DNA of 43,974 nt from a virus. A model generated the notes under the pieces. It had not been told where the DNA came from and searched no databases. It was given only the letters and a program-made list of their open reading frames with translations. Positions 1 to 43,974 of the stretch are shown here, in pieces (within the stretch, counting starts at the first letter, position 1; each line of letters opens with the position of its first letter). The translations under genes and the position numbers were made by a program. Where the stretch lies: positions 1-43,974 of IMG/VR virus record IMGVR_UViG_3300027898_000017; one strand, given 5' to 3'.

Positions 1-178
1 CGATGCAAATCAAGTTTCAGCAATTAAATCTGATACAGAAGAACTATTACAGCTATTTAAAGCACTTAAAGGTGCTTGGGTAGTTCTTAACGCTGTCGGG
101 AAGTTGGCAAAACCGCTGACTGCAATCGTTGTGTTCTTAGGATCTATATACTATTTTAAAGATGGGATTCCAAAATGA
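1..178 (+). CDS. Small holin-like protein, 3' part (complete copy at 43677)
   Basis: This is the 3' end of the 79-residue gene that is complete at 43677-43916; base 1 is the third base of a codon. The visible part contains the end of an acidic coiled-coil segment and one membrane helix near the C-terminus (about residues 56-74 of the full protein). The stop overlaps the next gene through ATGA at 175-178, so the two lysis genes are translationally coupled. It is truncated only because the circular genome was opened here. Confidence 0.8.
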   Translation, partial: DANQVSAIKSDTEELLQLFKALKGAWVVLNAVGKLAKPLTAIVVFLGSIYYFKDGIPK

Positions 179-236
179 GTGGATTCACCGATTTTCTTAA
201 ATCTATTGCACCCACCGTAGCCACTGCTGTTGCCGG
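1..236. repeat. Terminal overlap, copy 1 (same as 43739-43974)
   Basis: Bases 1-236 match 43739-43974 except at two positions (53 c against 43791 t; 118 g against 43856 a). Both differences are silent leucine changes in the small holin gene. The overlap lies inside coding sequence and far from the terminase genes, so a circular or circularly permuted genome whose ends were joined from two slightly different molecules fits better than a true packaging repeat. Confidence 0.9.
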
Positions 237-669
237 CCCTCTGGGTGGAATGGCAGTTTCTGCTATTGGTGCAATTATCGGAGTTGATAAACCCACAATA
301 TCTGCGGTTGAGAATGCATTTCAATCTGGACAATTGACTCCCGATCACATTGCAAAAATCAAAGAGCTGGAATTGCAATATCAAGATGACGAGAAAGAAC
401 GTCAATTTAAGTACGCTGATCTGGCATTTAAAGATGTTGCATCTGCTCGTACAATGCAGACCGCGACCCAATCTAATACTCCGACCGTGCTAACTTATTT
501 GATTGTGGGCGCAGGATTAGCATTGATGACTGCGGTTATGTGTGGTGCTGTAAAAGCTGACAATGTAATGTCTGGTACGATCATTGGTTATGCTGTCAGT
601 GAAATGAAAGTTGTTTTGCAGTTCTGGTTTGGTGGAACTAAATCCACTGACTCTGCTGCTGGAGGTTAA
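175..669 (+). CDS. Putative holin, gene-transfer-agent 3-TM type
   Basis: 164 residues. A hydrophobic Gly/Ala-rich N-terminal segment (about residues 11-36) is followed by a charged helical middle (about 60-95, rich in K, E, D and R) and two further hydrophobic segments (about 104-123 and 130-150). This hydrophobic-charged-hydrophobic-hydrophobic plan, with the SIAPTVATAVAGPLGGMAV-type start, is what I know from holins of three transmembrane segments (GTA_holin_3TM family). It follows the M15 endolysin and the small single-helix protein, so a lysis role (pore formation in the inner membrane that frees the endolysin) is likely. The family call is from memory of the pattern, not a search. Confidence 0.6.
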   Translation: MSGFTDFLKSIAPTVATAVAGPLGGMAVSAIGAIIGVDKPTISAVENAFQSGQLTPDHIAKIKELELQYQDDEKERQFKYADLAFKDVASARTMQTATQSNTPTVLTYLIVGAGLALMTAVMCGAVKADNVMSGTIIGYAVSEMKVVLQFWFGGTKSTDSAAGG

Positions 670-671
670 TA

Positions 672-2831
672 ATGGCTGGAACTGTTGCTGCAATTCCGCA
701 AGCTAGCGGCGGTGGTCTATCTACTATTCAGGATTTGTATGACCTGATTAATGGTAGAACCACTACTACTTCTGGAGGTCAAACTACGACTTCTGGAGGT
801 ACTTCTACTACTCAAAGTTCTGAAGGTATTTCTCAAGATAGCATGAATGCTATGTTGGCAAATGCTCTCGGGGCAACTAATGGTTTGGCCGCTATTAGTT
901 CTGGTCAACGATCTGCTGGTGGATATTCTTCTGCCACGAATCAGATGTTGACCAATGATTTGCTTACTCGTACTGCTGCACAAATAGCTGCATCGAATAA
1001 GAATGTTACTTCGACTACTACTACTCCAGAAAAGACTATAACCACTGCACCTACTGCTACTACGGTCGGTGGAGTTACTGCTTCTGGGGCCGCCACATCT
1101 GCTGGATTCTTGGCCGCACTGCAACAACTAAATTCCACGACTGGTGCAATTAGTGGATTGAAGAAAACATTCTTTGGTGATAGTCCTACCGCACCTGCAA
1201 CTCCGGTTGCTGGAACTGATGTAGGAACTAATCCTCAAGTATCTACTGCACCTATTGCAGCTTCTCCAGTTGCAGGTGGGCCAATTAGTGATGGTTCTCA
1301 AGCACCTGCAGTTTCTACTCCAGCTTCGACTCAGAGTTCTGGAACTGATATGAGTGGGAGTGGTGGAGTTGATGTATCTTCTCTTATCCAACCGCCTTCC
1401 ACTGATGTAACTAACAATATGGTCGATAGTGCAATTGCATCTGCTGCACCTGTAACTACTGATTCTACCGGACTTATTACTGGTGACAATGGTGATCTGT
1501 TGCAATTAGCTGATGGTGGATTGGTTAAGAAGATGGATGGCCCAGTTGGTAAGCCATTGTACAAAATTGGATCGAAGATGAATCCAGTTAAACTGGCCGA
1601 TGGAGGATCTGTAACAAAAAAATCCTTGGGCATCTTGGGAACAAATCAGTTTAATTCGGCACCTGATCCGCTAGAAACTCTGGCAGGATCTGTTTCCGAA
1701 GCTGCAAATGCCCAAGCTGCCCAACCTACTCAATCCGATAACACAACTCCACTACCAGATGCTAATTCACCTAATGGCGTACCCACTCCGGAATCGACAG
1801 TTGCTGGAACTGTTGGAGACAACGCAGTATCTAATATTGCGAATGGCTCCAATATTACAATGTCTGGCGGTGACTCAACTATTTCTGATGCTTTGTCTAA
1901 TGCTGGAGACATGGTAAGTAGAGTTGTTAGTGGACAAGGATCTAGTTCTGATGTAGGTAGTTTGTCGACTGGTATTAATCTTCTGGGGCGCCTCACGGGT
2001 AATAGTACTCTTGCCCAAGTAGGACAAGTAGGTCAGATCGGCTCACAACCTACTCTCAGCGGCGCCGCACTAACTGCTGCCAATATCGCTTCCAAAGGTC
2101 AAATCGGTACTGCATTAAATCTCAAAGATACTCTTACCAATCCTGGGATGGCGAATATTGTTAATACTGTCGCCGGATTTAGTCCTATTACTGCCCTTGC
2201 AAATTCCGTAGCTGGAATGTTTGGATTGCCTTCATTAGGTTCTAAAGTATCTACGATGACTGCCAATACTATGAGTGGTGATCCGTTGGATAATATGTTG
2301 GCACTGAATAACAATTACGGAACTGGTGGCACTGCAACTCCATCTGATAATGGAACTGCAACTGGTGTTGGTGCTAATGTCGGTGCTCCTGCTGATGGTA
2401 CTGCAACTGGAATGGATACTCCGAATACTGATACTTCTGGTGCTCCGGTAACTACATTAGATGCCACTCCGATGGTAACTGCGGCTACGACTCCTGATAA
2501 TTCAACTCCTGGCCCTGACACTCCTGCTTCAATGACAACTGGTGGATCTGATGCTACTGCAAGTTCTGGCTACTCTAGCGCTTCTGACTCTAATTCTGCT
2601 TCTAATGATTCTTCCAGTTCTTCTGGCGGTGGGATGGCTAATGGAGGGAAAGTGGAAGGGCCCGGCACTGGTATTAGTGACTCAATTCATGCTAAGTTAT
2701 CTGATGGTGAGTTTGTTCTTCCGGCTGATGTAGTTAGAATGATTGGTGTAAGTAATCTTGAGAAATTAGTTTCTGACCATCACGTTCCTGCTGCTGTTCA
2801 AAAACTTAAAGCATTTGCAAAAGGTAAATAA
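672..2831 (+). CDS. Ser/Thr/Gly-rich internal virion protein with ADGG repeats
   Basis: 719 residues, very rich in T, S, G and A with almost no aromatic residues, so largely disordered or fibrous. Three copies of an (A)(D/N)GGxV motif occur: LADGGLV (about residue 280), LADGGSV (about 310) and MANGGKV (about 655). The last opens a compact C-terminal domain with GPGTGISDSI, LSDGEFVLPADVV and an IG-x-N-L ending. That motif set is common in virion-associated proteins of podoviruses, where its role is unknown. A good ribosome site (GGAGG, 661-665) precedes the ATG. It lies between the lysis genes and the internal virion genes, so I infer an ejection or internal core protein. It is unusually long for the motif family. 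Confidence 0.6.
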   Translation: MAGTVAAIPQASGGGLSTIQDLYDLINGRTTTTSGGQTTTSGGTSTTQSSEGISQDSMNAMLANALGATNGLAAISSGQRSAGGYSSATNQMLTNDLLTRTAAQIAASNKNVTSTTTTPEKTITTAPTATTVGGVTASGAATSAGFLAALQQLNSTTGAISGLKKTFFGDSPTAPATPVAGTDVGTNPQVSTAPIAASPVAGGPISDGSQAPAVSTPASTQSSGTDMSGSGGVDVSSLIQPPSTDVTNNMVDSAIASAAPVTTDSTGLITGDNGDLLQLADGGLVKKMDGPVGKPLYKIGSKMNPVKLADGGSVTKKSLGILGTNQFNSAPDPLETLAGSVSEAANAQAAQPTQSDNTTPLPDANSPNGVPTPESTVAGTVGDNAVSNIANGSNITMSGGDSTISDALSNAGDMVSRVVSGQGSSSDVGSLSTGINLLGRLTGNSTLAQVGQVGQIGSQPTLSGAALTAANIASKGQIGTALNLKDTLTNPGMANIVNTVAGFSPITALANSVAGMFGLPSLGSKVSTMTANTMSGDPLDNMLALNNNYGTGGTATPSDNGTATGVGANVGAPADGTATGMDTPNTDTSGAPVTTLDATPMVTAATTPDNSTPGPDTPASMTTGGSDATASSGYSSASDSNSASNDSSSSSGGGMANGGKVEGPGTGISDSIHAKLSDGEFVLPADVVRMIGVSNLEKLVSDHHVPAAVQKLKAFAKGK

Positions 2832-2833
2832 TT

Positions 2834-3037
2834 ATGGCTACCACTCCTGCACCTAAATCGACTTCCGATAAAATCATTGATATCATTCATAATCTTATCA
2901 GTGGTGGAGGCAGTAATTCGGATGATGATCCTGTATCTCAAGCAATTACTGATGCATCTAATAACTCTCTCATCGGTGGTGGCTATCGTAGGGCACGCAT
3001 TGATGATGCAGAACAAAAATCTGTGAACGGAAATTAA
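2834..3037 (+). CDS. Small virion-operon protein, unknown
   Basis: 67 residues, unrecognised. It has a Lys/Asp/Ser-rich N-terminus, a poly-Gly stretch (SGGGSN) and a short C-terminal GGGYRRARIDDAEQ segment that could bind a partner. It starts 2 bases after the preceding stop and ends 1 base before the next ATG, so it is co-translated with the large internal virion proteins. By position it may be a small structural or assembly factor. Confidence that it is a gene is high because of the exact packing between neighbours. Confidence 0.65.
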   Translation: MATTPAPKSTSDKIIDIIHNLISGGGSNSDDDPVSQAITDASNNSLIGGGYRRARIDDAEQKSVNGN

Positions 3038-3038
3038 T

Positions 3039-4736
3039 ATGGCAGATATTCCAACTGGGTCAAATCCGATTCTTAATTTTGCTGCTCAAGCTGCGCAGAC
3101 TCAAGCTCGCACAATTGATAATGCGACTGCAATAACTGCGCAGAATGATGCAGTTAATAATGCAACTACGCAAGATTTGAATGCTGTGGATGCAGCTGCA
3201 TCGGCACAACAAGTTGTACAAGCTGCGACTGACAGTGTTAAGTTGCAAACTTCGTCTGAGAATGCGAGCGCTAAAGCAATGTTGGGTGCTGATCCCAATG
3301 CTGCTAATTATCGCCTGCAATCTTTGCAAGCCACTCAGCAAGATGCGTATGAAAAAACTCAGGCGCTGTCTGGGATAATTGCCCAAAAGCAATCTGCAAC
3401 TTTGTTGTCTGACCCGCTTGGTTTTATCAATGCGCAATTCACTTTGCCTGCTGATATTGCACAACATAATTACTATGCAGGTTTGCATAATGCTGCATCT
3501 CAAGAGTATGATGATATAGTTTCTAAAGCAACTAATACTGCACAAGAGAATGAAAAGACCGCTGCTACGATGACTGCGGCCCAAGCATCTGCTAATCAGG
3601 ATCTTATCACTGCAAAAGCAGCTGAGACTAAAGCAACTATCCAACAAAATGCCGCACAGTTAAATACTAAAGGCATTCTGGACTTGCAAACTCTTAACGA
3701 GCAACAACTTTCTAATTCTGCGACTGCAGTTAATGTTGCAGATGCTCAGACTCGGATTGGTCTTGCACAGCAGCAGATGGCATTGACTAATCAAACTCGT
3801 TTGTTGCAACAACAGATGCTGCAAGAACGTATTGATGCTAAGACTGCATCTGATTCGGAACTTGCTGATACTGCTGCTTCATATAATACTGCTGCTGCAC
3901 GATTGGGTGGAACTCCATTGCCTGCAACTGTGGTTGCTGCACGACTGAAACGTGGTGATCCTACTGTATCTCAGTTCGTTCGTTATGGACAAGATATTGG
4001 TGACAATGGTGGAAATGCTGAAGGTGTTCCAGTAGCTGCAACTCCTGCGCAAGCTGGTGCATTGTATACATCTTCTAAGATTGTTCCTAATGGGACCACA
4101 TCTTCGACTATGAGTTATCTTGCCGAAAAAGTAAATGAATTTGCGGGTAATTCTGCTATAGCTTCGGAAAAAGATCCCAATGTTCGGTTGGGTATGATTA
4201 ACAAATTAATAGATAATGATGTAACTAATCAGGCTAAAGCTATCTCTGATAATAAACCTAATATCTATGCTGCACCAAGTGTTGCCGCTCTTGTATCTTC
4301 TGTACCAGCACTTGCAAATAATTCGTTTATTAATGGTGTTTTGCTTCCGAAAGCACAAGCTAATCCTGATGCACCATCTTCGGCAAATGATATTGTTACT
4401 GCCGCAGTTGCTGCGATTAATAAAGATCCTTCCCAATTGAATGATGTTGCACAAGGTATTGCTAATTTTTACAATGCTTCGATTTACTATAACAATAAGA
4501 TGAAGGGTTATGGAGAGAATGGATTGCCGCTGCAAACTAATTATCTGGCCCAACTAAATACTGGATTTTTGGGGCGCAGTCAGACTCTTGATCTATCCAA
4601 TCCTACTGTCGTTAAAACACTTCTGATGCGCCTAGCATATGGAAATCAAGTCAATATGACTAATGCTGTACCTGGAATCGGATTGCCAATTGCTGCTGGT
4701 CAAGTGATTGCTTCTAAATTTGGTGGGAGTCAATAA
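3039..4736 (+). CDS. Internal virion protein, Ala/Gln-rich coiled coil
   Basis: 565 residues. The first 330 are extremely Ala/Gln/Asn/Thr-rich with long heptad-like helical stretches, including a polar QQQM-type run around residues 240-265. This is typical of podovirus internal core proteins that leave the capsid with the DNA (T7 gp14/gp15-like by position). No lytic transglycosylase motif was seen. The C-terminal 200 residues are more mixed and probably globular. The stop (TAATG) shares a base with the start of the 1614-residue gene. Function is inferred from position, size and composition. Confidence 0.6.
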   Translation: MADIPTGSNPILNFAAQAAQTQARTIDNATAITAQNDAVNNATTQDLNAVDAAASAQQVVQAATDSVKLQTSSENASAKAMLGADPNAANYRLQSLQATQQDAYEKTQALSGIIAQKQSATLLSDPLGFINAQFTLPADIAQHNYYAGLHNAASQEYDDIVSKATNTAQENEKTAATMTAAQASANQDLITAKAAETKATIQQNAAQLNTKGILDLQTLNEQQLSNSATAVNVADAQTRIGLAQQQMALTNQTRLLQQQMLQERIDAKTASDSELADTAASYNTAAARLGGTPLPATVVAARLKRGDPTVSQFVRYGQDIGDNGGNAEGVPVAATPAQAGALYTSSKIVPNGTTSSTMSYLAEKVNEFAGNSAIASEKDPNVRLGMINKLIDNDVTNQAKAISDNKPNIYAAPSVAALVSSVPALANNSFINGVLLPKAQANPDAPSSANDIVTAAVAAINKDPSQLNDVAQGIANFYNASIYYNNKMKGYGENGLPLQTNYLAQLNTGFLGRSQTLDLSNPTVVKTLLMRLAYGNQVNMTNAVPGIGLPIAAGQVIASKFGGSQ

Positions 4737-7700
4737 TGGATTTTACTAACGCACCTGGATATCTTCAAGCTGCTGACCTACATAATATTGGTGCACAGAA
4801 CCCATCATTTTTTGATGATCCAGTTCAAGCTGTATCTGATGACCTAGATGCAGTTGGTAATGCTGCGGCCAATATTCCTAACTTTGCGATTTCGTCAATT
4901 GCATCAGGAATCAACTCGATTTATAATACCGGAGTTGCTGCTGGTAATTTCTTTGGAGTAACTGATGCACAGAAAAATGACCTACAAACAACTCTGGCAT
5001 CGTATGATTCAAACCTTGGAGATTACTACGGAGCAAACAAACAACTTGCTGACGTATCCGGATTCATTGCAACTTCCTTTGTTCCCGGAATTGGAGGAAT
5101 TAAACTCTTCCAAACCGGCCAGCGAGTTTTGTCAAGTGCCTTGGAAGCCGGAACAGTTGGTAGAACTCTTGCAGAAGCAACAGGACTTATACCAACAGTT
5201 ACAGAAGCTGGAGAAACTCTCACTCAAGTTGCAGCAAGGACTCTAGCTGAAGGTCAGCAAACTTTTTCATTTTTGAATGCTGGAGTTATTAAAGCTATTA
5301 GTTCTGGATTTGCCCAGAATGCTTGGGAAGGTGCGGCTTTTGAAGCTATGGTGCAAGCGACCATGCAACAGTCTCCAATCTTGGAAGGACAAGATTATAA
5401 GGATATTGCGTCTAATATTCTTATGGGCGGATTGACTGGTGGAGCAATCGGCGGATTGGTACATACTGCATCTGTGTACGGTGAGATTAAAGGTGCGATT
5501 ACTAGTATTGATGGGCTGGAGAAACCATTTACTGTTCGTGCTTCACAAGCTTATTTGGATGATTCACCTGCATCTAGAATTATCACGAATAACTTTGATA
5601 TGGCTGCGACGCCTGAAGCAACTACGCAGCGTGAGATTGCACTGACTCAACAACGCATTCAGAATATTAACAATGAGAATCGTTCTGCATGGAATCAACT
5701 TGCAGGCAAAGATTCTGAATTGGGTAATGTTATTGCAGATAATATGCAAGGTGTCGATGGTGACATTGTATCTAAGTCTGTCGCGGGTGCAACTAAGATT
5801 GAGCGCCCCGGAGTTATAACTGCGCCTGGGGAAGGTGAGACTGTTGGCCACATTAAACTTTACGGTGAAGATGCTGGCACTGTAACTTATGATCCACTGC
5901 ATGATGGAGATTTAACTCTCGCTGATAAAATTGTTGGTGGGAGCGATGCAATAGATAATGCAGTTGCACAGATTGCAGGTAAGTGGAAATCAGGACAAAT
6001 CTGGAGTCCAGTTACTGCTACTTCGATGGATGAAGTGGAAGCACGATATATTTGGGCGCAGAATACTGCTAAGTATGCCGATGGTATGACTATTGGTGCG
6101 CATGACATTCCACTGCAGGAAGGTGCATTAAAGCGCGGACTGAATGTTAAAATTGATGGTATGGATGGACAAGCTCCATACGAAGTCAATGCAGCTAATT
6201 TGCCTAATGAAGTTGTACAAAATAAACGCGCATTAGTTAATGAACTTGGTCAGGCAAAAGGAAGTTTGTGGGGATTTCGCGCTTCCGGTGATGCAGCCAC
6301 TGATATTAAAGGAATGGTTGCACCTAAGGCTGGAGAGCAATCTAGCGAAGGTTGGAGGTCTGCACGAGCAGAATCACAACAAGTTCAAACGATTACTTCC
6401 AATCAGATTGCACGTGCAGCTAATGTATCTGTGAAAGCAATTGAGAATCAAGCACCTGATGTTGAATCTGGTGTGAGTATGTTCGCTCGTCAAGATGCTC
6501 AAGCTGCATACGATGCAATGCGGCAATCGAAAGGTATTACTCGTGGTGAAGGTAATTTGAATTACATTCCTCAACATGCCCGAGTTACTTATCAGACTGA
6601 GCATTTGGCAAATTCTGATTGGAATACTGTGCAAGCATACACCGCTGTGCAAACTCGGCAAGCTATTGCACAAGATGCAGTTGATCGTGCATTTGCTGGA
6701 ATCGCTGGTAAATACGAAGAAAACTTTGTGCATCCTGGTTCTCAGTTTGCCAATAACACTAATCGTTACGGAGCTGGCCCCGGAGTTGTAACTTACGCGA
6801 ATGGTGGCTATGGAACTGCTGCATCTTGGGCAGAACAAACTGGTAAGGCTACTGGCGATCTAATGCAACAGACTCGTAAGAATGTAAATAATATTCTGGA
6901 ATCGGTTGCATTGCGTTTGCGTGCGGATCAGACTTCTGCTATTGCTTGGGATGCGCTTCGTAATCAACTTGCATCGACTACTGAGAAGTATATTCTCGAT
7001 GAGGCCGGCGATGGATTGATTGCAGAGAAAACCGCTGCGTATCGTTCTGCTGTGCAATCTGGCCAGAAAGGTGTTCAAGTTCCAGTTCTCCAAGCTGGTG
7101 CGCCTGAGACTATTGCATTCCAGAATCCTCTAGTTGGTGATGCTGCAATTGCACACATGGAAGCTTCTGGTTATGTAACTGAGCACATGAACAATCTTAC
7201 TTCTGCATCTATGGGAGTTAAGTCTGGTAAGAGTGTTGATACATTCTATCCTTACAAGCCCGATCCGAAGTCGATGCCTTATTTTGCATTTGTGAAAGAT
7301 GAATCTGTTGTCGGTCAAGGTATGGGACATACTTCTATGATCCATGCTGCGACTGAAAAAGATTTGGCTGACATGATGGATATGGTTCGCTCTCGTACTG
7401 GATATAGTGTATATACTAAATCCGATGCAGAGGATTTTTATAAGGCACAACAAGAATATACTTATGAGCGCACTCTCCATGATAACTACATGGACTCGAA
7501 TCTTAAATCGAATGGTATAAACAATCAATTTTTTCCTAAGACTGATCCTAATAAAATTGTGGATGAGTGGTTGGGTTGGCATCAGAATCGCGCTACAGTA
7601 TTGGCACGTGAAGCTGTGTCCACTAAATTCTCCAATGAGTTTGATCAATTGGAAAGTCTGGGTTCGCAATTTACCAATGTGGCTGCATCTAGATATAAAA

Positions 7701-9580
7701 CATCTGCGGCTGATATTGAGAATATTACGAAAAATCCGTATAACGATTATCGTAAGACTGCACTTAACATTTCTAAACTGGGTGAGTATCCATTCCTATC
7801 TGCGATGAATCGTGGATTCTCTGGTGCAATCAATGGAACGCTTCAGAGAATTTTTGATACATTCGATCAGGCTAAGAGTGTTAATGATTTGCAAACTGTC
7901 AATGATGCGCTGCAAGCTGCTGGTGTAAACTCTGCATATAAGAGTGCTGCTGAAGTGATTCTTGCTAATCATTCGGCGCCACCACAATATGTGGGTAATT
8001 TCATTCGTGGTGCAAATGCTATTTTGCAGAATATGCACTTGCGTTTGGATTTTCTGAATCCTATTCACATCACTGCTGCTTCTCAAGTTCTTTTGGGCCA
8101 TGAGATTCCTGAAGCATTGCGCTCCGTGATGCGTGGAATTGGAGATAGTTCTGTCACAGTTCCTGGAACTCAGAACAGTATTCTGTCTCCGATGAAACTA
8201 TATGCCAATGCACAAAAAGGTTGGCTATCTCGGATGGATGAAGGTAAGGAAGCTTTCTTCAAACAACAAGGTTGGAGCCAAGGTGTTCGTGAACAGACTC
8301 AATCTATTCATGAAGATCTGACTGTTTTGGGTAATGAGACTCCGAGTAAGTTTGCTAATATGCTGGCAAGTGCAAAGAGTAAAGCTCAAGAACTTGTTAA
8401 CATTGGTGGTAAGATTACTGGTAATGATTATGCCGAAGCATACAATCGTTTTATCAGTGCACACATTGCAGATCAGATTTCGGAACTTGGAATAAGTAAA
8501 GGACTGATGGATCCAGATCAGAAGTTGAGTTTCATAAATACTTTTATGAATCGAACTCATGCTAATACTCTGGCTTCTCAACGTCCATTGTTATTTCAAG
8601 GCCCAATCGGACAAGCACTTGGATTGTTTCAGTCGTATCAATTCAATGTGATGCAACAATTGTTCCGATCCATTAGCGAAGGATCGAGCAAAGATGCAGC
8701 AATGTTGCTTGGTTTGCAAGGTACGATGTTTGGATTGAATGGCGAACCTGGATTCAATTTTATCAATCAGCATATCATTGGAACTAATTCTAACAATCCT
8801 ACTCACAAAGATGCATATACAACTTTGTATGGTGCTGCTGGTAAGACTGTTGGTGACTGGCTAATGTATGGTGCACCATCTAATATTCTGCAAACTAATA
8901 TTTACAACCGTGGTAATATCAATCCGCGGTCACTGAGTATTATTCCGACTTCGCCTGCTGATGTATTTGCAGTTGCTGACTTCTCTAAGGCAATTGCTAA
9001 CATTGGTAACACTGTTTCTAAGATAGCTGGCGGTGGTCAGGTGTGGCAATCAATATTGCAAGGTGTGGAACATAATGGATTGTCGCGCCCACTGTCAGGT
9101 CTTGCACAGACTGCACAAGCATTGGGTGGAAATAACAAAGTATTCTCTACTACTAATCAGGGTGATATAAGTTTTGTAAACGACTTTATGTCGCTTGCAA
9201 CTTTGAGTCGATTGGCTGGGGGAAAACCTTTGGATGAGGCTCTTGCCAATGATGAATTGTCGCGCACCCAAGTATATAAGGCTGCGGATAAAGCTAGGAT
9301 GAATGCGGCTACTGAAGCATTTAAGACTAACGTGATCGGTAATCCTAATGCTGCACCAGCAGATGTTGGTAATGGAGTTAATAACTACATGGCTGCATTT
9401 GTACACAATGGTGGATCAATGCAAGATTTTAATAAACAAATGTTGAATATGACTACAAGAGCAAATACTCCACGAGCTAATCAAGTTATACAATCACTCA
9501 AAGGGCCATATCCAGAACATATGAAAATGATGATGGGTGGATCAGTTGAAGATTTGTTAGGTATGAATCAAGAGCAATAA
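4736..9580 (+). CDS. Giant internal virion (DNA-ejection) protein
   Basis: 1614 residues, the largest product and the last gene of the late block. The N-terminal 250 residues contain several Gly/Ala hydrophobic segments (for example about 112-125 and 225-245, with GGLTGGAIGGL), which could insert in membrane. The middle is helical. The C-terminal third has phage-like phrases such as LLFQGPIGQALGLFQSYQ and a final MMMGGSVEDLLGM. I infer a T7 gp16-like ejection protein that spans the host envelope and helps pull DNA in. No peptidoglycan-cleaving active site or polymerase motif was recognised. It is followed at once by the hairpin terminator at 9585-9611. Confidence 0.65.
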   Translation: MDFTNAPGYLQAADLHNIGAQNPSFFDDPVQAVSDDLDAVGNAAANIPNFAISSIASGINSIYNTGVAAGNFFGVTDAQKNDLQTTLASYDSNLGDYYGANKQLADVSGFIATSFVPGIGGIKLFQTGQRVLSSALEAGTVGRTLAEATGLIPTVTEAGETLTQVAARTLAEGQQTFSFLNAGVIKAISSGFAQNAWEGAAFEAMVQATMQQSPILEGQDYKDIASNILMGGLTGGAIGGLVHTASVYGEIKGAITSIDGLEKPFTVRASQAYLDDSPASRIITNNFDMAATPEATTQREIALTQQRIQNINNENRSAWNQLAGKDSELGNVIADNMQGVDGDIVSKSVAGATKIERPGVITAPGEGETVGHIKLYGEDAGTVTYDPLHDGDLTLADKIVGGSDAIDNAVAQIAGKWKSGQIWSPVTATSMDEVEARYIWAQNTAKYADGMTIGAHDIPLQEGALKRGLNVKIDGMDGQAPYEVNAANLPNEVVQNKRALVNELGQAKGSLWGFRASGDAATDIKGMVAPKAGEQSSEGWRSARAESQQVQTITSNQIARAANVSVKAIENQAPDVESGVSMFARQDAQAAYDAMRQSKGITRGEGNLNYIPQHARVTYQTEHLANSDWNTVQAYTAVQTRQAIAQDAVDRAFAGIAGKYEENFVHPGSQFANNTNRYGAGPGVVTYANGGYGTAASWAEQTGKATGDLMQQTRKNVNNILESVALRLRADQTSAIAWDALRNQLASTTEKYILDEAGDGLIAEKTAAYRSAVQSGQKGVQVPVLQAGAPETIAFQNPLVGDAAIAHMEASGYVTEHMNNLTSASMGVKSGKSVDTFYPYKPDPKSMPYFAFVKDESVVGQGMGHTSMIHAATEKDLADMMDMVRSRTGYSVYTKSDAEDFYKAQQEYTYERTLHDNYMDSNLKSNGINNQFFPKTDPNKIVDEWLGWHQNRATVLAREAVSTKFSNEFDQLESLGSQFTNVAASRYKTSAADIENITKNPYNDYRKTALNISKLGEYPFLSAMNRGFSGAINGTLQRIFDTFDQAKSVNDLQTVNDALQAAGVNSAYKSAAEVILANHSAPPQYVGNFIRGANAILQNMHLRLDFLNPIHITAASQVLLGHEIPEALRSVMRGIGDSSVTVPGTQNSILSPMKLYANAQKGWLSRMDEGKEAFFKQQGWSQGVREQTQSIHEDLTVLGNETPSKFANMLASAKSKAQELVNIGGKITGNDYAEAYNRFISAHIADQISELGISKGLMDPDQKLSFINTFMNRTHANTLASQRPLLFQGPIGQALGLFQSYQFNVMQQLFRSISEGSSKDAAMLLGLQGTMFGLNGEPGFNFINQHIIGTNSNNPTHKDAYTTLYGAAGKTVGDWLMYGAPSNILQTNIYNRGNINPRSLSIIPTSPADVFAVADFSKAIANIGNTVSKIAGGGQVWQSILQGVEHNGLSRPLSGLAQTAQALGGNNKVFSTTNQGDISFVNDFMSLATLSRLAGGKPLDEALANDELSRTQVYKAADKARMNAATEAFKTNVIGNPNAAPADVGNGVNNYMAAFVHNGGSMQDFNKQMLNMTTRANTPRANQVIQSLKGPYPEHMKMMMGGSVEDLLGMNQEQ

Positions 9581-9584
9581 AAAG

Positions 9585-9611
9585 AAAGCCCACGTAATTG
9601 TGGGCTTTTTT
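9585..9611. terminator. Bidirectional rho-independent terminator between convergent blocks
   Basis: A perfect 9-bp stem, AAAGCCCAC (9585-9593) with GTGGGCTTT (9600-9608) and loop GTAATT, has T-runs on both strands. It starts 5 bases after the stop of the 1614-residue gene and lies 8 bases from the stop of the minus-strand lipoprotein gene, so it can end both the late and the early transcripts. Confidence 0.9.
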
Positions 9612-9618
9612 GTATCTG

Positions 9619-9750
9619 TCACTTTATGATGTAGGTTGAGTAATAAGGTGTCATCGGATCTGGTTTCCAATCTTTTGCTTCCTCAATAAATTGAGCGCAT
9701 CCGCTGAGACAGATTGTTACGATGACGATTATTGTATGCCGAATTTCCAT
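9619..9750 (-). CDS. Tiny lipoprotein
   Basis: 43 residues. The start is Met-Glu-Ile-Arg-His, followed by the hydrophobic stretch TIIVIVTICLSGC, a textbook lipobox (L15-S-G-C18), so the mature protein would be only 26 residues, acidic then Tyr-rich. A GGGAG ribosome site lies about 9 bases upstream of the ATG. The 5' end overlaps the upstream gene by 22 bases and the stop lies just before the shared terminator. It could be a small outer-membrane spanin (Rz1-like) or a T5 Llp-like receptor-blocking lipoprotein. Lying in the minus block, away from the lysis genes and with no inner-membrane spanin partner beside it, it fits exclusion better. Function is inference; lipobox and start are seen. Confidence 0.75.
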   Translation of the reverse strand: MEIRHTIIVIVTICLSGCAQFIEEAKDWKPDPMTPYYSTYIIK

Positions 9751-10019
9751 GCTTCTTTCTCCCAGTTATCTGATAGTCCTACGATTGCTGATTTAACTGC
9801 CTGTTGTCGAAGTAGCCAAACTAATCTATCTGCAAGAGCGACAAGTTGCTCAACATCTAGATCAGCATCAATTGCATATCCACAATAATGACAACACTCT
9901 GCGAATATAACTTCCATTCCTAAATTGTGATGTTTTTGCAAACGTTGAATTAGGAGAGGATGATGACCTATTTCTATTTGAAGTTGTATGAATTCTTCAG
10001 GAAAATATTCGTGATACAT
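9729..10019 (-). CDS. Hypothetical early protein with CxxC pair
   Basis: 96 residues, unrecognised. It has a His-rich segment (HHPLLIQRLQKHH), a CCHYCGYAID metal-site-like cluster (about residues 42-51) and a hydrophobic helix (VEQLVALADRLVWLLRQQAV). It starts at the stop of the exonuclease gene (TAATG, shared base) and overlaps the lipoprotein gene by 22 bases. The Cys/His spacing suggests zinc binding but I cannot name a family. Confidence 0.65.
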   Translation of the reverse strand: MYHEYFPEEFIQLQIEIGHHPLLIQRLQKHHNLGMEVIFAECCHYCGYAIDADLDVEQLVALADRLVWLLRQQAVKSAIVGLSDNWEKEAWKFGIQ

Positions 10020-10591
10020 TATATATCCAAACTATAATCGAAATTAATCTCATCCAACAACTTAGCTTCGTAACTTGCGTCGCCTATTGCTGTATGTTTT
10101 ATCCAATCCTCATCATACTTAAAATTATCGCTTACCGGAAAGATAGCTTTAATAGTACGCAGACAGCGATTATTCCTAAAACTCCACACATTATTAAACC
10201 CAAAGGAAGCCAATGAGTAAGATAGAAGCCGATTATCGAAATCTGCTCCGTTTCCCCATATGGCAACATCAGAACCATTAGCACGAACAGAGCCGAGCCA
10301 AAACACAAATTGATCGAAAGCATCAACATAGCTATCTTGTCCAGAGAATACATGTTTGCGCGCCCGTGGATCTTGTTGTTCCCACCATTCCATTGTCGCA
10401 CTGTCTTTAGCGAATTCTGAATTGAGACAATCTTCGTATTTAATTGTTGCTTCAAATTCGTAACTAATTCCTTCCGGTAGATGGATTCGATCGAATTGAG
10501 GAATGCAACAACCAATTTGAATGATTGCTGCATCTTCAGATATACCTAGAGTTTCAAGATCTAGTACGACATTAATTAGTTTTTTGCTCAT
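10019..10591 (-). CDS. DEDD-family 3'-5' exonuclease (DnaQ/RNase T-like)
   Basis: 190 residues from MSKKLINVV. Motif I is DLETLG (D11, E13), motif II lies in IWGNGADFDNRLL, and motif III is HTAIGDASYEA (His and Asp of the DEDDh type). This is the layout of stand-alone phage exonucleases of the Rv2179c/DexA-like group. Such enzymes trim single-stranded DNA or RNA 3' ends with two metal ions. I chose the inner ATG because it has a GAAGAAG ribosome site and leaves only a 20-base overlap with the upstream gene; an alternative start lies 15 codons earlier. The polymerase of this phage has its own exonuclease domain, so this one probably serves repair, RNA turnover or host DNA breakdown. Confidence 0.85.
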   Translation of the reverse strand: MSKKLINVVLDLETLGISEDAAIIQIGCCIPQFDRIHLPEGISYEFEATIKYEDCLNSEFAKDSATMEWWEQQDPRARKHVFSGQDSYVDAFDQFVFWLGSVRANGSDVAIWGNGADFDNRLLSYSLASFGFNNVWSFRNNRCLRTIKAIFPVSDNFKYDEDWIKHTAIGDASYEAKLLDEINFDYSLDI

Positions 10592-10769
10592 AGACTTCTT
10601 CAATTTTGGGTGTGTTGTTTTTAAGGAATTCGCCAATACAAGATAAGCACAGTGAAGGTTGATTACCCATCTTGACTGTCGTATATATTTCTCCGTGCAC
10701 TGGACATTTATAAGTTGGTTTAGGCTCTGGGAGATATTTATTTAAGCCTAATCGCTCTATTAGTTTCAT
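10572..10769 (-). CDS. Small zinc-ribbon-like protein
   Basis: 65 residues. It contains YKCPVHGEIYT and, 13 residues on, LCLSCIGEF, giving C-x2-H and C-x2-C pairs as in a small zinc ribbon. The N-terminus carries a short amphipathic helix with prolines. It sits between the DUF3987 helicase (3 bases upstream) and the exonuclease (20-base overlap). Similar tiny zinc ribbons are common in phage replication operons, where they may bind nucleic acid. No specific function is known to me. Confidence 0.7.
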   Translation of the reverse strand: MKLIERLGLNKYLPEPKPTYKCPVHGEIYTTVKMGNQPSLCLSCIGEFLKNNTPKIEEVYEQKTN

Positions 10770-10772
10770 GAG

Positions 10773-12023
10773 TTATCCTTTTACTGCTAGTTCTTCTGCG
10801 GTCAGGTATCTAAGATCAATCATACCTGTCTTATCTTCAATTCCTTTTTTACGCATTGGTAAAAATAGGCCGTCGATGTTTTGAATTTTATCTGATGCTG
10901 ATAGTTTTCGTATAATATCTCCTATGTCAGATGGTTTTTCTAAATCCGATGATACCGTTTTGAGAATATCTTTGAGTCTAACACCGTCTTGCGATGATAT
11001 AAATTCGAGTATCTTATGCGTGACGTCTGAATTTTTACTTTTGCCAAATTCGCCGAGTGCTTTAGGCATAAGACTTTCAATGTATGAAAGGTAAGTGTTG
11101 GATTCGATGACGACTTGTTCTGTGATTTCTTTCGATAGATTAGCTGCTGCGACGGATATGCAGAGTTTGAGTAGGTGTGTGAATCTACGATTTGAATACG
11201 AATCGAATCGTATATCGTCGACGTAGGAGGTACTATTATAGATGTGAGTAAGTAACAATTGTGCGGTATCAGTGTACTCGAGTTTGCCGTAGTGGTATGA
11301 TTTAATTGACTGGAGGAATTGTACAACATGTGCAGTCTCCGCTGGATCAGGCGATCTTGGGAAAGCTATTCGTTTACCATTTGGTTCTCCATAAATAAGG
11401 AGAAGTCGCGAAAAGAATCCTTGTCCCAAGATATCTGAAGGGAAGGCAATAGAGAATCCTGTTGGCGTGTTCCCAGCCAATATTGAGATAGTTGGATTAG
11501 GGATAGAAACTGATTTACCCGTTTTAATGCGATTAGAATAGGGAGCTCCGTTCCAATCCCAGAGTGAGCCGAGAATTGAAAGGAATTCAAGATTCCCAAT
11601 TCCGAAGAAATCATTCGCTTCATCTGCTCCGATGAACATTGGTCTAGTCGTAGTTGTGTCATATGTATCTCCAAACAAATTAGCATTAAGTATCGAATCT
11701 GAATCTACCGGGGCGTCATCATCGTAACCCGCAAGATCCATCAAAAATTTCTCCTTTGATGTTCTCTCTGCACTTATCGTTGTATACCCTGTTTTTACTA
11801 ATATACTTTTCATCAGCTTAATGGCGGTACTCTTTCTGGTACCTGCGGTGCCAATAAGCATCATGTATTGATTAGGAAATATACATGAATGACCATGCGG
11901 TATAAAAAGATTGCGTTCGAGAATGGCTCCAATTCCTGCAATGGCAGACCACCGATGAAACGAAATTGGTACTTCCGAATCAGCGGTGTATAAAAGATAG
12001 TCATTGAAGAAACTGGAGTTCAT
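10773..12023 (-). CDS. DUF3987-type replicative helicase/ATPase
   Basis: 416 residues. P-loop GTAGTRKS (residues 58-65) and a Walker B-like MFIGADE (129-135) are clear. The opening, with SFHRWSAIAGIGAILERN and FPNQYMMLIGTAGTRKST, is characteristic of the DUF3987 family of phage and plasmid primase-helicase-associated ATPases, usually the replicative helicase part. No TOPRIM or AEP primase domain is visible in this chain or elsewhere in the window. The C-terminal 90 residues look like a winged-helix domain (HKILEFISSQDGVRLKDIL). It lies between small genes and the polymerase, consistent with the replisome. Confidence 0.8.
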   Translation of the reverse strand: MNSSFFNDYLLYTADSEVPISFHRWSAIAGIGAILERNLFIPHGHSCIFPNQYMMLIGTAGTRKSTAIKLMKSILVKTGYTTISAERTSKEKFLMDLAGYDDDAPVDSDSILNANLFGDTYDTTTTRPMFIGADEANDFFGIGNLEFLSILGSLWDWNGAPYSNRIKTGKSVSIPNPTISILAGNTPTGFSIAFPSDILGQGFFSRLLLIYGEPNGKRIAFPRSPDPAETAHVVQFLQSIKSYHYGKLEYTDTAQLLLTHIYNSTSYVDDIRFDSYSNRRFTHLLKLCISVAAANLSKEITEQVVIESNTYLSYIESLMPKALGEFGKSKNSDVTHKILEFISSQDGVRLKDILKTVSSDLEKPSDIGDIIRKLSASDKIQNIDGLFLPMRKKGIEDKTGMIDLRYLTAEELAVKG

Positions 12024-12024
12024 T

Positions 12025-12276
12025 TTAGATTTTATCTAGACCGTCGCAAAGTTCAAATAGCGCCTGTGGTGCATCTGCCCAAGTATTCAAAGCTCGTTGC
12101 ATCACATTTTTTGCAACCGACTTCGTCGTGGAGCAAGTAGCAATTCCGTTTCCGGTGATGAATTGAATATAGATTCGTTCATCGAATGGTGTAGAAATGG
12201 GTTCGTGAAATGCTTCTGGGTTGGCTTCTTTAATGTGAGCCAACTGTTCTTCGGTCAGTTTAATTGGAGAGTCCAT
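12025..12276 (-). CDS. Hypothetical early protein
   Basis: 83 residues, no family recognised. A beta-like centre (ERIYIQFITGNGIATCSTT) is followed by an amphipathic helix (SVAKNVMQRALNTW) and an acidic tail. It overlaps the gene upstream by 22 bases and ends 1 base before the helicase gene, so it is co-translated with replication genes. Confidence 0.6.
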   Translation of the reverse strand: MDSPIKLTEEQLAHIKEANPEAFHEPISTPFDERIYIQFITGNGIATCSTTKSVAKNVMQRALNTWADAPQALFELCDGLDKI

Positions 12277-12509
12277 GGGGTGTTACCTTGTTTAGCTGCT
12301 ACAACATCATATACAAATGCGATTGAGTCATCATCTGTATTGATTGCAAACAACTTGATTTTAGAAATGGGCCGGTTTTTAACCAGTCCGGTTTTGATTG
12401 CTTCAAGAGAATCTCCGACAGAGATATCAATCGTCAACCATAGATCCGGTACATCTACAAATTGGAATTCAAATTTATAGATTGTGCCGAGAAGTTCTTG
12501 AGAAATCAT
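12255..12509 (-). CDS. Hypothetical early protein
   Basis: 84 residues, unrecognised. Alternating hydrophobic residues (FEFQFVDVPDLWLTIDISVGD) suggest a small beta barrel or sheet, with an Asp-rich turn (NTDDDSIAFVYDVV). It begins just after the HNH gene stop and overlaps the next gene by 22 bases. It may be an accessory replication factor by position only. Confidence 0.6.
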   Translation of the reverse strand: MISQELLGTIYKFEFQFVDVPDLWLTIDISVGDSLEAIKTGLVKNRPISKIKLFAINTDDDSIAFVYDVVAAKQGNTPWTLQLN

Positions 12510-12510
12510 A

Positions 12511-12963
12511 TTAACCTTTGATTATATTTAAGACTGCAAAATCTTTGTGATGTAAAATTGCTGCATTGTTATAAGCTAGTGCTGCTTGTTCAGCAGTTAC
12601 AAAAGTACCAAGTCTAAATTGTTTACCGTCAACTCTAATTCTAGCTAAGTACAAGCCCTTAACTTTGCTTACGCCTTTATATCCAGTTTTATTGTTAGAT
12701 TGGATTGATTTGTTTTGTTGATTTTGGCTTGGTGTAACTTCACGTAAATTTTCTCTCCTGTTATCAAGTTTGTTTCTATTAATATGATCTATTATAGATA
12801 CATTTGGCAATATCATTCTATGTAAATAATTATGCGAACCATCGCGGGAATTTCCAGTGGCTGCATAACCTTTTTGATGAATGTAAAATCTATGTTTAAT
12901 TAGATAACATTCATCTTCAGGAGATACAAGAATGCCAAGAGATAGATTATGTTTTAGATTCAT
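12511..12963 (-). CDS. HNH homing endonuclease with AP2 DNA-binding domain
   Basis: 150 residues from MNLKHN (ATGA overlap with the gene upstream supports this start). The N-terminal half holds the HNH_3-type core: HRMILPN, then SIIDHINRNKLDNRRENLR (His-Asn-Asn/Arg catalytic framework). The C-terminal half is an AP2/ERF-like DNA-binding domain (TGYKGVSKVKG, LARIRVDGKQFRLGTF, AALAYNNAA). This HNH-AP2 order is standard for free-standing phage homing endonucleases, which nick or cut a DNA target and spread themselves. It lies near the polymerase gene, a favoured insertion site. It is a paralogue of the gene at 19818-20258. Confidence 0.88.
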   Translation of the reverse strand: MNLKHNLSLGILVSPEDECYLIKHRFYIHQKGYAATGNSRDGSHNYLHRMILPNVSIIDHINRNKLDNRRENLREVTPSQNQQNKSIQSNNKTGYKGVSKVKGLYLARIRVDGKQFRLGTFVTAEQAALAYNNAAILHHKDFAVLNIIKG

Positions 12964-13220
12964 AGTCCAAACCAAGGAGTTCCTGCGAGGGCATCATTTT
13001 TATTTACCTTTTTCAATCGTGGATATTTACCTGAGCGAGTTGGGATTTGTGCTCTTAGTTTTTCGTATGCATTAGAAGCTTCTTCAATTGTGTCGTATGT
13101 TCCTTGATAAGCTGATTTTCCTTTCACTGTGATTTTAACTATGTAACGAGTTTTTGCATTGTTTAAATATACGCCTCTTGGTAAACCTGATTTTTTATTG
13201 CTCTTAACTTTTCCTGTCAT
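12960..13220 (-). CDS. AP2-domain protein lacking a nuclease domain
   Basis: 86 residues from MTGKVKSNKK; this start overlaps the polymerase stop by ATGA. It consists of one AP2-like domain: GLPRGVYLNN, YIVKITVKGKSAYQGTY, then the helix EEASNAYEKL, plus a basic Lys-rich N-terminus and a short tail. No HNH residues are present. It may be a stand-alone DNA-binding protein or what remains of an HNH-AP2 endonuclease that lost its nuclease half. It is coupled to both the polymerase and the complete HNH-AP2 gene. Confidence 0.75.
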   Translation of the reverse strand: MTGKVKSNKKSGLPRGVYLNNAKTRYIVKITVKGKSAYQGTYDTIEEASNAYEKLRAQIPTRSGKYPRLKKVNKNDALAGTPWFGL

Positions 13221-15424
13221 AGTTCGCTCCAATATTTTCCGCCCATTTTAAGCGCCGCAGGTACTGTAAATGTTCTCTCAATACCTTTGATATCTTTAAT
13301 GAGTACGGGAATTTCCATAAGTTCTTTAACCTTAAGTGCCAAATCTTCCCGGCCGATTCTGTATTGGAATAAGATCGAATCGTGAATTTGAGCAAGGAGT
13401 TTAAAATCTTTCGGGTTGGGTAAGGCAACATTTAAGAACACTGATATAAATGCTTTGTTAAGCGTCATCGCATTTAGAGACTGAGGGCAGTGTGCAACAT
13501 ATGCGTTGAGTGCTTGCTTATTTTTGCTTGGATCTGAGAAACAGTACCGCGTCCAGCCAGTGGCACCTGTGAGTTTTTTACGCAGATTAACTTCTGTTCT
13601 AATCCAATCTTGATACCCAATTCTAACATCAGGGTAAGTAAGAGTAAACACAGAAAGCAAATGCTCAGCCACTTCACGCAACGTCCAGCGAGGATTAAGA
13701 TGAAGAAGTCTTTGCGCTTCCATAATTTTATCTTCTCCCATAGTGTCAATGAGGACTGACCATCCCATGTTATATGAAGCACCATGATTAACTCTTTTGG
13801 CGAGATCGCGTAACTTCTTATCGAGAGTCTTTCCAGTTGCGTCGTCGTAAATTGCTTCGTAAGGAATTCCAAAAAACGATGATGCATTAGTTGCGTGGAA
13901 ATCCTTCCCGGAGGAAACTGCGTGTATGAGGTTTTTATCTCCTGTAATATACGCTGTGTCGCGGGACTCAGCTTGTTCCAAGTCTGACTCACCAAGATAG
14001 AAACCATCGTCGGCACAGAGCGTTGACTTAACCGTAGGTCCTCTCGTGATATTCTGAATTTGTAATCCGCACCAGAAATGATGCTCTTTCGATGCGAGTC
14101 TACCTGTATCTGTTCCATGTGGATTGAGTGACCATAATATTCTTCCATTTAATTCTTTTCCTTCCACAAGGTAAGTTGATAAGAGTTTGCGATCTTTCTG
14201 AATATTGGATACTTGTTGTAATATTCGTGCGTTAAGAGGATGACGTAGGCGCGCCTTAGCAAGATTCTTTTCATCCGTTGCATCCAAGTCACCACACCCG
14301 AGAATTTTAAGTAATGCTTTCTTTTGTACTGGGCTGTTCGTATTAAACGACGGCACTCCCAACTCAGAAGAAAGTTTCTTATTCGCAGCTTCAACTTTCG
14401 CAGTAAATTTTTCATTTGATTCTTTTAATCGAATTAGGTCGCGCTTAATACCTGTAAGCTCAGCGAGTATGCATGGGAATAGAGTTGGAAACTCCATTTT
14501 ATAGTTAGTGTGAGCCCAAATGGGAGCTTCCGCGATCCAGCCAAGAAGAACCAAAGCGGTTTGATGAGTATCTTTAGCATTATATAAGTAGTATGTTTCG
14601 AGGTCATTTGTTTCCGCCAGATCTTTCCAATACATTGATTCTCGTACAAAGAATGCAGAGAGAGATGCCAGATCTTTTGGTAGCTCTGAGTACCAGCAAT
14701 GCATCAATGTAGCTGTATCCCATGCGTAGTTGTGGAGTATTAGTCCATAACGCATGAGATAATTTATATCGTACTTACCGTTTTGTAATATTTTTTGCGC
14801 GGGTAGAGATAGAAATTTCTGTGTGATTGCCAGAAAGAATTCTGACGTTAGCGGGATAACTGTTGATCGAGAAACGTAATGCCCATCGGTGAGAGTAAGA
14901 GAAGTAAAACCGATGCAACGGATTGCAAGATTTTCTTTGTAAGTCTCAATGTCAACAGACATAAGAATTGCATGAGAAGCGATTTCATATTCTCTTTCCC
15001 AATTGGTTTCATTTATTATAGCCCAAGAAAATTTCGGAGTGGCAGGCCATTTGTCTCGATATACAAGTTTAGATGTATAACGCTTAAGTAAGAATTCACC
15101 GTAAGGAACCGTAATCGTGTGCTCAAGAGGATGGACAATAACGTACTCGACACCGCCTTTCTCGAACAAAGAACCTGCAAAGTTGTCAACGGATGGCGCT
15201 TTTGGTGAGTCGGATTGAGGCAATAACTTAGATAGTAGTACGGAACTGGTTGTGATAACACCAGTGATCCCACGTTTTTCACAATATGATGTGACCTCAA
15301 ATAAGGTTTGAATGGGTTGAGTAGATAAGAATACTTTCGCCGAGCCGACACAACTTTTAAGTTTTGCCAAGAATGGTTTATCATCTGGTGTACCAAGAAA
15401 AAGAAGTGAGTCGTGATTAGACAA
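13217..15424 (-). CDS. polA-like: Family A DNA polymerase with 3'-5' exonuclease domain
   Basis: 735 residues, no 5'-3' exonuclease domain. Exonuclease motifs: VDIET (D158, E160), NGKYDINYL (D219) and YNAKD (D285). Polymerase motifs: HGTDTGRLAS (437-445); motif A DLEQAESR (D481, Q484, E486, R488); motif B R539-x3-K543-x3-H547-G548-x2-Y551-N552; motif C QIHDS (H681, D682). Two positions differ from the E. coli enzyme: the residue equal to Phe762 is His547, and the residue after the motif C Asp is Ser683 instead of Glu. It is the replicative enzyme of the phage. The N-terminal 130 residues resemble the leading region of other phage Pol A proteins. The start overlaps the upstream gene by 8 bases. 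Confidence 0.93.
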   Translation of the reverse strand: MSNHDSLLFLGTPDDKPFLAKLKSCVGSAKVFLSTQPIQTLFEVTSYCEKRGITGVITTSSVLLSKLLPQSDSPKAPSVDNFAGSLFEKGGVEYVIVHPLEHTITVPYGEFLLKRYTSKLVYRDKWPATPKFSWAIINETNWEREYEIASHAILMSVDIETYKENLAIRCIGFTSLTLTDGHYVSRSTVIPLTSEFFLAITQKFLSLPAQKILQNGKYDINYLMRYGLILHNYAWDTATLMHCWYSELPKDLASLSAFFVRESMYWKDLAETNDLETYYLYNAKDTHQTALVLLGWIAEAPIWAHTNYKMEFPTLFPCILAELTGIKRDLIRLKESNEKFTAKVEAANKKLSSELGVPSFNTNSPVQKKALLKILGCGDLDATDEKNLAKARLRHPLNARILQQVSNIQKDRKLLSTYLVEGKELNGRILWSLNPHGTDTGRLASKEHHFWCGLQIQNITRGPTVKSTLCADDGFYLGESDLEQAESRDTAYITGDKNLIHAVSSGKDFHATNASSFFGIPYEAIYDDATGKTLDKKLRDLAKRVNHGASYNMGWSVLIDTMGEDKIMEAQRLLHLNPRWTLREVAEHLLSVFTLTYPDVRIGYQDWIRTEVNLRKKLTGATGWTRYCFSDPSKNKQALNAYVAHCPQSLNAMTLNKAFISVFLNVALPNPKDFKLLAQIHDSILFQYRIGREDLALKVKELMEIPVLIKDIKGIERTFTVPAALKMGGKYWSEL

Positions 15425-15677
15425 GATCAGGGTCTCCGAACATAGATACTTGCACCGGTGTGAGCGAAAGCGGAGTATTAATTTCTATGTTGCAATGAGT
15501 TACTTTTGCAGTTCCGGGAATCACTGTGAACTGTTGATCGGCAATACGCATTGCAAACACAGAACCACGATTAACTACATCATGTACCATTGTCGAATTG
15601 AACATTCGTTTAGATGGTATGATTCGGATGTAGAGTTCATTGTCGTAGTAGAAACAATTAAGAATTTTTGTGTGCAT
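15417..15677 (-). CDS. Hypothetical protein upstream of DNA polymerase
   Basis: 86 residues, unrecognised, mostly beta-type (NCFYYDNELYIRIIP, FTVIPGTAKVTHCNIEIN). It is the first gene after the terminator hairpin at 15704-15736 and overlaps the polymerase start by 8 bases, so it is translated with the polymerase. It may influence polymerase synthesis or act as a small accessory factor; nothing in the sequence decides. Confidence 0.6.
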   Translation of the reverse strand: MHTKILNCFYYDNELYIRIIPSKRMFNSTMVHDVVNRGSVFAMRIADQQFTVIPGTAKVTHCNIEINTPLSLTPVQVSMFGDPDLV

Positions 15678-15703
15678 ATAAGTCCTTAGTTCTGATAGCC
15701 TAA

Positions 15704-15736
15704 AACCCCCAGACTCAATTAAGAGTTGTGGGGGTT
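15704..15736 (-). terminator. Rho-independent terminator after the 148-residue gene
   Basis: On the minus strand AACCCCCACAACTC (from 15736 down) pairs with GAGTCTGGGGGTT with one bulged base and loop TTAATT, then TTTTAGG follows. It lies between the gene ending at 15757 and the 86-residue gene starting at 15677, so it would reduce read-through from the recombination genes into the polymerase gene. Confidence 0.75.
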
Positions 15737-15756
15737 CGGATTAACTATCTAGTGGA

Positions 15757-16203
15757 TTACATCACTTCGAGAGACATAATGTCGATCTGATCTTTGCCTT
15801 CGTAATCACCTTTGCCTACGCGAATCTTGGTAACTACTGCAACTTCTGCGTTCTTGGCATTTTCCAGAACTTCTGCGGTAGTTGCACCGCCGAGAGAAGC
15901 TTGCAAAGGTTTGACAACTTCTTTCAATGCACCTTGAGCATATTCGTTTGCAGTTCCATCTTTCTTTTTCAGATTAAAGAACACAGTATTCTTGTCATCT
16001 TTTGCGGGTGCAGTCGAGGTAGGATCAGCAAGTTCGAGCGGCTCAATATAATGCATCGTCATTTGCACAGATACTTTTTTCGTATCAATCTTGAATTCCA
16101 AACGCACTTTGTGAGCGCCATTAGGAAACAGAGAGATAGAAGGCATATCTGCCAGATCGTCAAGAGTTGCGTCGAGGATGTTGTCGAGAGAAGATTGGGG
16201 CAT
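15757..16203 (-). CDS. Putative single-strand DNA-binding protein partner of Sak4
   Basis: 148 residues. An acidic N-terminal helix is followed by a likely OB-type beta region (HKVRLEFKIDTKKVSVQMTMHY, then NTVFFNLKKKDG) and an acidic C-terminus (EGKDQIDIMSLEVM). The family was not recognised with certainty. Genes of this size and composition directly downstream of a Sak4-type ATPase are often the phage SSB, so I infer ssDNA binding. It is separated by 32 bases from the gene before it and is followed by a strong terminator, as expected for an abundant protein. A general nucleic-acid accessory protein is an alternative. Confidence 0.5.
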   Translation of the reverse strand: MPQSSLDNILDATLDDLADMPSISLFPNGAHKVRLEFKIDTKKVSVQMTMHYIEPLELADPTSTAPAKDDKNTVFFNLKKKDGTANEYAQGALKEVVKPLQASLGGATTAEVLENAKNAEVAVVTKIRVGKGDYEGKDQIDIMSLEVM

Positions 16204-16235
16204 GATAAATTCCGAAAAATAAAAAATATGTGAGA

Positions 16236-16616
16236 TTAAATTGTCTTGTCAAAGCGAGAATAAAGCATATCGTTTGGTTTAGGTGTAGTGAGTTCCTTTC
16301 GTAGTTGAAGTTCGAGAATTGCAAGAATGTTCCATGCTGCGTGTGCTAGATGTTCGATACCAGATTCAGTATCGCAGCTATGATTGTGGTGCGCAAAAAG
16401 GTGTCGGTAAGTAGCATCCATATATCTTTCATTTGCATTAGGCACAACAGTCCAGCCATTAGGAGTGTACTTTTTGGCGCCCATCGTGGTGACTTCGGCC
16501 ACACGATTAAGAGCAAGAGCGAATCCAGAAACCATGAGGCCAGTTCTAGTTTTGCCTGCATCGAGCTTTGCTCCAGGTAGATGTTGTTGAATAGATTCAT
16601 TAGATTCTCTGGTCAT
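16236..16616 (-). CDS. dATP/dGTP diphosphohydrolase-type (MazG-like) protein
   Basis: 126 residues. The string GAKLDAGKTRTGLMVSGFA, then EVTTMGAKKYTPNGWTVVP, ERYMDATYRHL and GIEHLAHAAWNILAILEL is the signature I know from the phage dATP/dGTP diphosphohydrolase N-terminal domain (formerly DUF5664), an all-alpha MazG-like fold. E41, E63 and D67 are plausible metal-binding residues. Such enzymes hydrolyse dNTPs and can shape the nucleotide pool; relatives occur in phages with modified adenine, but no PurZ-like gene is present here. The start overlaps the Sak4 stop by ATGA. Confidence 0.75.
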   Translation of the reverse strand: MTRESNESIQQHLPGAKLDAGKTRTGLMVSGFALALNRVAEVTTMGAKKYTPNGWTVVPNANERYMDATYRHLFAHHNHSCDTESGIEHLAHAAWNILAILELQLRKELTTPKPNDMLYSRFDKTI

Positions 16617-17473
16617 TTTGATTTGTTCCTATCTAGAATAGCTTGCAATTTAGAAGTAGATTGCGAGATTTGTTGCGGTGCAGATGATTGAGTTGATGGT
16701 GCTCGAAACAAAGTTATGAGAGGTGAGTCAGTAATGCTTTCCAAACTGATACCAGTGCGAGATCCAGTATTGAGATTAGAAGCAGATGTAGTACTAGAAT
16801 AAAAATTGTGCTTTTTGTTTTTAACCTCTGCATAAACCACGTGATCGAAATACTTAGCAGTATTGCGAGAAAAAGCGCGAGTACCAGCGACTGGAACAAG
16901 TTTAATTTTTCCATCTTCTAGCTCCGCTTCTGTTTCATGGGAGATACATACAACATTATATGGTGCTTGCTGAATGTGAGATAGAAATATTTCCATTAGC
17001 TTTCCGAGATTTGCCCAATCGGAATACTCAAGTTTGTAATCATCTGGTTGACCTTTGGTTATGTGAGCAATCGCAGAGTTAGTAAGTTGAGTTAACGAAT
17101 CGAATACAACCACTGTATCTTCTCCGAGAGAATTGAGTTCGACTTTTGTAAAGCTGTTGCCATCTTTCTTACATATGGGGCATCCCACTTTTCCATGATT
17201 GTCGCATATGTCAACTGCGGTTCCCTTGATAACTTTAAGGCAAGTCTCAATCGCAACTGGGAATGATTTAGTGTCTGGGATGGATATGATTTCGATTCGT
17301 TCTTTCCATTCTTCGGGGAATTTAAGCAGCGTGGTATATCCATTTTCAAGATCGAACCAAATAAGTTTTTTAAATTCTGACAATTTACCTGCGAGTTCCG
17401 ACTTACCTGTTTTAGGTGGGCCATAGATTAGAACACGATGAGTAGAAGATACAGCTTTTTGTGTGAGTTTCAT
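16613..17473 (-). CDS. Sak4-like RecA-fold ATPase (single-strand annealing)
   Basis: 286 residues. P-loop GPPKTGKS (18-25), WFDLENGYTTL (39-49) and Walker B VVVFDS (121-126) match the AAA_24/Sak4 group of short RecA-like recombinases that load on SSB-coated DNA. Between them sits a C90-x2-H93-x4-C98-x2-C101 knuckle, a possible zinc site seen in some phage homologues. The C-terminal 45 residues are Ser/Gln-rich and probably flexible. Neighbours fit recombination: a Cas4/RecB-like nuclease upstream and a likely SSB downstream. Confidence 0.85.
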   Translation of the reverse strand: MKLTQKAVSSTHRVLIYGPPKTGKSELAGKLSEFKKLIWFDLENGYTTLLKFPEEWKERIEIISIPDTKSFPVAIETCLKVIKGTAVDICDNHGKVGCPICKKDGNSFTKVELNSLGEDTVVVFDSLTQLTNSAIAHITKGQPDDYKLEYSDWANLGKLMEIFLSHIQQAPYNVVCISHETEAELEDGKIKLVPVAGTRAFSRNTAKYFDHVVYAEVKNKKHNFYSSTTSASNLNTGSRTGISLESITDSPLITLFRAPSTQSSAPQQISQSTSKLQAILDRNKSK

Positions 17474-17474
17474 C

Positions 17475-17762
17475 CTATTCTCCTATACAATTGTTAGCAT
17501 TATTTTTGATCCAATTTACAGCTTGTTCGATTGTGAAATTTGGGTAATTTCTAATGTCTTTGTTGCCTGATGCTAACCAAAATTTTCCATCCAAATCTTT
17601 AAATCCTGTTTCAATATCTCTGATGTATCCACTATAACCTGTTAGTCTGTCAAGAACAGTTATTCTACCAACATTCTCTATATTCACAGAGTGGAGAATA
17701 TCATTACCATCGCAGATAATTTCAGTTTTCCATATTAGTTCTGGAACAGTTTCTGGTTTCAT
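17475..17762 (-). CDS. Hypothetical early protein
   Basis: 95 residues, unrecognised. It looks like a small alpha/beta protein: strands (IWKTEIICD, RITVLDRLTG), an aromatic LDGKFWLASGNKD segment and a terminal helix (FTIEQAVNWIKNN). It is coupled to its upstream neighbour by ATGA and to Sak4 by a 1-base gap, hence part of the recombination operon. Confidence 0.6.
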   Translation of the reverse strand: MKPETVPELIWKTEIICDGNDILHSVNIENVGRITVLDRLTGYSGYIRDIETGFKDLDGKFWLASGNKDIRNYPNFTIEQAVNWIKNNANNCIGE

Positions 17763-18043
17763 GATAATTTTGCCTTATTGACTTCGCTTATAAAATAATT
17801 AATACCGTTTATTGCATCTGTAAAAGCACCGTTATTGGAGCCAAAAATCCTCACAACTTCTTCTAGATTTGCTTTAGTGCGATGGAGTTTACCTAATTGT
17901 ACAAATTTCTCAGAGACTGCTATTTGTTTAGCTGAACGTGGTTTTGTAACATCTTCCCAGTCATAATTTTTACCGAAGCCTGCATAATATTCCCTGCGTG
18001 AAAGAGTTAGTAACATTCCAGTCTTTCGATTGCGAATAAGCAT
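17759..18043 (-). CDS. Hypothetical basic early protein
   Basis: 94 residues, no family recognised. The N-terminus is basic (MLIRNRKTGMLLTLSRREYYAG), the rest mainly helical (RSAKQIAVSEKFVQLGKLHRTK, ANLEEVVRIF). The start follows directly after the nuclease stop and the end overlaps the next gene by ATGA. Basic charge and position suggest nucleic-acid contact, but this is inference. Confidence 0.6.
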   Translation of the reverse strand: MLIRNRKTGMLLTLSRREYYAGFGKNYDWEDVTKPRSAKQIAVSEKFVQLGKLHRTKANLEEVVRIFGSNNGAFTDAINGINYFISEVNKAKLS

Positions 18044-19054
18044 TTAAGATACCTTTGATAGTTGTGAGTTTATTAGATCATCTAGCGAGATTGTTATTTC
18101 GTATTTTGAATTTGCTTTGTCTATCTCTAATTGTAGCGTGGGCGATGGTTTGGGCACGAGTCGAGATGTATCCATTTGGCATAGGCCCATATATTTACAT
18201 TCGCGGAAATAAGAGAAACAAGATTCTCCGCGCATCGGATATAGATCATTCTCGTGGTAGAGTTCAATCGTTGAGCAATCAAGAACTAATTCTCTGATCC
18301 ATCGTGCTCGCTGGACATAAGATTTTGTGAATTCGAATTGGTCATATTGGAGAGACTTTGTTCCATAGACAAGATAGATAACGGAGTAGCTGGAAAGCTC
18401 TGGGAAGATAGCATCGAGGACAATAGAATATCCAATTGCTTGAGCTGAGTTCTTGTATGTTGCAGGGTTGAGATTGAGTGCGGAAGAAGTCTTGCATTCA
18501 AGAACGATAACTTTTCCCGTGACGACATGCCTGAGAACTGCGTCAACAAAGCCTCTGTACTTAAACCCACCTGGAAGATTGATGAGAAAGGAAAGTTCGC
18601 AGGCAGGTTTGCCATTATAATATACCAGTTCGTAATCTTGCAAATAGCCTGAGTCACACATTGCACGAAACTTTTGCACTGCGTAAACTGCGGCATCGAA
18701 TGATTTGTTTTGTTTGGGATTATCAGCAAATAGTTCCGGCTTCCAACCAAGAAACATTTGCCAGATAATTTCTTCGTACGATTTACGTTCGAGAGATAGT
18801 TGTATTCCCAATCCTACAACTTGTCCATATGAGAATGTTATGGATTCTTCTTGAGTTTCGCCAGTCTCGCTAATAGAGCCGAGTCTGGAGAGTTCGAGTT
18901 TGCGCGGGCAGGAATGTAATTCGAGGAGACTTGAGTAGGAGAGATTGAGGATTCTTGGGTCGATTGTTCTAATTCCGGTATGTATATCGCTGTTTTCAAT
19001 TTCTCGTACTGTAAGTTGCGATTCACTATTTTCGGTTGTACTGGACAATGACAT
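18044..19054 (-). CDS. Cas4/RecB-like PD-(D/E)XK exonuclease with Fe-S cysteines
   Basis: 336 residues. LSYSSLLELHSCPRKLEL (C49) opens the fold. The active site is GFVDAVL (D171) plus VLECKTSS (E186, K188), followed by the QxxxY motif QAIGYS (Q205). Three more cysteines, C279, C286 and C292 (ESCF, RECKYMGLC), complete the four-Cys iron-sulphur site of Cas4/AddB-type nucleases. It probably resects DNA ends to feed Sak4 annealing. The first 217 bases of the gene are also read in another frame by the 158-residue gene; C49 lies inside that overlap, so the overlap cannot be removed by choosing a later start. Confidence 0.87.
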   Translation of the reverse strand: MSLSSTTENSESQLTVREIENSDIHTGIRTIDPRILNLSYSSLLELHSCPRKLELSRLGSISETGETQEESITFSYGQVVGLGIQLSLERKSYEEIIWQMFLGWKPELFADNPKQNKSFDAAVYAVQKFRAMCDSGYLQDYELVYYNGKPACELSFLINLPGGFKYRGFVDAVLRHVVTGKVIVLECKTSSALNLNPATYKNSAQAIGYSIVLDAIFPELSSYSVIYLVYGTKSLQYDQFEFTKSYVQRARWIRELVLDCSTIELYHENDLYPMRGESCFSYFRECKYMGLCQMDTSRLVPKPSPTLQLEIDKANSKYEITISLDDLINSQLSKVS

Positions 19055-19314
19055 AATATGTACCTAATAATATTTGATTGTTCTTGATCTGTGCAATAAG
19101 TTTCGAGAAGCACAGTAAATCCCCACAGTTTCATATATGAATCGTGGGAATTATCTCGTGGTGGAATTGATAGTGCAGATTCTCTGAGTGTACGATTAGC
19201 GGGTAAGATGTAGGGTGTGCATCCGAGCCAAGCTGATAATTGTCGATATGGAAAATTGGGTTTTGTATAACAACAGAGAATTAAAGTTTCGTGTAAAGTA
19301 AGATCATATGTCAT
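18838..19314 (-). CDS. Hypothetical protein overlapping the nuclease gene
   Basis: 158 residues, unrecognised. The N-terminal 85 residues are compact (LHETLILCCYTKPNFPYRQL, then helices with Cys) and lie in DNA with no other gene, so the gene is needed to explain 19055-19314. The last 72 residues overlap the nuclease start in a different frame and are Ser/Pro-rich, ending in a basic helix (SALLARLAKLKKNP). Its start overlaps the upstream gene by 11 bases. The long overlap is unusual: either real dual coding or a late stop after an old frameshift. Confidence 0.6.
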   Translation of the reverse strand: MTYDLTLHETLILCCYTKPNFPYRQLSAWLGCTPYILPANRTLRESALSIPPRDNSHDSYMKLWGFTVLLETYCTDQEQSNIIRYILCHCPVQPKIVNRNLQYEKLKTAIYIPELEQSTQESSISPTQVSSNYIPARANSNSPDSALLARLAKLKKNP

Positions 19315-19567
19315 CGACAGAGATTTTCTTTAGAGATTTACCTTTTGATCCTGTGAGAATTGATGTTGTGATTGTAGTTTGAGTTTGTTTAGATAGGCCG
19401 GATACAATGATTGAAACTTGTTCTGGGGTCAGGAGAGTTACAATTTCTGGATCTTGTTTGAGATTAGAATGAATTTCTCGCAAGAGAGTTGGCATATTTG
19501 GGAGAGTAGATTGTACTGCATCGTAGAGTTCTTGAATTTTGATTGAGATAATTTCGTGTGGGGTCAT
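19304..19567 (-). CDS. Hypothetical early protein
   Basis: 87 residues, not recognised. Predicted helices (HEIISIKIQELYDAV, PTLLREIHSNL, TPEQVSIIVSGLSKQ) are followed by a Ser/Lys-rich tail ending KKISVDDI. It is linked by ATGA to the gene upstream and by an 11-base overlap to the one downstream. Confidence 0.6.
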   Translation of the reverse strand: MTPHEIISIKIQELYDAVQSTLPNMPTLLREIHSNLKQDPEIVTLLTPEQVSIIVSGLSKQTQTTITTSILTGSKGKSLKKISVDDI

Positions 19568-19815
19568 ATAGAATCCAATGTTATGAGAGGTTTAAGAATG
19601 AGGGTGAATTTAATAACTGATCCTGATCGAGAAGTTCTTAATACTGCTTGCACTGGCGGATAGCGTTCTGTGCATTCTAGTTTATATCCTAAATCCATGT
19701 CTTTTTCCTTAACCGTAGCTTTGATGATTCGCTTATGATAAGCTCTGTGCGTAGATATTTCACAATGACCATTAGCTTTTATCTGTTGCCAGATGGGTTC
19801 ATACTGACGAGTCAT
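19564..19815 (-). CDS. Hypothetical basic early protein
   Basis: 83 residues, family unknown. It has a high share of basic residues and His (THRAYHKRIIKATVKEK) with beta-like ending (SVIKFTLILKPLITL). Gap to the HNH gene is 2 bases, and it overlaps the next by ATGA, so the HNH gene lies inside a coupled gene string. Confidence 0.6.
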   Translation of the reverse strand: MTRQYEPIWQQIKANGHCEISTHRAYHKRIIKATVKEKDMDLGYKLECTERYPPVQAVLRTSRSGSVIKFTLILKPLITLDSI

Positions 19816-19817
19816 AA

Positions 19818-20258
19818 TTAAATCTCATTCAGTACAGCAAATTCGCCTTGAATTTTTAAAGCGTGTTTGTTGTACTCTCTGGCTGCATCTTCAGCAGAGA
19901 CAAATGAACCTAGATGAATAGACACACCGTTAAAAGATATTTGAGCTATCCAACTTGTACCTTTACGAGATACGCCTTTATATCCAGATGTGTTAGATGG
20001 TTTTTTATCACAATTTTGTGTGTTTTGTTTTTTAGTTGTTTCTCGAAGATTGTCTCTTGTATTGTCTAATTTATCTCTGTTCTTATGGTCTACAACTAAA
20101 GCATCAGGTAATATAAGTTTATGCAAACGAATAGGTTTACCAGAAATATTGGTGCGAGGATAACCATTAGCATCTATATAAAATAGATACTTGTGCAAAA
20201 GATAATTATCTTCTGGAGAAACTAAAAAGCTTCTACGAATATTTTTAAAGTAATGCAT
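19818..20258 (-). CDS. HNH homing endonuclease with AP2 domain (second copy)
   Basis: 146 residues from MHYFKNIRR; an earlier in-frame ATG at 20294 is less likely. HNH core: RLHKLILPD, then LVVDHKNRDKLDNTRDNLR. AP2 domain: SGYKGVSRKG, WIAQISFNGVSIHLGSF, EDAAREYNKHAL. Both halves align with the gene at 12511-12963, and the C-termini share FAVLN(I/E)I endings, so the two are clear paralogues. Likely a mobile, self-spreading endonuclease whose target is an empty site in related phages. One of the two repeated dyad elements (20314-20341) lies 56 bases upstream. Confidence 0.88.
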   Translation of the reverse strand: MHYFKNIRRSFLVSPEDNYLLHKYLFYIDANGYPRTNISGKPIRLHKLILPDALVVDHKNRDKLDNTRDNLRETTKKQNTQNCDKKPSNTSGYKGVSRKGTSWIAQISFNGVSIHLGSFVSAEDAAREYNKHALKIQGEFAVLNEI

Positions 20259-20313
20259 ATCACAACACACTGAGAGGGAAATGGAAAGATACAATGTTTT
20301 CTGAAATGCGAAA

Positions 20314-20341
20314 TGAACAGTTTTACATCATGTTCAGGATG
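20314..20341. promoter_or_regulatory. Repeated dyad element, copy 1
   Basis: Plus-strand order: TGAACA, an 11-base centre GTTTTACATCA, TGTTCA, then GGATG. The arms are a perfect 6-bp inverted repeat. The same element recurs at 20573-20600 with an identical centre. It lies upstream of the HNH gene and downstream of the proline-rich gene. It could be an operator, a phage-specific control site or a small RNA hairpin. Confidence 0.6.
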
Positions 20342-20354
20342 ATCTCACCAACTT

Positions 20355-20371
20355 AAAACAGGCAATATGCC
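20355..20371 (-). terminator. Weak terminator-like hairpin after the proline-rich gene
   Basis: On the minus strand GGCATATTGCC (20371-20361) can form a 4-bp stem with loop TAT, followed by TGTTTT. It lies 13 bases after the stop of the 53-residue gene. The stem is short, so this is tentative. Confidence 0.3.
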
Positions 20372-20383
20372 ATCATAGAAAAG

Positions 20384-20545
20384 TTAGGTGGGAGATACAG
20401 GCATATCAGGTTGCATAGTTACACCAACATCAGGCGGCGTAGGAATGTTAGATACAGATACGATTACGGGTTCGGGAGTTACAACTGGCGGAGTGGGTGG
20501 CGGAATGGGTGCAGAATTATCAGAAGGAGTAAGAGTATCAGACAT
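20384..20545 (-). CDS. Small proline-rich protein
   Basis: 53 residues: Met-Ser-Asp-Thr start, then a Pro/Thr/Val-rich chain (PIPPPTPPVVTPEPVIVSV and PTPPDVGV) with no Cys, Lys, Arg or aromatic residue. A good ribosome site, AAAGGA, lies 7 bases upstream of the ATG. It stands alone, with its own structured leader (20546-20710) and flanked by two copies of a dyad element. Net charge is acidic and it is probably disordered. It may be an adaptor or inhibitor peptide that docks on a host protein; no family recognised. The plus-strand frame over the same DNA is a shadow. Confidence 0.65.
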   Translation of the reverse strand: MSDTLTPSDNSAPIPPPTPPVVTPEPVIVSVSNIPTPPDVGVTMQPDMPVSPT

Positions 20546-20572
20546 TTGTTTTCCTTTGAAAGATATAAAAAG

Positions 20573-20600
20573 TGAGTAGTTTTACATCATGCTCAGGATG
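20573..20600. promoter_or_regulatory. Repeated dyad element, copy 2
   Basis: Plus-strand order: TGAGTA, GTTTTACATCA, TGCTCA, GGATG. Compared with copy 1 the fourth arm position changes A to G while its partner changes T to C, keeping the pair; another position becomes a G-T pair. It lies 28 bases upstream of the start of the proline-rich gene. Confidence 0.6.
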
Positions 20601-20604
20601 CCAT

Positions 20605-20710
20605 TTTTTGAGCAGCCTTTATCAGGCCAAGTTTAAGCTCACCCGTGGGGGTTTGTAAGATAGTTACTGAATACCAGACAACTCAACATCGCCGTGTTGT
20701 AACTATCCTA
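20605..20710 (-). other. Structured intergenic leader upstream of the proline-rich gene
   Basis: No gene is seen here. On the minus strand several stems can form: GATAGTTAC with GTAACTATC (9 bp, enclosing CAACA/TGTTG), ACCC-CCAC-GGGT, and TGAGC with GCTCA around GCCT-GATAA-AGGC. The GCTCA segment could instead pair with TGAGC inside the downstream dyad element, so two exclusive folds are possible. No U-run follows, so it is not a simple terminator. It could be a leader RNA or small RNA; not matched to any known riboswitch. Confidence 0.4.
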
Positions 20711-21364
20711 TTACAGGCCCAGATTATCTTCCAGCGATTCTTCCTTAGCTTGAATCAGCTTATCTGCCTTCTTAAACAAGAAGTCGATAATTTCAGAAAA
20801 TTCCGATGCCTTCGGAGAATGTTCTGCGTACATAGACAAACGCAGCTTGAGCTTGGCGATAACATCTTTCTTAGACTTGATCGAAGCAAACTTGCCAGAG
20901 AAGATTTTCGCTGCATTTGCCGATTGTTCTTTCGACGTACCGGATACAGCAGGCATAACTTCGATATAATCGAGAGCAAAATCTTCCCAAGTTTCCTTGG
21001 TAATACCAGAGCGACGATCTTCTTTTTCCAGATTAGCAATTGCATTCCAGTCGCAAGTTGCATAATCAAAGTTTTCAGAAGTAATGCTTTCGTTTTCATT
21101 GATAACATCGCGTGCACGATCAATAACTACGTTAGCAACTGCTTCCAAAAGCAGATCAAGAGATTTTCCACCAGTTTCCAGAATTGCTACGATACCTTCG
21201 ACACTGGGAACAGGAAGTTTATCCAATTCGACAGTGGCTCGTTTCGTTTCAACTCCGGTTTCTTTGTCAGTTACCTTACGGAAACCAAACTTAGCGGACT
21301 TGTAATCAAACTTGTTGTCAAAGTTAACTGCGATTGCGGTGGAGGGAGATTGGGTTTCGGTCAT
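20711..21364 (-). CDS. Putative abundant DNA-binding (SSB-like) early protein
   Basis: 217 residues, Lys/Glu-rich, family not recognised. The N-terminal 100 residues look beta-rich, the rest helical, and the chain ends EESLEDNLGL, an acidic tail with a hydrophobic tip. The gene at 26465-27112 has the same plan and ends VSLDDALGL, so they may be distant paralogues. It has its own strong sigma70-like promoter (21432-21460), standing alone in the operon, which suggests high expression. An SSB-like or DNA-coating role is inferred, not shown; a recombination mediator is another possibility. Confidence 0.5.
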   Translation of the reverse strand: MTETQSPSTAIAVNFDNKFDYKSAKFGFRKVTDKETGVETKRATVELDKLPVPSVEGIVAILETGGKSLDLLLEAVANVVIDRARDVINENESITSENFDYATCDWNAIANLEKEDRRSGITKETWEDFALDYIEVMPAVSGTSKEQSANAAKIFSGKFASIKSKKDVIAKLKLRLSMYAEHSPKASEFSEIIDFLFKKADKLIQAKEESLEDNLGL

Positions 21365-21431
21365 ATAAATTCCAAAAATGAAAGATTAAAGAGAACAATT
21401 TACGCTCGAATTAATTTGGGAGCGAGGTTGA

Positions 21432-21460
21432 AGTATGGCATAACTTAGGGGCTGTGTCAA
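21432..21460 (-). promoter_or_regulatory. Sigma70-like promoter for the 217-residue gene
   Basis: Minus-strand -35 TTGACA (21460-21455, perfect) and -10 CATACT (21437-21432, 4 of 6), spacer 17 bases. It lies in the gap between 21479 and the gene start at 21364. Plus-strand GGGG and CCCC blocks flank the -35 box and could form a small hairpin. Confidence 0.65.
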
Positions 21461-21478
21461 CCCCCATCATTTTTTATC

Positions 21479-21721
21479 TTATCTCGCCCAGACAGGTTTT
21501 GTTAAGATTTGTACTCTTGGCGAACCGTCCAGCTCAGCTTTAACAGTTACTAAATAATCTCCTATTTCTACTGCTATTGATTCTCCATTACGAATTTCCA
21601 AAAACATATGATCTATATCATTATCTATTAGAGCTGGAATCGAAGGTCTTTTAGTACCAGAATATCTACGATTACGGGCCTCTTCAAATGTTTCACGACG
21701 AAAGAAGTTAAGATTTTTCAT
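21479..21721 (-). CDS. Hypothetical early protein
   Basis: 80 residues, unrecognised. The N-terminus is basic and aromatic (NLNFFRRETFEEARNRRYSG), the C-terminal half beta-type (SIAVEIGDYLVTVKAELDG). It is coupled to the SF1 helicase gene by ATGA. It is the last gene before the 114-base gap holding the promoter at 21432-21460. Confidence 0.6.
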   Translation of the reverse strand: MKNLNFFRRETFEEARNRRYSGTKRPSIPALIDNDIDHMFLEIRNGESIAVEIGDYLVTVKAELDGSPRVQILTKPVWAR

Positions 21722-23424
21722 GATTGCATATCTCCTTTATCTAATTTACCTTTGAAATACTCTGCTTTTTCTAGCAAAGTGTTACCTTTGATTCGCTGTG
21801 ATTTGACTGCATTGGTGAATGTATCTGCTTCGCATATTACAAATAATTCTTTCTTGGCGCGAGTAACTGCGGTGTAGAGAAGTTCGCGTTGCATCATAGT
21901 TGCATGAGAATTGTGGAATAGGAGAAATACTTTATCCCATTCAGAACCTTGTGATTTATGAACAGTGAGAGCATATCCGAGAATTAGGGCATTTACTTCT
22001 GCTGCTTTGGTAATTGTCTTTTCTGTGTCAGAATCCATCATTCGCAATTTAATATGATGCGATGATTGAGTTACTCTATCTTCGTCAGAGTCGGATGCGG
22101 ATACTTGGGCGAGAAGGAAATCAATATCTTCGCCGGATTCTGATTCGTTAATTGTTCGATCATGGTTCTTAGGTTCATTATTATGTCCCCAATAATCCAA
22201 ATAGGTTGATTCTCGTTGCGGAGAAACTCCAGTATAAGTTGGGTTGGGATATATATCGAGAATGATTGCATCTTCTCGATCGTATAGCACTTTATCTCCA
22301 ACAGAGAAGTAATGTTTGATAAATCCAGAAACAACTTCCCATGTAACGAGTTCTTTCTTTCTTGCAAGATGGTTGGCAATTGATTTGTTAATTTCAAGTG
22401 TTCCATAAGATTTATTAAATGGTATGAGGATAATGTCATTTTCGGGGTCATATTCACCTCGCTCATATAAAGTATCGAATAGTTTTTCGGAAACTGATAG
22501 GGCTGCTTCTGCTTCTATTTTCTTTTTCCACGGTTTAATTGTTAGATTAGGTACATTCCAATTAGGTAATTCTTCTGGTGAAATTGGTTTACCTGATAGG
22601 ATTCGATGGGCAAGTCGGATGATAGGAGATTCGAGAGCTTGACGATATACTTCAGTTAATTCGATTGTAGGAAGTTCTGAGAGTTTAAATCCGAGAATTG
22701 CGGGCCCGAATACAGGAGGTAACTGTTGAATATCTCCCAGAAATATGATTTGAATGTTTGGATTCTGAATCGAATCTATAACTTCATTGTATAGCGGTGT
22801 ACTAATCATAGATGATTCTTCAAATATGATTGTAGTTATCTCAGATGGCAAAGGATTAGATGCATTACGCATTGGTACGAATCGCATTGATGTTTTCTCA
22901 TTACCATTATCGTCGATTACTGTGAAATATTCGGGGCCATATTCCAGAAGTTTATGGATTGTAATGCAATTGGCTTTCATTGATTCATCCATATTTCGAC
23001 GAATATTATTTGTAGCCCGACGCGTATATGCACAAACTACAATTCCGGGCGCACCATTAGGAAGATGCTTATGATCGTGATTCTGAAGGATACCTGTTTT
23101 AGATGACTGAGTTAGAGATTGTACAGTACCCTTCATGCAAGTTGTTTTACCAGTACCTGCTGCACCGATTAGACAACATGATTTATGCGTAGATGCAAGA
23201 TCAATGAATGATTGTTGTGCACTGTTATATGTAATCGAGTTACCATATTTATCAGTGACTGATGTATTTTCGCGTAATTTTGATGGTGCAGGAGCTAATT
23301 CTGGAGAAAATAGCGGCGATGATTCTTGCGTAGGTTCGGCAATTGGCTGAGATTTTGCAGCTTCTGCTTTTAATCTTGCAGCGGCGATGATTGCTGCAAA
23401 TCGAGATGGTGATATTGTAGACAT
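21718..23424 (-). CDS. SF1B DNA helicase, RecD/Dda-like
   Basis: 568 residues. Motifs in order: Q-like YNSAQQSFI, P-loop GAAGTGKT (87-94), Walker B IIFEESSM, motif III FLGDIQQLPPV, motif V LTVHKSQGSEWDKVFL and motif VI YTAVTRAKKELFVI. This is the full set for a 5'-3' SF1B helicase of the RecD2/Dda/Pif1 type. The first 55 residues are Ala/Pro/Ser-rich and likely flexible. Probable roles are replication restart, strand displacement or recombination. The stop overlaps the gene downstream by ATGA and the start shares a base with the stop of the gene upstream. Confidence 0.92.
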   Translation of the reverse strand: MSTISPSRFAAIIAAARLKAEAAKSQPIAEPTQESSPLFSPELAPAPSKLRENTSVTDKYGNSITYNSAQQSFIDLASTHKSCCLIGAAGTGKTTCMKGTVQSLTQSSKTGILQNHDHKHLPNGAPGIVVCAYTRRATNNIRRNMDESMKANCITIHKLLEYGPEYFTVIDDNGNEKTSMRFVPMRNASNPLPSEITTIIFEESSMISTPLYNEVIDSIQNPNIQIIFLGDIQQLPPVFGPAILGFKLSELPTIELTEVYRQALESPIIRLAHRILSGKPISPEELPNWNVPNLTIKPWKKKIEAEAALSVSEKLFDTLYERGEYDPENDIILIPFNKSYGTLEINKSIANHLARKKELVTWEVVSGFIKHYFSVGDKVLYDREDAIILDIYPNPTYTGVSPQRESTYLDYWGHNNEPKNHDRTINESESGEDIDFLLAQVSASDSDEDRVTQSSHHIKLRMMDSDTEKTITKAAEVNALILGYALTVHKSQGSEWDKVFLLFHNSHATMMQRELLYTAVTRAKKELFVICEADTFTNAVKSQRIKGNTLLEKAEYFKGKLDKGDMQS

Positions 23425-24455
23425 TATATACTTTCAGATTGCGATGAAGATTCAGATGATTGGAGAATTTTGTAATTCGATGCAATATTCCATCTTGCTT
23501 TCGCTTTGATATATTCGATAAGCGATGGATACTGATTGCGTTGCGGTTCGGATGATGGCGCAGTATCTATCATATTTTGTATGTTAGCATCTTCAGCGGA
23601 TTCTGATGGTTTGAGAATACGATAAGATGTGATAGATGATCTAGATAGGTCAACGTCGCCAAGGCCGAGATAATTCTTTTGCATCTCCGCACCTTTGCGT
23701 AAATATCGCATGAGTGCAATTGCATAGATAGAACCATCGCCGACAATGTTATCTTCGCAATGATCTATTAGTTCACGTAAATCATTCTCTGGCACTTGGA
23801 AAATTGATTCGGCTTTCGCACATTTGATAATGATTGATTCCCAATAATCTGCCAATTCTGTTTTAACTCCGCGAATCGTAACATTGAATGTCGGAAAATC
23901 GCCTGCCATTCTCGCCCATGCTGCAAGAATTTTAGGATAATCTTCGATATTTTTATGCGAAGATTTAATTAGTTTTTGTAATCCTGCTTCACGACGTTGC
24001 AATTCTTGATCGTTCGCATGATCTTTTATGTTATCTGCCCAATCATTATAATTCTGAATCCAAAGTTGAATCCAATGATATGAATTTTCGAGATTGCAAG
24101 TATCGGGAGATATTACAAAATGCGGGAGAACGAATGACGGATGTTTGATTATATCTATTTTGCCTACGATATGGATTAATTGTTCCATATTATTTGCAAT
24201 GATAGAATTGGTTTTAGAATGATAAGTTGCAGGCACTCGCCATTCAATTAATCCGGTGCTATGAAGCAAACTCAAATAGGTAAGATATGATTCAGTTGGT
24301 GTAAGTTTGCCCGCTGCCCAAATACCTGCAAGAGATATAAGTTTCTTTTTAGATACATGAAATAATGGATGAGTTACTTCACGCGAAGATATCGCAAAGG
24401 GTAGATGCTCGCAAGCAAATTCGATTGAAGAATATGCGCATATGATTTTAGCCAT
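23424..24455 (-). CDS. Hypothetical early protein beside SF1 helicase
   Basis: 343 residues, no known motif found. Mainly helical, Trp-rich (WRVPATYHS, WIQLWIQNYNDW, WARMAG), with a polar Ser/Gln tail. It starts 3 bases after the upstream stop and its own stop shares a base with the helicase start. By size and place it could be a helicase loader, initiator or primase-associated protein, but no motif supports any one of these. It deserves a structure-based comparison. Confidence 0.7.
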   Translation of the reverse strand: MAKIICAYSSIEFACEHLPFAISSREVTHPLFHVSKKKLISLAGIWAAGKLTPTESYLTYLSLLHSTGLIEWRVPATYHSKTNSIIANNMEQLIHIVGKIDIIKHPSFVLPHFVISPDTCNLENSYHWIQLWIQNYNDWADNIKDHANDQELQRREAGLQKLIKSSHKNIEDYPKILAAWARMAGDFPTFNVTIRGVKTELADYWESIIIKCAKAESIFQVPENDLRELIDHCEDNIVGDGSIYAIALMRYLRKGAEMQKNYLGLGDVDLSRSSITSYRILKPSESAEDANIQNMIDTAPSSEPQRNQYPSLIEYIKAKARWNIASNYKILQSSESSSQSESI

Positions 24456-24458
24456 GGA

Positions 24459-24749
24459 TTATACTCCGAGAATTTTAGATTCATAATCCATTTCTTCTTG
24501 CGCACTCATCAATCCATTCTCATATCTTTCGCGCTCTGATTTCTCTTGATTCTTTATAAGTTGAATTTCAGAGATTTTATATGCTGGATTGATTGCACCA
24601 ACTTCGATTTTTGCTAGAATTGGAATCAATACTTTGCGTATTGAAATATCTTCTGGTGATTCTGTTATCCCAGTTAGATTTACAATGTGTTTAATTTGCG
24701 CCAGAGTTAATACTGGTCGAAATTTCACAAGAGAATGATTGACTGACAT
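24459..24749 (-). CDS. Hypothetical early protein
   Basis: 96 residues from MSVNHSLVKF, chosen because this ATG follows the upstream stop by 1 base; a longer frame begins 9 codons earlier inside that gene. Helical with a charged C-terminal half (IQLIKNQEKSERERYENGL). No family recognised. Confidence 0.6.
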   Translation of the reverse strand: MSVNHSLVKFRPVLTLAQIKHIVNLTGITESPEDISIRKVLIPILAKIEVGAINPAYKISEIQLIKNQEKSERERYENGLMSAQEEMDYESKILGV

Positions 24750-24750
24750 T

Positions 24751-24960
24751 TTAGATTTCTCCATTAATAGCTGCAAGAAGCAGACAAAAGTAAATTGATT
24801 GTTCGGATCTTATGCCTTTAAATGAATTTTCAGGATAATACCACGGCATATAATAATTACACCAATCTTCAGTAGTCATAACTAATGAGTATGGAATATT
24901 ATGCACTGCATTAAAACAAGCTATTGCAGTTTTTAGATAAGAATGATTTAATCTATCCAC
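24751..24960 (-). CDS. Small early protein, aromatic-rich
   Basis: 69 residues, unrecognised. Unusually rich in Tyr and Trp (WCNYYMPWYYPENSF) with a hydrophobic helix at the end (SIYFCLLLAAI). It starts 3 bases after the stop of the gene before it. One of a run of six tiny genes (24459-25711) at the front of the early block. Confidence 0.6.
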   Translation of the reverse strand: MDRLNHSYLKTAIACFNAVHNIPYSLVMTTEDWCNYYMPWYYPENSFKGIRSEQSIYFCLLLAAINGEI

Positions 24961-24963
24961 AAT

Positions 24964-25206
24964 TCATTCTCCATTCATTACATAAAATTTAATCTCATCT
25001 GCAATGATTTTGCGTGAGATTCCATAATCTTTAAATTCTCGCAACGCATATGTTACTAGAGAATCAATTGCCCAATTAGGATTTTCACGCAAGAATGATC
25101 GCATGATAAGATTACCATTAGATTCTGGTGCGCGTCCCGGATTAGGATTAGATTTGCGCAAACGAGATATATCAGATTGGGATGCATAATCGCAAGGATG
25201 AGCCAT
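24964..25206 (-). CDS. Small early protein
   Basis: 80 residues from MAHPCDYASQ; GGAG about 12 bases upstream and the position 5 bases after the previous stop support this start, and the longer frame beginning at 25260 would overlap another gene. It has an Arg/Asn/Pro-rich middle (SRLRKSNPNPGRAPESNGN) and a helical end (VTYALREFKDYGISRKI) that resembles a small helix-turn-helix-like or DNA-contacting segment. Function unknown. Confidence 0.6.
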   Translation of the reverse strand: MAHPCDYASQSDISRLRKSNPNPGRAPESNGNLIMRSFLRENPNWAIDSLVTYALREFKDYGISRKIIADEIKFYVMNGE

Positions 25207-25211
25207 TTTAG

Positions 25212-25358
25212 TTATTCTCCAATTGTTGATACATAAAACAAAAACAACCACATATAACATTCATGATTGTTATTTTCGTCGAAACTATTCAATGCTTGTT
25301 CCCAATAATAATTAGGTTGATTGGGACAAGATACACAGGTATGGTGTTTGCGTGCCAT
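25212..25358 (-). CDS. Tiny Cys/His-containing early protein
   Basis: 48 residues, found by reading the minus strand. The N-terminus, MARKHHTCVSCPNQPNYYWE, carries a C-x2-C pair; HECYM adds a second Cys/His site, so a one-knuckle zinc fold is possible. The C-terminus is hydrophobic (MWLFLFYVST) and may touch membrane. It fits exactly between neighbours: 3 bases after the upstream stop and 5 bases before the next ATG. Not recognised. Confidence 0.65.
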   Translation of the reverse strand: MARKHHTCVSCPNQPNYYWEQALNSFDENNNHECYMWLFLFYVSTIGE

Positions 25359-25361
25359 CTC

Positions 25362-25580
25362 TTACTCGCTTTCGGATTCGATTGATTCGATAATTAACAA
25401 TGCGTAGATAAAATTACGCTCCCAATATCCATTTTCTTTACTTCGGTCAAAATCTTCAGTAAGATCAATATCATAATCTAAAGCCCAATATTCGGTTCCA
25501 GCAAATGGATGCATAAATGGATAAGCATGATTTATTTCTATTTCTGCATATGTAAGTATACGTGCGTTTTCGATGTTCAT
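25362..25580 (-). CDS. Small acidic early protein
   Basis: 72 residues, strongly acidic, with aromatic patches (HAYPFMHPFAGTEYWALDYD) and an acidic C-terminus (IIESIESESE). A clear AAGGA ribosome site lies 9 bases upstream. Small acidic early proteins of phages often mimic DNA or bind host enzymes, but that is only a general parallel; no family recognised. Confidence 0.65.
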   Translation of the reverse strand: MNIENARILTYAEIEINHAYPFMHPFAGTEYWALDYDIDLTEDFDRSKENGYWERNFIYALLIIESIESESE

Positions 25581-25591
25581 TTTATGATTCC

Positions 25592-25711
25592 TTAAAATCC
25601 CAATCCATTCAGAATCTCCACAAAGCGAAAATAACTTAGTGGTGCCAGATGTTGTCTAATCATTTTCGCTTTATGCACATTGTATAGATAAATCATTTGA
25701 GATGCAGACAT
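25592..25711 (-). CDS. Tiny early protein
   Basis: 39 residues, read directly from the minus strand: MSASQMIYLYNVHKAKMIRQ start and a hydrophobic end (FRFVEILNGLGF). GCGAGAA lies about 9 bases upstream. It is the first gene of the early string after the repeat-rich region and 11 bases before the next gene. No homology recognised. Confidence 0.55.
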   Translation of the reverse strand: MSASQMIYLYNVHKAKMIRQHLAPLSYFRFVEILNGLGF

Positions 25712-25747
25712 TTTAGATTCTCGCTTTCGTTTAGTGGATTGCTTGAT

Positions 25748-25774
25748 TTATATTCTCAGGATTTAAGAATATAA
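25748..25774. promoter_or_regulatory. 9-bp inverted repeat before the early small-gene operon
   Basis: TTATATTCT (25748-25756) and AGAATATAA (25766-25774) form a perfect inverted repeat with a 9-base centre, 37 bases upstream of the 39-residue gene. It overlaps AT-rich sequence with TATAAA on the minus strand that could be the promoter -10. It may be an operator or a hairpin at the start of the transcript. Confidence 0.6.
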
Positions 25775-25802
25775 GAAAACAATCTCAAGGTTTGGCACGC
25801 CA

Positions 25803-25826
25803 GCCAGAATGCCAGAATGCCAGAAT
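25803..25826. repeat. Three tandem 8-bp iterons GCCAGAAT
   Basis: Three perfect head-to-tail copies of GCCAGAAT, followed by GCCAAACC. The array is bounded by TTTGGCA (25791-25797) and TGCCAAA (25826-25832), an inverted pair. Confidence 0.9.
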
Positions 25827-26009
25827 GCCAAACCCTTGTCAAGGGGGTCATCGGCATAGGTGATACGACCACTAATATAGATTGTGTGCATTATAGATTG
25901 TATGATAGTGCATGATAGTGTATGTTATGCGTGAGTGAATAGGGTTATGTTCCATATCTTACGGTCATTCTGAGGGGTATCAAAATAATTAAATATAAAA
26001 TATAATAGT

Positions 26010-26079
26010 ACTTATATTAGATATCCTACATACATACATTCTAGGTTATATGTGTGGTGATAAGGTATCTAATATAAGT
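26010..26079. repeat. 14-bp perfect inverted repeat
   Basis: ACTTATATTAGATA (26010-26023) and TATCTAATATAAGT (26066-26079) are exact reverse complements with a 42-base centre; two more inner pairs can form. It sits between the AT-rich segment and the second iteron array. Confidence 0.9.
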
Positions 26080-26119
26080 GCCGGATGCACCTATGGCACG
26101 AGGGGGTCAAAGGGCCATC

Positions 26120-26148
26120 TGGCATTCTGGCAGATTGGCAGATTGGCA
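26120..26148. repeat. Second iteron array, opposite orientation
   Basis: Units ATTCTGGC (26124-26131), AGATTGGC (26132-26139) and AGATTGGC (26140-26147) are head to tail. ATTCTGGC is the reverse complement of the GCCAGAAT unit of the first array, so the two arrays face each other across the AT-rich segment. Confidence 0.85.
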
Positions 26149-26188
26149 TTGTGTCACGCCAGCCAAAATGCCAGAACCCGTAGTTATA

Positions 26189-26362
26189 TTAAAAGTATAG
26201 GACAAGAAAAACAATTTCATTTTCTTGAAAATAGTACACTTTGCCATTGGATGTATAAGGTGAATTAATAAGCCGTGCAGTCCGTGAGGATGTTTTAATC
26301 CATGAATTGCCATTGCAATAGAATGTGTAATATAAACCAATATCGCAAAAACGATGGGACAT
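26189..26362 (-). CDS. Small early protein with NGN-W-K-SSRTA motif
   Basis: 57 residues, read from the minus strand. The order YYTFYCNGNSWIKTSSRTARLI, here split as FYCNGNSW and IKTSSRTARL, followed by KVYYFQENEIV looks like a small all-beta fold. I recall similar short proteins (NGN, then K-SSRTA) in other tailed phages, without known function. GGAG lies 9 bases upstream of the ATG. It lies between the candidate origin (downstream) and the 215-residue early gene. A TTG-started frame over the same DNA (26107-26382) is judged a shadow. Confidence 0.65.
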   Translation of the reverse strand: MSHRFCDIGLYYTFYCNGNSWIKTSSRTARLINSPYTSNGKVYYFQENEIVFLVLYF

Positions 26363-26464
26363 AATTCAATTCTCCAATCCAATCAAAATCATATCTGGGT
26401 AAAATCACCCATTAATGACACTGAAATTAATCAATGTCATCTAGTGTAATTCTATTTTACAATC

Positions 26465-27112
26465 TTACAATCCAAGTGCGTCATCCAAACTCACCTCATT
26501 AAGAACCTTATCAATGCGCCCCTGAAAACGCACAAGCGTTGCATCCGGTGATTCTATCAATTTAAATGCCTTATCAATTGCAACTGCTTTGGCGCGCGCA
26601 ATAGTCCCACGAGATGAGAATGTATCGGCAATGAGTTTCTTATATGCATTGAGCGACGCTTGCCATTTCGCGTCATCAAAACCTTTGGCGATCAATGCAA
26701 TTCCAATCGGTTCTGCCAATGTGTCATCAAACCACGATGCAATGCGCGCAGCGTCCCATTTATCGCCCGTTGCATCAGTGTTAATGTAATCAATGATCGC
26801 GGCCATTCCAATTTGATCCGTCGATACTTCGCGCTGGCCGGATTTAATCCGATCGGCAACTATCTTATTTTGTATCGTCTGGAAATATTCTGTAGCTGCA
26901 TCTCGCACGCTAGACAAGCCCCAGTCAATATCTGCGCGGCCAAGAATCGGCACTGATGTGGCCATCGTTTGTTGCAAATGCGGACCATAGTTTCCGTCTT
27001 TATCGGCTTTGGCGATTGTGACAACCAGACGCTGACCATTCTGCGCTACTGTTTTATTTGCGCCTTTGGCTTCATAGACAATTGCAGTGTGGATATTGGA
27101 AATAACGGACAT
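26465..27112 (-). CDS. First early gene; possible SSB-like paralogue
   Basis: 215 residues from MSVISNIHT; the ATG two codons earlier is closer than ideal to the AAAGGA ribosome site, while this one has 9-base spacing. N-terminal beta-type half (RLVVTIAKADKDGNYGP), then helices, ending NEVSLDDALGL. The gene at 20711-21364 shares the beta-then-helix plan, a VxxR(I/A)-x-SGQ/NEN region before a (S/I)TxxQ/ENF turn, and the acidic LGL end. It has the best promoter of the early block directly upstream. Unknown function; ssDNA binding or an early host-directed role are candidates. Confidence 0.65.
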   Translation of the reverse strand: MSVISNIHTAIVYEAKGANKTVAQNGQRLVVTIAKADKDGNYGPHLQQTMATSVPILGRADIDWGLSSVRDAATEYFQTIQNKIVADRIKSGQREVSTDQIGMAAIIDYINTDATGDKWDAARIASWFDDTLAEPIGIALIAKGFDDAKWQASLNAYKKLIADTFSSRGTIARAKAVAIDKAFKLIESPDATLVRFQGRIDKVLNEVSLDDALGL

Positions 27113-27165
27113 TTTCATTTTCCTTTAAGTTAATTAATTAGCTAAGTATGTGCGCCAGTATCGGC

Positions 27166-27193
27166 ACTATATATATTGCAAGCCCCATGCCAA
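27166..27193 (-). promoter_or_regulatory. Sigma70-like early promoter
   Basis: Minus-strand -35 TTGGCA (27193-27188, 5 of 6) and -10 TATAGT (27171-27166, 5 of 6) with a 16-base spacer. It lies 54 bases upstream of the 215-residue gene and should start the whole minus block. Confidence 0.7.
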
Positions 27194-27220
27194 CTATTTA
27201 TCTATTTTCACCCTCATATT

Positions 27221-27302
27221 TTATTCACAATCAAAACCCTTATAAATCAACAACTTACCTGTGTTATCCACAATCTATTCACAATGTTATACATTATCCA
27301 CA
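27221..27302 (+). promoter_or_regulatory. Cluster of DnaA boxes
   Basis: Matches to TTATNCACA: TTATTCACA (27221-27229, perfect), TTATCCACA (27264-27272, perfect), CTATTCACA (27275-27283, 8 of 9) and TTATCCACA (27294-27302, perfect). A reverse one, TGTGGATAT (27474-27482), matches 8 of 9, and another perfect box lies at 27966-27974 inside the first late gene. The density, within A/T-rich DNA, suggests host DnaA binding and possibly a replication origin. Confidence 0.7.
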
Positions 27303-27392
27303 AGCGCAGTCTGCACCAAAATGCGTAATTCCTGCACCAATATCATGCAAAATGCGCCATTTGTGTGCATCGGTGCAATAAAACAACACTTC

Positions 27393-27452
27393 TCATATCA
27401 CATCATAAAATCACCTATTTTCATATCACATCGTGAAATAACTTGCCTATTT
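27393..27452. repeat. TCATATCACATC direct repeats
   Basis: Two tandem units start with TCATATCACATC and end CCTATTT (27393-27420 and 27421-27452). A weaker third relative (TTTCATATTATC) follows at about 27460. Iteron-like, next to the DnaA boxes. Confidence 0.7.
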
Positions 27453-27520
27453 CGTGTGCATTTCATATTATCTTGTGGATATCTCATATTGTGAAATTTA
27501 CGCGATTGTGTGTGATTGTG

Positions 27521-27532
27521 TGCGCTAGCGCA
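27521..27532. promoter_or_regulatory. 12-bp perfect palindrome
   Basis: TGCGCTAGCGCA is self-complementary and lies 19 bases upstream of the plus-strand TATAAT. Position and symmetry fit an operator, but no phage regulator gene was recognised to bind it. Confidence 0.45.
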
Positions 27533-27629
27533 TGTGGTGACATCGGGTTTTATAATGTGGTACAGTTTTAACTAAATCAATTTTATTTATTTAATCGCAC
27601 ATTCTAGGCCATTCTAGGCCAATCCCACT

Positions 27630-27833
27630 ATGTTAGTTGGCACTCACTTCGCGTATCACATGCCACATATGTTAGCGCTTACTTCGCAATTCTCCATGTT
27701 AGTTAGTACTCACTTCGCATTTTTAGATGAGAATGAGAATCATTCTCATTTAGATTTAAAATCGGAGGTGGGTAAGGGCCTTTTTAATTCTGTGCGCGCG
27801 GGTTTTCCTATGACGATTCCCCCAATTTTCTAA
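27630..27833 (+). CDS. Doubtful small gene with in-frame MLVxTHFA repeats
   Basis: 67 residues if translated. Three DNA repeats (27630-27652, 27669-27687, 27696-27718) of the form ATGTTAG...ACTTCGC are spaced by 39 and 27 bases, so all stay in one frame: MLVGTHFA, MLALTSQF and MLVSTHFA. The rest (DENENHSHLDLKSEVGKG) is moderately protein-like. There is no clear ribosome site before the first ATG. The Fur-box palindrome lies inside the frame. It may be a leader peptide, an acquired fragment, or just noncoding repeats. Confidence 0.3.
   Translation: MLVGTHFAYHMPHMLALTSQFSMLVSTHFAFLDENENHSHLDLKSEVGKGLFNSVRAGFPMTIPPIF
27732..27750. promoter_or_regulatory. Fur box (iron-uptake regulator operator)
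   Basis: AATGAGAATCATTCTCATT is a perfect 9-1-9 inverted repeat. The 19-base window beginning three bases earlier, at 27729, agrees at 16 of 19 positions with the classic Fur consensus (GATAATGATAATCATTATC). It lies 195 bases upstream of TerS in the control region. Binding by host Fur is inferred. Confidence 0.65.
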
Positions 27834-27944
27834 AAAATTTTAAATCATCCATCCAATCTCACAACTTTCACGCCAATTGGTATCCCCAACATCACAATAC
27901 TCCCGATCCCACTAATATTATCACATCTCCCCGCAAAAATCATC

Positions 27945-28514
27945 ATGGCCACCACAGCATCCACATTATCCACAGAAGAACGAGCACTTACACTATTAGG
28001 GCAAGGTGTTCCACCCACCGCAGTTGCAAATGCACTCGGTGTAGATGTGTCTCGCATATCACAATTACTCGCAGATGAGTCATTTGCAATTAAAGTTGTT
28101 GAAAAGAAATTCGAATCGTTATCTAAACACAATGAGCGCGACGATAAAATAGATAACATCGAAGATAAACTCATAAAAAAGCTGGAAGATTGTCTTCCAT
28201 TTATGACTCGTCCGATGGAAATACTTAAATCGTTCTCAGTAATTAATGCTGCAAAACGCAGAGGACAAACTGCCCCCGAATCTCTCACCACAAAACAAAC
28301 TATCATTCAACTTAATATTCCACAAATCGTACTTAACAAGTTTCAAACTAATATTCATAATCAAGTTGTGCAAGTAGGCGAACAAACTCTAGTTACTATT
28401 CCATCGGCTCAAATGTTAAAACTTTCGGAGGCCAAAGATGCTTCCCTCACCCTCGAAAACCAATATGACCCAAGTACAATTGGAACAAAAGCGACTACAG
28501 GTCGAAATGAATAA
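27945..28514 (+). CDS. terS: Terminase small subunit
   Basis: 189 residues. An N-terminal helix-turn-helix is visible (LGQGVPPTAVANALGVDVSRISQLLAD, in pieces PPTAVANALGV and SRISQLL), followed by a charged coiled-coil segment (EKKFESLSKHNERDDKIDNI) for ring assembly and a beta-type C-terminus. It is the first late gene and directly precedes TerL, so it should recognise the packaging site and feed DNA to TerL. The ribosome site is weak. A DnaA box (27966-27974) lies in its first codons. The 3' end overlaps a small gene. Confidence 0.8.
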   Translation: MATTASTLSTEERALTLLGQGVPPTAVANALGVDVSRISQLLADESFAIKVVEKKFESLSKHNERDDKIDNIEDKLIKKLEDCLPFMTRPMEILKSFSVINAAKRRGQTAPESLTTKQTIIQLNIPQIVLNKFQTNIHNQVVQVGEQTLVTIPSAQMLKLSEAKDASLTLENQYDPSTIGTKATTGRNE

Positions 28515-28602
28515 GCAAGCAGCCCAGAAATTACTTCTCGGATTGCGCGCCCAATTATCTCGCAATCGAGTTTCTTCAATCCAATTGTCTGATTCTAAAT
28601 GA
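28438..28602 (+). CDS. Small helical protein between TerS and TerL
   Basis: 54 residues, read in a frame inside the TerS 3' end. A strong GGAGG ribosome site lies 8 bases before the ATG, and its stop overlaps the TerL start by ATGA. The chain is a long basic Gln/Lys-rich helix (TQVQLEQKRLQVEMNKQAAQ, then a LLLGLRAQL patch). It may help TerS-TerL assembly or couple translation of TerL; unknown family. It explains the otherwise empty gap between the terminase genes. Confidence 0.75.
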   Translation: MLPSPSKTNMTQVQLEQKRLQVEMNKQAAQKLLLGLRAQLSRNRVSSIQLSDSK

Positions 28603-30152
28603 ATCCGCCGCCAAATACAGAATCGAATCTTTTTACCCAAGAAGATATAGAGCCAATCGCCGAAGTGGAGGAAAGTTCTCGCCCGGAAATTCCCGAAACT
28701 GCATTCCAAATAGATCAAGTACAAGAATCGGCCCGTAATTCTCTCGATTTTCTCGCAGCACTCGCAACTCCAGAAACTTTTCGCTATTTATTTCCACCAG
28801 TATATCAATCAATTTGGTCTTGGCTTCTCCAATACGTATCTAAAAATCGAGACTTCTCCCAATTAGCACTCGGACTTCCTCGAGGATTTGCAAAAACTTC
28901 TCTCGTAAAATTATTTCTTCTCTACTGCATTCTTTTCACTCGGCGCAAATTTATTCTTGTGATGGCGGAAAATACCACCAAAGCAATCAATATTATTTCC
29001 GATGTTATGGATATGCTCTCCGAACCTAATATCAGAAAAGTATTCGGAGATTGGAGAATTGGCATTGAGACAGATCGACAAGATCTAAAGAAATTCGGCT
29101 TTCGAGGTCGCAATGTTATTGTGATGGCCGGCACAGTCGAAACTATTCGAGGCATAACATTAAAAAATGTGCGCCCCGATGTTATGGTATTCGACGACAT
29201 ACAATCTCGCCAAATGGCCGATTCTGGCCCAGTTTCTGATGCGCTCGAAAGAGAAATGTACGGAACTGCGATGAAATCTAAATCACCTGAAGGCTGTCTA
29301 TTTATTTTTGTGGGTAATATGTATCCCACAAAATACTCGATTTTGCGCCACCTAAAAACTAATCCTAATTGGGTTAAATTTATTGCAGGCGGAATTCTTG
29401 CAGATGGCACTTCTCTCTGGGAAGAATTGCAGCCAATAGAACAACTTTATCGAGAATTTCAAAATGACTTACTTGCAGGCCACCCAGAAATTTTCTATGC
29501 AGAAGTTCTAAATGATGAAAATGCATCAGTAAATAACACGATCGACACATCTAAAATACCTCAATATCCATACCAAGACAATGATATTCCCGGCGGTAAA
29601 TTCTTAATGATTGACCCCGCAGGAGATAAAGCTACATCAGACGCAGTTTCAATTGGTTATTTCGAAATACATAACGCATATCCAGTATTACGAAAAGTAG
29701 TAGAAGGTAGAATGTCCCCAGGTGATATAATACGAGAAGCTCTTAAAATGGCTTTAACTCACGGTGTGTCTGTAATTGCCATTGAGTCCAATGCGTATCA
29801 ATACTCTCTGCTCTATTGGTTTAATTTTATAACTGCCCAAATGGGTATTATAGGAATCGAGCCAGTAGAAATTTATTCCGGATCGCAAAATAAGAATTCT
29901 CGTATTTTGCAAATGTTTCTACAACTTCTAAAAGGCGAAGTGTGGGTTCATCCTGATTGTGTTCCAGCTACATACTTACAAATAGCACAATTCAATCCGC
30001 TTAAACGAGACAATGTTGACGGAATTTTGGACTTACTAACTTATGCATCGAAAGTGATAGAAATGTATCAGCACCAAATTGTCTCATCCAATGTAATAAA
30101 TGAGCAAGAATACTCTAAATCAGAGGTTCTTGAATTTAATTCTCCATTCTGA
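28599..30152 (+). CDS. terL: Terminase large subunit (packaging ATPase-nuclease)
   Basis: 517 residues. Variant P-loop PRGFAKTS (94-101) and Walker B VMVFDD (195-200) form the motor. The C-terminal nuclease has FLMIDPAGDKATSDAVS (D339), VIAIESN (E396) and DNVDGILDLL (D474/D478). This is the RNase H-fold metal site of TerL. It pumps genomic DNA into the prohead through the portal and cuts it. Walker B ends in Asp-Asp-Ile instead of the commoner Asp-Glu, which occurs in podovirus terminases. An N-terminal acidic stretch of 35 residues precedes the motor. Confidence 0.93.
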   Translation: MNPPPNTESNLFTQEDIEPIAEVEESSRPEIPETAFQIDQVQESARNSLDFLAALATPETFRYLFPPVYQSIWSWLLQYVSKNRDFSQLALGLPRGFAKTSLVKLFLLYCILFTRRKFILVMAENTTKAINIISDVMDMLSEPNIRKVFGDWRIGIETDRQDLKKFGFRGRNVIVMAGTVETIRGITLKNVRPDVMVFDDIQSRQMADSGPVSDALEREMYGTAMKSKSPEGCLFIFVGNMYPTKYSILRHLKTNPNWVKFIAGGILADGTSLWEELQPIEQLYREFQNDLLAGHPEIFYAEVLNDENASVNNTIDTSKIPQYPYQDNDIPGGKFLMIDPAGDKATSDAVSIGYFEIHNAYPVLRKVVEGRMSPGDIIREALKMALTHGVSVIAIESNAYQYSLLYWFNFITAQMGIIGIEPVEIYSGSQNKNSRILQMFLQLLKGEVWVHPDCVPATYLQIAQFNPLKRDNVDGILDLLTYASKVIEMYQHQIVSSNVINEQEYSKSEVLEFNSPF

Positions 30153-30160
30153 AAGCGCGC

Positions 30161-32281
30161 ATGGCTACTAATACTCCGATGATTTTAGGCAAAACCCAAC
30201 AGGCCGGCCTAATAGAATTCTCGAAACAAGCATACAATATGCTTAATACTTCTTGGAATATTCGAGAACAAATGCGTAAGATCGACCTCGCATATATTCG
30301 AGAAGTCGATTGGACTGCGGAACATCAAAAATCCAAGCTAGCTAATCGTTATGGTGATTCGAATAAATTCCAAAACATCACCATGCCAGTTGTTCTTCCC
30401 GCAGTGGAAGCAGCTGTAACTTATCAAACTTCTGTTTTCTTAACTGGCTCTCCAATATTCGGAGTTGCAGGAAATGCAGAGATGGAAGATTCTGCGCTTC
30501 AGATGGAAGCACTAATGGAAGATCACCAGCGTCGTGGTGGTTGGACTCGTCATTTGCAAATGTTTTTTCGAGATGGATTTAAATACAATCTCGCAGCAGT
30601 CGAAGTAGATTGGACTGACCAAGTTGTCGCAGCATTAGATACAGATCCCACATACGCACAAGGTAAACAAGGAAAACCGCGAGAAGTTATCTGGTCTGGC
30701 AATCGTATTCGCCGACTCGATCCATACAATGTTATTTTTGATTTTCGCATTCCAGTTACAGAAGTATCTGAAAAAGGTGAATTTGCAGGGTATACGGAAC
30801 TTATGTCTCGTATGGCCCTCAAAATGTTTATTGCACAAATTCCCAACAAAGTTGTAGATAATATTGCAGCCGCATTTGCTTCCGGACTTGGCGGCGGCGG
30901 AATTAACACATCTTCTGTATCTTCGTATTATCTTCCCCCAATCAATCAAGATGCACTAATTAATCTCAATGTGCGACAGGGTACAGATTGGATGGCATGG
31001 GCATCTGCATCGCAAGTCTCATCGAAAATAGATTACAAAAACGTATATGAAGTAACAACTTTATACGGTCGGATTATTCCATCTGATTTCGGGCTGCGAG
31101 TTCCTGCACCTAATACTCCGCAAGTGTGGAAATTTATCATTGTTAACCATCAGGTAATAATCTATGCAGAACGGCAAACCAATGCACATAATCGCATTCC
31201 TATTCTCTTTGGTTCTCCACTCGAAGATGGACTATCTTTCCAAACTAAGTCTCTTGCCCAAAACGTACAAGGAATACAAGATGTTTCATCTGCAATGATG
31301 AACTCTGTAATTGCAGCACGTCGACGAGCAATATCTGACCGAGGACTGTATGATCCATCACGAGTGGGAGAAGCACAAATTAACAGTGATAACCCGTCAG
31401 CTAAAATTCCTGTTCGCCCAGCAGCGTATGGTAAACCACTCAATGAAGCATACTTCCCGATACCATTTAGAGACGATCAATCTGGTACTATCATGCAGGA
31501 AATGGGTGCAGTTATTAAATTGTCCGACGTCATCACAGGACAAAACCCAGCACGACAAGGACAATTTGTAAAAGGAAATAAGACCCAAACTGAGTATTCA
31601 GATGTGATGAATAACTCAAATGGTCGTGACCAAGGTACTGCAATCCTTCTCGAAGATCAAGTATTTACTCCGCTGAAAGAAATACTTAAACTTAACATTC
31701 TGCAATACCAAGGCCCCACATCAGTATACTATTCGAGCAAACAACAACAAGTTGCAATCGACCCAGTTGTTCTCCGAAATGCAGTCATATCATTCAAAGT
31801 ATCTGATGGTCTCTCACCCACATCTAAACTAATTGCAGGTGATGCATTTCAGACAGCTTTGCAGGTAATTGGATCTTCGCCGCAAATTGGATCTTCGTAC
31901 AATATGGCATCTTTGTTTTCGTATCTTATGGAAACTCAGGGCGCACATATTAAAGACTTCGAAAAATCTAATGAACAAGTTGCTTATGAATCTGCAATGC
32001 AACAGTGGACTCAGATGGCGCAAGCATCCATTCAAGCAGGCCAACCGTGGAATACTCCACAACCGTTGCCGGCTCAATTTGGTTATCTCCAGAATGGACA
32101 ATTAGTGCAACAAGATCAGACTCCAGATCCATTGCAATCTTTCTTGTCTACGATTCGCCAGAATACTCAAGCATTGCAACAAAACACTAATCAATTGGAT
32201 CAGGTGGGCCAAGTATCTCCGGGAGCACAAGGCCAATCAGTTTCTCAACCGCAAGCACAACAAAATGGCACACCAAGTTAA
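30161..32281 (+). CDS. Portal protein
   Basis: 706 residues, directly after TerL, the usual portal size for podoviruses. Recognisable parts: an N-terminal NITMPVVLPAVEAAVTYQTSVFLTGSP-type segment (in pieces MPVVLPAVEAAVTYQT, SVFLTGSP), a middle with ARRRAISDRGLYDP, and a helical C-terminus rich in Gln (for example QNTQALQQNTNQLDQ) likely forming the barrel. It forms the dodecameric ring at one vertex for DNA entry and exit. No named family was verified, but position and composition leave little doubt. Confidence 0.85.
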   Translation: MATNTPMILGKTQQAGLIEFSKQAYNMLNTSWNIREQMRKIDLAYIREVDWTAEHQKSKLANRYGDSNKFQNITMPVVLPAVEAAVTYQTSVFLTGSPIFGVAGNAEMEDSALQMEALMEDHQRRGGWTRHLQMFFRDGFKYNLAAVEVDWTDQVVAALDTDPTYAQGKQGKPREVIWSGNRIRRLDPYNVIFDFRIPVTEVSEKGEFAGYTELMSRMALKMFIAQIPNKVVDNIAAAFASGLGGGGINTSSVSSYYLPPINQDALINLNVRQGTDWMAWASASQVSSKIDYKNVYEVTTLYGRIIPSDFGLRVPAPNTPQVWKFIIVNHQVIIYAERQTNAHNRIPILFGSPLEDGLSFQTKSLAQNVQGIQDVSSAMMNSVIAARRRAISDRGLYDPSRVGEAQINSDNPSAKIPVRPAAYGKPLNEAYFPIPFRDDQSGTIMQEMGAVIKLSDVITGQNPARQGQFVKGNKTQTEYSDVMNNSNGRDQGTAILLEDQVFTPLKEILKLNILQYQGPTSVYYSSKQQQVAIDPVVLRNAVISFKVSDGLSPTSKLIAGDAFQTALQVIGSSPQIGSSYNMASLFSYLMETQGAHIKDFEKSNEQVAYESAMQQWTQMAQASIQAGQPWNTPQPLPAQFGYLQNGQLVQQDQTPDPLQSFLSTIRQNTQALQQNTNQLDQVGQVSPGAQGQSVSQPQAQQNGTPS

Positions 32282-32528
32282 TTCGACATTTACGCGTTAT
32301 AAGTTAAGTCCAGAAGAACAAGAATCTGGACAATCACTTACAACTGCAAACTTATATGTGATTCAAAATCTTATCTGTGATGCGGCTGAAGAAAAGCTAT
32401 CACTTGCATATGATCCATTGAATCCTATCGCATTCGCGCAAAGAGAAGCAGAACTCCAAGGTCAAATTGGTGTTCTAAAACTCTTAGTCGAATTGGCTTC
32501 TGCCAGCAACATCACCCTCTCTAATTAA
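32265..32528 (+). CDS. Small head-operon protein
   Basis: 87 residues, overlapping the portal end by 17 bases. Helical: LSPEEQESGQSLTTANLYVIQN, then a C-terminal helix (GQIGVLKLLVELA). Such short conserved proteins between portal and scaffold are common in podoviruses and of unknown function; a head-assembly role is inferred. Confidence 0.7.
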   Translation: MAHQVNSTFTRYKLSPEEQESGQSLTTANLYVIQNLICDAAEEKLSLAYDPLNPIAFAQREAELQGQIGVLKLLVELASASNITLSN

Positions 32529-32537
32529 GGAAATTTT

Positions 32538-33236
32538 ATGTCTTTCGTATCTCGCATTTTTGGAACTACTTCGCAATATGATGGCGCACCGCAACAAAAT
32601 GCGCCTCAACAACAAACTCCGGCAGCACCTGCACCAGCAGCAACTCCGGCAACTCCTACTGAACCTGCATCCCCACTCGATCAATTTAAGACTTTGTGGG
32701 AACCTGTGAACACTCCTGGAGTTGACAACACGCTTCCAGCTAATATGTTTGCAGGCGCCGATCCTGCTAAAATGTTGGAAGCTGCTCGTAAAGTTAATTT
32801 TGCTGCACAAGTTCCCGCTGATGTTCTCGCTAAGATTACCGCAGGTGGGCCTGATGCAGCAGCAGCTTTTGCACAAGCAATCAATGATGTTGCTCAAAGG
32901 TCGTACGCTCAATCGTCATTCGCATCAACTAAAATAGTTGAAGCTGCTTTGGCAAAATTTCAAGAAGGACTGGATTCCCGGCTCCCTTCGCAAGTTAAGA
33001 GATTCCAAGTCTCTGAATCCCTCCGCGAATCTAATCCAGCACTTACCCATCCTGCAGCTGCTCCGATTATGGAAGCACTGCAATCTCAATTGACAGTAAA
33101 GTATCCTAATGCTTCTGTTAATGAGATTCGTGATATGGCTTCCCAATATCTCTCGCAATTCGGAACTGCAATGGCACCTCCCAAACCTGCTAATGCTGTA
33201 CCTGTTTCGGAAGATTGGGATAAATTCTTTGCGTAA
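32538..33236 (+). CDS. Scaffolding-like protein
   Basis: 232 residues. An Ala/Pro/Gln-rich disordered N-terminus (residues 20-48), helical Ala-rich middle, and a C-terminus VPVSEDWDKFFA, an acidic-aromatic tip often found on scaffolds that bind the capsid shell. It lies between portal and the capsid genes, where the scaffold is expected. AAGGAAATTTT precedes the ATG. A head-associated minor protein remains possible. Confidence 0.65.
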   Translation: MSFVSRIFGTTSQYDGAPQQNAPQQQTPAAPAPAATPATPTEPASPLDQFKTLWEPVNTPGVDNTLPANMFAGADPAKMLEAARKVNFAAQVPADVLAKITAGGPDAAAAFAQAINDVAQRSYAQSSFASTKIVEAALAKFQEGLDSRLPSQVKRFQVSESLRESNPALTHPAAAPIMEALQSQLTVKYPNASVNEIRDMASQYLSQFGTAMAPPKPANAVPVSEDWDKFFA

Positions 33237-33261
33237 TCTATCCAATTTTTAAGGATTTTAA

Positions 33262-33717
33262 ATGTCTTATACTCGTGTCCACGCTTATAACTCGGGTGTG
33301 CTCAATGCAGCACAACCGGGCGATATCGTTTCTCTCGCTGAACTTGTTACGGTAATTAACAACGCCGCAGCACAAACTCTGAGTGCAGTTGCATTGTCTG
33401 GCCAAATTATTTTGCGCCAAGGTGCTGGTGCTGTTTCGGACGTTACCGATACTGCAGTCAACATTATGCAGGCTTGCTACGGTAACACTGGATCTGCGCC
33501 GAAAGTTAATGAAGGTTTCATGTGCTGGTACTCTAATCAGGGTGCTTCCACTGTTACTATTACCGGCGGTACTGGTGTTACTGTTTCTGGTAATACCGCA
33601 GTTCTTACCCTGACGATGAAACAATTGGTGTTTATCTGCACTGCTGCTGGTACTTCTACTTACTCTGGTGGTGTTTACACCAACGTCGGCGCAACTTTCA
33701 ACTGCTATTGCCTGTAA
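33262..33717 (+). CDS. Head decoration-like protein
   Basis: 151 residues, beta-rich and Gly/Thr/Ser-rich, C-terminal repeats TVTITGGTGVTVSGNTAVL typical of beta-sandwich decoration or fibre heads. Four Cys in the C-terminal 90 residues. A good AAGGA site precedes the ATG, and it stands just before the capsid gene. I infer a capsid-stabilising or head-fibre protein. Confidence 0.6.
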   Translation: MSYTRVHAYNSGVLNAAQPGDIVSLAELVTVINNAAAQTLSAVALSGQIILRQGAGAVSDVTDTAVNIMQACYGNTGSAPKVNEGFMCWYSNQGASTVTITGGTGVTVSGNTAVLTLTMKQLVFICTAAGTSTYSGGVYTNVGATFNCYCL

Positions 33718-33756
33718 GTCAAATAGCAATCTTAACAATTTTTAATAGGAAACTAT

Positions 33757-34995
33757 ATGTCTACTGGTTTGTTTAATAGTGCAATTCTTACGCAAGACCT
33801 TGCTAAGAAATCGTTTGCTGGAATGATTACCCGTCTGATGCCGAATGGTTCGGCTCCGCTGTTTGGTATGACTTCGATGCTGCAAACTGAAACTGCTGTT
33901 GCTACGGAACATGGATTCTTTACGAAAACCATGCTGCTGCCGCAAATTACTTTCACTGCTGCCGGTCAACTTATTTCGGACACCACGTTTACCGTTTTGT
34001 CTACTGCAAATATTTTGCCTGGAATGATTCTGCGTATTGACAATCCTGCTTCTTACGAGAACTTTATTGTTAACACGATTATCTCGTCCACTCAGCTGAC
34101 TGTTACTCGTGCGATCGGTTCTGTTGTTGCAGCTGCTGTTCCTGCATCTATCAATGCTTACCAAGTTGGTAATGCTTTTGAAGAAGCTTCGCTGCGTCCC
34201 AACTCGCTGATTGTCAACCCGGTTCGTATTACGAATTACACTCAGATTTTCCGTAATACTTGGGCCATCAGCGATACGATTCGCCAAACCATGATGATTG
34301 CAGGCGATACTAACGTCGCTGAATCTCGTCAAGATTGCGCTGCATTCCACGCTGCTGATATCGAAAAAGCTCTGTTCTTCGGTCAGAAATCGCAAGGTTC
34401 TCGCAATGGCCAACCTTTCCGTACGATGGACGGTTTGGTTAATATTGTTGGTAACACTGCAAACTATCCGACTATTTACGCTGGTGTTGCCAACGTATTT
34501 ACTGCTGGTGGTACTACTACCTATCCGCAGCTGGAAGGTTTCCTGGATCCGATGTTCAACCAAGCTACCGACCCCAAAGTTGGTAACGAGCGTATTCTGT
34601 TTGTCGGCGGTGCAGCTAAGAAAGTAATTACCAATATTACTCGTCTGGCAACTGGATCGTTCTATCAGATTCAAGATGGACAAACTACTTGGGGCCTGCA
34701 GTATTCTACACTGAAGACTTCTCGCGGTGCATTCCAAATGATTGAGCATCCGCTGTTTAACTCTAACGCATCGTGGGCTAAGATGGCAGTTGGTGTTGAT
34801 CTGAGTACTTTCCGTGCTGCTTATCTGGGTGATCGCAAGACTCAGAATAAAGAATTCAACCAAGATGCAGGCGAAGCCAATGATAACGGTATCGACGCAG
34901 TTGGCGGAACTCTGACGACTGAAATGACTTGTGTTGTCAAGAATCCTCCTGCTAACGCAGTTGTGTACAACTTGACTGCTGGTGCAGCTGGCTAA
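33757..34995 (+). CDS. Major capsid protein, SU10/DUF5309-like
   Basis: 412 residues. The segment NPVRITNYTQIFRNTWAISDT with ADIEKALFFGQKSQ, and ILFVGGAAKKVITNI, matches my memory of the DUF5309 (SU10 major capsid) family, an HK97-fold capsid group of podoviruses. Codons here favour CTG, GCT and CGT more than in neighbours, fitting high expression. A ribosome site AGGAAAC lies upstream. No protease gene was seen, so the shell may mature without cleavage. Role: the icosahedral shell. Confidence 0.82.
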   Translation: MSTGLFNSAILTQDLAKKSFAGMITRLMPNGSAPLFGMTSMLQTETAVATEHGFFTKTMLLPQITFTAAGQLISDTTFTVLSTANILPGMILRIDNPASYENFIVNTIISSTQLTVTRAIGSVVAAAVPASINAYQVGNAFEEASLRPNSLIVNPVRITNYTQIFRNTWAISDTIRQTMMIAGDTNVAESRQDCAAFHAADIEKALFFGQKSQGSRNGQPFRTMDGLVNIVGNTANYPTIYAGVANVFTAGGTTTYPQLEGFLDPMFNQATDPKVGNERILFVGGAAKKVITNITRLATGSFYQIQDGQTTWGLQYSTLKTSRGAFQMIEHPLFNSNASWAKMAVGVDLSTFRAAYLGDRKTQNKEFNQDAGEANDNGIDAVGGTLTTEMTCVVKNPPANAVVYNLTAGAAG

Positions 34996-35010
34996 ACCTA
35001 ACGATTTACC

Positions 35011-35193
35011 ATGACTACCAAAGTTACAGTTGATGCTCACGCAGGCTGGGACATAGAAGTCAAGACAGTATTTGGTGAACAGTCACAAGAGAAAGTTGAA
35101 AAAATTGTGATTGTTCCCAGGAAAACTGTACAAGACTTTTACATTCACAGCGGTATGTATATTGCATCTATCAAAGAGATAGTGCAAACCTAA
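35011..35193 (+). CDS. Small capsid-linked protein
   Basis: 60 residues: VDAHAGWDIEVKT, EKIVIVPRKTVQDFYIHSG and a final beta strand. I know the same pattern (HAGW, then VPP/VPR-x3-DFYxHxG) from small proteins next to capsid genes in many phages, function unknown. It begins 15 bases after the capsid stop. Probably structural or a chaperone. Confidence 0.7.
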   Translation: MTTKVTVDAHAGWDIEVKTVFGEQSQEKVEKIVIVPRKTVQDFYIHSGMYIASIKEIVQT

Positions 35194-35199
35194 ATCTCC

Positions 35200-35271
35200 T
35201 GGTGGAGAAGGGTGCAGTTTTTCTGGTATGGTTATCTGTTTAAACCAAACTATACTTTTTACCCTCCACCA
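35200..35271 (+). promoter_or_regulatory. Nested hairpin (terminator inside a longer stem)
   Basis: Inner hairpin: GTATGGTT (35226-35233) with AACC and ATAC (35243-35255), followed by TTTTT (35256-35260). Outer stem: TGGTGGA-gaa-GGGT (35200-35213) with ACCC-TCCACCA (35261-35271), 11 pairs. The outer right arm ends just before the next ribosome site, so the structure may tune read-through or translation after the capsid genes. Confidence 0.5.
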
Positions 35272-35284
35272 ATTAGGAATCGAA

Positions 35285-35767
35285 ATGTCTATTCTCACTC
35301 TGTTTAAAAGCCGAGCCTCTACTATGGGCTATGCTTTCAAATCTGGCAAAACTGTTCACTTTATGGGCGGCCAATATGCAACTTCTTCGGAAGTCGAAAT
35401 TAAAGAATTGACCGAAGAATGTAACAATGGCCACCCGGTCTTTTATATTGATCAAGATCAGAAAACTATTGACTCTGAGGCGCTTGATCCTATGTCGGCT
35501 CTGATCGCTAAAATTCGTGCTGAAGAACGTGCTAAGATTCTCGCAGCCACGGATATTAATCGTGATATGGGAACTACGGATCAAAACACCAAGCTTCTCG
35601 GAATTTCTAATTCTCAATCAGTTGCAGGATTGATTGCAGAATCGGAATCGCAAGCAATGGCAGCTAATCCGCAATTGGCTCTTACTCAAAATGGTCAACA
35701 AGCTGCATTGCCTGCAGGAATTGGTAAAATTAATATTGCACCGTCTGCTCGCTCGCTGAAACAATAA
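35285..35767 (+). CDS. Head-associated protein
   Basis: 160 residues from MSILTLFKS; an ATG 19 codons earlier is inside the hairpin and less likely, while AGGAA lies 6 bases before this one. N-terminal GYAFKSGKTVHFMGGQYATS, then EIKELTEE and a GHPVFYID phrase, is a small domain common near capsid genes. The rest is helical and flexible with Ala/Gln. Possible head-completion protein; family name not known to me. Confidence 0.65.
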   Translation: MSILTLFKSRASTMGYAFKSGKTVHFMGGQYATSSEVEIKELTEECNNGHPVFYIDQDQKTIDSEALDPMSALIAKIRAEERAKILAATDINRDMGTTDQNTKLLGISNSQSVAGLIAESESQAMAANPQLALTQNGQQAALPAGIGKINIAPSARSLKQ

Positions 35768-35777
35768 TCGTTAAATT

Positions 35778-36506
35778 ATGAAAAAATACTCGGATTCTGT
35801 AGCAAATACTTCAGGTAAAGCCATTCCAGGTGCAACCATTGCGGTGTATCTGAATGGCACAACTACGCTTGCGAGTATTTTTTCTGATCGTTATGGTGCA
35901 ATAGCACAAACTAATCCAATCACTGCCGATGCAACTGGTGCATTCGGATTTTATTGTGTTGATGGTCGATATGATATTTATGTTTCTGGCGCTAATTTTG
36001 GCGCTAAAACTGTTTCTGATATTCTCTTGGATGATCCATTTGATCCTCTGACTTACACTGACACCGGAATACTGGAATCTTTTTCCACCACGGCAACTAC
36101 GTATTCTCAGGTAATTCAGCAAAACCTTTCCAATTCCACTACTGCATCTACCAATTGGAATGCATCCAATGATGCAGCAACCGCAATTACCAATTTTATC
36201 GAGATGGGTATTAACTCATCTACGTATGTCGGCACTGGAGCTTTTAATAAAGCAGGTACAGGTTATATTGCAACCGCATCGACTGATCTTGCAATCGGAA
36301 CCTATTCTCTCAATGCAATCCACTTTGTAATTAACAATGGTGCAACCGATGCAGTTACCATTAATACAGATGGTACGCTTTCTTCGTTGCAATCGACAAC
36401 CGCAGCAGCACCAGCTTGGCGCAAAGGTGCAATATATTTCGACACGACTCTAAACAAATTGCGCGTTGGTGGTGCAGCAGGTTGGGAAACCGTAACCTCG
36501 GTTTAA
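35778..36506 (+). CDS. Fibre-like protein with Ig-like N-terminus
   Basis: 242 residues. N-terminal carboxypeptidase-regulatory/Ig-like domain (SGKAIPGATIAVYLNG, TGAFGFYCVDGRYDIYVSG), then a helical linker, and a C-terminal tip AAPAWRKGAIYFDTTLNKLRVGG (in pieces RKGAIYFDTTLNKLRVGG), a motif frequent at the end of phage fibres. It lies among head-tail joining genes, so it may be a head fibre or collar fibre. Confidence 0.6.
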   Translation: MKKYSDSVANTSGKAIPGATIAVYLNGTTTLASIFSDRYGAIAQTNPITADATGAFGFYCVDGRYDIYVSGANFGAKTVSDILLDDPFDPLTYTDTGILESFSTTATTYSQVIQQNLSNSTTASTNWNASNDAATAITNFIEMGINSSTYVGTGAFNKAGTGYIATASTDLAIGTYSLNAIHFVINNGATDAVTINTDGTLSSLQSTTAAAPAWRKGAIYFDTTLNKLRVGGAAGWETVTSV

Positions 36507-36510
36507 TATT

Positions 36511-37143
36511 ATGATTCTCGTACAACCTAATTCCAATCCATCGAATGTCTCATTTGCATCAATAGTTGCAGATGTGATGACCATTACAAACCGCCCTGAT
36601 CTGGTTAATGAAACTAATCTGGCGGTTCAAGCTGCAACATTAAAAGCACATCAGAAAGATGATTGGATTAAAGATTTTTACGAACAATCAATAGGCTTTC
36701 CCACTTCTGACTATTTTCAATCTCTCGACTATAAGTCGGTTTTTCCGTTGTGGCGCAAACCCAAGTATATTCGCAAATATGACAATACTGCGATAACGGG
36801 CGGCCCAACTGATTTTCTCGAATATCTAACTCCTGAAAAAGTCGTAGATAATTATGGTGCAAATCGCACTGATGTATTCTACGTCGCAGGTTCTTTAATT
36901 CAGATTCGGGTGCAAGATCCGTATCAATATTTCCTAGTCGGTTACTATGCGAATCCGGACATAACTACTGCGGGTTATGCATCTTGGATTGCAAATGATC
37001 ACAAGTTTGCCATTGTCTACGAAGCTGCTGCAATTATATTTAAAGCAACTGGACTAGATGAACAAGTAGCTATGATGCGAGATATGGTAAATGATCAATA
37101 CGCGCTTCTTACTCAACACGCACTCACAGGAATAGGATTATAA
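36511..37143 (+). CDS. Head-tail adaptor (tail tube A-like)
   Basis: 210 residues. Opening helix FASIVADVMTITNRPDLVNETNLAVQ followed by HQKDDWIKDFYEQSI and a beta centre (FYVAGSLIQIRVQDPYQYFLVGYYA) is the known pattern of podovirus adaptors of the gp4/gp11 type that join portal and nozzle. The C-terminal helix (FAIVYEAAAIIFKATG) supports it. It is followed 0 bases later by a fibre gene. Confidence 0.7.
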   Translation: MILVQPNSNPSNVSFASIVADVMTITNRPDLVNETNLAVQAATLKAHQKDDWIKDFYEQSIGFPTSDYFQSLDYKSVFPLWRKPKYIRKYDNTAITGGPTDFLEYLTPEKVVDNYGANRTDVFYVAGSLIQIRVQDPYQYFLVGYYANPDITTAGYASWIANDHKFAIVYEAAAIIFKATGLDEQVAMMRDMVNDQYALLTQHALTGIGL

Positions 37144-38127
37144 ATGTCAGGACAAGGTTCCGCTTGGAGTCCAGGAAGTATTACTACTCCGACCACTCCG
37201 GCAACAACTCAATTTTTATTCATTCCCGGATCACTAGCTGCTCCGGGAATTTCTTTTGTCGGAAATCCTACCACTGGATTGTTTCAACCTAATCCGAATC
37301 AAATAGGATTGGTAATTAATGGAACTCAAGCTTGGCTAGTTGATGCAACTAATACTCTGACTCTGAGTGCCAAACTTGCATTCGCCCCGGAATTGGTAAT
37401 TCCATCGGCTGCAACTTGTGACATTGGATCGCTAGTATCTAATTCTGCACAAGTTACCGGATCGATTAATATTACATCTTTCGGTACAAATTACAAAGGC
37501 CCGATGTTTTTGCGATTTGCAGCCGCACTAAACATATATCCTTCGGCCACTTTGCTAACTCCGGGATCGACTACTATTGCAGTATCGGCCGGAGATTCTT
37601 GCATTGTTACTCCGTTCTCAGTTCTCGGAGTTCCTGCAGGTTGGACTATCACATCTTACCAATATGCAACCGCATCATCTTCTTCATCTTCGACAGGTGG
37701 TGGTGGAGCAACTGGGGGCGGCACAGATCTTATATTCCAAGAAAACGATATAATTGCTTTTTCTCCGTATACTTTAGGTAATGGAGCATTAAAATCTGGT
37801 GTAACTGTTACGATTGCTGCACCCGCAGTATTTACTTTGATCAACCACGGATATTTTGCTAATCAACCTGTTAGGTTAATTACGACTGGCGCCCTTCCGA
37901 CTGGACTTAGCACCGGATCAGTATATTATATATCTGCAACCGGACTAACTTCGTCTACATTCCAATTGTCTGCAACTGCTGGTGGCGCTTCGATTGGAAC
38001 TAGCGGAACTCAAAATGGTGTGCACTCGGTTGGCAAAGTTAAAAATGCATCGACTGTTGGCCCGCTGACAATTAATGCACTCGACGTAATTACTGTTCCT
38101 ACGGGATCAAGGTTGGTGATACAATGA
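37144..38127 (+). CDS. Fibre protein with beta-rich repeats
   Basis: 327 residues, Thr/Ser/Gly-rich. A FVGNPTTGLFQPNPNQIGLVINGTQAW segment (in parts GNPTTGLFQPNPNQIGL and VINGTQAW) is typical of the head of phage tail fibres, and ITTGALPTGLSTGSVYYISATG of beta-sandwich lectin-like modules. A Ser-Ser-Ser-Thr-Gly-Gly-Gly linker lies around residue 180. Probably a structural fibre. It overlaps the next gene by ATGA. Confidence 0.65.
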   Translation: MSGQGSAWSPGSITTPTTPATTQFLFIPGSLAAPGISFVGNPTTGLFQPNPNQIGLVINGTQAWLVDATNTLTLSAKLAFAPELVIPSAATCDIGSLVSNSAQVTGSINITSFGTNYKGPMFLRFAAALNIYPSATLLTPGSTTIAVSAGDSCIVTPFSVLGVPAGWTITSYQYATASSSSSSTGGGGATGGGTDLIFQENDIIAFSPYTLGNGALKSGVTVTIAAPAVFTLINHGYFANQPVRLITTGALPTGLSTGSVYYISATGLTSSTFQLSATAGGASIGTSGTQNGVHSVGKVKNASTVGPLTINALDVITVPTGSRLVIQ

Positions 38128-38642
38128 TTATACTAGACGCAGTTAATGGAATAACTTTTCCAGATGGTAGTATACAGGCTAAAGCTGCTTTGGTTTCTAA
38201 TCAGAGTATGGTGCGGGTAAATACTGTCGGAGGAATGGGATCTACAAATACAGCCATAAGATATTTTAATAATAATACCAATGGTGTAAATGGTTGTGTA
38301 ATTCAGGGCTCAGACATTACTTACACACCGAGTACTGTTAATGGTGACAGCTTTACTATTAATACCGCCGGTGTCTATGCAATAAGTTATACCGATAATT
38401 TTACTGGGCAGAATTGGGTTGGAATTTCTTTAAATGCTTCAGGTTCTCAGCTAACTACTAATGTATCCCTAATATCTGTAGCCAATATTTTGAATATGGC
38501 ATACACAGCAGCTGCAAGTCAACCTTCTGCAATTGGTGACACAATTCAATTATCTGCTGGTTCTGTTATCAGAGCGCACTCAGCTCCTGCAGCAGGTGTT
38601 GGAAGTAATGTAGCTTTCTTTACAATTACTCGAGTTAACTAA
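38124..38642 (+). CDS. Fibre with C1q-like globular domain, copy A
   Basis: 172 residues. N-terminal collar NGITFPDGSIQAKAAL, then a C1q/TNF-like beta-sandwich: SMVRVNTVGGMGSTNTAIR, SFTINTAGVYAISYTDNF and a final FFTITRVN. The C1q-like ending is found on receptor-binding tips. The domain pairs with copy B at 38642-39217. Stop and start of the two genes overlap by TAATG-type sharing (38642). Confidence 0.7.
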   Translation: MIILDAVNGITFPDGSIQAKAALVSNQSMVRVNTVGGMGSTNTAIRYFNNNTNGVNGCVIQGSDITYTPSTVNGDSFTINTAGVYAISYTDNFTGQNWVGISLNASGSQLTTNVSLISVANILNMAYTAAASQPSAIGDTIQLSAGSVIRAHSAPAAGVGSNVAFFTITRVN

Positions 38643-39217
38643 TGACTACTTCAACTATAACAATTCCTGGTGCTGGCGGTGATTCGCTATCAATTGCTTC
38701 TGGCAATGATGGCACATTTACTTTGTTTGTTGGCCCCACAGGTGCGAAAGTATTGGCATTAAGTATTGGTGCTAATGGTGTCGTGCAGCAGGGGCAAGCG
38801 CAGTCGATGGTGCGGCTAAATACGGCGAACGGGTACGGCAGTACCAACACCAAGATTCGCCGCTTCACCAACGTTGTGACGAATCAAGGCTCTGACATTA
38901 CTTACGCCGACAGCGCGACCCTTGGCGCGTCGTTCACAATAAATACTTCAGGCGTTTACTCAATTAACTACTCGGACAATTTTACAGCAGCGTCGAATTT
39001 AGGGCTAACGCTAAATGCAGCAAATGGAATTACAAACGTAGGCGCTTTGTCGGCGTCTAGTGTTCTTAATATAACTGTTGCAACAGCCGCAAATACAGCT
39101 GCTGCTGTTTCTTGGACTGGGTATCTATCTGCGGGTTCAATTATCAATCCAATTGCTGAAGGTACTGCCGCTGGAACGGGTGCTTCTGCCCAATTCACCA
39201 TTGTGAGGGTTGCATAA
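38642..39217 (+). CDS. Fibre with C1q-like globular domain, copy B
   Basis: 191 residues. After an ITIPGAGGDSLSIASGNDGTF leader (in parts ITIPGAGGDS, SIASGNDGTF), the domain SMVRLNTANGYGSTNTKIR, SFTINTSGVYSINYSDNF and FTIVRVA repeats copy A almost motif for motif. From about 38790 to 39310 the DNA is visibly more G/C-rich at third positions (GCG, CAG, GGC codons) than the flanks, suggesting recent import. Likely a receptor-binding or host-range module. Confidence 0.75.
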   Translation: MTTSTITIPGAGGDSLSIASGNDGTFTLFVGPTGAKVLALSIGANGVVQQGQAQSMVRLNTANGYGSTNTKIRRFTNVVTNQGSDITYADSATLGASFTINTSGVYSINYSDNFTAASNLGLTLNAANGITNVGALSASSVLNITVATAANTAAAVSWTGYLSAGSIINPIAEGTAAGTGASAQFTIVRVA

Positions 39218-39325
39218 ATGACCGGAACAATTCTCACAGTCCCCGGCGCTGGTGGCGATGGCATTGGATTTAACTCTGCCAGCGACGGCAACTTTTTCCA
39301 AGGCATCTTGGTAGCAAAGGCATAA
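39218..39325 (+). CDS. Tiny fibre-leader fragment
   Basis: 35 residues: TVPGAGGDGIGFNSASDGNF resembles the leader of copy B (ITIPGAGGDS, ASGNDGTF). It starts directly after the preceding stop and ends 3 bases before the next ATG. It may be a deletion remnant of a third C1q fibre or a small fibre-linked protein. It is G/C-rich like the copy B region. Confidence 0.5.
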   Translation: MTGTILTVPGAGGDGIGFNSASDGNFFQGILVAKA

Positions 39326-39328
39326 CAA

Positions 39329-40048
39329 ATGACACAGCCACAACTTATTCTTCCGTCTGGTGGTATTCAATTTCCCAGCGGTGATGTTATCAATACAACT
39401 CTACAACTGGGCATGCAAAATCGGCTAATCAATGGCCTGTTTGCAATTAACCAATTGGCAGTTAGTGGTTCAGTTGTTCTTGCCGCAGGTGTTTACGGAC
39501 ACGATGGCTGGAAAGCTGGAGCCGGCGGATGTACTTATACATTTGCAACAGTAGGAAATATAACAACTCTCACAATTAGTTCTGGTACACTTCAACAAGT
39601 AATCGAGGGTTTGTTTCTTGAATCTGGCACGCATTGTCTATCTTGGGTTGGAACGGCGCAAGGCAGAATTGACTCTGGATCTTATGGATCTTCTGGTATT
39701 ACTGGAACTGCGATTGGTGGAACTAACCAAACGATTGAATTTGGCACTGGAACGCTAGCACTTCCGCAATATGAACCGGGCGGCAATCCTAGTTTGTTTG
39801 CTTATCGCGATAATGAAATGCAGCGTTGTTTGCGTTATTATATTAATGCTCCAGCTGGAACATGTGTGTATGGTATAGCAAATACTTTCTTTTCTTTTCA
39901 ATTTCCAACTCCTATGCGGATCCCACCAACTGTTATTCCTACTGTGTCAACTGGAACTGTCAGTGGAACTATTGCAAGTATATTTGGATTTTACGCACAA
40001 AATACTAGTATATCTGCTGGTGCTTATACAGCATCTGCTCGACTCTAA
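39329..40048 (+). CDS. Tail fibre / receptor-binding protein
   Basis: 239 residues. Opens ILPSGGIQFPSGDVINTTLQLG, a fibre collar like that of the C1q gene (GIxFPxG). Then QNRLINGLFAINQ and GVYGHDGWKAG, well known from phage fibre and spike tips (NG-x3-IDQ, YxxDRW patterns), and a beta-sandwich ending (GTVSGTIASIF to ASARL). Likely binds the host receptor. Followed by a chaperone-like gene. Confidence 0.65.
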   Translation: MTQPQLILPSGGIQFPSGDVINTTLQLGMQNRLINGLFAINQLAVSGSVVLAAGVYGHDGWKAGAGGCTYTFATVGNITTLTISSGTLQQVIEGLFLESGTHCLSWVGTAQGRIDSGSYGSSGITGTAIGGTNQTIEFGTGTLALPQYEPGGNPSLFAYRDNEMQRCLRYYINAPAGTCVYGIANTFFSFQFPTPMRIPPTVIPTVSTGTVSGTIASIFGFYAQNTSISAGAYTASARL

Positions 40049-40066
40049 TCCATATCGGATTCTATC

Positions 40067-40498
40067 ATGACTTACAAACTTCAATCTTCACAACCTAATG
40101 CATCAATAATTCGTCTTGCTGATAATGCATATATACCGCAAGTCGCAGACAATATCGACTACCAAGCCTATCTATCTTGGCTCGCAGAAGGCAACACTCC
40201 CACACCGCCAGATCAGATTCCTAATCCTGCGGTCACATCAATAAATGCTCAGATCGCAGATTTGGAACTATCTCAACATCGTGCACAACGAGAAGTTACT
40301 GTGGCGATGTATGCGAAACAACAATACGATTTGGATTACCAAACTTATCTTACTTCTTTAACAACCAACCCACAGGCCAAACCTCCTACTTTGCCACCTG
40401 TGCCCACTTATTCTATTAACAAGCTTCATGCAATTGATGCACAAGTTACAGCTTTGAGAGACCAACTTAAAACGTTGCCGCCTCTCATACCAGGTTAG
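40067..40498 (+). CDS. Tail-fibre assembly-like chaperone
   Basis: 143 residues. SIIRLADNAYIPQVADNIDYQ, then YLSWLAEGNTPTP, is the opening I know from fibre-assembly/DUF-type proteins that follow fibre genes. A helical hairpin (INAQIADLELSQHRAQREV, and ALRDQLKTL) closes it. It should fold or trimerise the fibre encoded before it. Confidence 0.7.
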   Translation: MTYKLQSSQPNASIIRLADNAYIPQVADNIDYQAYLSWLAEGNTPTPPDQIPNPAVTSINAQIADLELSQHRAQREVTVAMYAKQQYDLDYQTYLTSLTTNPQAKPPTLPPVPTYSINKLHAIDAQVTALRDQLKTLPPLIPG

Positions 40499-40543
40499 GG
40501 CATTCCATATACACTAGTTAGTATGTAATGCTCTAGCCCTTTT
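40497..40543 (+). terminator. Hairpin at the fibre-cassette end
   Basis: AGGGC (40497-40501) pairs with GCCCT (40536-40540) followed by TTTT; inside, GCATT with AATGC compete or extend. It sits at the stop of the chaperone gene and covers the beginning of the next reading frame. It may terminate or attenuate transcription. Confidence 0.4.
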
Positions 40544-40712
40544 AACTTCTATCGGAAAAGCCCTTGACGAAGAAGATCAAGAATGGTTATCTGCACATTT
40601 ATCGCAGCTCCCCGAGTATCTAGCATCACCTGAAGGCGGTAAAGTAATGGCTTCAGTTGTAAATTGTTACCGTGCTCACATGCAATATGTAGCAAGAAAG
40701 AGATTAGAATGA
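40518..40712 (+). CDS. Small protein without a normal start codon
   Basis: 64 open residues between a TAG at 40515 and the stop at 40710-40712. The chain, ALALLTSIGKALDEEDQEWL then LPEYLASPEGGKVMASVV and YRAHMQYVARKRLE, looks clearly like a real small helical protein, and its stop overlaps the next ATG (ATGA), as for coupled genes. Yet no in-frame ATG, GTG or TTG occurs before residue 44. An out-of-frame ATG at 40528 would be in frame after one inserted base. So it is a rare-start gene, a recently broken gene, or a sequencing indel. Confidence 0.55.
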   Translation, partial: LVCNALALLTSIGKALDEEDQEWLSAHLSQLPEYLASPEGGKVMASVVNCYRAHMQYVARKRLE

Positions 40713-42292
40713 GTCAAGTAGTATATCGTGGCAATCTATCAATAAAGCAATTTCCATTCCTTACTGATTACATGGGTAGGTCTATTATTGTTCCTGGCAA
40801 TGATAATACTTTTAATCGCTCTCTCACATCTTCTGAAGATGCCGACCGCGATGTGGGAATTCCTACCATTTTCTATTGCCACAATGTACTGCCTGCCCCA
40901 TTCGGATTTCAATCCATTGGTTACGATCAGATAATTCCACCTTTGGGATCGTCAGGAACATTGTTTACTGAAGCCCAATTGTTGCGATCTGACCAATTAG
41001 CCTCTGGTCAAAACGGCCCGAGGTTTTATTTCGCCCCGACTGTAACTGGGATTCATTACACTTATGTTCTTGGATCGTCTAAGTGGACAGCGATTACCAC
41101 AGTTATTCCAATTTCCTCCACAACTAAAGTATCGTATGCAACTGTGCAAGGTATTTCTTATATATATTTCTCAGGAATTGGATGCTATAAGTGGGATTCT
41201 GTTCTTAACACTCTGGTCGCAGTAACTCTCACTGCACTGAATGTCGCTAATATTATCGGTCTTGCGGCCTACCAAGGTTACACGATTGCATTCGATACTA
41301 ATGACATTTACTGGTCGTCGGTTCTCGATATTACTCCGTCGGCTAATATTATTGATTTTACGCCCTCACTAATTACTGGAGCATCTAATATACGTCCCGA
41401 AGGTGCGCGAGGCCCAATAACATTCGTGCTTCCTGCAACCTTCGGACTGGCAATCTATACTACGGCAAATATCGTATCTGCGATATATTCTGGAAATTCG
41501 CGCTACCCATTTAACTTTAAAGAAGTGGTAGCTTCTGGTGGTTGCTCTGATAATAAGCTTGTCACTTATGATGCAAACACTGGTAATCAATATGCATACA
41601 CCACTTCTGGATTGCAGACTGTAACTGCTACTGCAACTCAGACTCAATTTCCTGAGATTACCGATTTTATCGCAGGTGAATCTTTTGAAGATTTCGACGA
41701 AGTGTTAATGGCATTTACAACGACTGCACTATCTTCTCCGATGGTTAAGAAATTAACTTCGGTTGCAGATAGGTATCTTGTAATGTCATATGGAATTACT
41801 GCATTGACTCATGCGATAATTTACGATATGACTCAGCGTCGATTTGGTAAGTTAAAAATCCCGCATGTGTTTTGTTTCGAATATCAGTATCTTGATCCTA
41901 CGATTGCCGATGCGCCTCGTAGATCTATTGCATTTCTGAAACAAGATGGATCGACTTATCTAGTAAATCCTAACATTGATAATCCGCTATCTGCTGGAGT
42001 ATTGATGACCGGTAAGTTTCAATATGCTCGCTCACGCACACTTACATTAGATGAAGTCGCAGTACAGACTGTGCGGCCCGGCCAGTGTTGTGTTATGTGG
42101 GATTTTGCAAGTATGTCTGGTGGCACTTTGTCATCTTGCACTAAAACACAACTTTACGATGCAACTGTTGGCAATGAAACGCAGCGAGTATTTAATGCGC
42201 ACACGACTGCAATGAATCATTCTCTGATGCTCGTAGGTGGATTTTCTCTGGCATCCATTCAACTTAAGTTCCATTTGGGCGCTCGGAGATAA
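40709..42292 (+). CDS. Tail nozzle / tubular protein B-like
   Basis: 527 residues from MSQVVYRGN; ATGA overlap with the frame upstream supports this start, while a longer one lies 15 codons earlier. Mostly beta-type with many YxY/ANIIGLAAYQGYTIAF-like strands and SxLxI-TPSANIIDF phrases, as in beta-propeller nozzle proteins (T7 gp12 or P22 gp10 role). Location between adaptor, fibres and lysis genes agrees. A stable tail hub is the likely role. Confidence 0.65.
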   Translation: MSQVVYRGNLSIKQFPFLTDYMGRSIIVPGNDNTFNRSLTSSEDADRDVGIPTIFYCHNVLPAPFGFQSIGYDQIIPPLGSSGTLFTEAQLLRSDQLASGQNGPRFYFAPTVTGIHYTYVLGSSKWTAITTVIPISSTTKVSYATVQGISYIYFSGIGCYKWDSVLNTLVAVTLTALNVANIIGLAAYQGYTIAFDTNDIYWSSVLDITPSANIIDFTPSLITGASNIRPEGARGPITFVLPATFGLAIYTTANIVSAIYSGNSRYPFNFKEVVASGGCSDNKLVTYDANTGNQYAYTTSGLQTVTATATQTQFPEITDFIAGESFEDFDEVLMAFTTTALSSPMVKKLTSVADRYLVMSYGITALTHAIIYDMTQRRFGKLKIPHVFCFEYQYLDPTIADAPRRSIAFLKQDGSTYLVNPNIDNPLSAGVLMTGKFQYARSRTLTLDEVAVQTVRPGQCCVMWDFASMSGGTLSSCTKTQLYDATVGNETQRVFNAHTTAMNHSLMLVGGFSLASIQLKFHLGARR

Positions 42293-42294
42293 CA

Positions 42295-42834
42295 ATGGCA
42301 TATGAATCAACAATTAATACTGGATTACCTAATATTCCTGATCCGCCCGATCCGGCATTTTTTCCAGAATTTACTCGACTCTACAATGCTATTCGAAATC
42401 TGACTCTTGCAGTAGATGCGTATACTGGAGCATTACCGGCTGATCCGCAAAACTATTCGGTAACTCCAATACAGTCTACTGTACTTATACAAAACATGCA
42501 ACGTGTGTATGTGCTGTTTTCTCAAACAGTTACATATGGCCAGATTGTTAATCTATACAATAATGCCGGTGTTCTCAATGCTAGATTATCCTCTGGCACT
42601 TCGGGATATCCTGCACATGCATGGTGTTCTACAGCTAATGGAGTAACCGCAGGTAATTATGGTGAAGTTATGATTGGAGGATTGTGTAGTGCAATCGGTT
42701 CACTAACTCCTGGTGCCACGTATTATCTTGGTAATACTGCTGGAACAATTGCTCCCACAGCTGGAACATTATCTCAAAAACTCGGTTACGCTCTTGGTTC
42801 TTCACTTTTTCTTTTTAGGCCTGATAATATATGA
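42295..42834 (+). CDS. Virion structural protein
   Basis: 179 residues. N-terminal helix (FFPEFTRLYNAIRNLTLAVD) then beta-rich part with HAWCSTANGVTAGNYGEV and LTPGATYYLGNTAGT, a domain seen at the end of fibre or appendage proteins. It overlaps the endolysin gene by 4 bases. Possibly a tail appendage; family not named. Confidence 0.6.
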   Translation: MAYESTINTGLPNIPDPPDPAFFPEFTRLYNAIRNLTLAVDAYTGALPADPQNYSVTPIQSTVLIQNMQRVYVLFSQTVTYGQIVNLYNNAGVLNARLSSGTSGYPAHAWCSTANGVTAGNYGEVMIGGLCSAIGSLTPGATYYLGNTAGTIAPTAGTLSQKLGYALGSSLFLFRPDNI

Positions 42835-43307
42835 CGACTCAACTCTCTGAACATTTCACTCTCGAAGAAGCTGTTATTTCGCAAACTGCTTCTCGCCTCG
42901 GAATTGATAATGCAAATCCTGAACCAATGACTATTACGACTGCAAGTAAGACTGCGGTTAAGATGGAAAAAGTTAGGTATATTCTCGGTGTGCCAATCTC
43001 GGTAGATTCGTGGATTCGGTGTATTGCATTGAATCGCGCCCTCGGAAGTAAAGATTCTTCGCAACATATAAAAGGTGAAGCAGTTGATTTTATTGCTCCT
43101 GCATTCGGATCACCTCTGGAAATTTGTCAAAAACTTATAGCAAATAAAGATCTGGTGAATTGGGATCAGTTGATTCTTGAACACACTTGGGTTCATATCT
43201 CCTGGAACTCTACCCCCAATGCAATTCAGCGCAATGAAGTTCTATCATTGCTGCAAGATGGCGGTTACTCTAAAGGATTAACTGACAAACTTGGTAATGC
43301 TCTTTAA
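42831..43307 (+). CDS. M15-type peptidase endolysin
   Basis: 158 residues. Peptidase M15 (M15_3) zinc site: SSQHIKGEAVDF gives H79 and D86, and TWVHIS gives H122; SWIR (R63) lies before. These enzymes cut peptide cross-links of peptidoglycan. There is no signal peptide or membrane anchor, so it needs the holin(s) downstream to reach the wall. Overlaps the gene upstream by ATGA. Confidence 0.9.
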   Translation: MTTQLSEHFTLEEAVISQTASRLGIDNANPEPMTITTASKTAVKMEKVRYILGVPISVDSWIRCIALNRALGSKDSSQHIKGEAVDFIAPAFGSPLEICQKLIANKDLVNWDQLILEHTWVHISWNSTPNAIQRNEVLSLLQDGGYSKGLTDKLGNAL

Positions 43308-43315
43308 GGAATCTC

Positions 43316-43675
43316 ATGTCTAATAATACATTTTCTCCGCAAGGACAGACTTTTGCTCTAGCAGTTACAGCTGCTTCTCAGGCATTTACTCCGACTCTAT
43401 CTTCTGTACCTTCTTCCGTTGCTCCGCTGGAAGTTGTGATGGACTATCGGTTTAGTACTGTAGGAACTCAAGCTGTTTGGATTCAGACTGCACTCGCCGG
43501 TGCTGCTGCTCCGACTGCTGTTATTCCTGTTGCTGGAACTCCGCAAACTGGAATATTGATTAATGCAGGCGAAACGCGTACGTTTGCATTTGCGTATGGA
43601 ACTCAATTTGCTGTGATCGCTGGAGCAGTTGGTTCTACTTTGTATGGTTGCATTGGAAATGGGAATAACACCTAA
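43316..43675 (+). CDS. Beta-rich protein in the lysis region
   Basis: 119 residues, low in charge, Ala/Thr/Val-rich; strands FALAVTAASQAFTPTL, QAVWIQTAL and RTFAFAYGTQFAVI suggest a beta-sandwich similar in style to head decoration proteins. It lies between endolysin and holin, an odd place for a virion protein. Function unknown. Confidence 0.6.
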   Translation: MSNNTFSPQGQTFALAVTAASQAFTPTLSSVPSSVAPLEVVMDYRFSTVGTQAVWIQTALAGAAAPTAVIPVAGTPQTGILINAGETRTFAFAYGTQFAVIAGAVGSTLYGCIGNGNNT

Positions 43676-43676
43676 A

Positions 43677-43916
43677 ATGCAAGATCAAATCGACGCTCTC
43701 GATGTTCGCGTATCTAAACTTGAAGGAGTTCAAGTGGCCGATGCAAATCAAGTTTCAGCAATTAAATCTGATACAGAAGAACTATTACAGTTATTTAAAG
43801 CACTTAAAGGTGCTTGGGTAGTTCTTAACGCTGTCGGGAAGTTGGCAAAACCGCTAACTGCAATCGTTGTGTTCTTAGGATCTATATACTATTTTAAAGA
43901 TGGGATTCCAAAATGA
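43677..43916 (+). CDS. Small holin-like protein (complete copy)
   Basis: 79 residues from MQDQIDALD; the ATG begins 2 bases after the upstream stop, while a longer frame 16 codons earlier lies in that gene. N-terminal coiled coil (about residues 2-45), then one membrane segment (56-74) with short basic tail. This is the XhlA-like holin/haemolysin layout. It overlaps the 3-TM holin gene by ATGA, so the phage has a two-protein holin set or a holin plus antiholin. Confidence 0.75.
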   Translation: MQDQIDALDVRVSKLEGVQVADANQVSAIKSDTEELLQLFKALKGAWVVLNAVGKLAKPLTAIVVFLGSIYYFKDGIPK

Positions 43917-43974
43917 GTGGATTCACCGATTTTCTTAAATCTATTGCACCCACCGTAGCCACTGCTGTTGCCGG
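43739..43974. repeat. Terminal overlap, copy 2 (same as 1-236)
   Basis: Repeats the first 236 bases with two silent changes (43791, 43856). See the entry at 1-236 for the circular-genome interpretation. Confidence 0.9.
43913..43974 (+). CDS. Putative 3-TM holin, 5' part
   Basis: First 20 codons of the gene complete at 175-669, cut by the window end. The DNA is identical to the other copy over this stretch. Confidence 0.8.
   Translation, partial: MSGFTDFLKSIAPTVATAVA

Follow-up and report, generated by a model that had tools for sequence, protein, structure and literature searches.

A probable theta-type replication origin with facing octamer iteron arrays in a podovirus-like phage genome

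The closest known layout to the region described here appears to be that of the PICI/SaPI satellite origins, in which two iteron sets are placed around A/T-rich DNA and for which the iteron sequences have been given element by element (PMC6092414; PMC7581432). In the lambda origin, a phage iteron array is found by an A/T-rich stretch near the replication genes (PMC5043065), and the origins of the iteron plasmids P1, F, and RK2 combine replicon-specific short repeats with A/T-rich DNA, their iterons being generally helix-phased (PMC5043065). The Jamesmcgillvirus phage Shea is maintained episomally (PMC13348215), so that, in the wider group, an origin of plasmid type is plausible; no origin of Jamesmcgillvirus or of the phages treated here is described in the literature searched.

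Herein, an intergenic region of an IMG/VR virus genome (record IMGVR_UViG_3300027898_000017, whose full 43,974 nucleotides are termed the window) is compared with these systems. The array region is bordered on one side by a conserved 39-aa ORF ending at 25711 and on the other by a 217-aa gene (p217, 26465-27118, minus strand), the stop of which is located just right of the array. Judging from sequence comparison, this region quite probably represents the theta-type replication origin of the phage. An earlier sequence-only reading had proposed a phage origin or a large operator here, and the proposal of an origin has gained support from conserved arrays, from repeat words that change while the architecture is kept, and from a turn of the GC skew. 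Its statement that no gene explains the region also stands, since the interval is intergenic and the small ORFs within it are not conserved.

The left iteron array (25793-25833, plus strand) reads TGGCAcgccaGCCAGAAT GCCAGAAT GCCAGAAT GCCA, with an 8-bp pitch and a TGCCA-N3 core that is kept in relatives. Three exact copies of GCCAGAAT, at 25803, 25811, and 25819, are followed by GCCA, just as had been read for this side. The right, facing array (26120-26148, minus strand) is constructed of four TGGCA-N3 units, with TGGCA at 26120, 26128, 26136, and 26144. Three reverse-facing units had been claimed there, which holds for the core but not for the exact octamer, because unit 1 is the sole exact reverse GCCAGAAT and units 2 and 3 are TGGCAGAT. 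The exact octamer occurs six times in the window against 1.74 expected, a count reached in none of 100 shuffles, and facing arrays this strong (at least five units) were found in none of 40 Markov versions of the window. The 22-base segment said to recur at 25796 and 26155 is indeed a direct repeat, its copies being identical at 21 of 22 positions. The second copy belongs to an outer element, TGTCACGCCAGCCAAAATGCCAGAA (26152-26176, plus strand), which is a 21/22 near-copy of 25796-25817 and has a similar TGTCAC..CCA counterpart in relatives. The window thus contains an array of short directly repeated sites, as is expected of an iteron-type origin.

The arrays are not peculiar to this genome. 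The 20-mer GCCAGAATGCCAGAATGCCA matches nine IMG/VR contigs, the majority of which are terminase relatives, and the A-type relatives among the IMG/VR contigs that cover the site carry facing TGCCA-N3 arrays at the equivalent position, 1.6-3.3 kb upstream of terL and adjoining the 217-aa gene. Loss of the arrays in close relatives, which would have spoken against the proposal, was looked for; the arrays are retained in the A-type relatives spanning the site, and more distant ones keep the architecture with other words. From the alignment of relatives, a common plan emerged: TGGCAcgccAaCCAnnnTGCCAnnnTGCCA - TGTCAA - ...TTACGGT...TAGGGGTATCAAAATTTA... - inverted repeat - ...CTGGCATTCTGGCATTCTGGCATTGTGTCAC. 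This plan is also kept in distant relatives without exact TGCCA arrays, namely G009, with degenerate TGCCA, G010 and G011, with TTAAC at a 7-bp pitch, and G013, with TGACTGTG at an 8-bp pitch.

A wider survey was conducted on 78 loci found via a conserved 343-aa protein encoded beside the array (23424-24455, minus strand; no recognised fold), which were counted as 76 distinct loci. A blind detector of facing arrays, in which pitches of 7-10 were allowed, was applied with the downstream side of the 343-aa gene as control. Facing arrays were detected upstream of this gene in 48 of the 76 distinct loci, several of the others being cut off too near the 343-aa gene to contain the site; the downstream controls yielded none. 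A pitch of 8 bp is found at 39 of the 48 loci, of 7 at four, of 9 at four, and of 10 at one, and the arrays are spaced 242-432 bp apart. The distance from the stop of the 217-aa gene to the start of the array is 11-700 bp in most loci and often 80-130 bp. A few of the 48 matches are probably due to chance; L139 (10-bp TTTCA), L114, L115, and L149 are doubtful, as is L119, where the detector picked TGTAT rather than the TTAAC pair. The repeat words include TGCCA, TGCCT, AGACTG/AGACCG, TATCC, TTGAC, TTAAC, and ATCAT, among others. That the layout is kept while the letters of the repeats change suggests, on this comparison of loci, an origin with an ever-changing recognition code.

The DNA between the arrays is likewise structured. 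A TTGTCAA element (25836-25842, plus strand) is located just inside the left array, within CCCTTGTCAAGGG, and GTCAA recurs across loci: 38 of the 48 have it no farther than 90 bp from the left array, against 1.9 expected from shuffles. The conserved core TCTTACGGTCATTCTGAGGGGTATCAAAATAATTA (25957-25991, plus strand), which was identified from the alignment of relatives, consists of a G/C run followed by AAAAT-rich DNA and is probably the melting site; a G/C run with an AAA[AT]TT core is present between the arrays in 28 of the 48 loci, where shuffles give 0.8. The A/T-rich centre (25980-26065) is a candidate DNA-unwinding element, and over the 48 loci the A/T fraction reaches its maximum, 0.75, midway between the arrays. 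An A/T peak with a conserved core between the arrays accords with the adjacent A/T-rich unwinding region of iteron-type origins. The perfect 14-bp inverted repeat with a 42-base centre that had been noted in the sequence is present, its left arm ACTTATATTAGATA at 26010-26023 and its right arm TATCTAATATAAGT at 26066-26079 (both plus strand). It is the only one with a loop of up to 60 in the window, none was found in 20 shuffles, and in some relatives its arms are altered on both sides.

Compared with the described systems, the window family shares with the PICI/SaPI origins the two iteron sets flanking an A/T-rich region. The differences are that its pitch is a near-constant 8 bp, that a facing orientation is established for the window sets only, and that the arrays reside in a complete tailed phage with its own terminase, portal, and capsid genes rather than in a satellite. 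Moreover, the array is placed 3' of the 217-aa gene, which has no helicase/Rep family match, and not 3' of a rep gene; the region is therefore not classed as a PICI origin and is only likened to one in its working. The lambda iterons differ in being 19-bp inverted repeats that are found within the initiator gene O and flank the A/T stretch on a single side. The 8-bp pitch and the two facing sets also set the window apart from the helix-phased iterons of plasmids.

Short, unspaced, tandem repeats are also typical of partition centromeres. The repeats of the window share this form and, together with the episomal state of Shea, from a distantly related genus (PMC13348215), they would suit a centromere coated by small DNA-binding proteins that segregate an episomal form of the phage. 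However, such a site needs no melting core and leaves the skew described below unexplained, and no ParA-, ParM-, or TubZ-like motor gene linked to it was found among the ORFs scanned, a set that took in part of the small ORFs; a centromere is accordingly considered very unlikely.

To the right of the array, terminase, portal, and capsid genes are encoded on the plus strand, and on the left, the minus strand harbors PolA, the DUF3987 primase/helicase, Sak4, an exonuclease, and the Dda-like helicase. Among these, the primase/helicase is located at 10773-12023, the family A polymerase (PolA) at 13217-15424, and the Dda-like/RecD-like helicase, a member of the leftward replication operon, at 21718-23424, all on the minus strand. 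The presence of replication genes in the operon on the left supports the origin. Relatives G006, G011, and G014 have 127-bp end overlaps, and contig starts differ within one common gene order; the overlaps are consistent with circular maps. Rfam and tRNA searches of the window returned no match and no tRNA, respectively.

Since the site is within the leader of the leftward early operon, it might be a large operator or promoter from which this operon is controlled by a phage repressor that occupies the two arrays and forms a DNA loop, and facing arrays would fit such looping. Neither an A/T-rich core with a conserved G/C run and AAAATT motif nor a change of strand composition that decays with distance is predicted by an operator, however, and this reading alone is judged unlikely. 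Iteron initiators often autoregulate, so an operator role may hold alongside the origin role. With the large terminase gene 1.6-3.3 kb downstream, a site for packaging (pac) or recombination beside the terminase genes could also be considered, but terS is separated from it by a long intergenic region as well as by the 217-aa gene, the skew gradient and the melting core would be left unexplained, and the probability of such a site is put very low.

The preferred reading, a replication origin, was examined through strand composition. The suggested GC-skew check was run, and the turn is found here in most complete genomes, with the synonymous skew decaying on both sides. In G000, G006, G014, G015, G016, and G009, the turning point of the cumulative GC skew is no more than about 1 kb from the array; exceptions are G011, in which it is flat, and G013, in which the turn is displaced by 1.1 kb. 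G017 is reversed in the sign of its raw skew, with fourfold sites that agree with the other genomes. At fourfold sites, the plus-strand skew drops from about +0.4 to -0.4 across the array interval and has faded to 0 near the antipode. Within each gene orientation, 16 of 18 genome arms show the expected trend, a sense-strand skew that weakens away from the array, in tests that treat the genomes as independent, with shared ancestry uncorrected. The switch and the two-sided decay support a bidirectional origin, as far as composition can indicate one.

In sign, the skew runs counter to the bacterial rule: it is C that is enriched on the presumed leading strand. A replication terminus with facing fork traps, at which forks from an origin elsewhere converge, would make this sign fit the bacterial rule of a G-rich leading strand. 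In that case, though, transcription of almost every gene would run head-on into the forks, and an A/T-rich core with a conserved motif is present at the site. Furthermore, the sole sharp switch of the synonymous skew is here, and on the far side the skew fades through zero without the second sharp switch that would be expected of a terminus; a sharp switch with decay toward the antipode is the pattern of a fixed starting point, which argues against this explanation and renders it highly improbable. In the window at 26001-33000 and in relatives, the presumed leading and coding strands are C-rich at synonymous sites in both arms, in reverse of the usual bacterial bias.

The resolution of the skew is set by the neighbouring genes. 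A minus-strand 217-aa ORF at 20711-21364 seems to be a paralog of p217, so the longer plus-strand ORF at 20645-21448 is taken as its shadow and not as a gene. The fourfold skew of p217, which pointed to the array in 51 of 54 loci, had been considered as proof of a switch at the array and was dropped, as this left-side paralog is also G-rich at fourfold sites in many relatives and the paired difference between the two is not significant (p = 0.07). Both the raw-skew turn and the p217 test are confounded in this way, and the skew consequently lacks the resolution to tell the array apart from the region 1-2 kb rightward in which the genes diverge. A mild C excess is seen in the non-coding DNA from the p217 stop to the array (24 of 33, p = 0.011), and a strong one farther right, from the p217 start to terS (33 of 36). 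Composition places the switch in a 2-kb interval containing the array, and no finer.

On the origin reading, 25793-26176 would be the bidirectional (theta) origin of a podovirus-like phage with a circular map. An initiator encoded by the phage is expected to bind both facing 8-bp iteron arrays and to bend or loop the approximately 300 bp lying between them, upon which the A/T-rich core would melt beside the conserved G/C run and AAAATT motif. The phage replisome (primase/helicase, family A polymerase, and Dda-like helicase) could then be loaded in both directions.

The initiator had been described as unrecognised, and this still applies, as the searches gave no known initiator family and, for the neighbouring proteins, no family or fold match. 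The 343-aa and 217-aa proteins were considered for this role and set aside: they have no sequence match in the PDB and none convincing in PHROGs, and no fold in the PDB matched their AlphaFold models, which were of moderate confidence. When protein divergence was compared with repeat class, the highest pooled residuals belonged to the helicase and to a 105-aa protein (p105, KFRPVLTxxQI..., 24459-24776, minus strand), and of the two only p105 also parts distant TGCCA loci from B-type loci. At all four TGCCA loci outside the main clade, the 105-aa proteins resemble those of the TGCCA clade more closely than those of AGAC-type phages, a difference that most other proteins do not display. The 105-aa tree requires the minimum number of class changes, as does that of terS with fewer taxa, and two AGAC-type (B-type) loci, L087 and L140, are exceptions to the link. 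The 105-aa product is put forward as a putative iteron-binding protein, a weak lead from covariation.

These features might, as a tentative proposal, define an undescribed class of phage origin with facing octamer arrays at a constant 8-bp pitch. A small protein from an unknown family, for which the 105-aa product is one possibility, would recognise the arrays, and the word would be repeatedly rewritten with pitch, spacing, and core unchanged; such rewriting might provide co-infecting or episomal phages with an incompatibility code. If the origin reading is true, a clearly delimited origin without a known initiator would have been found for a large lineage of uncultured phages, to which cultured P. 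aeruginosa phages may be related. Complete phages would also be shown to have the two-sided arrangement of iterons that has been reported as exclusive to phage satellites (PMC6092414), and the natural series of loci, in which recognition sequences changed often under constant geometry, would offer material on initiator-iteron co-evolution.

The isolated relatives are distant, and no near DNA match was found among isolated phages. TerL shows about 32-34% identity to Jamesmcgillvirus (Fredfastierviridae), Polaromonas phage Tiera, Aeromonas phage P5, and EBPR podovirus 3; for PolA, identity to the listed matches (Fredfastierviridae members together with Tiera, EBPR3, and P5) is about 28-35%, and the gene order is shared. 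Jamesmcgillvirus (PaMx41, PaP2) has the same genome plan and homologous TerL, helicase, exonuclease, and PolA, and no homologs of the 343-, 217-, and 105-aa proteins were detectable in it. At the corresponding intergenic position of PaMx41 (L074, 43352-43720), facing CAAGGT repeats are placed about 315 bp apart around GGGGGTTAAAAAATT; they differ in their irregular 10-bp pitch and do not pass the stricter 3+3 detector. The cultured P. aeruginosa phages PaP2 and FBPa48 have a facing-repeat region similar to that of PaMx41.

Among the bacterial matches to GCCAGAATGCCAGAATGCCA, only L038 (JAJCYU010000427.1) bears phage genes. This 42,938 bp contig of an Anaerolineae MAG bin carries the 343-, 217-, and 105-aa genes, the helicase, terS, and TGCCA arrays; a search of 396 Anaerolineae genomes returned no second match, and the single match is thus taken as a hint to the host, with none assigned.

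Several further elements were observed in these genomes. An HNH endonuclease gene (19818-20294, minus strand), a homing-type candidate, has a related ORF in G006 and is absent from most relatives. In G010 (L012, 2655-3200), additional short tandem repeats, CTGGTGAT x4, CGCAGGCCAT x3, and CAAGTTAT x4, lie between the 217-aa gene and terS. In G016 (L018/L023), seven consecutive TGCCAGAA-type units are present on the plus strand by the right array, which is itself degenerate, and this run has the appearance of an array expansion outside the facing pair.
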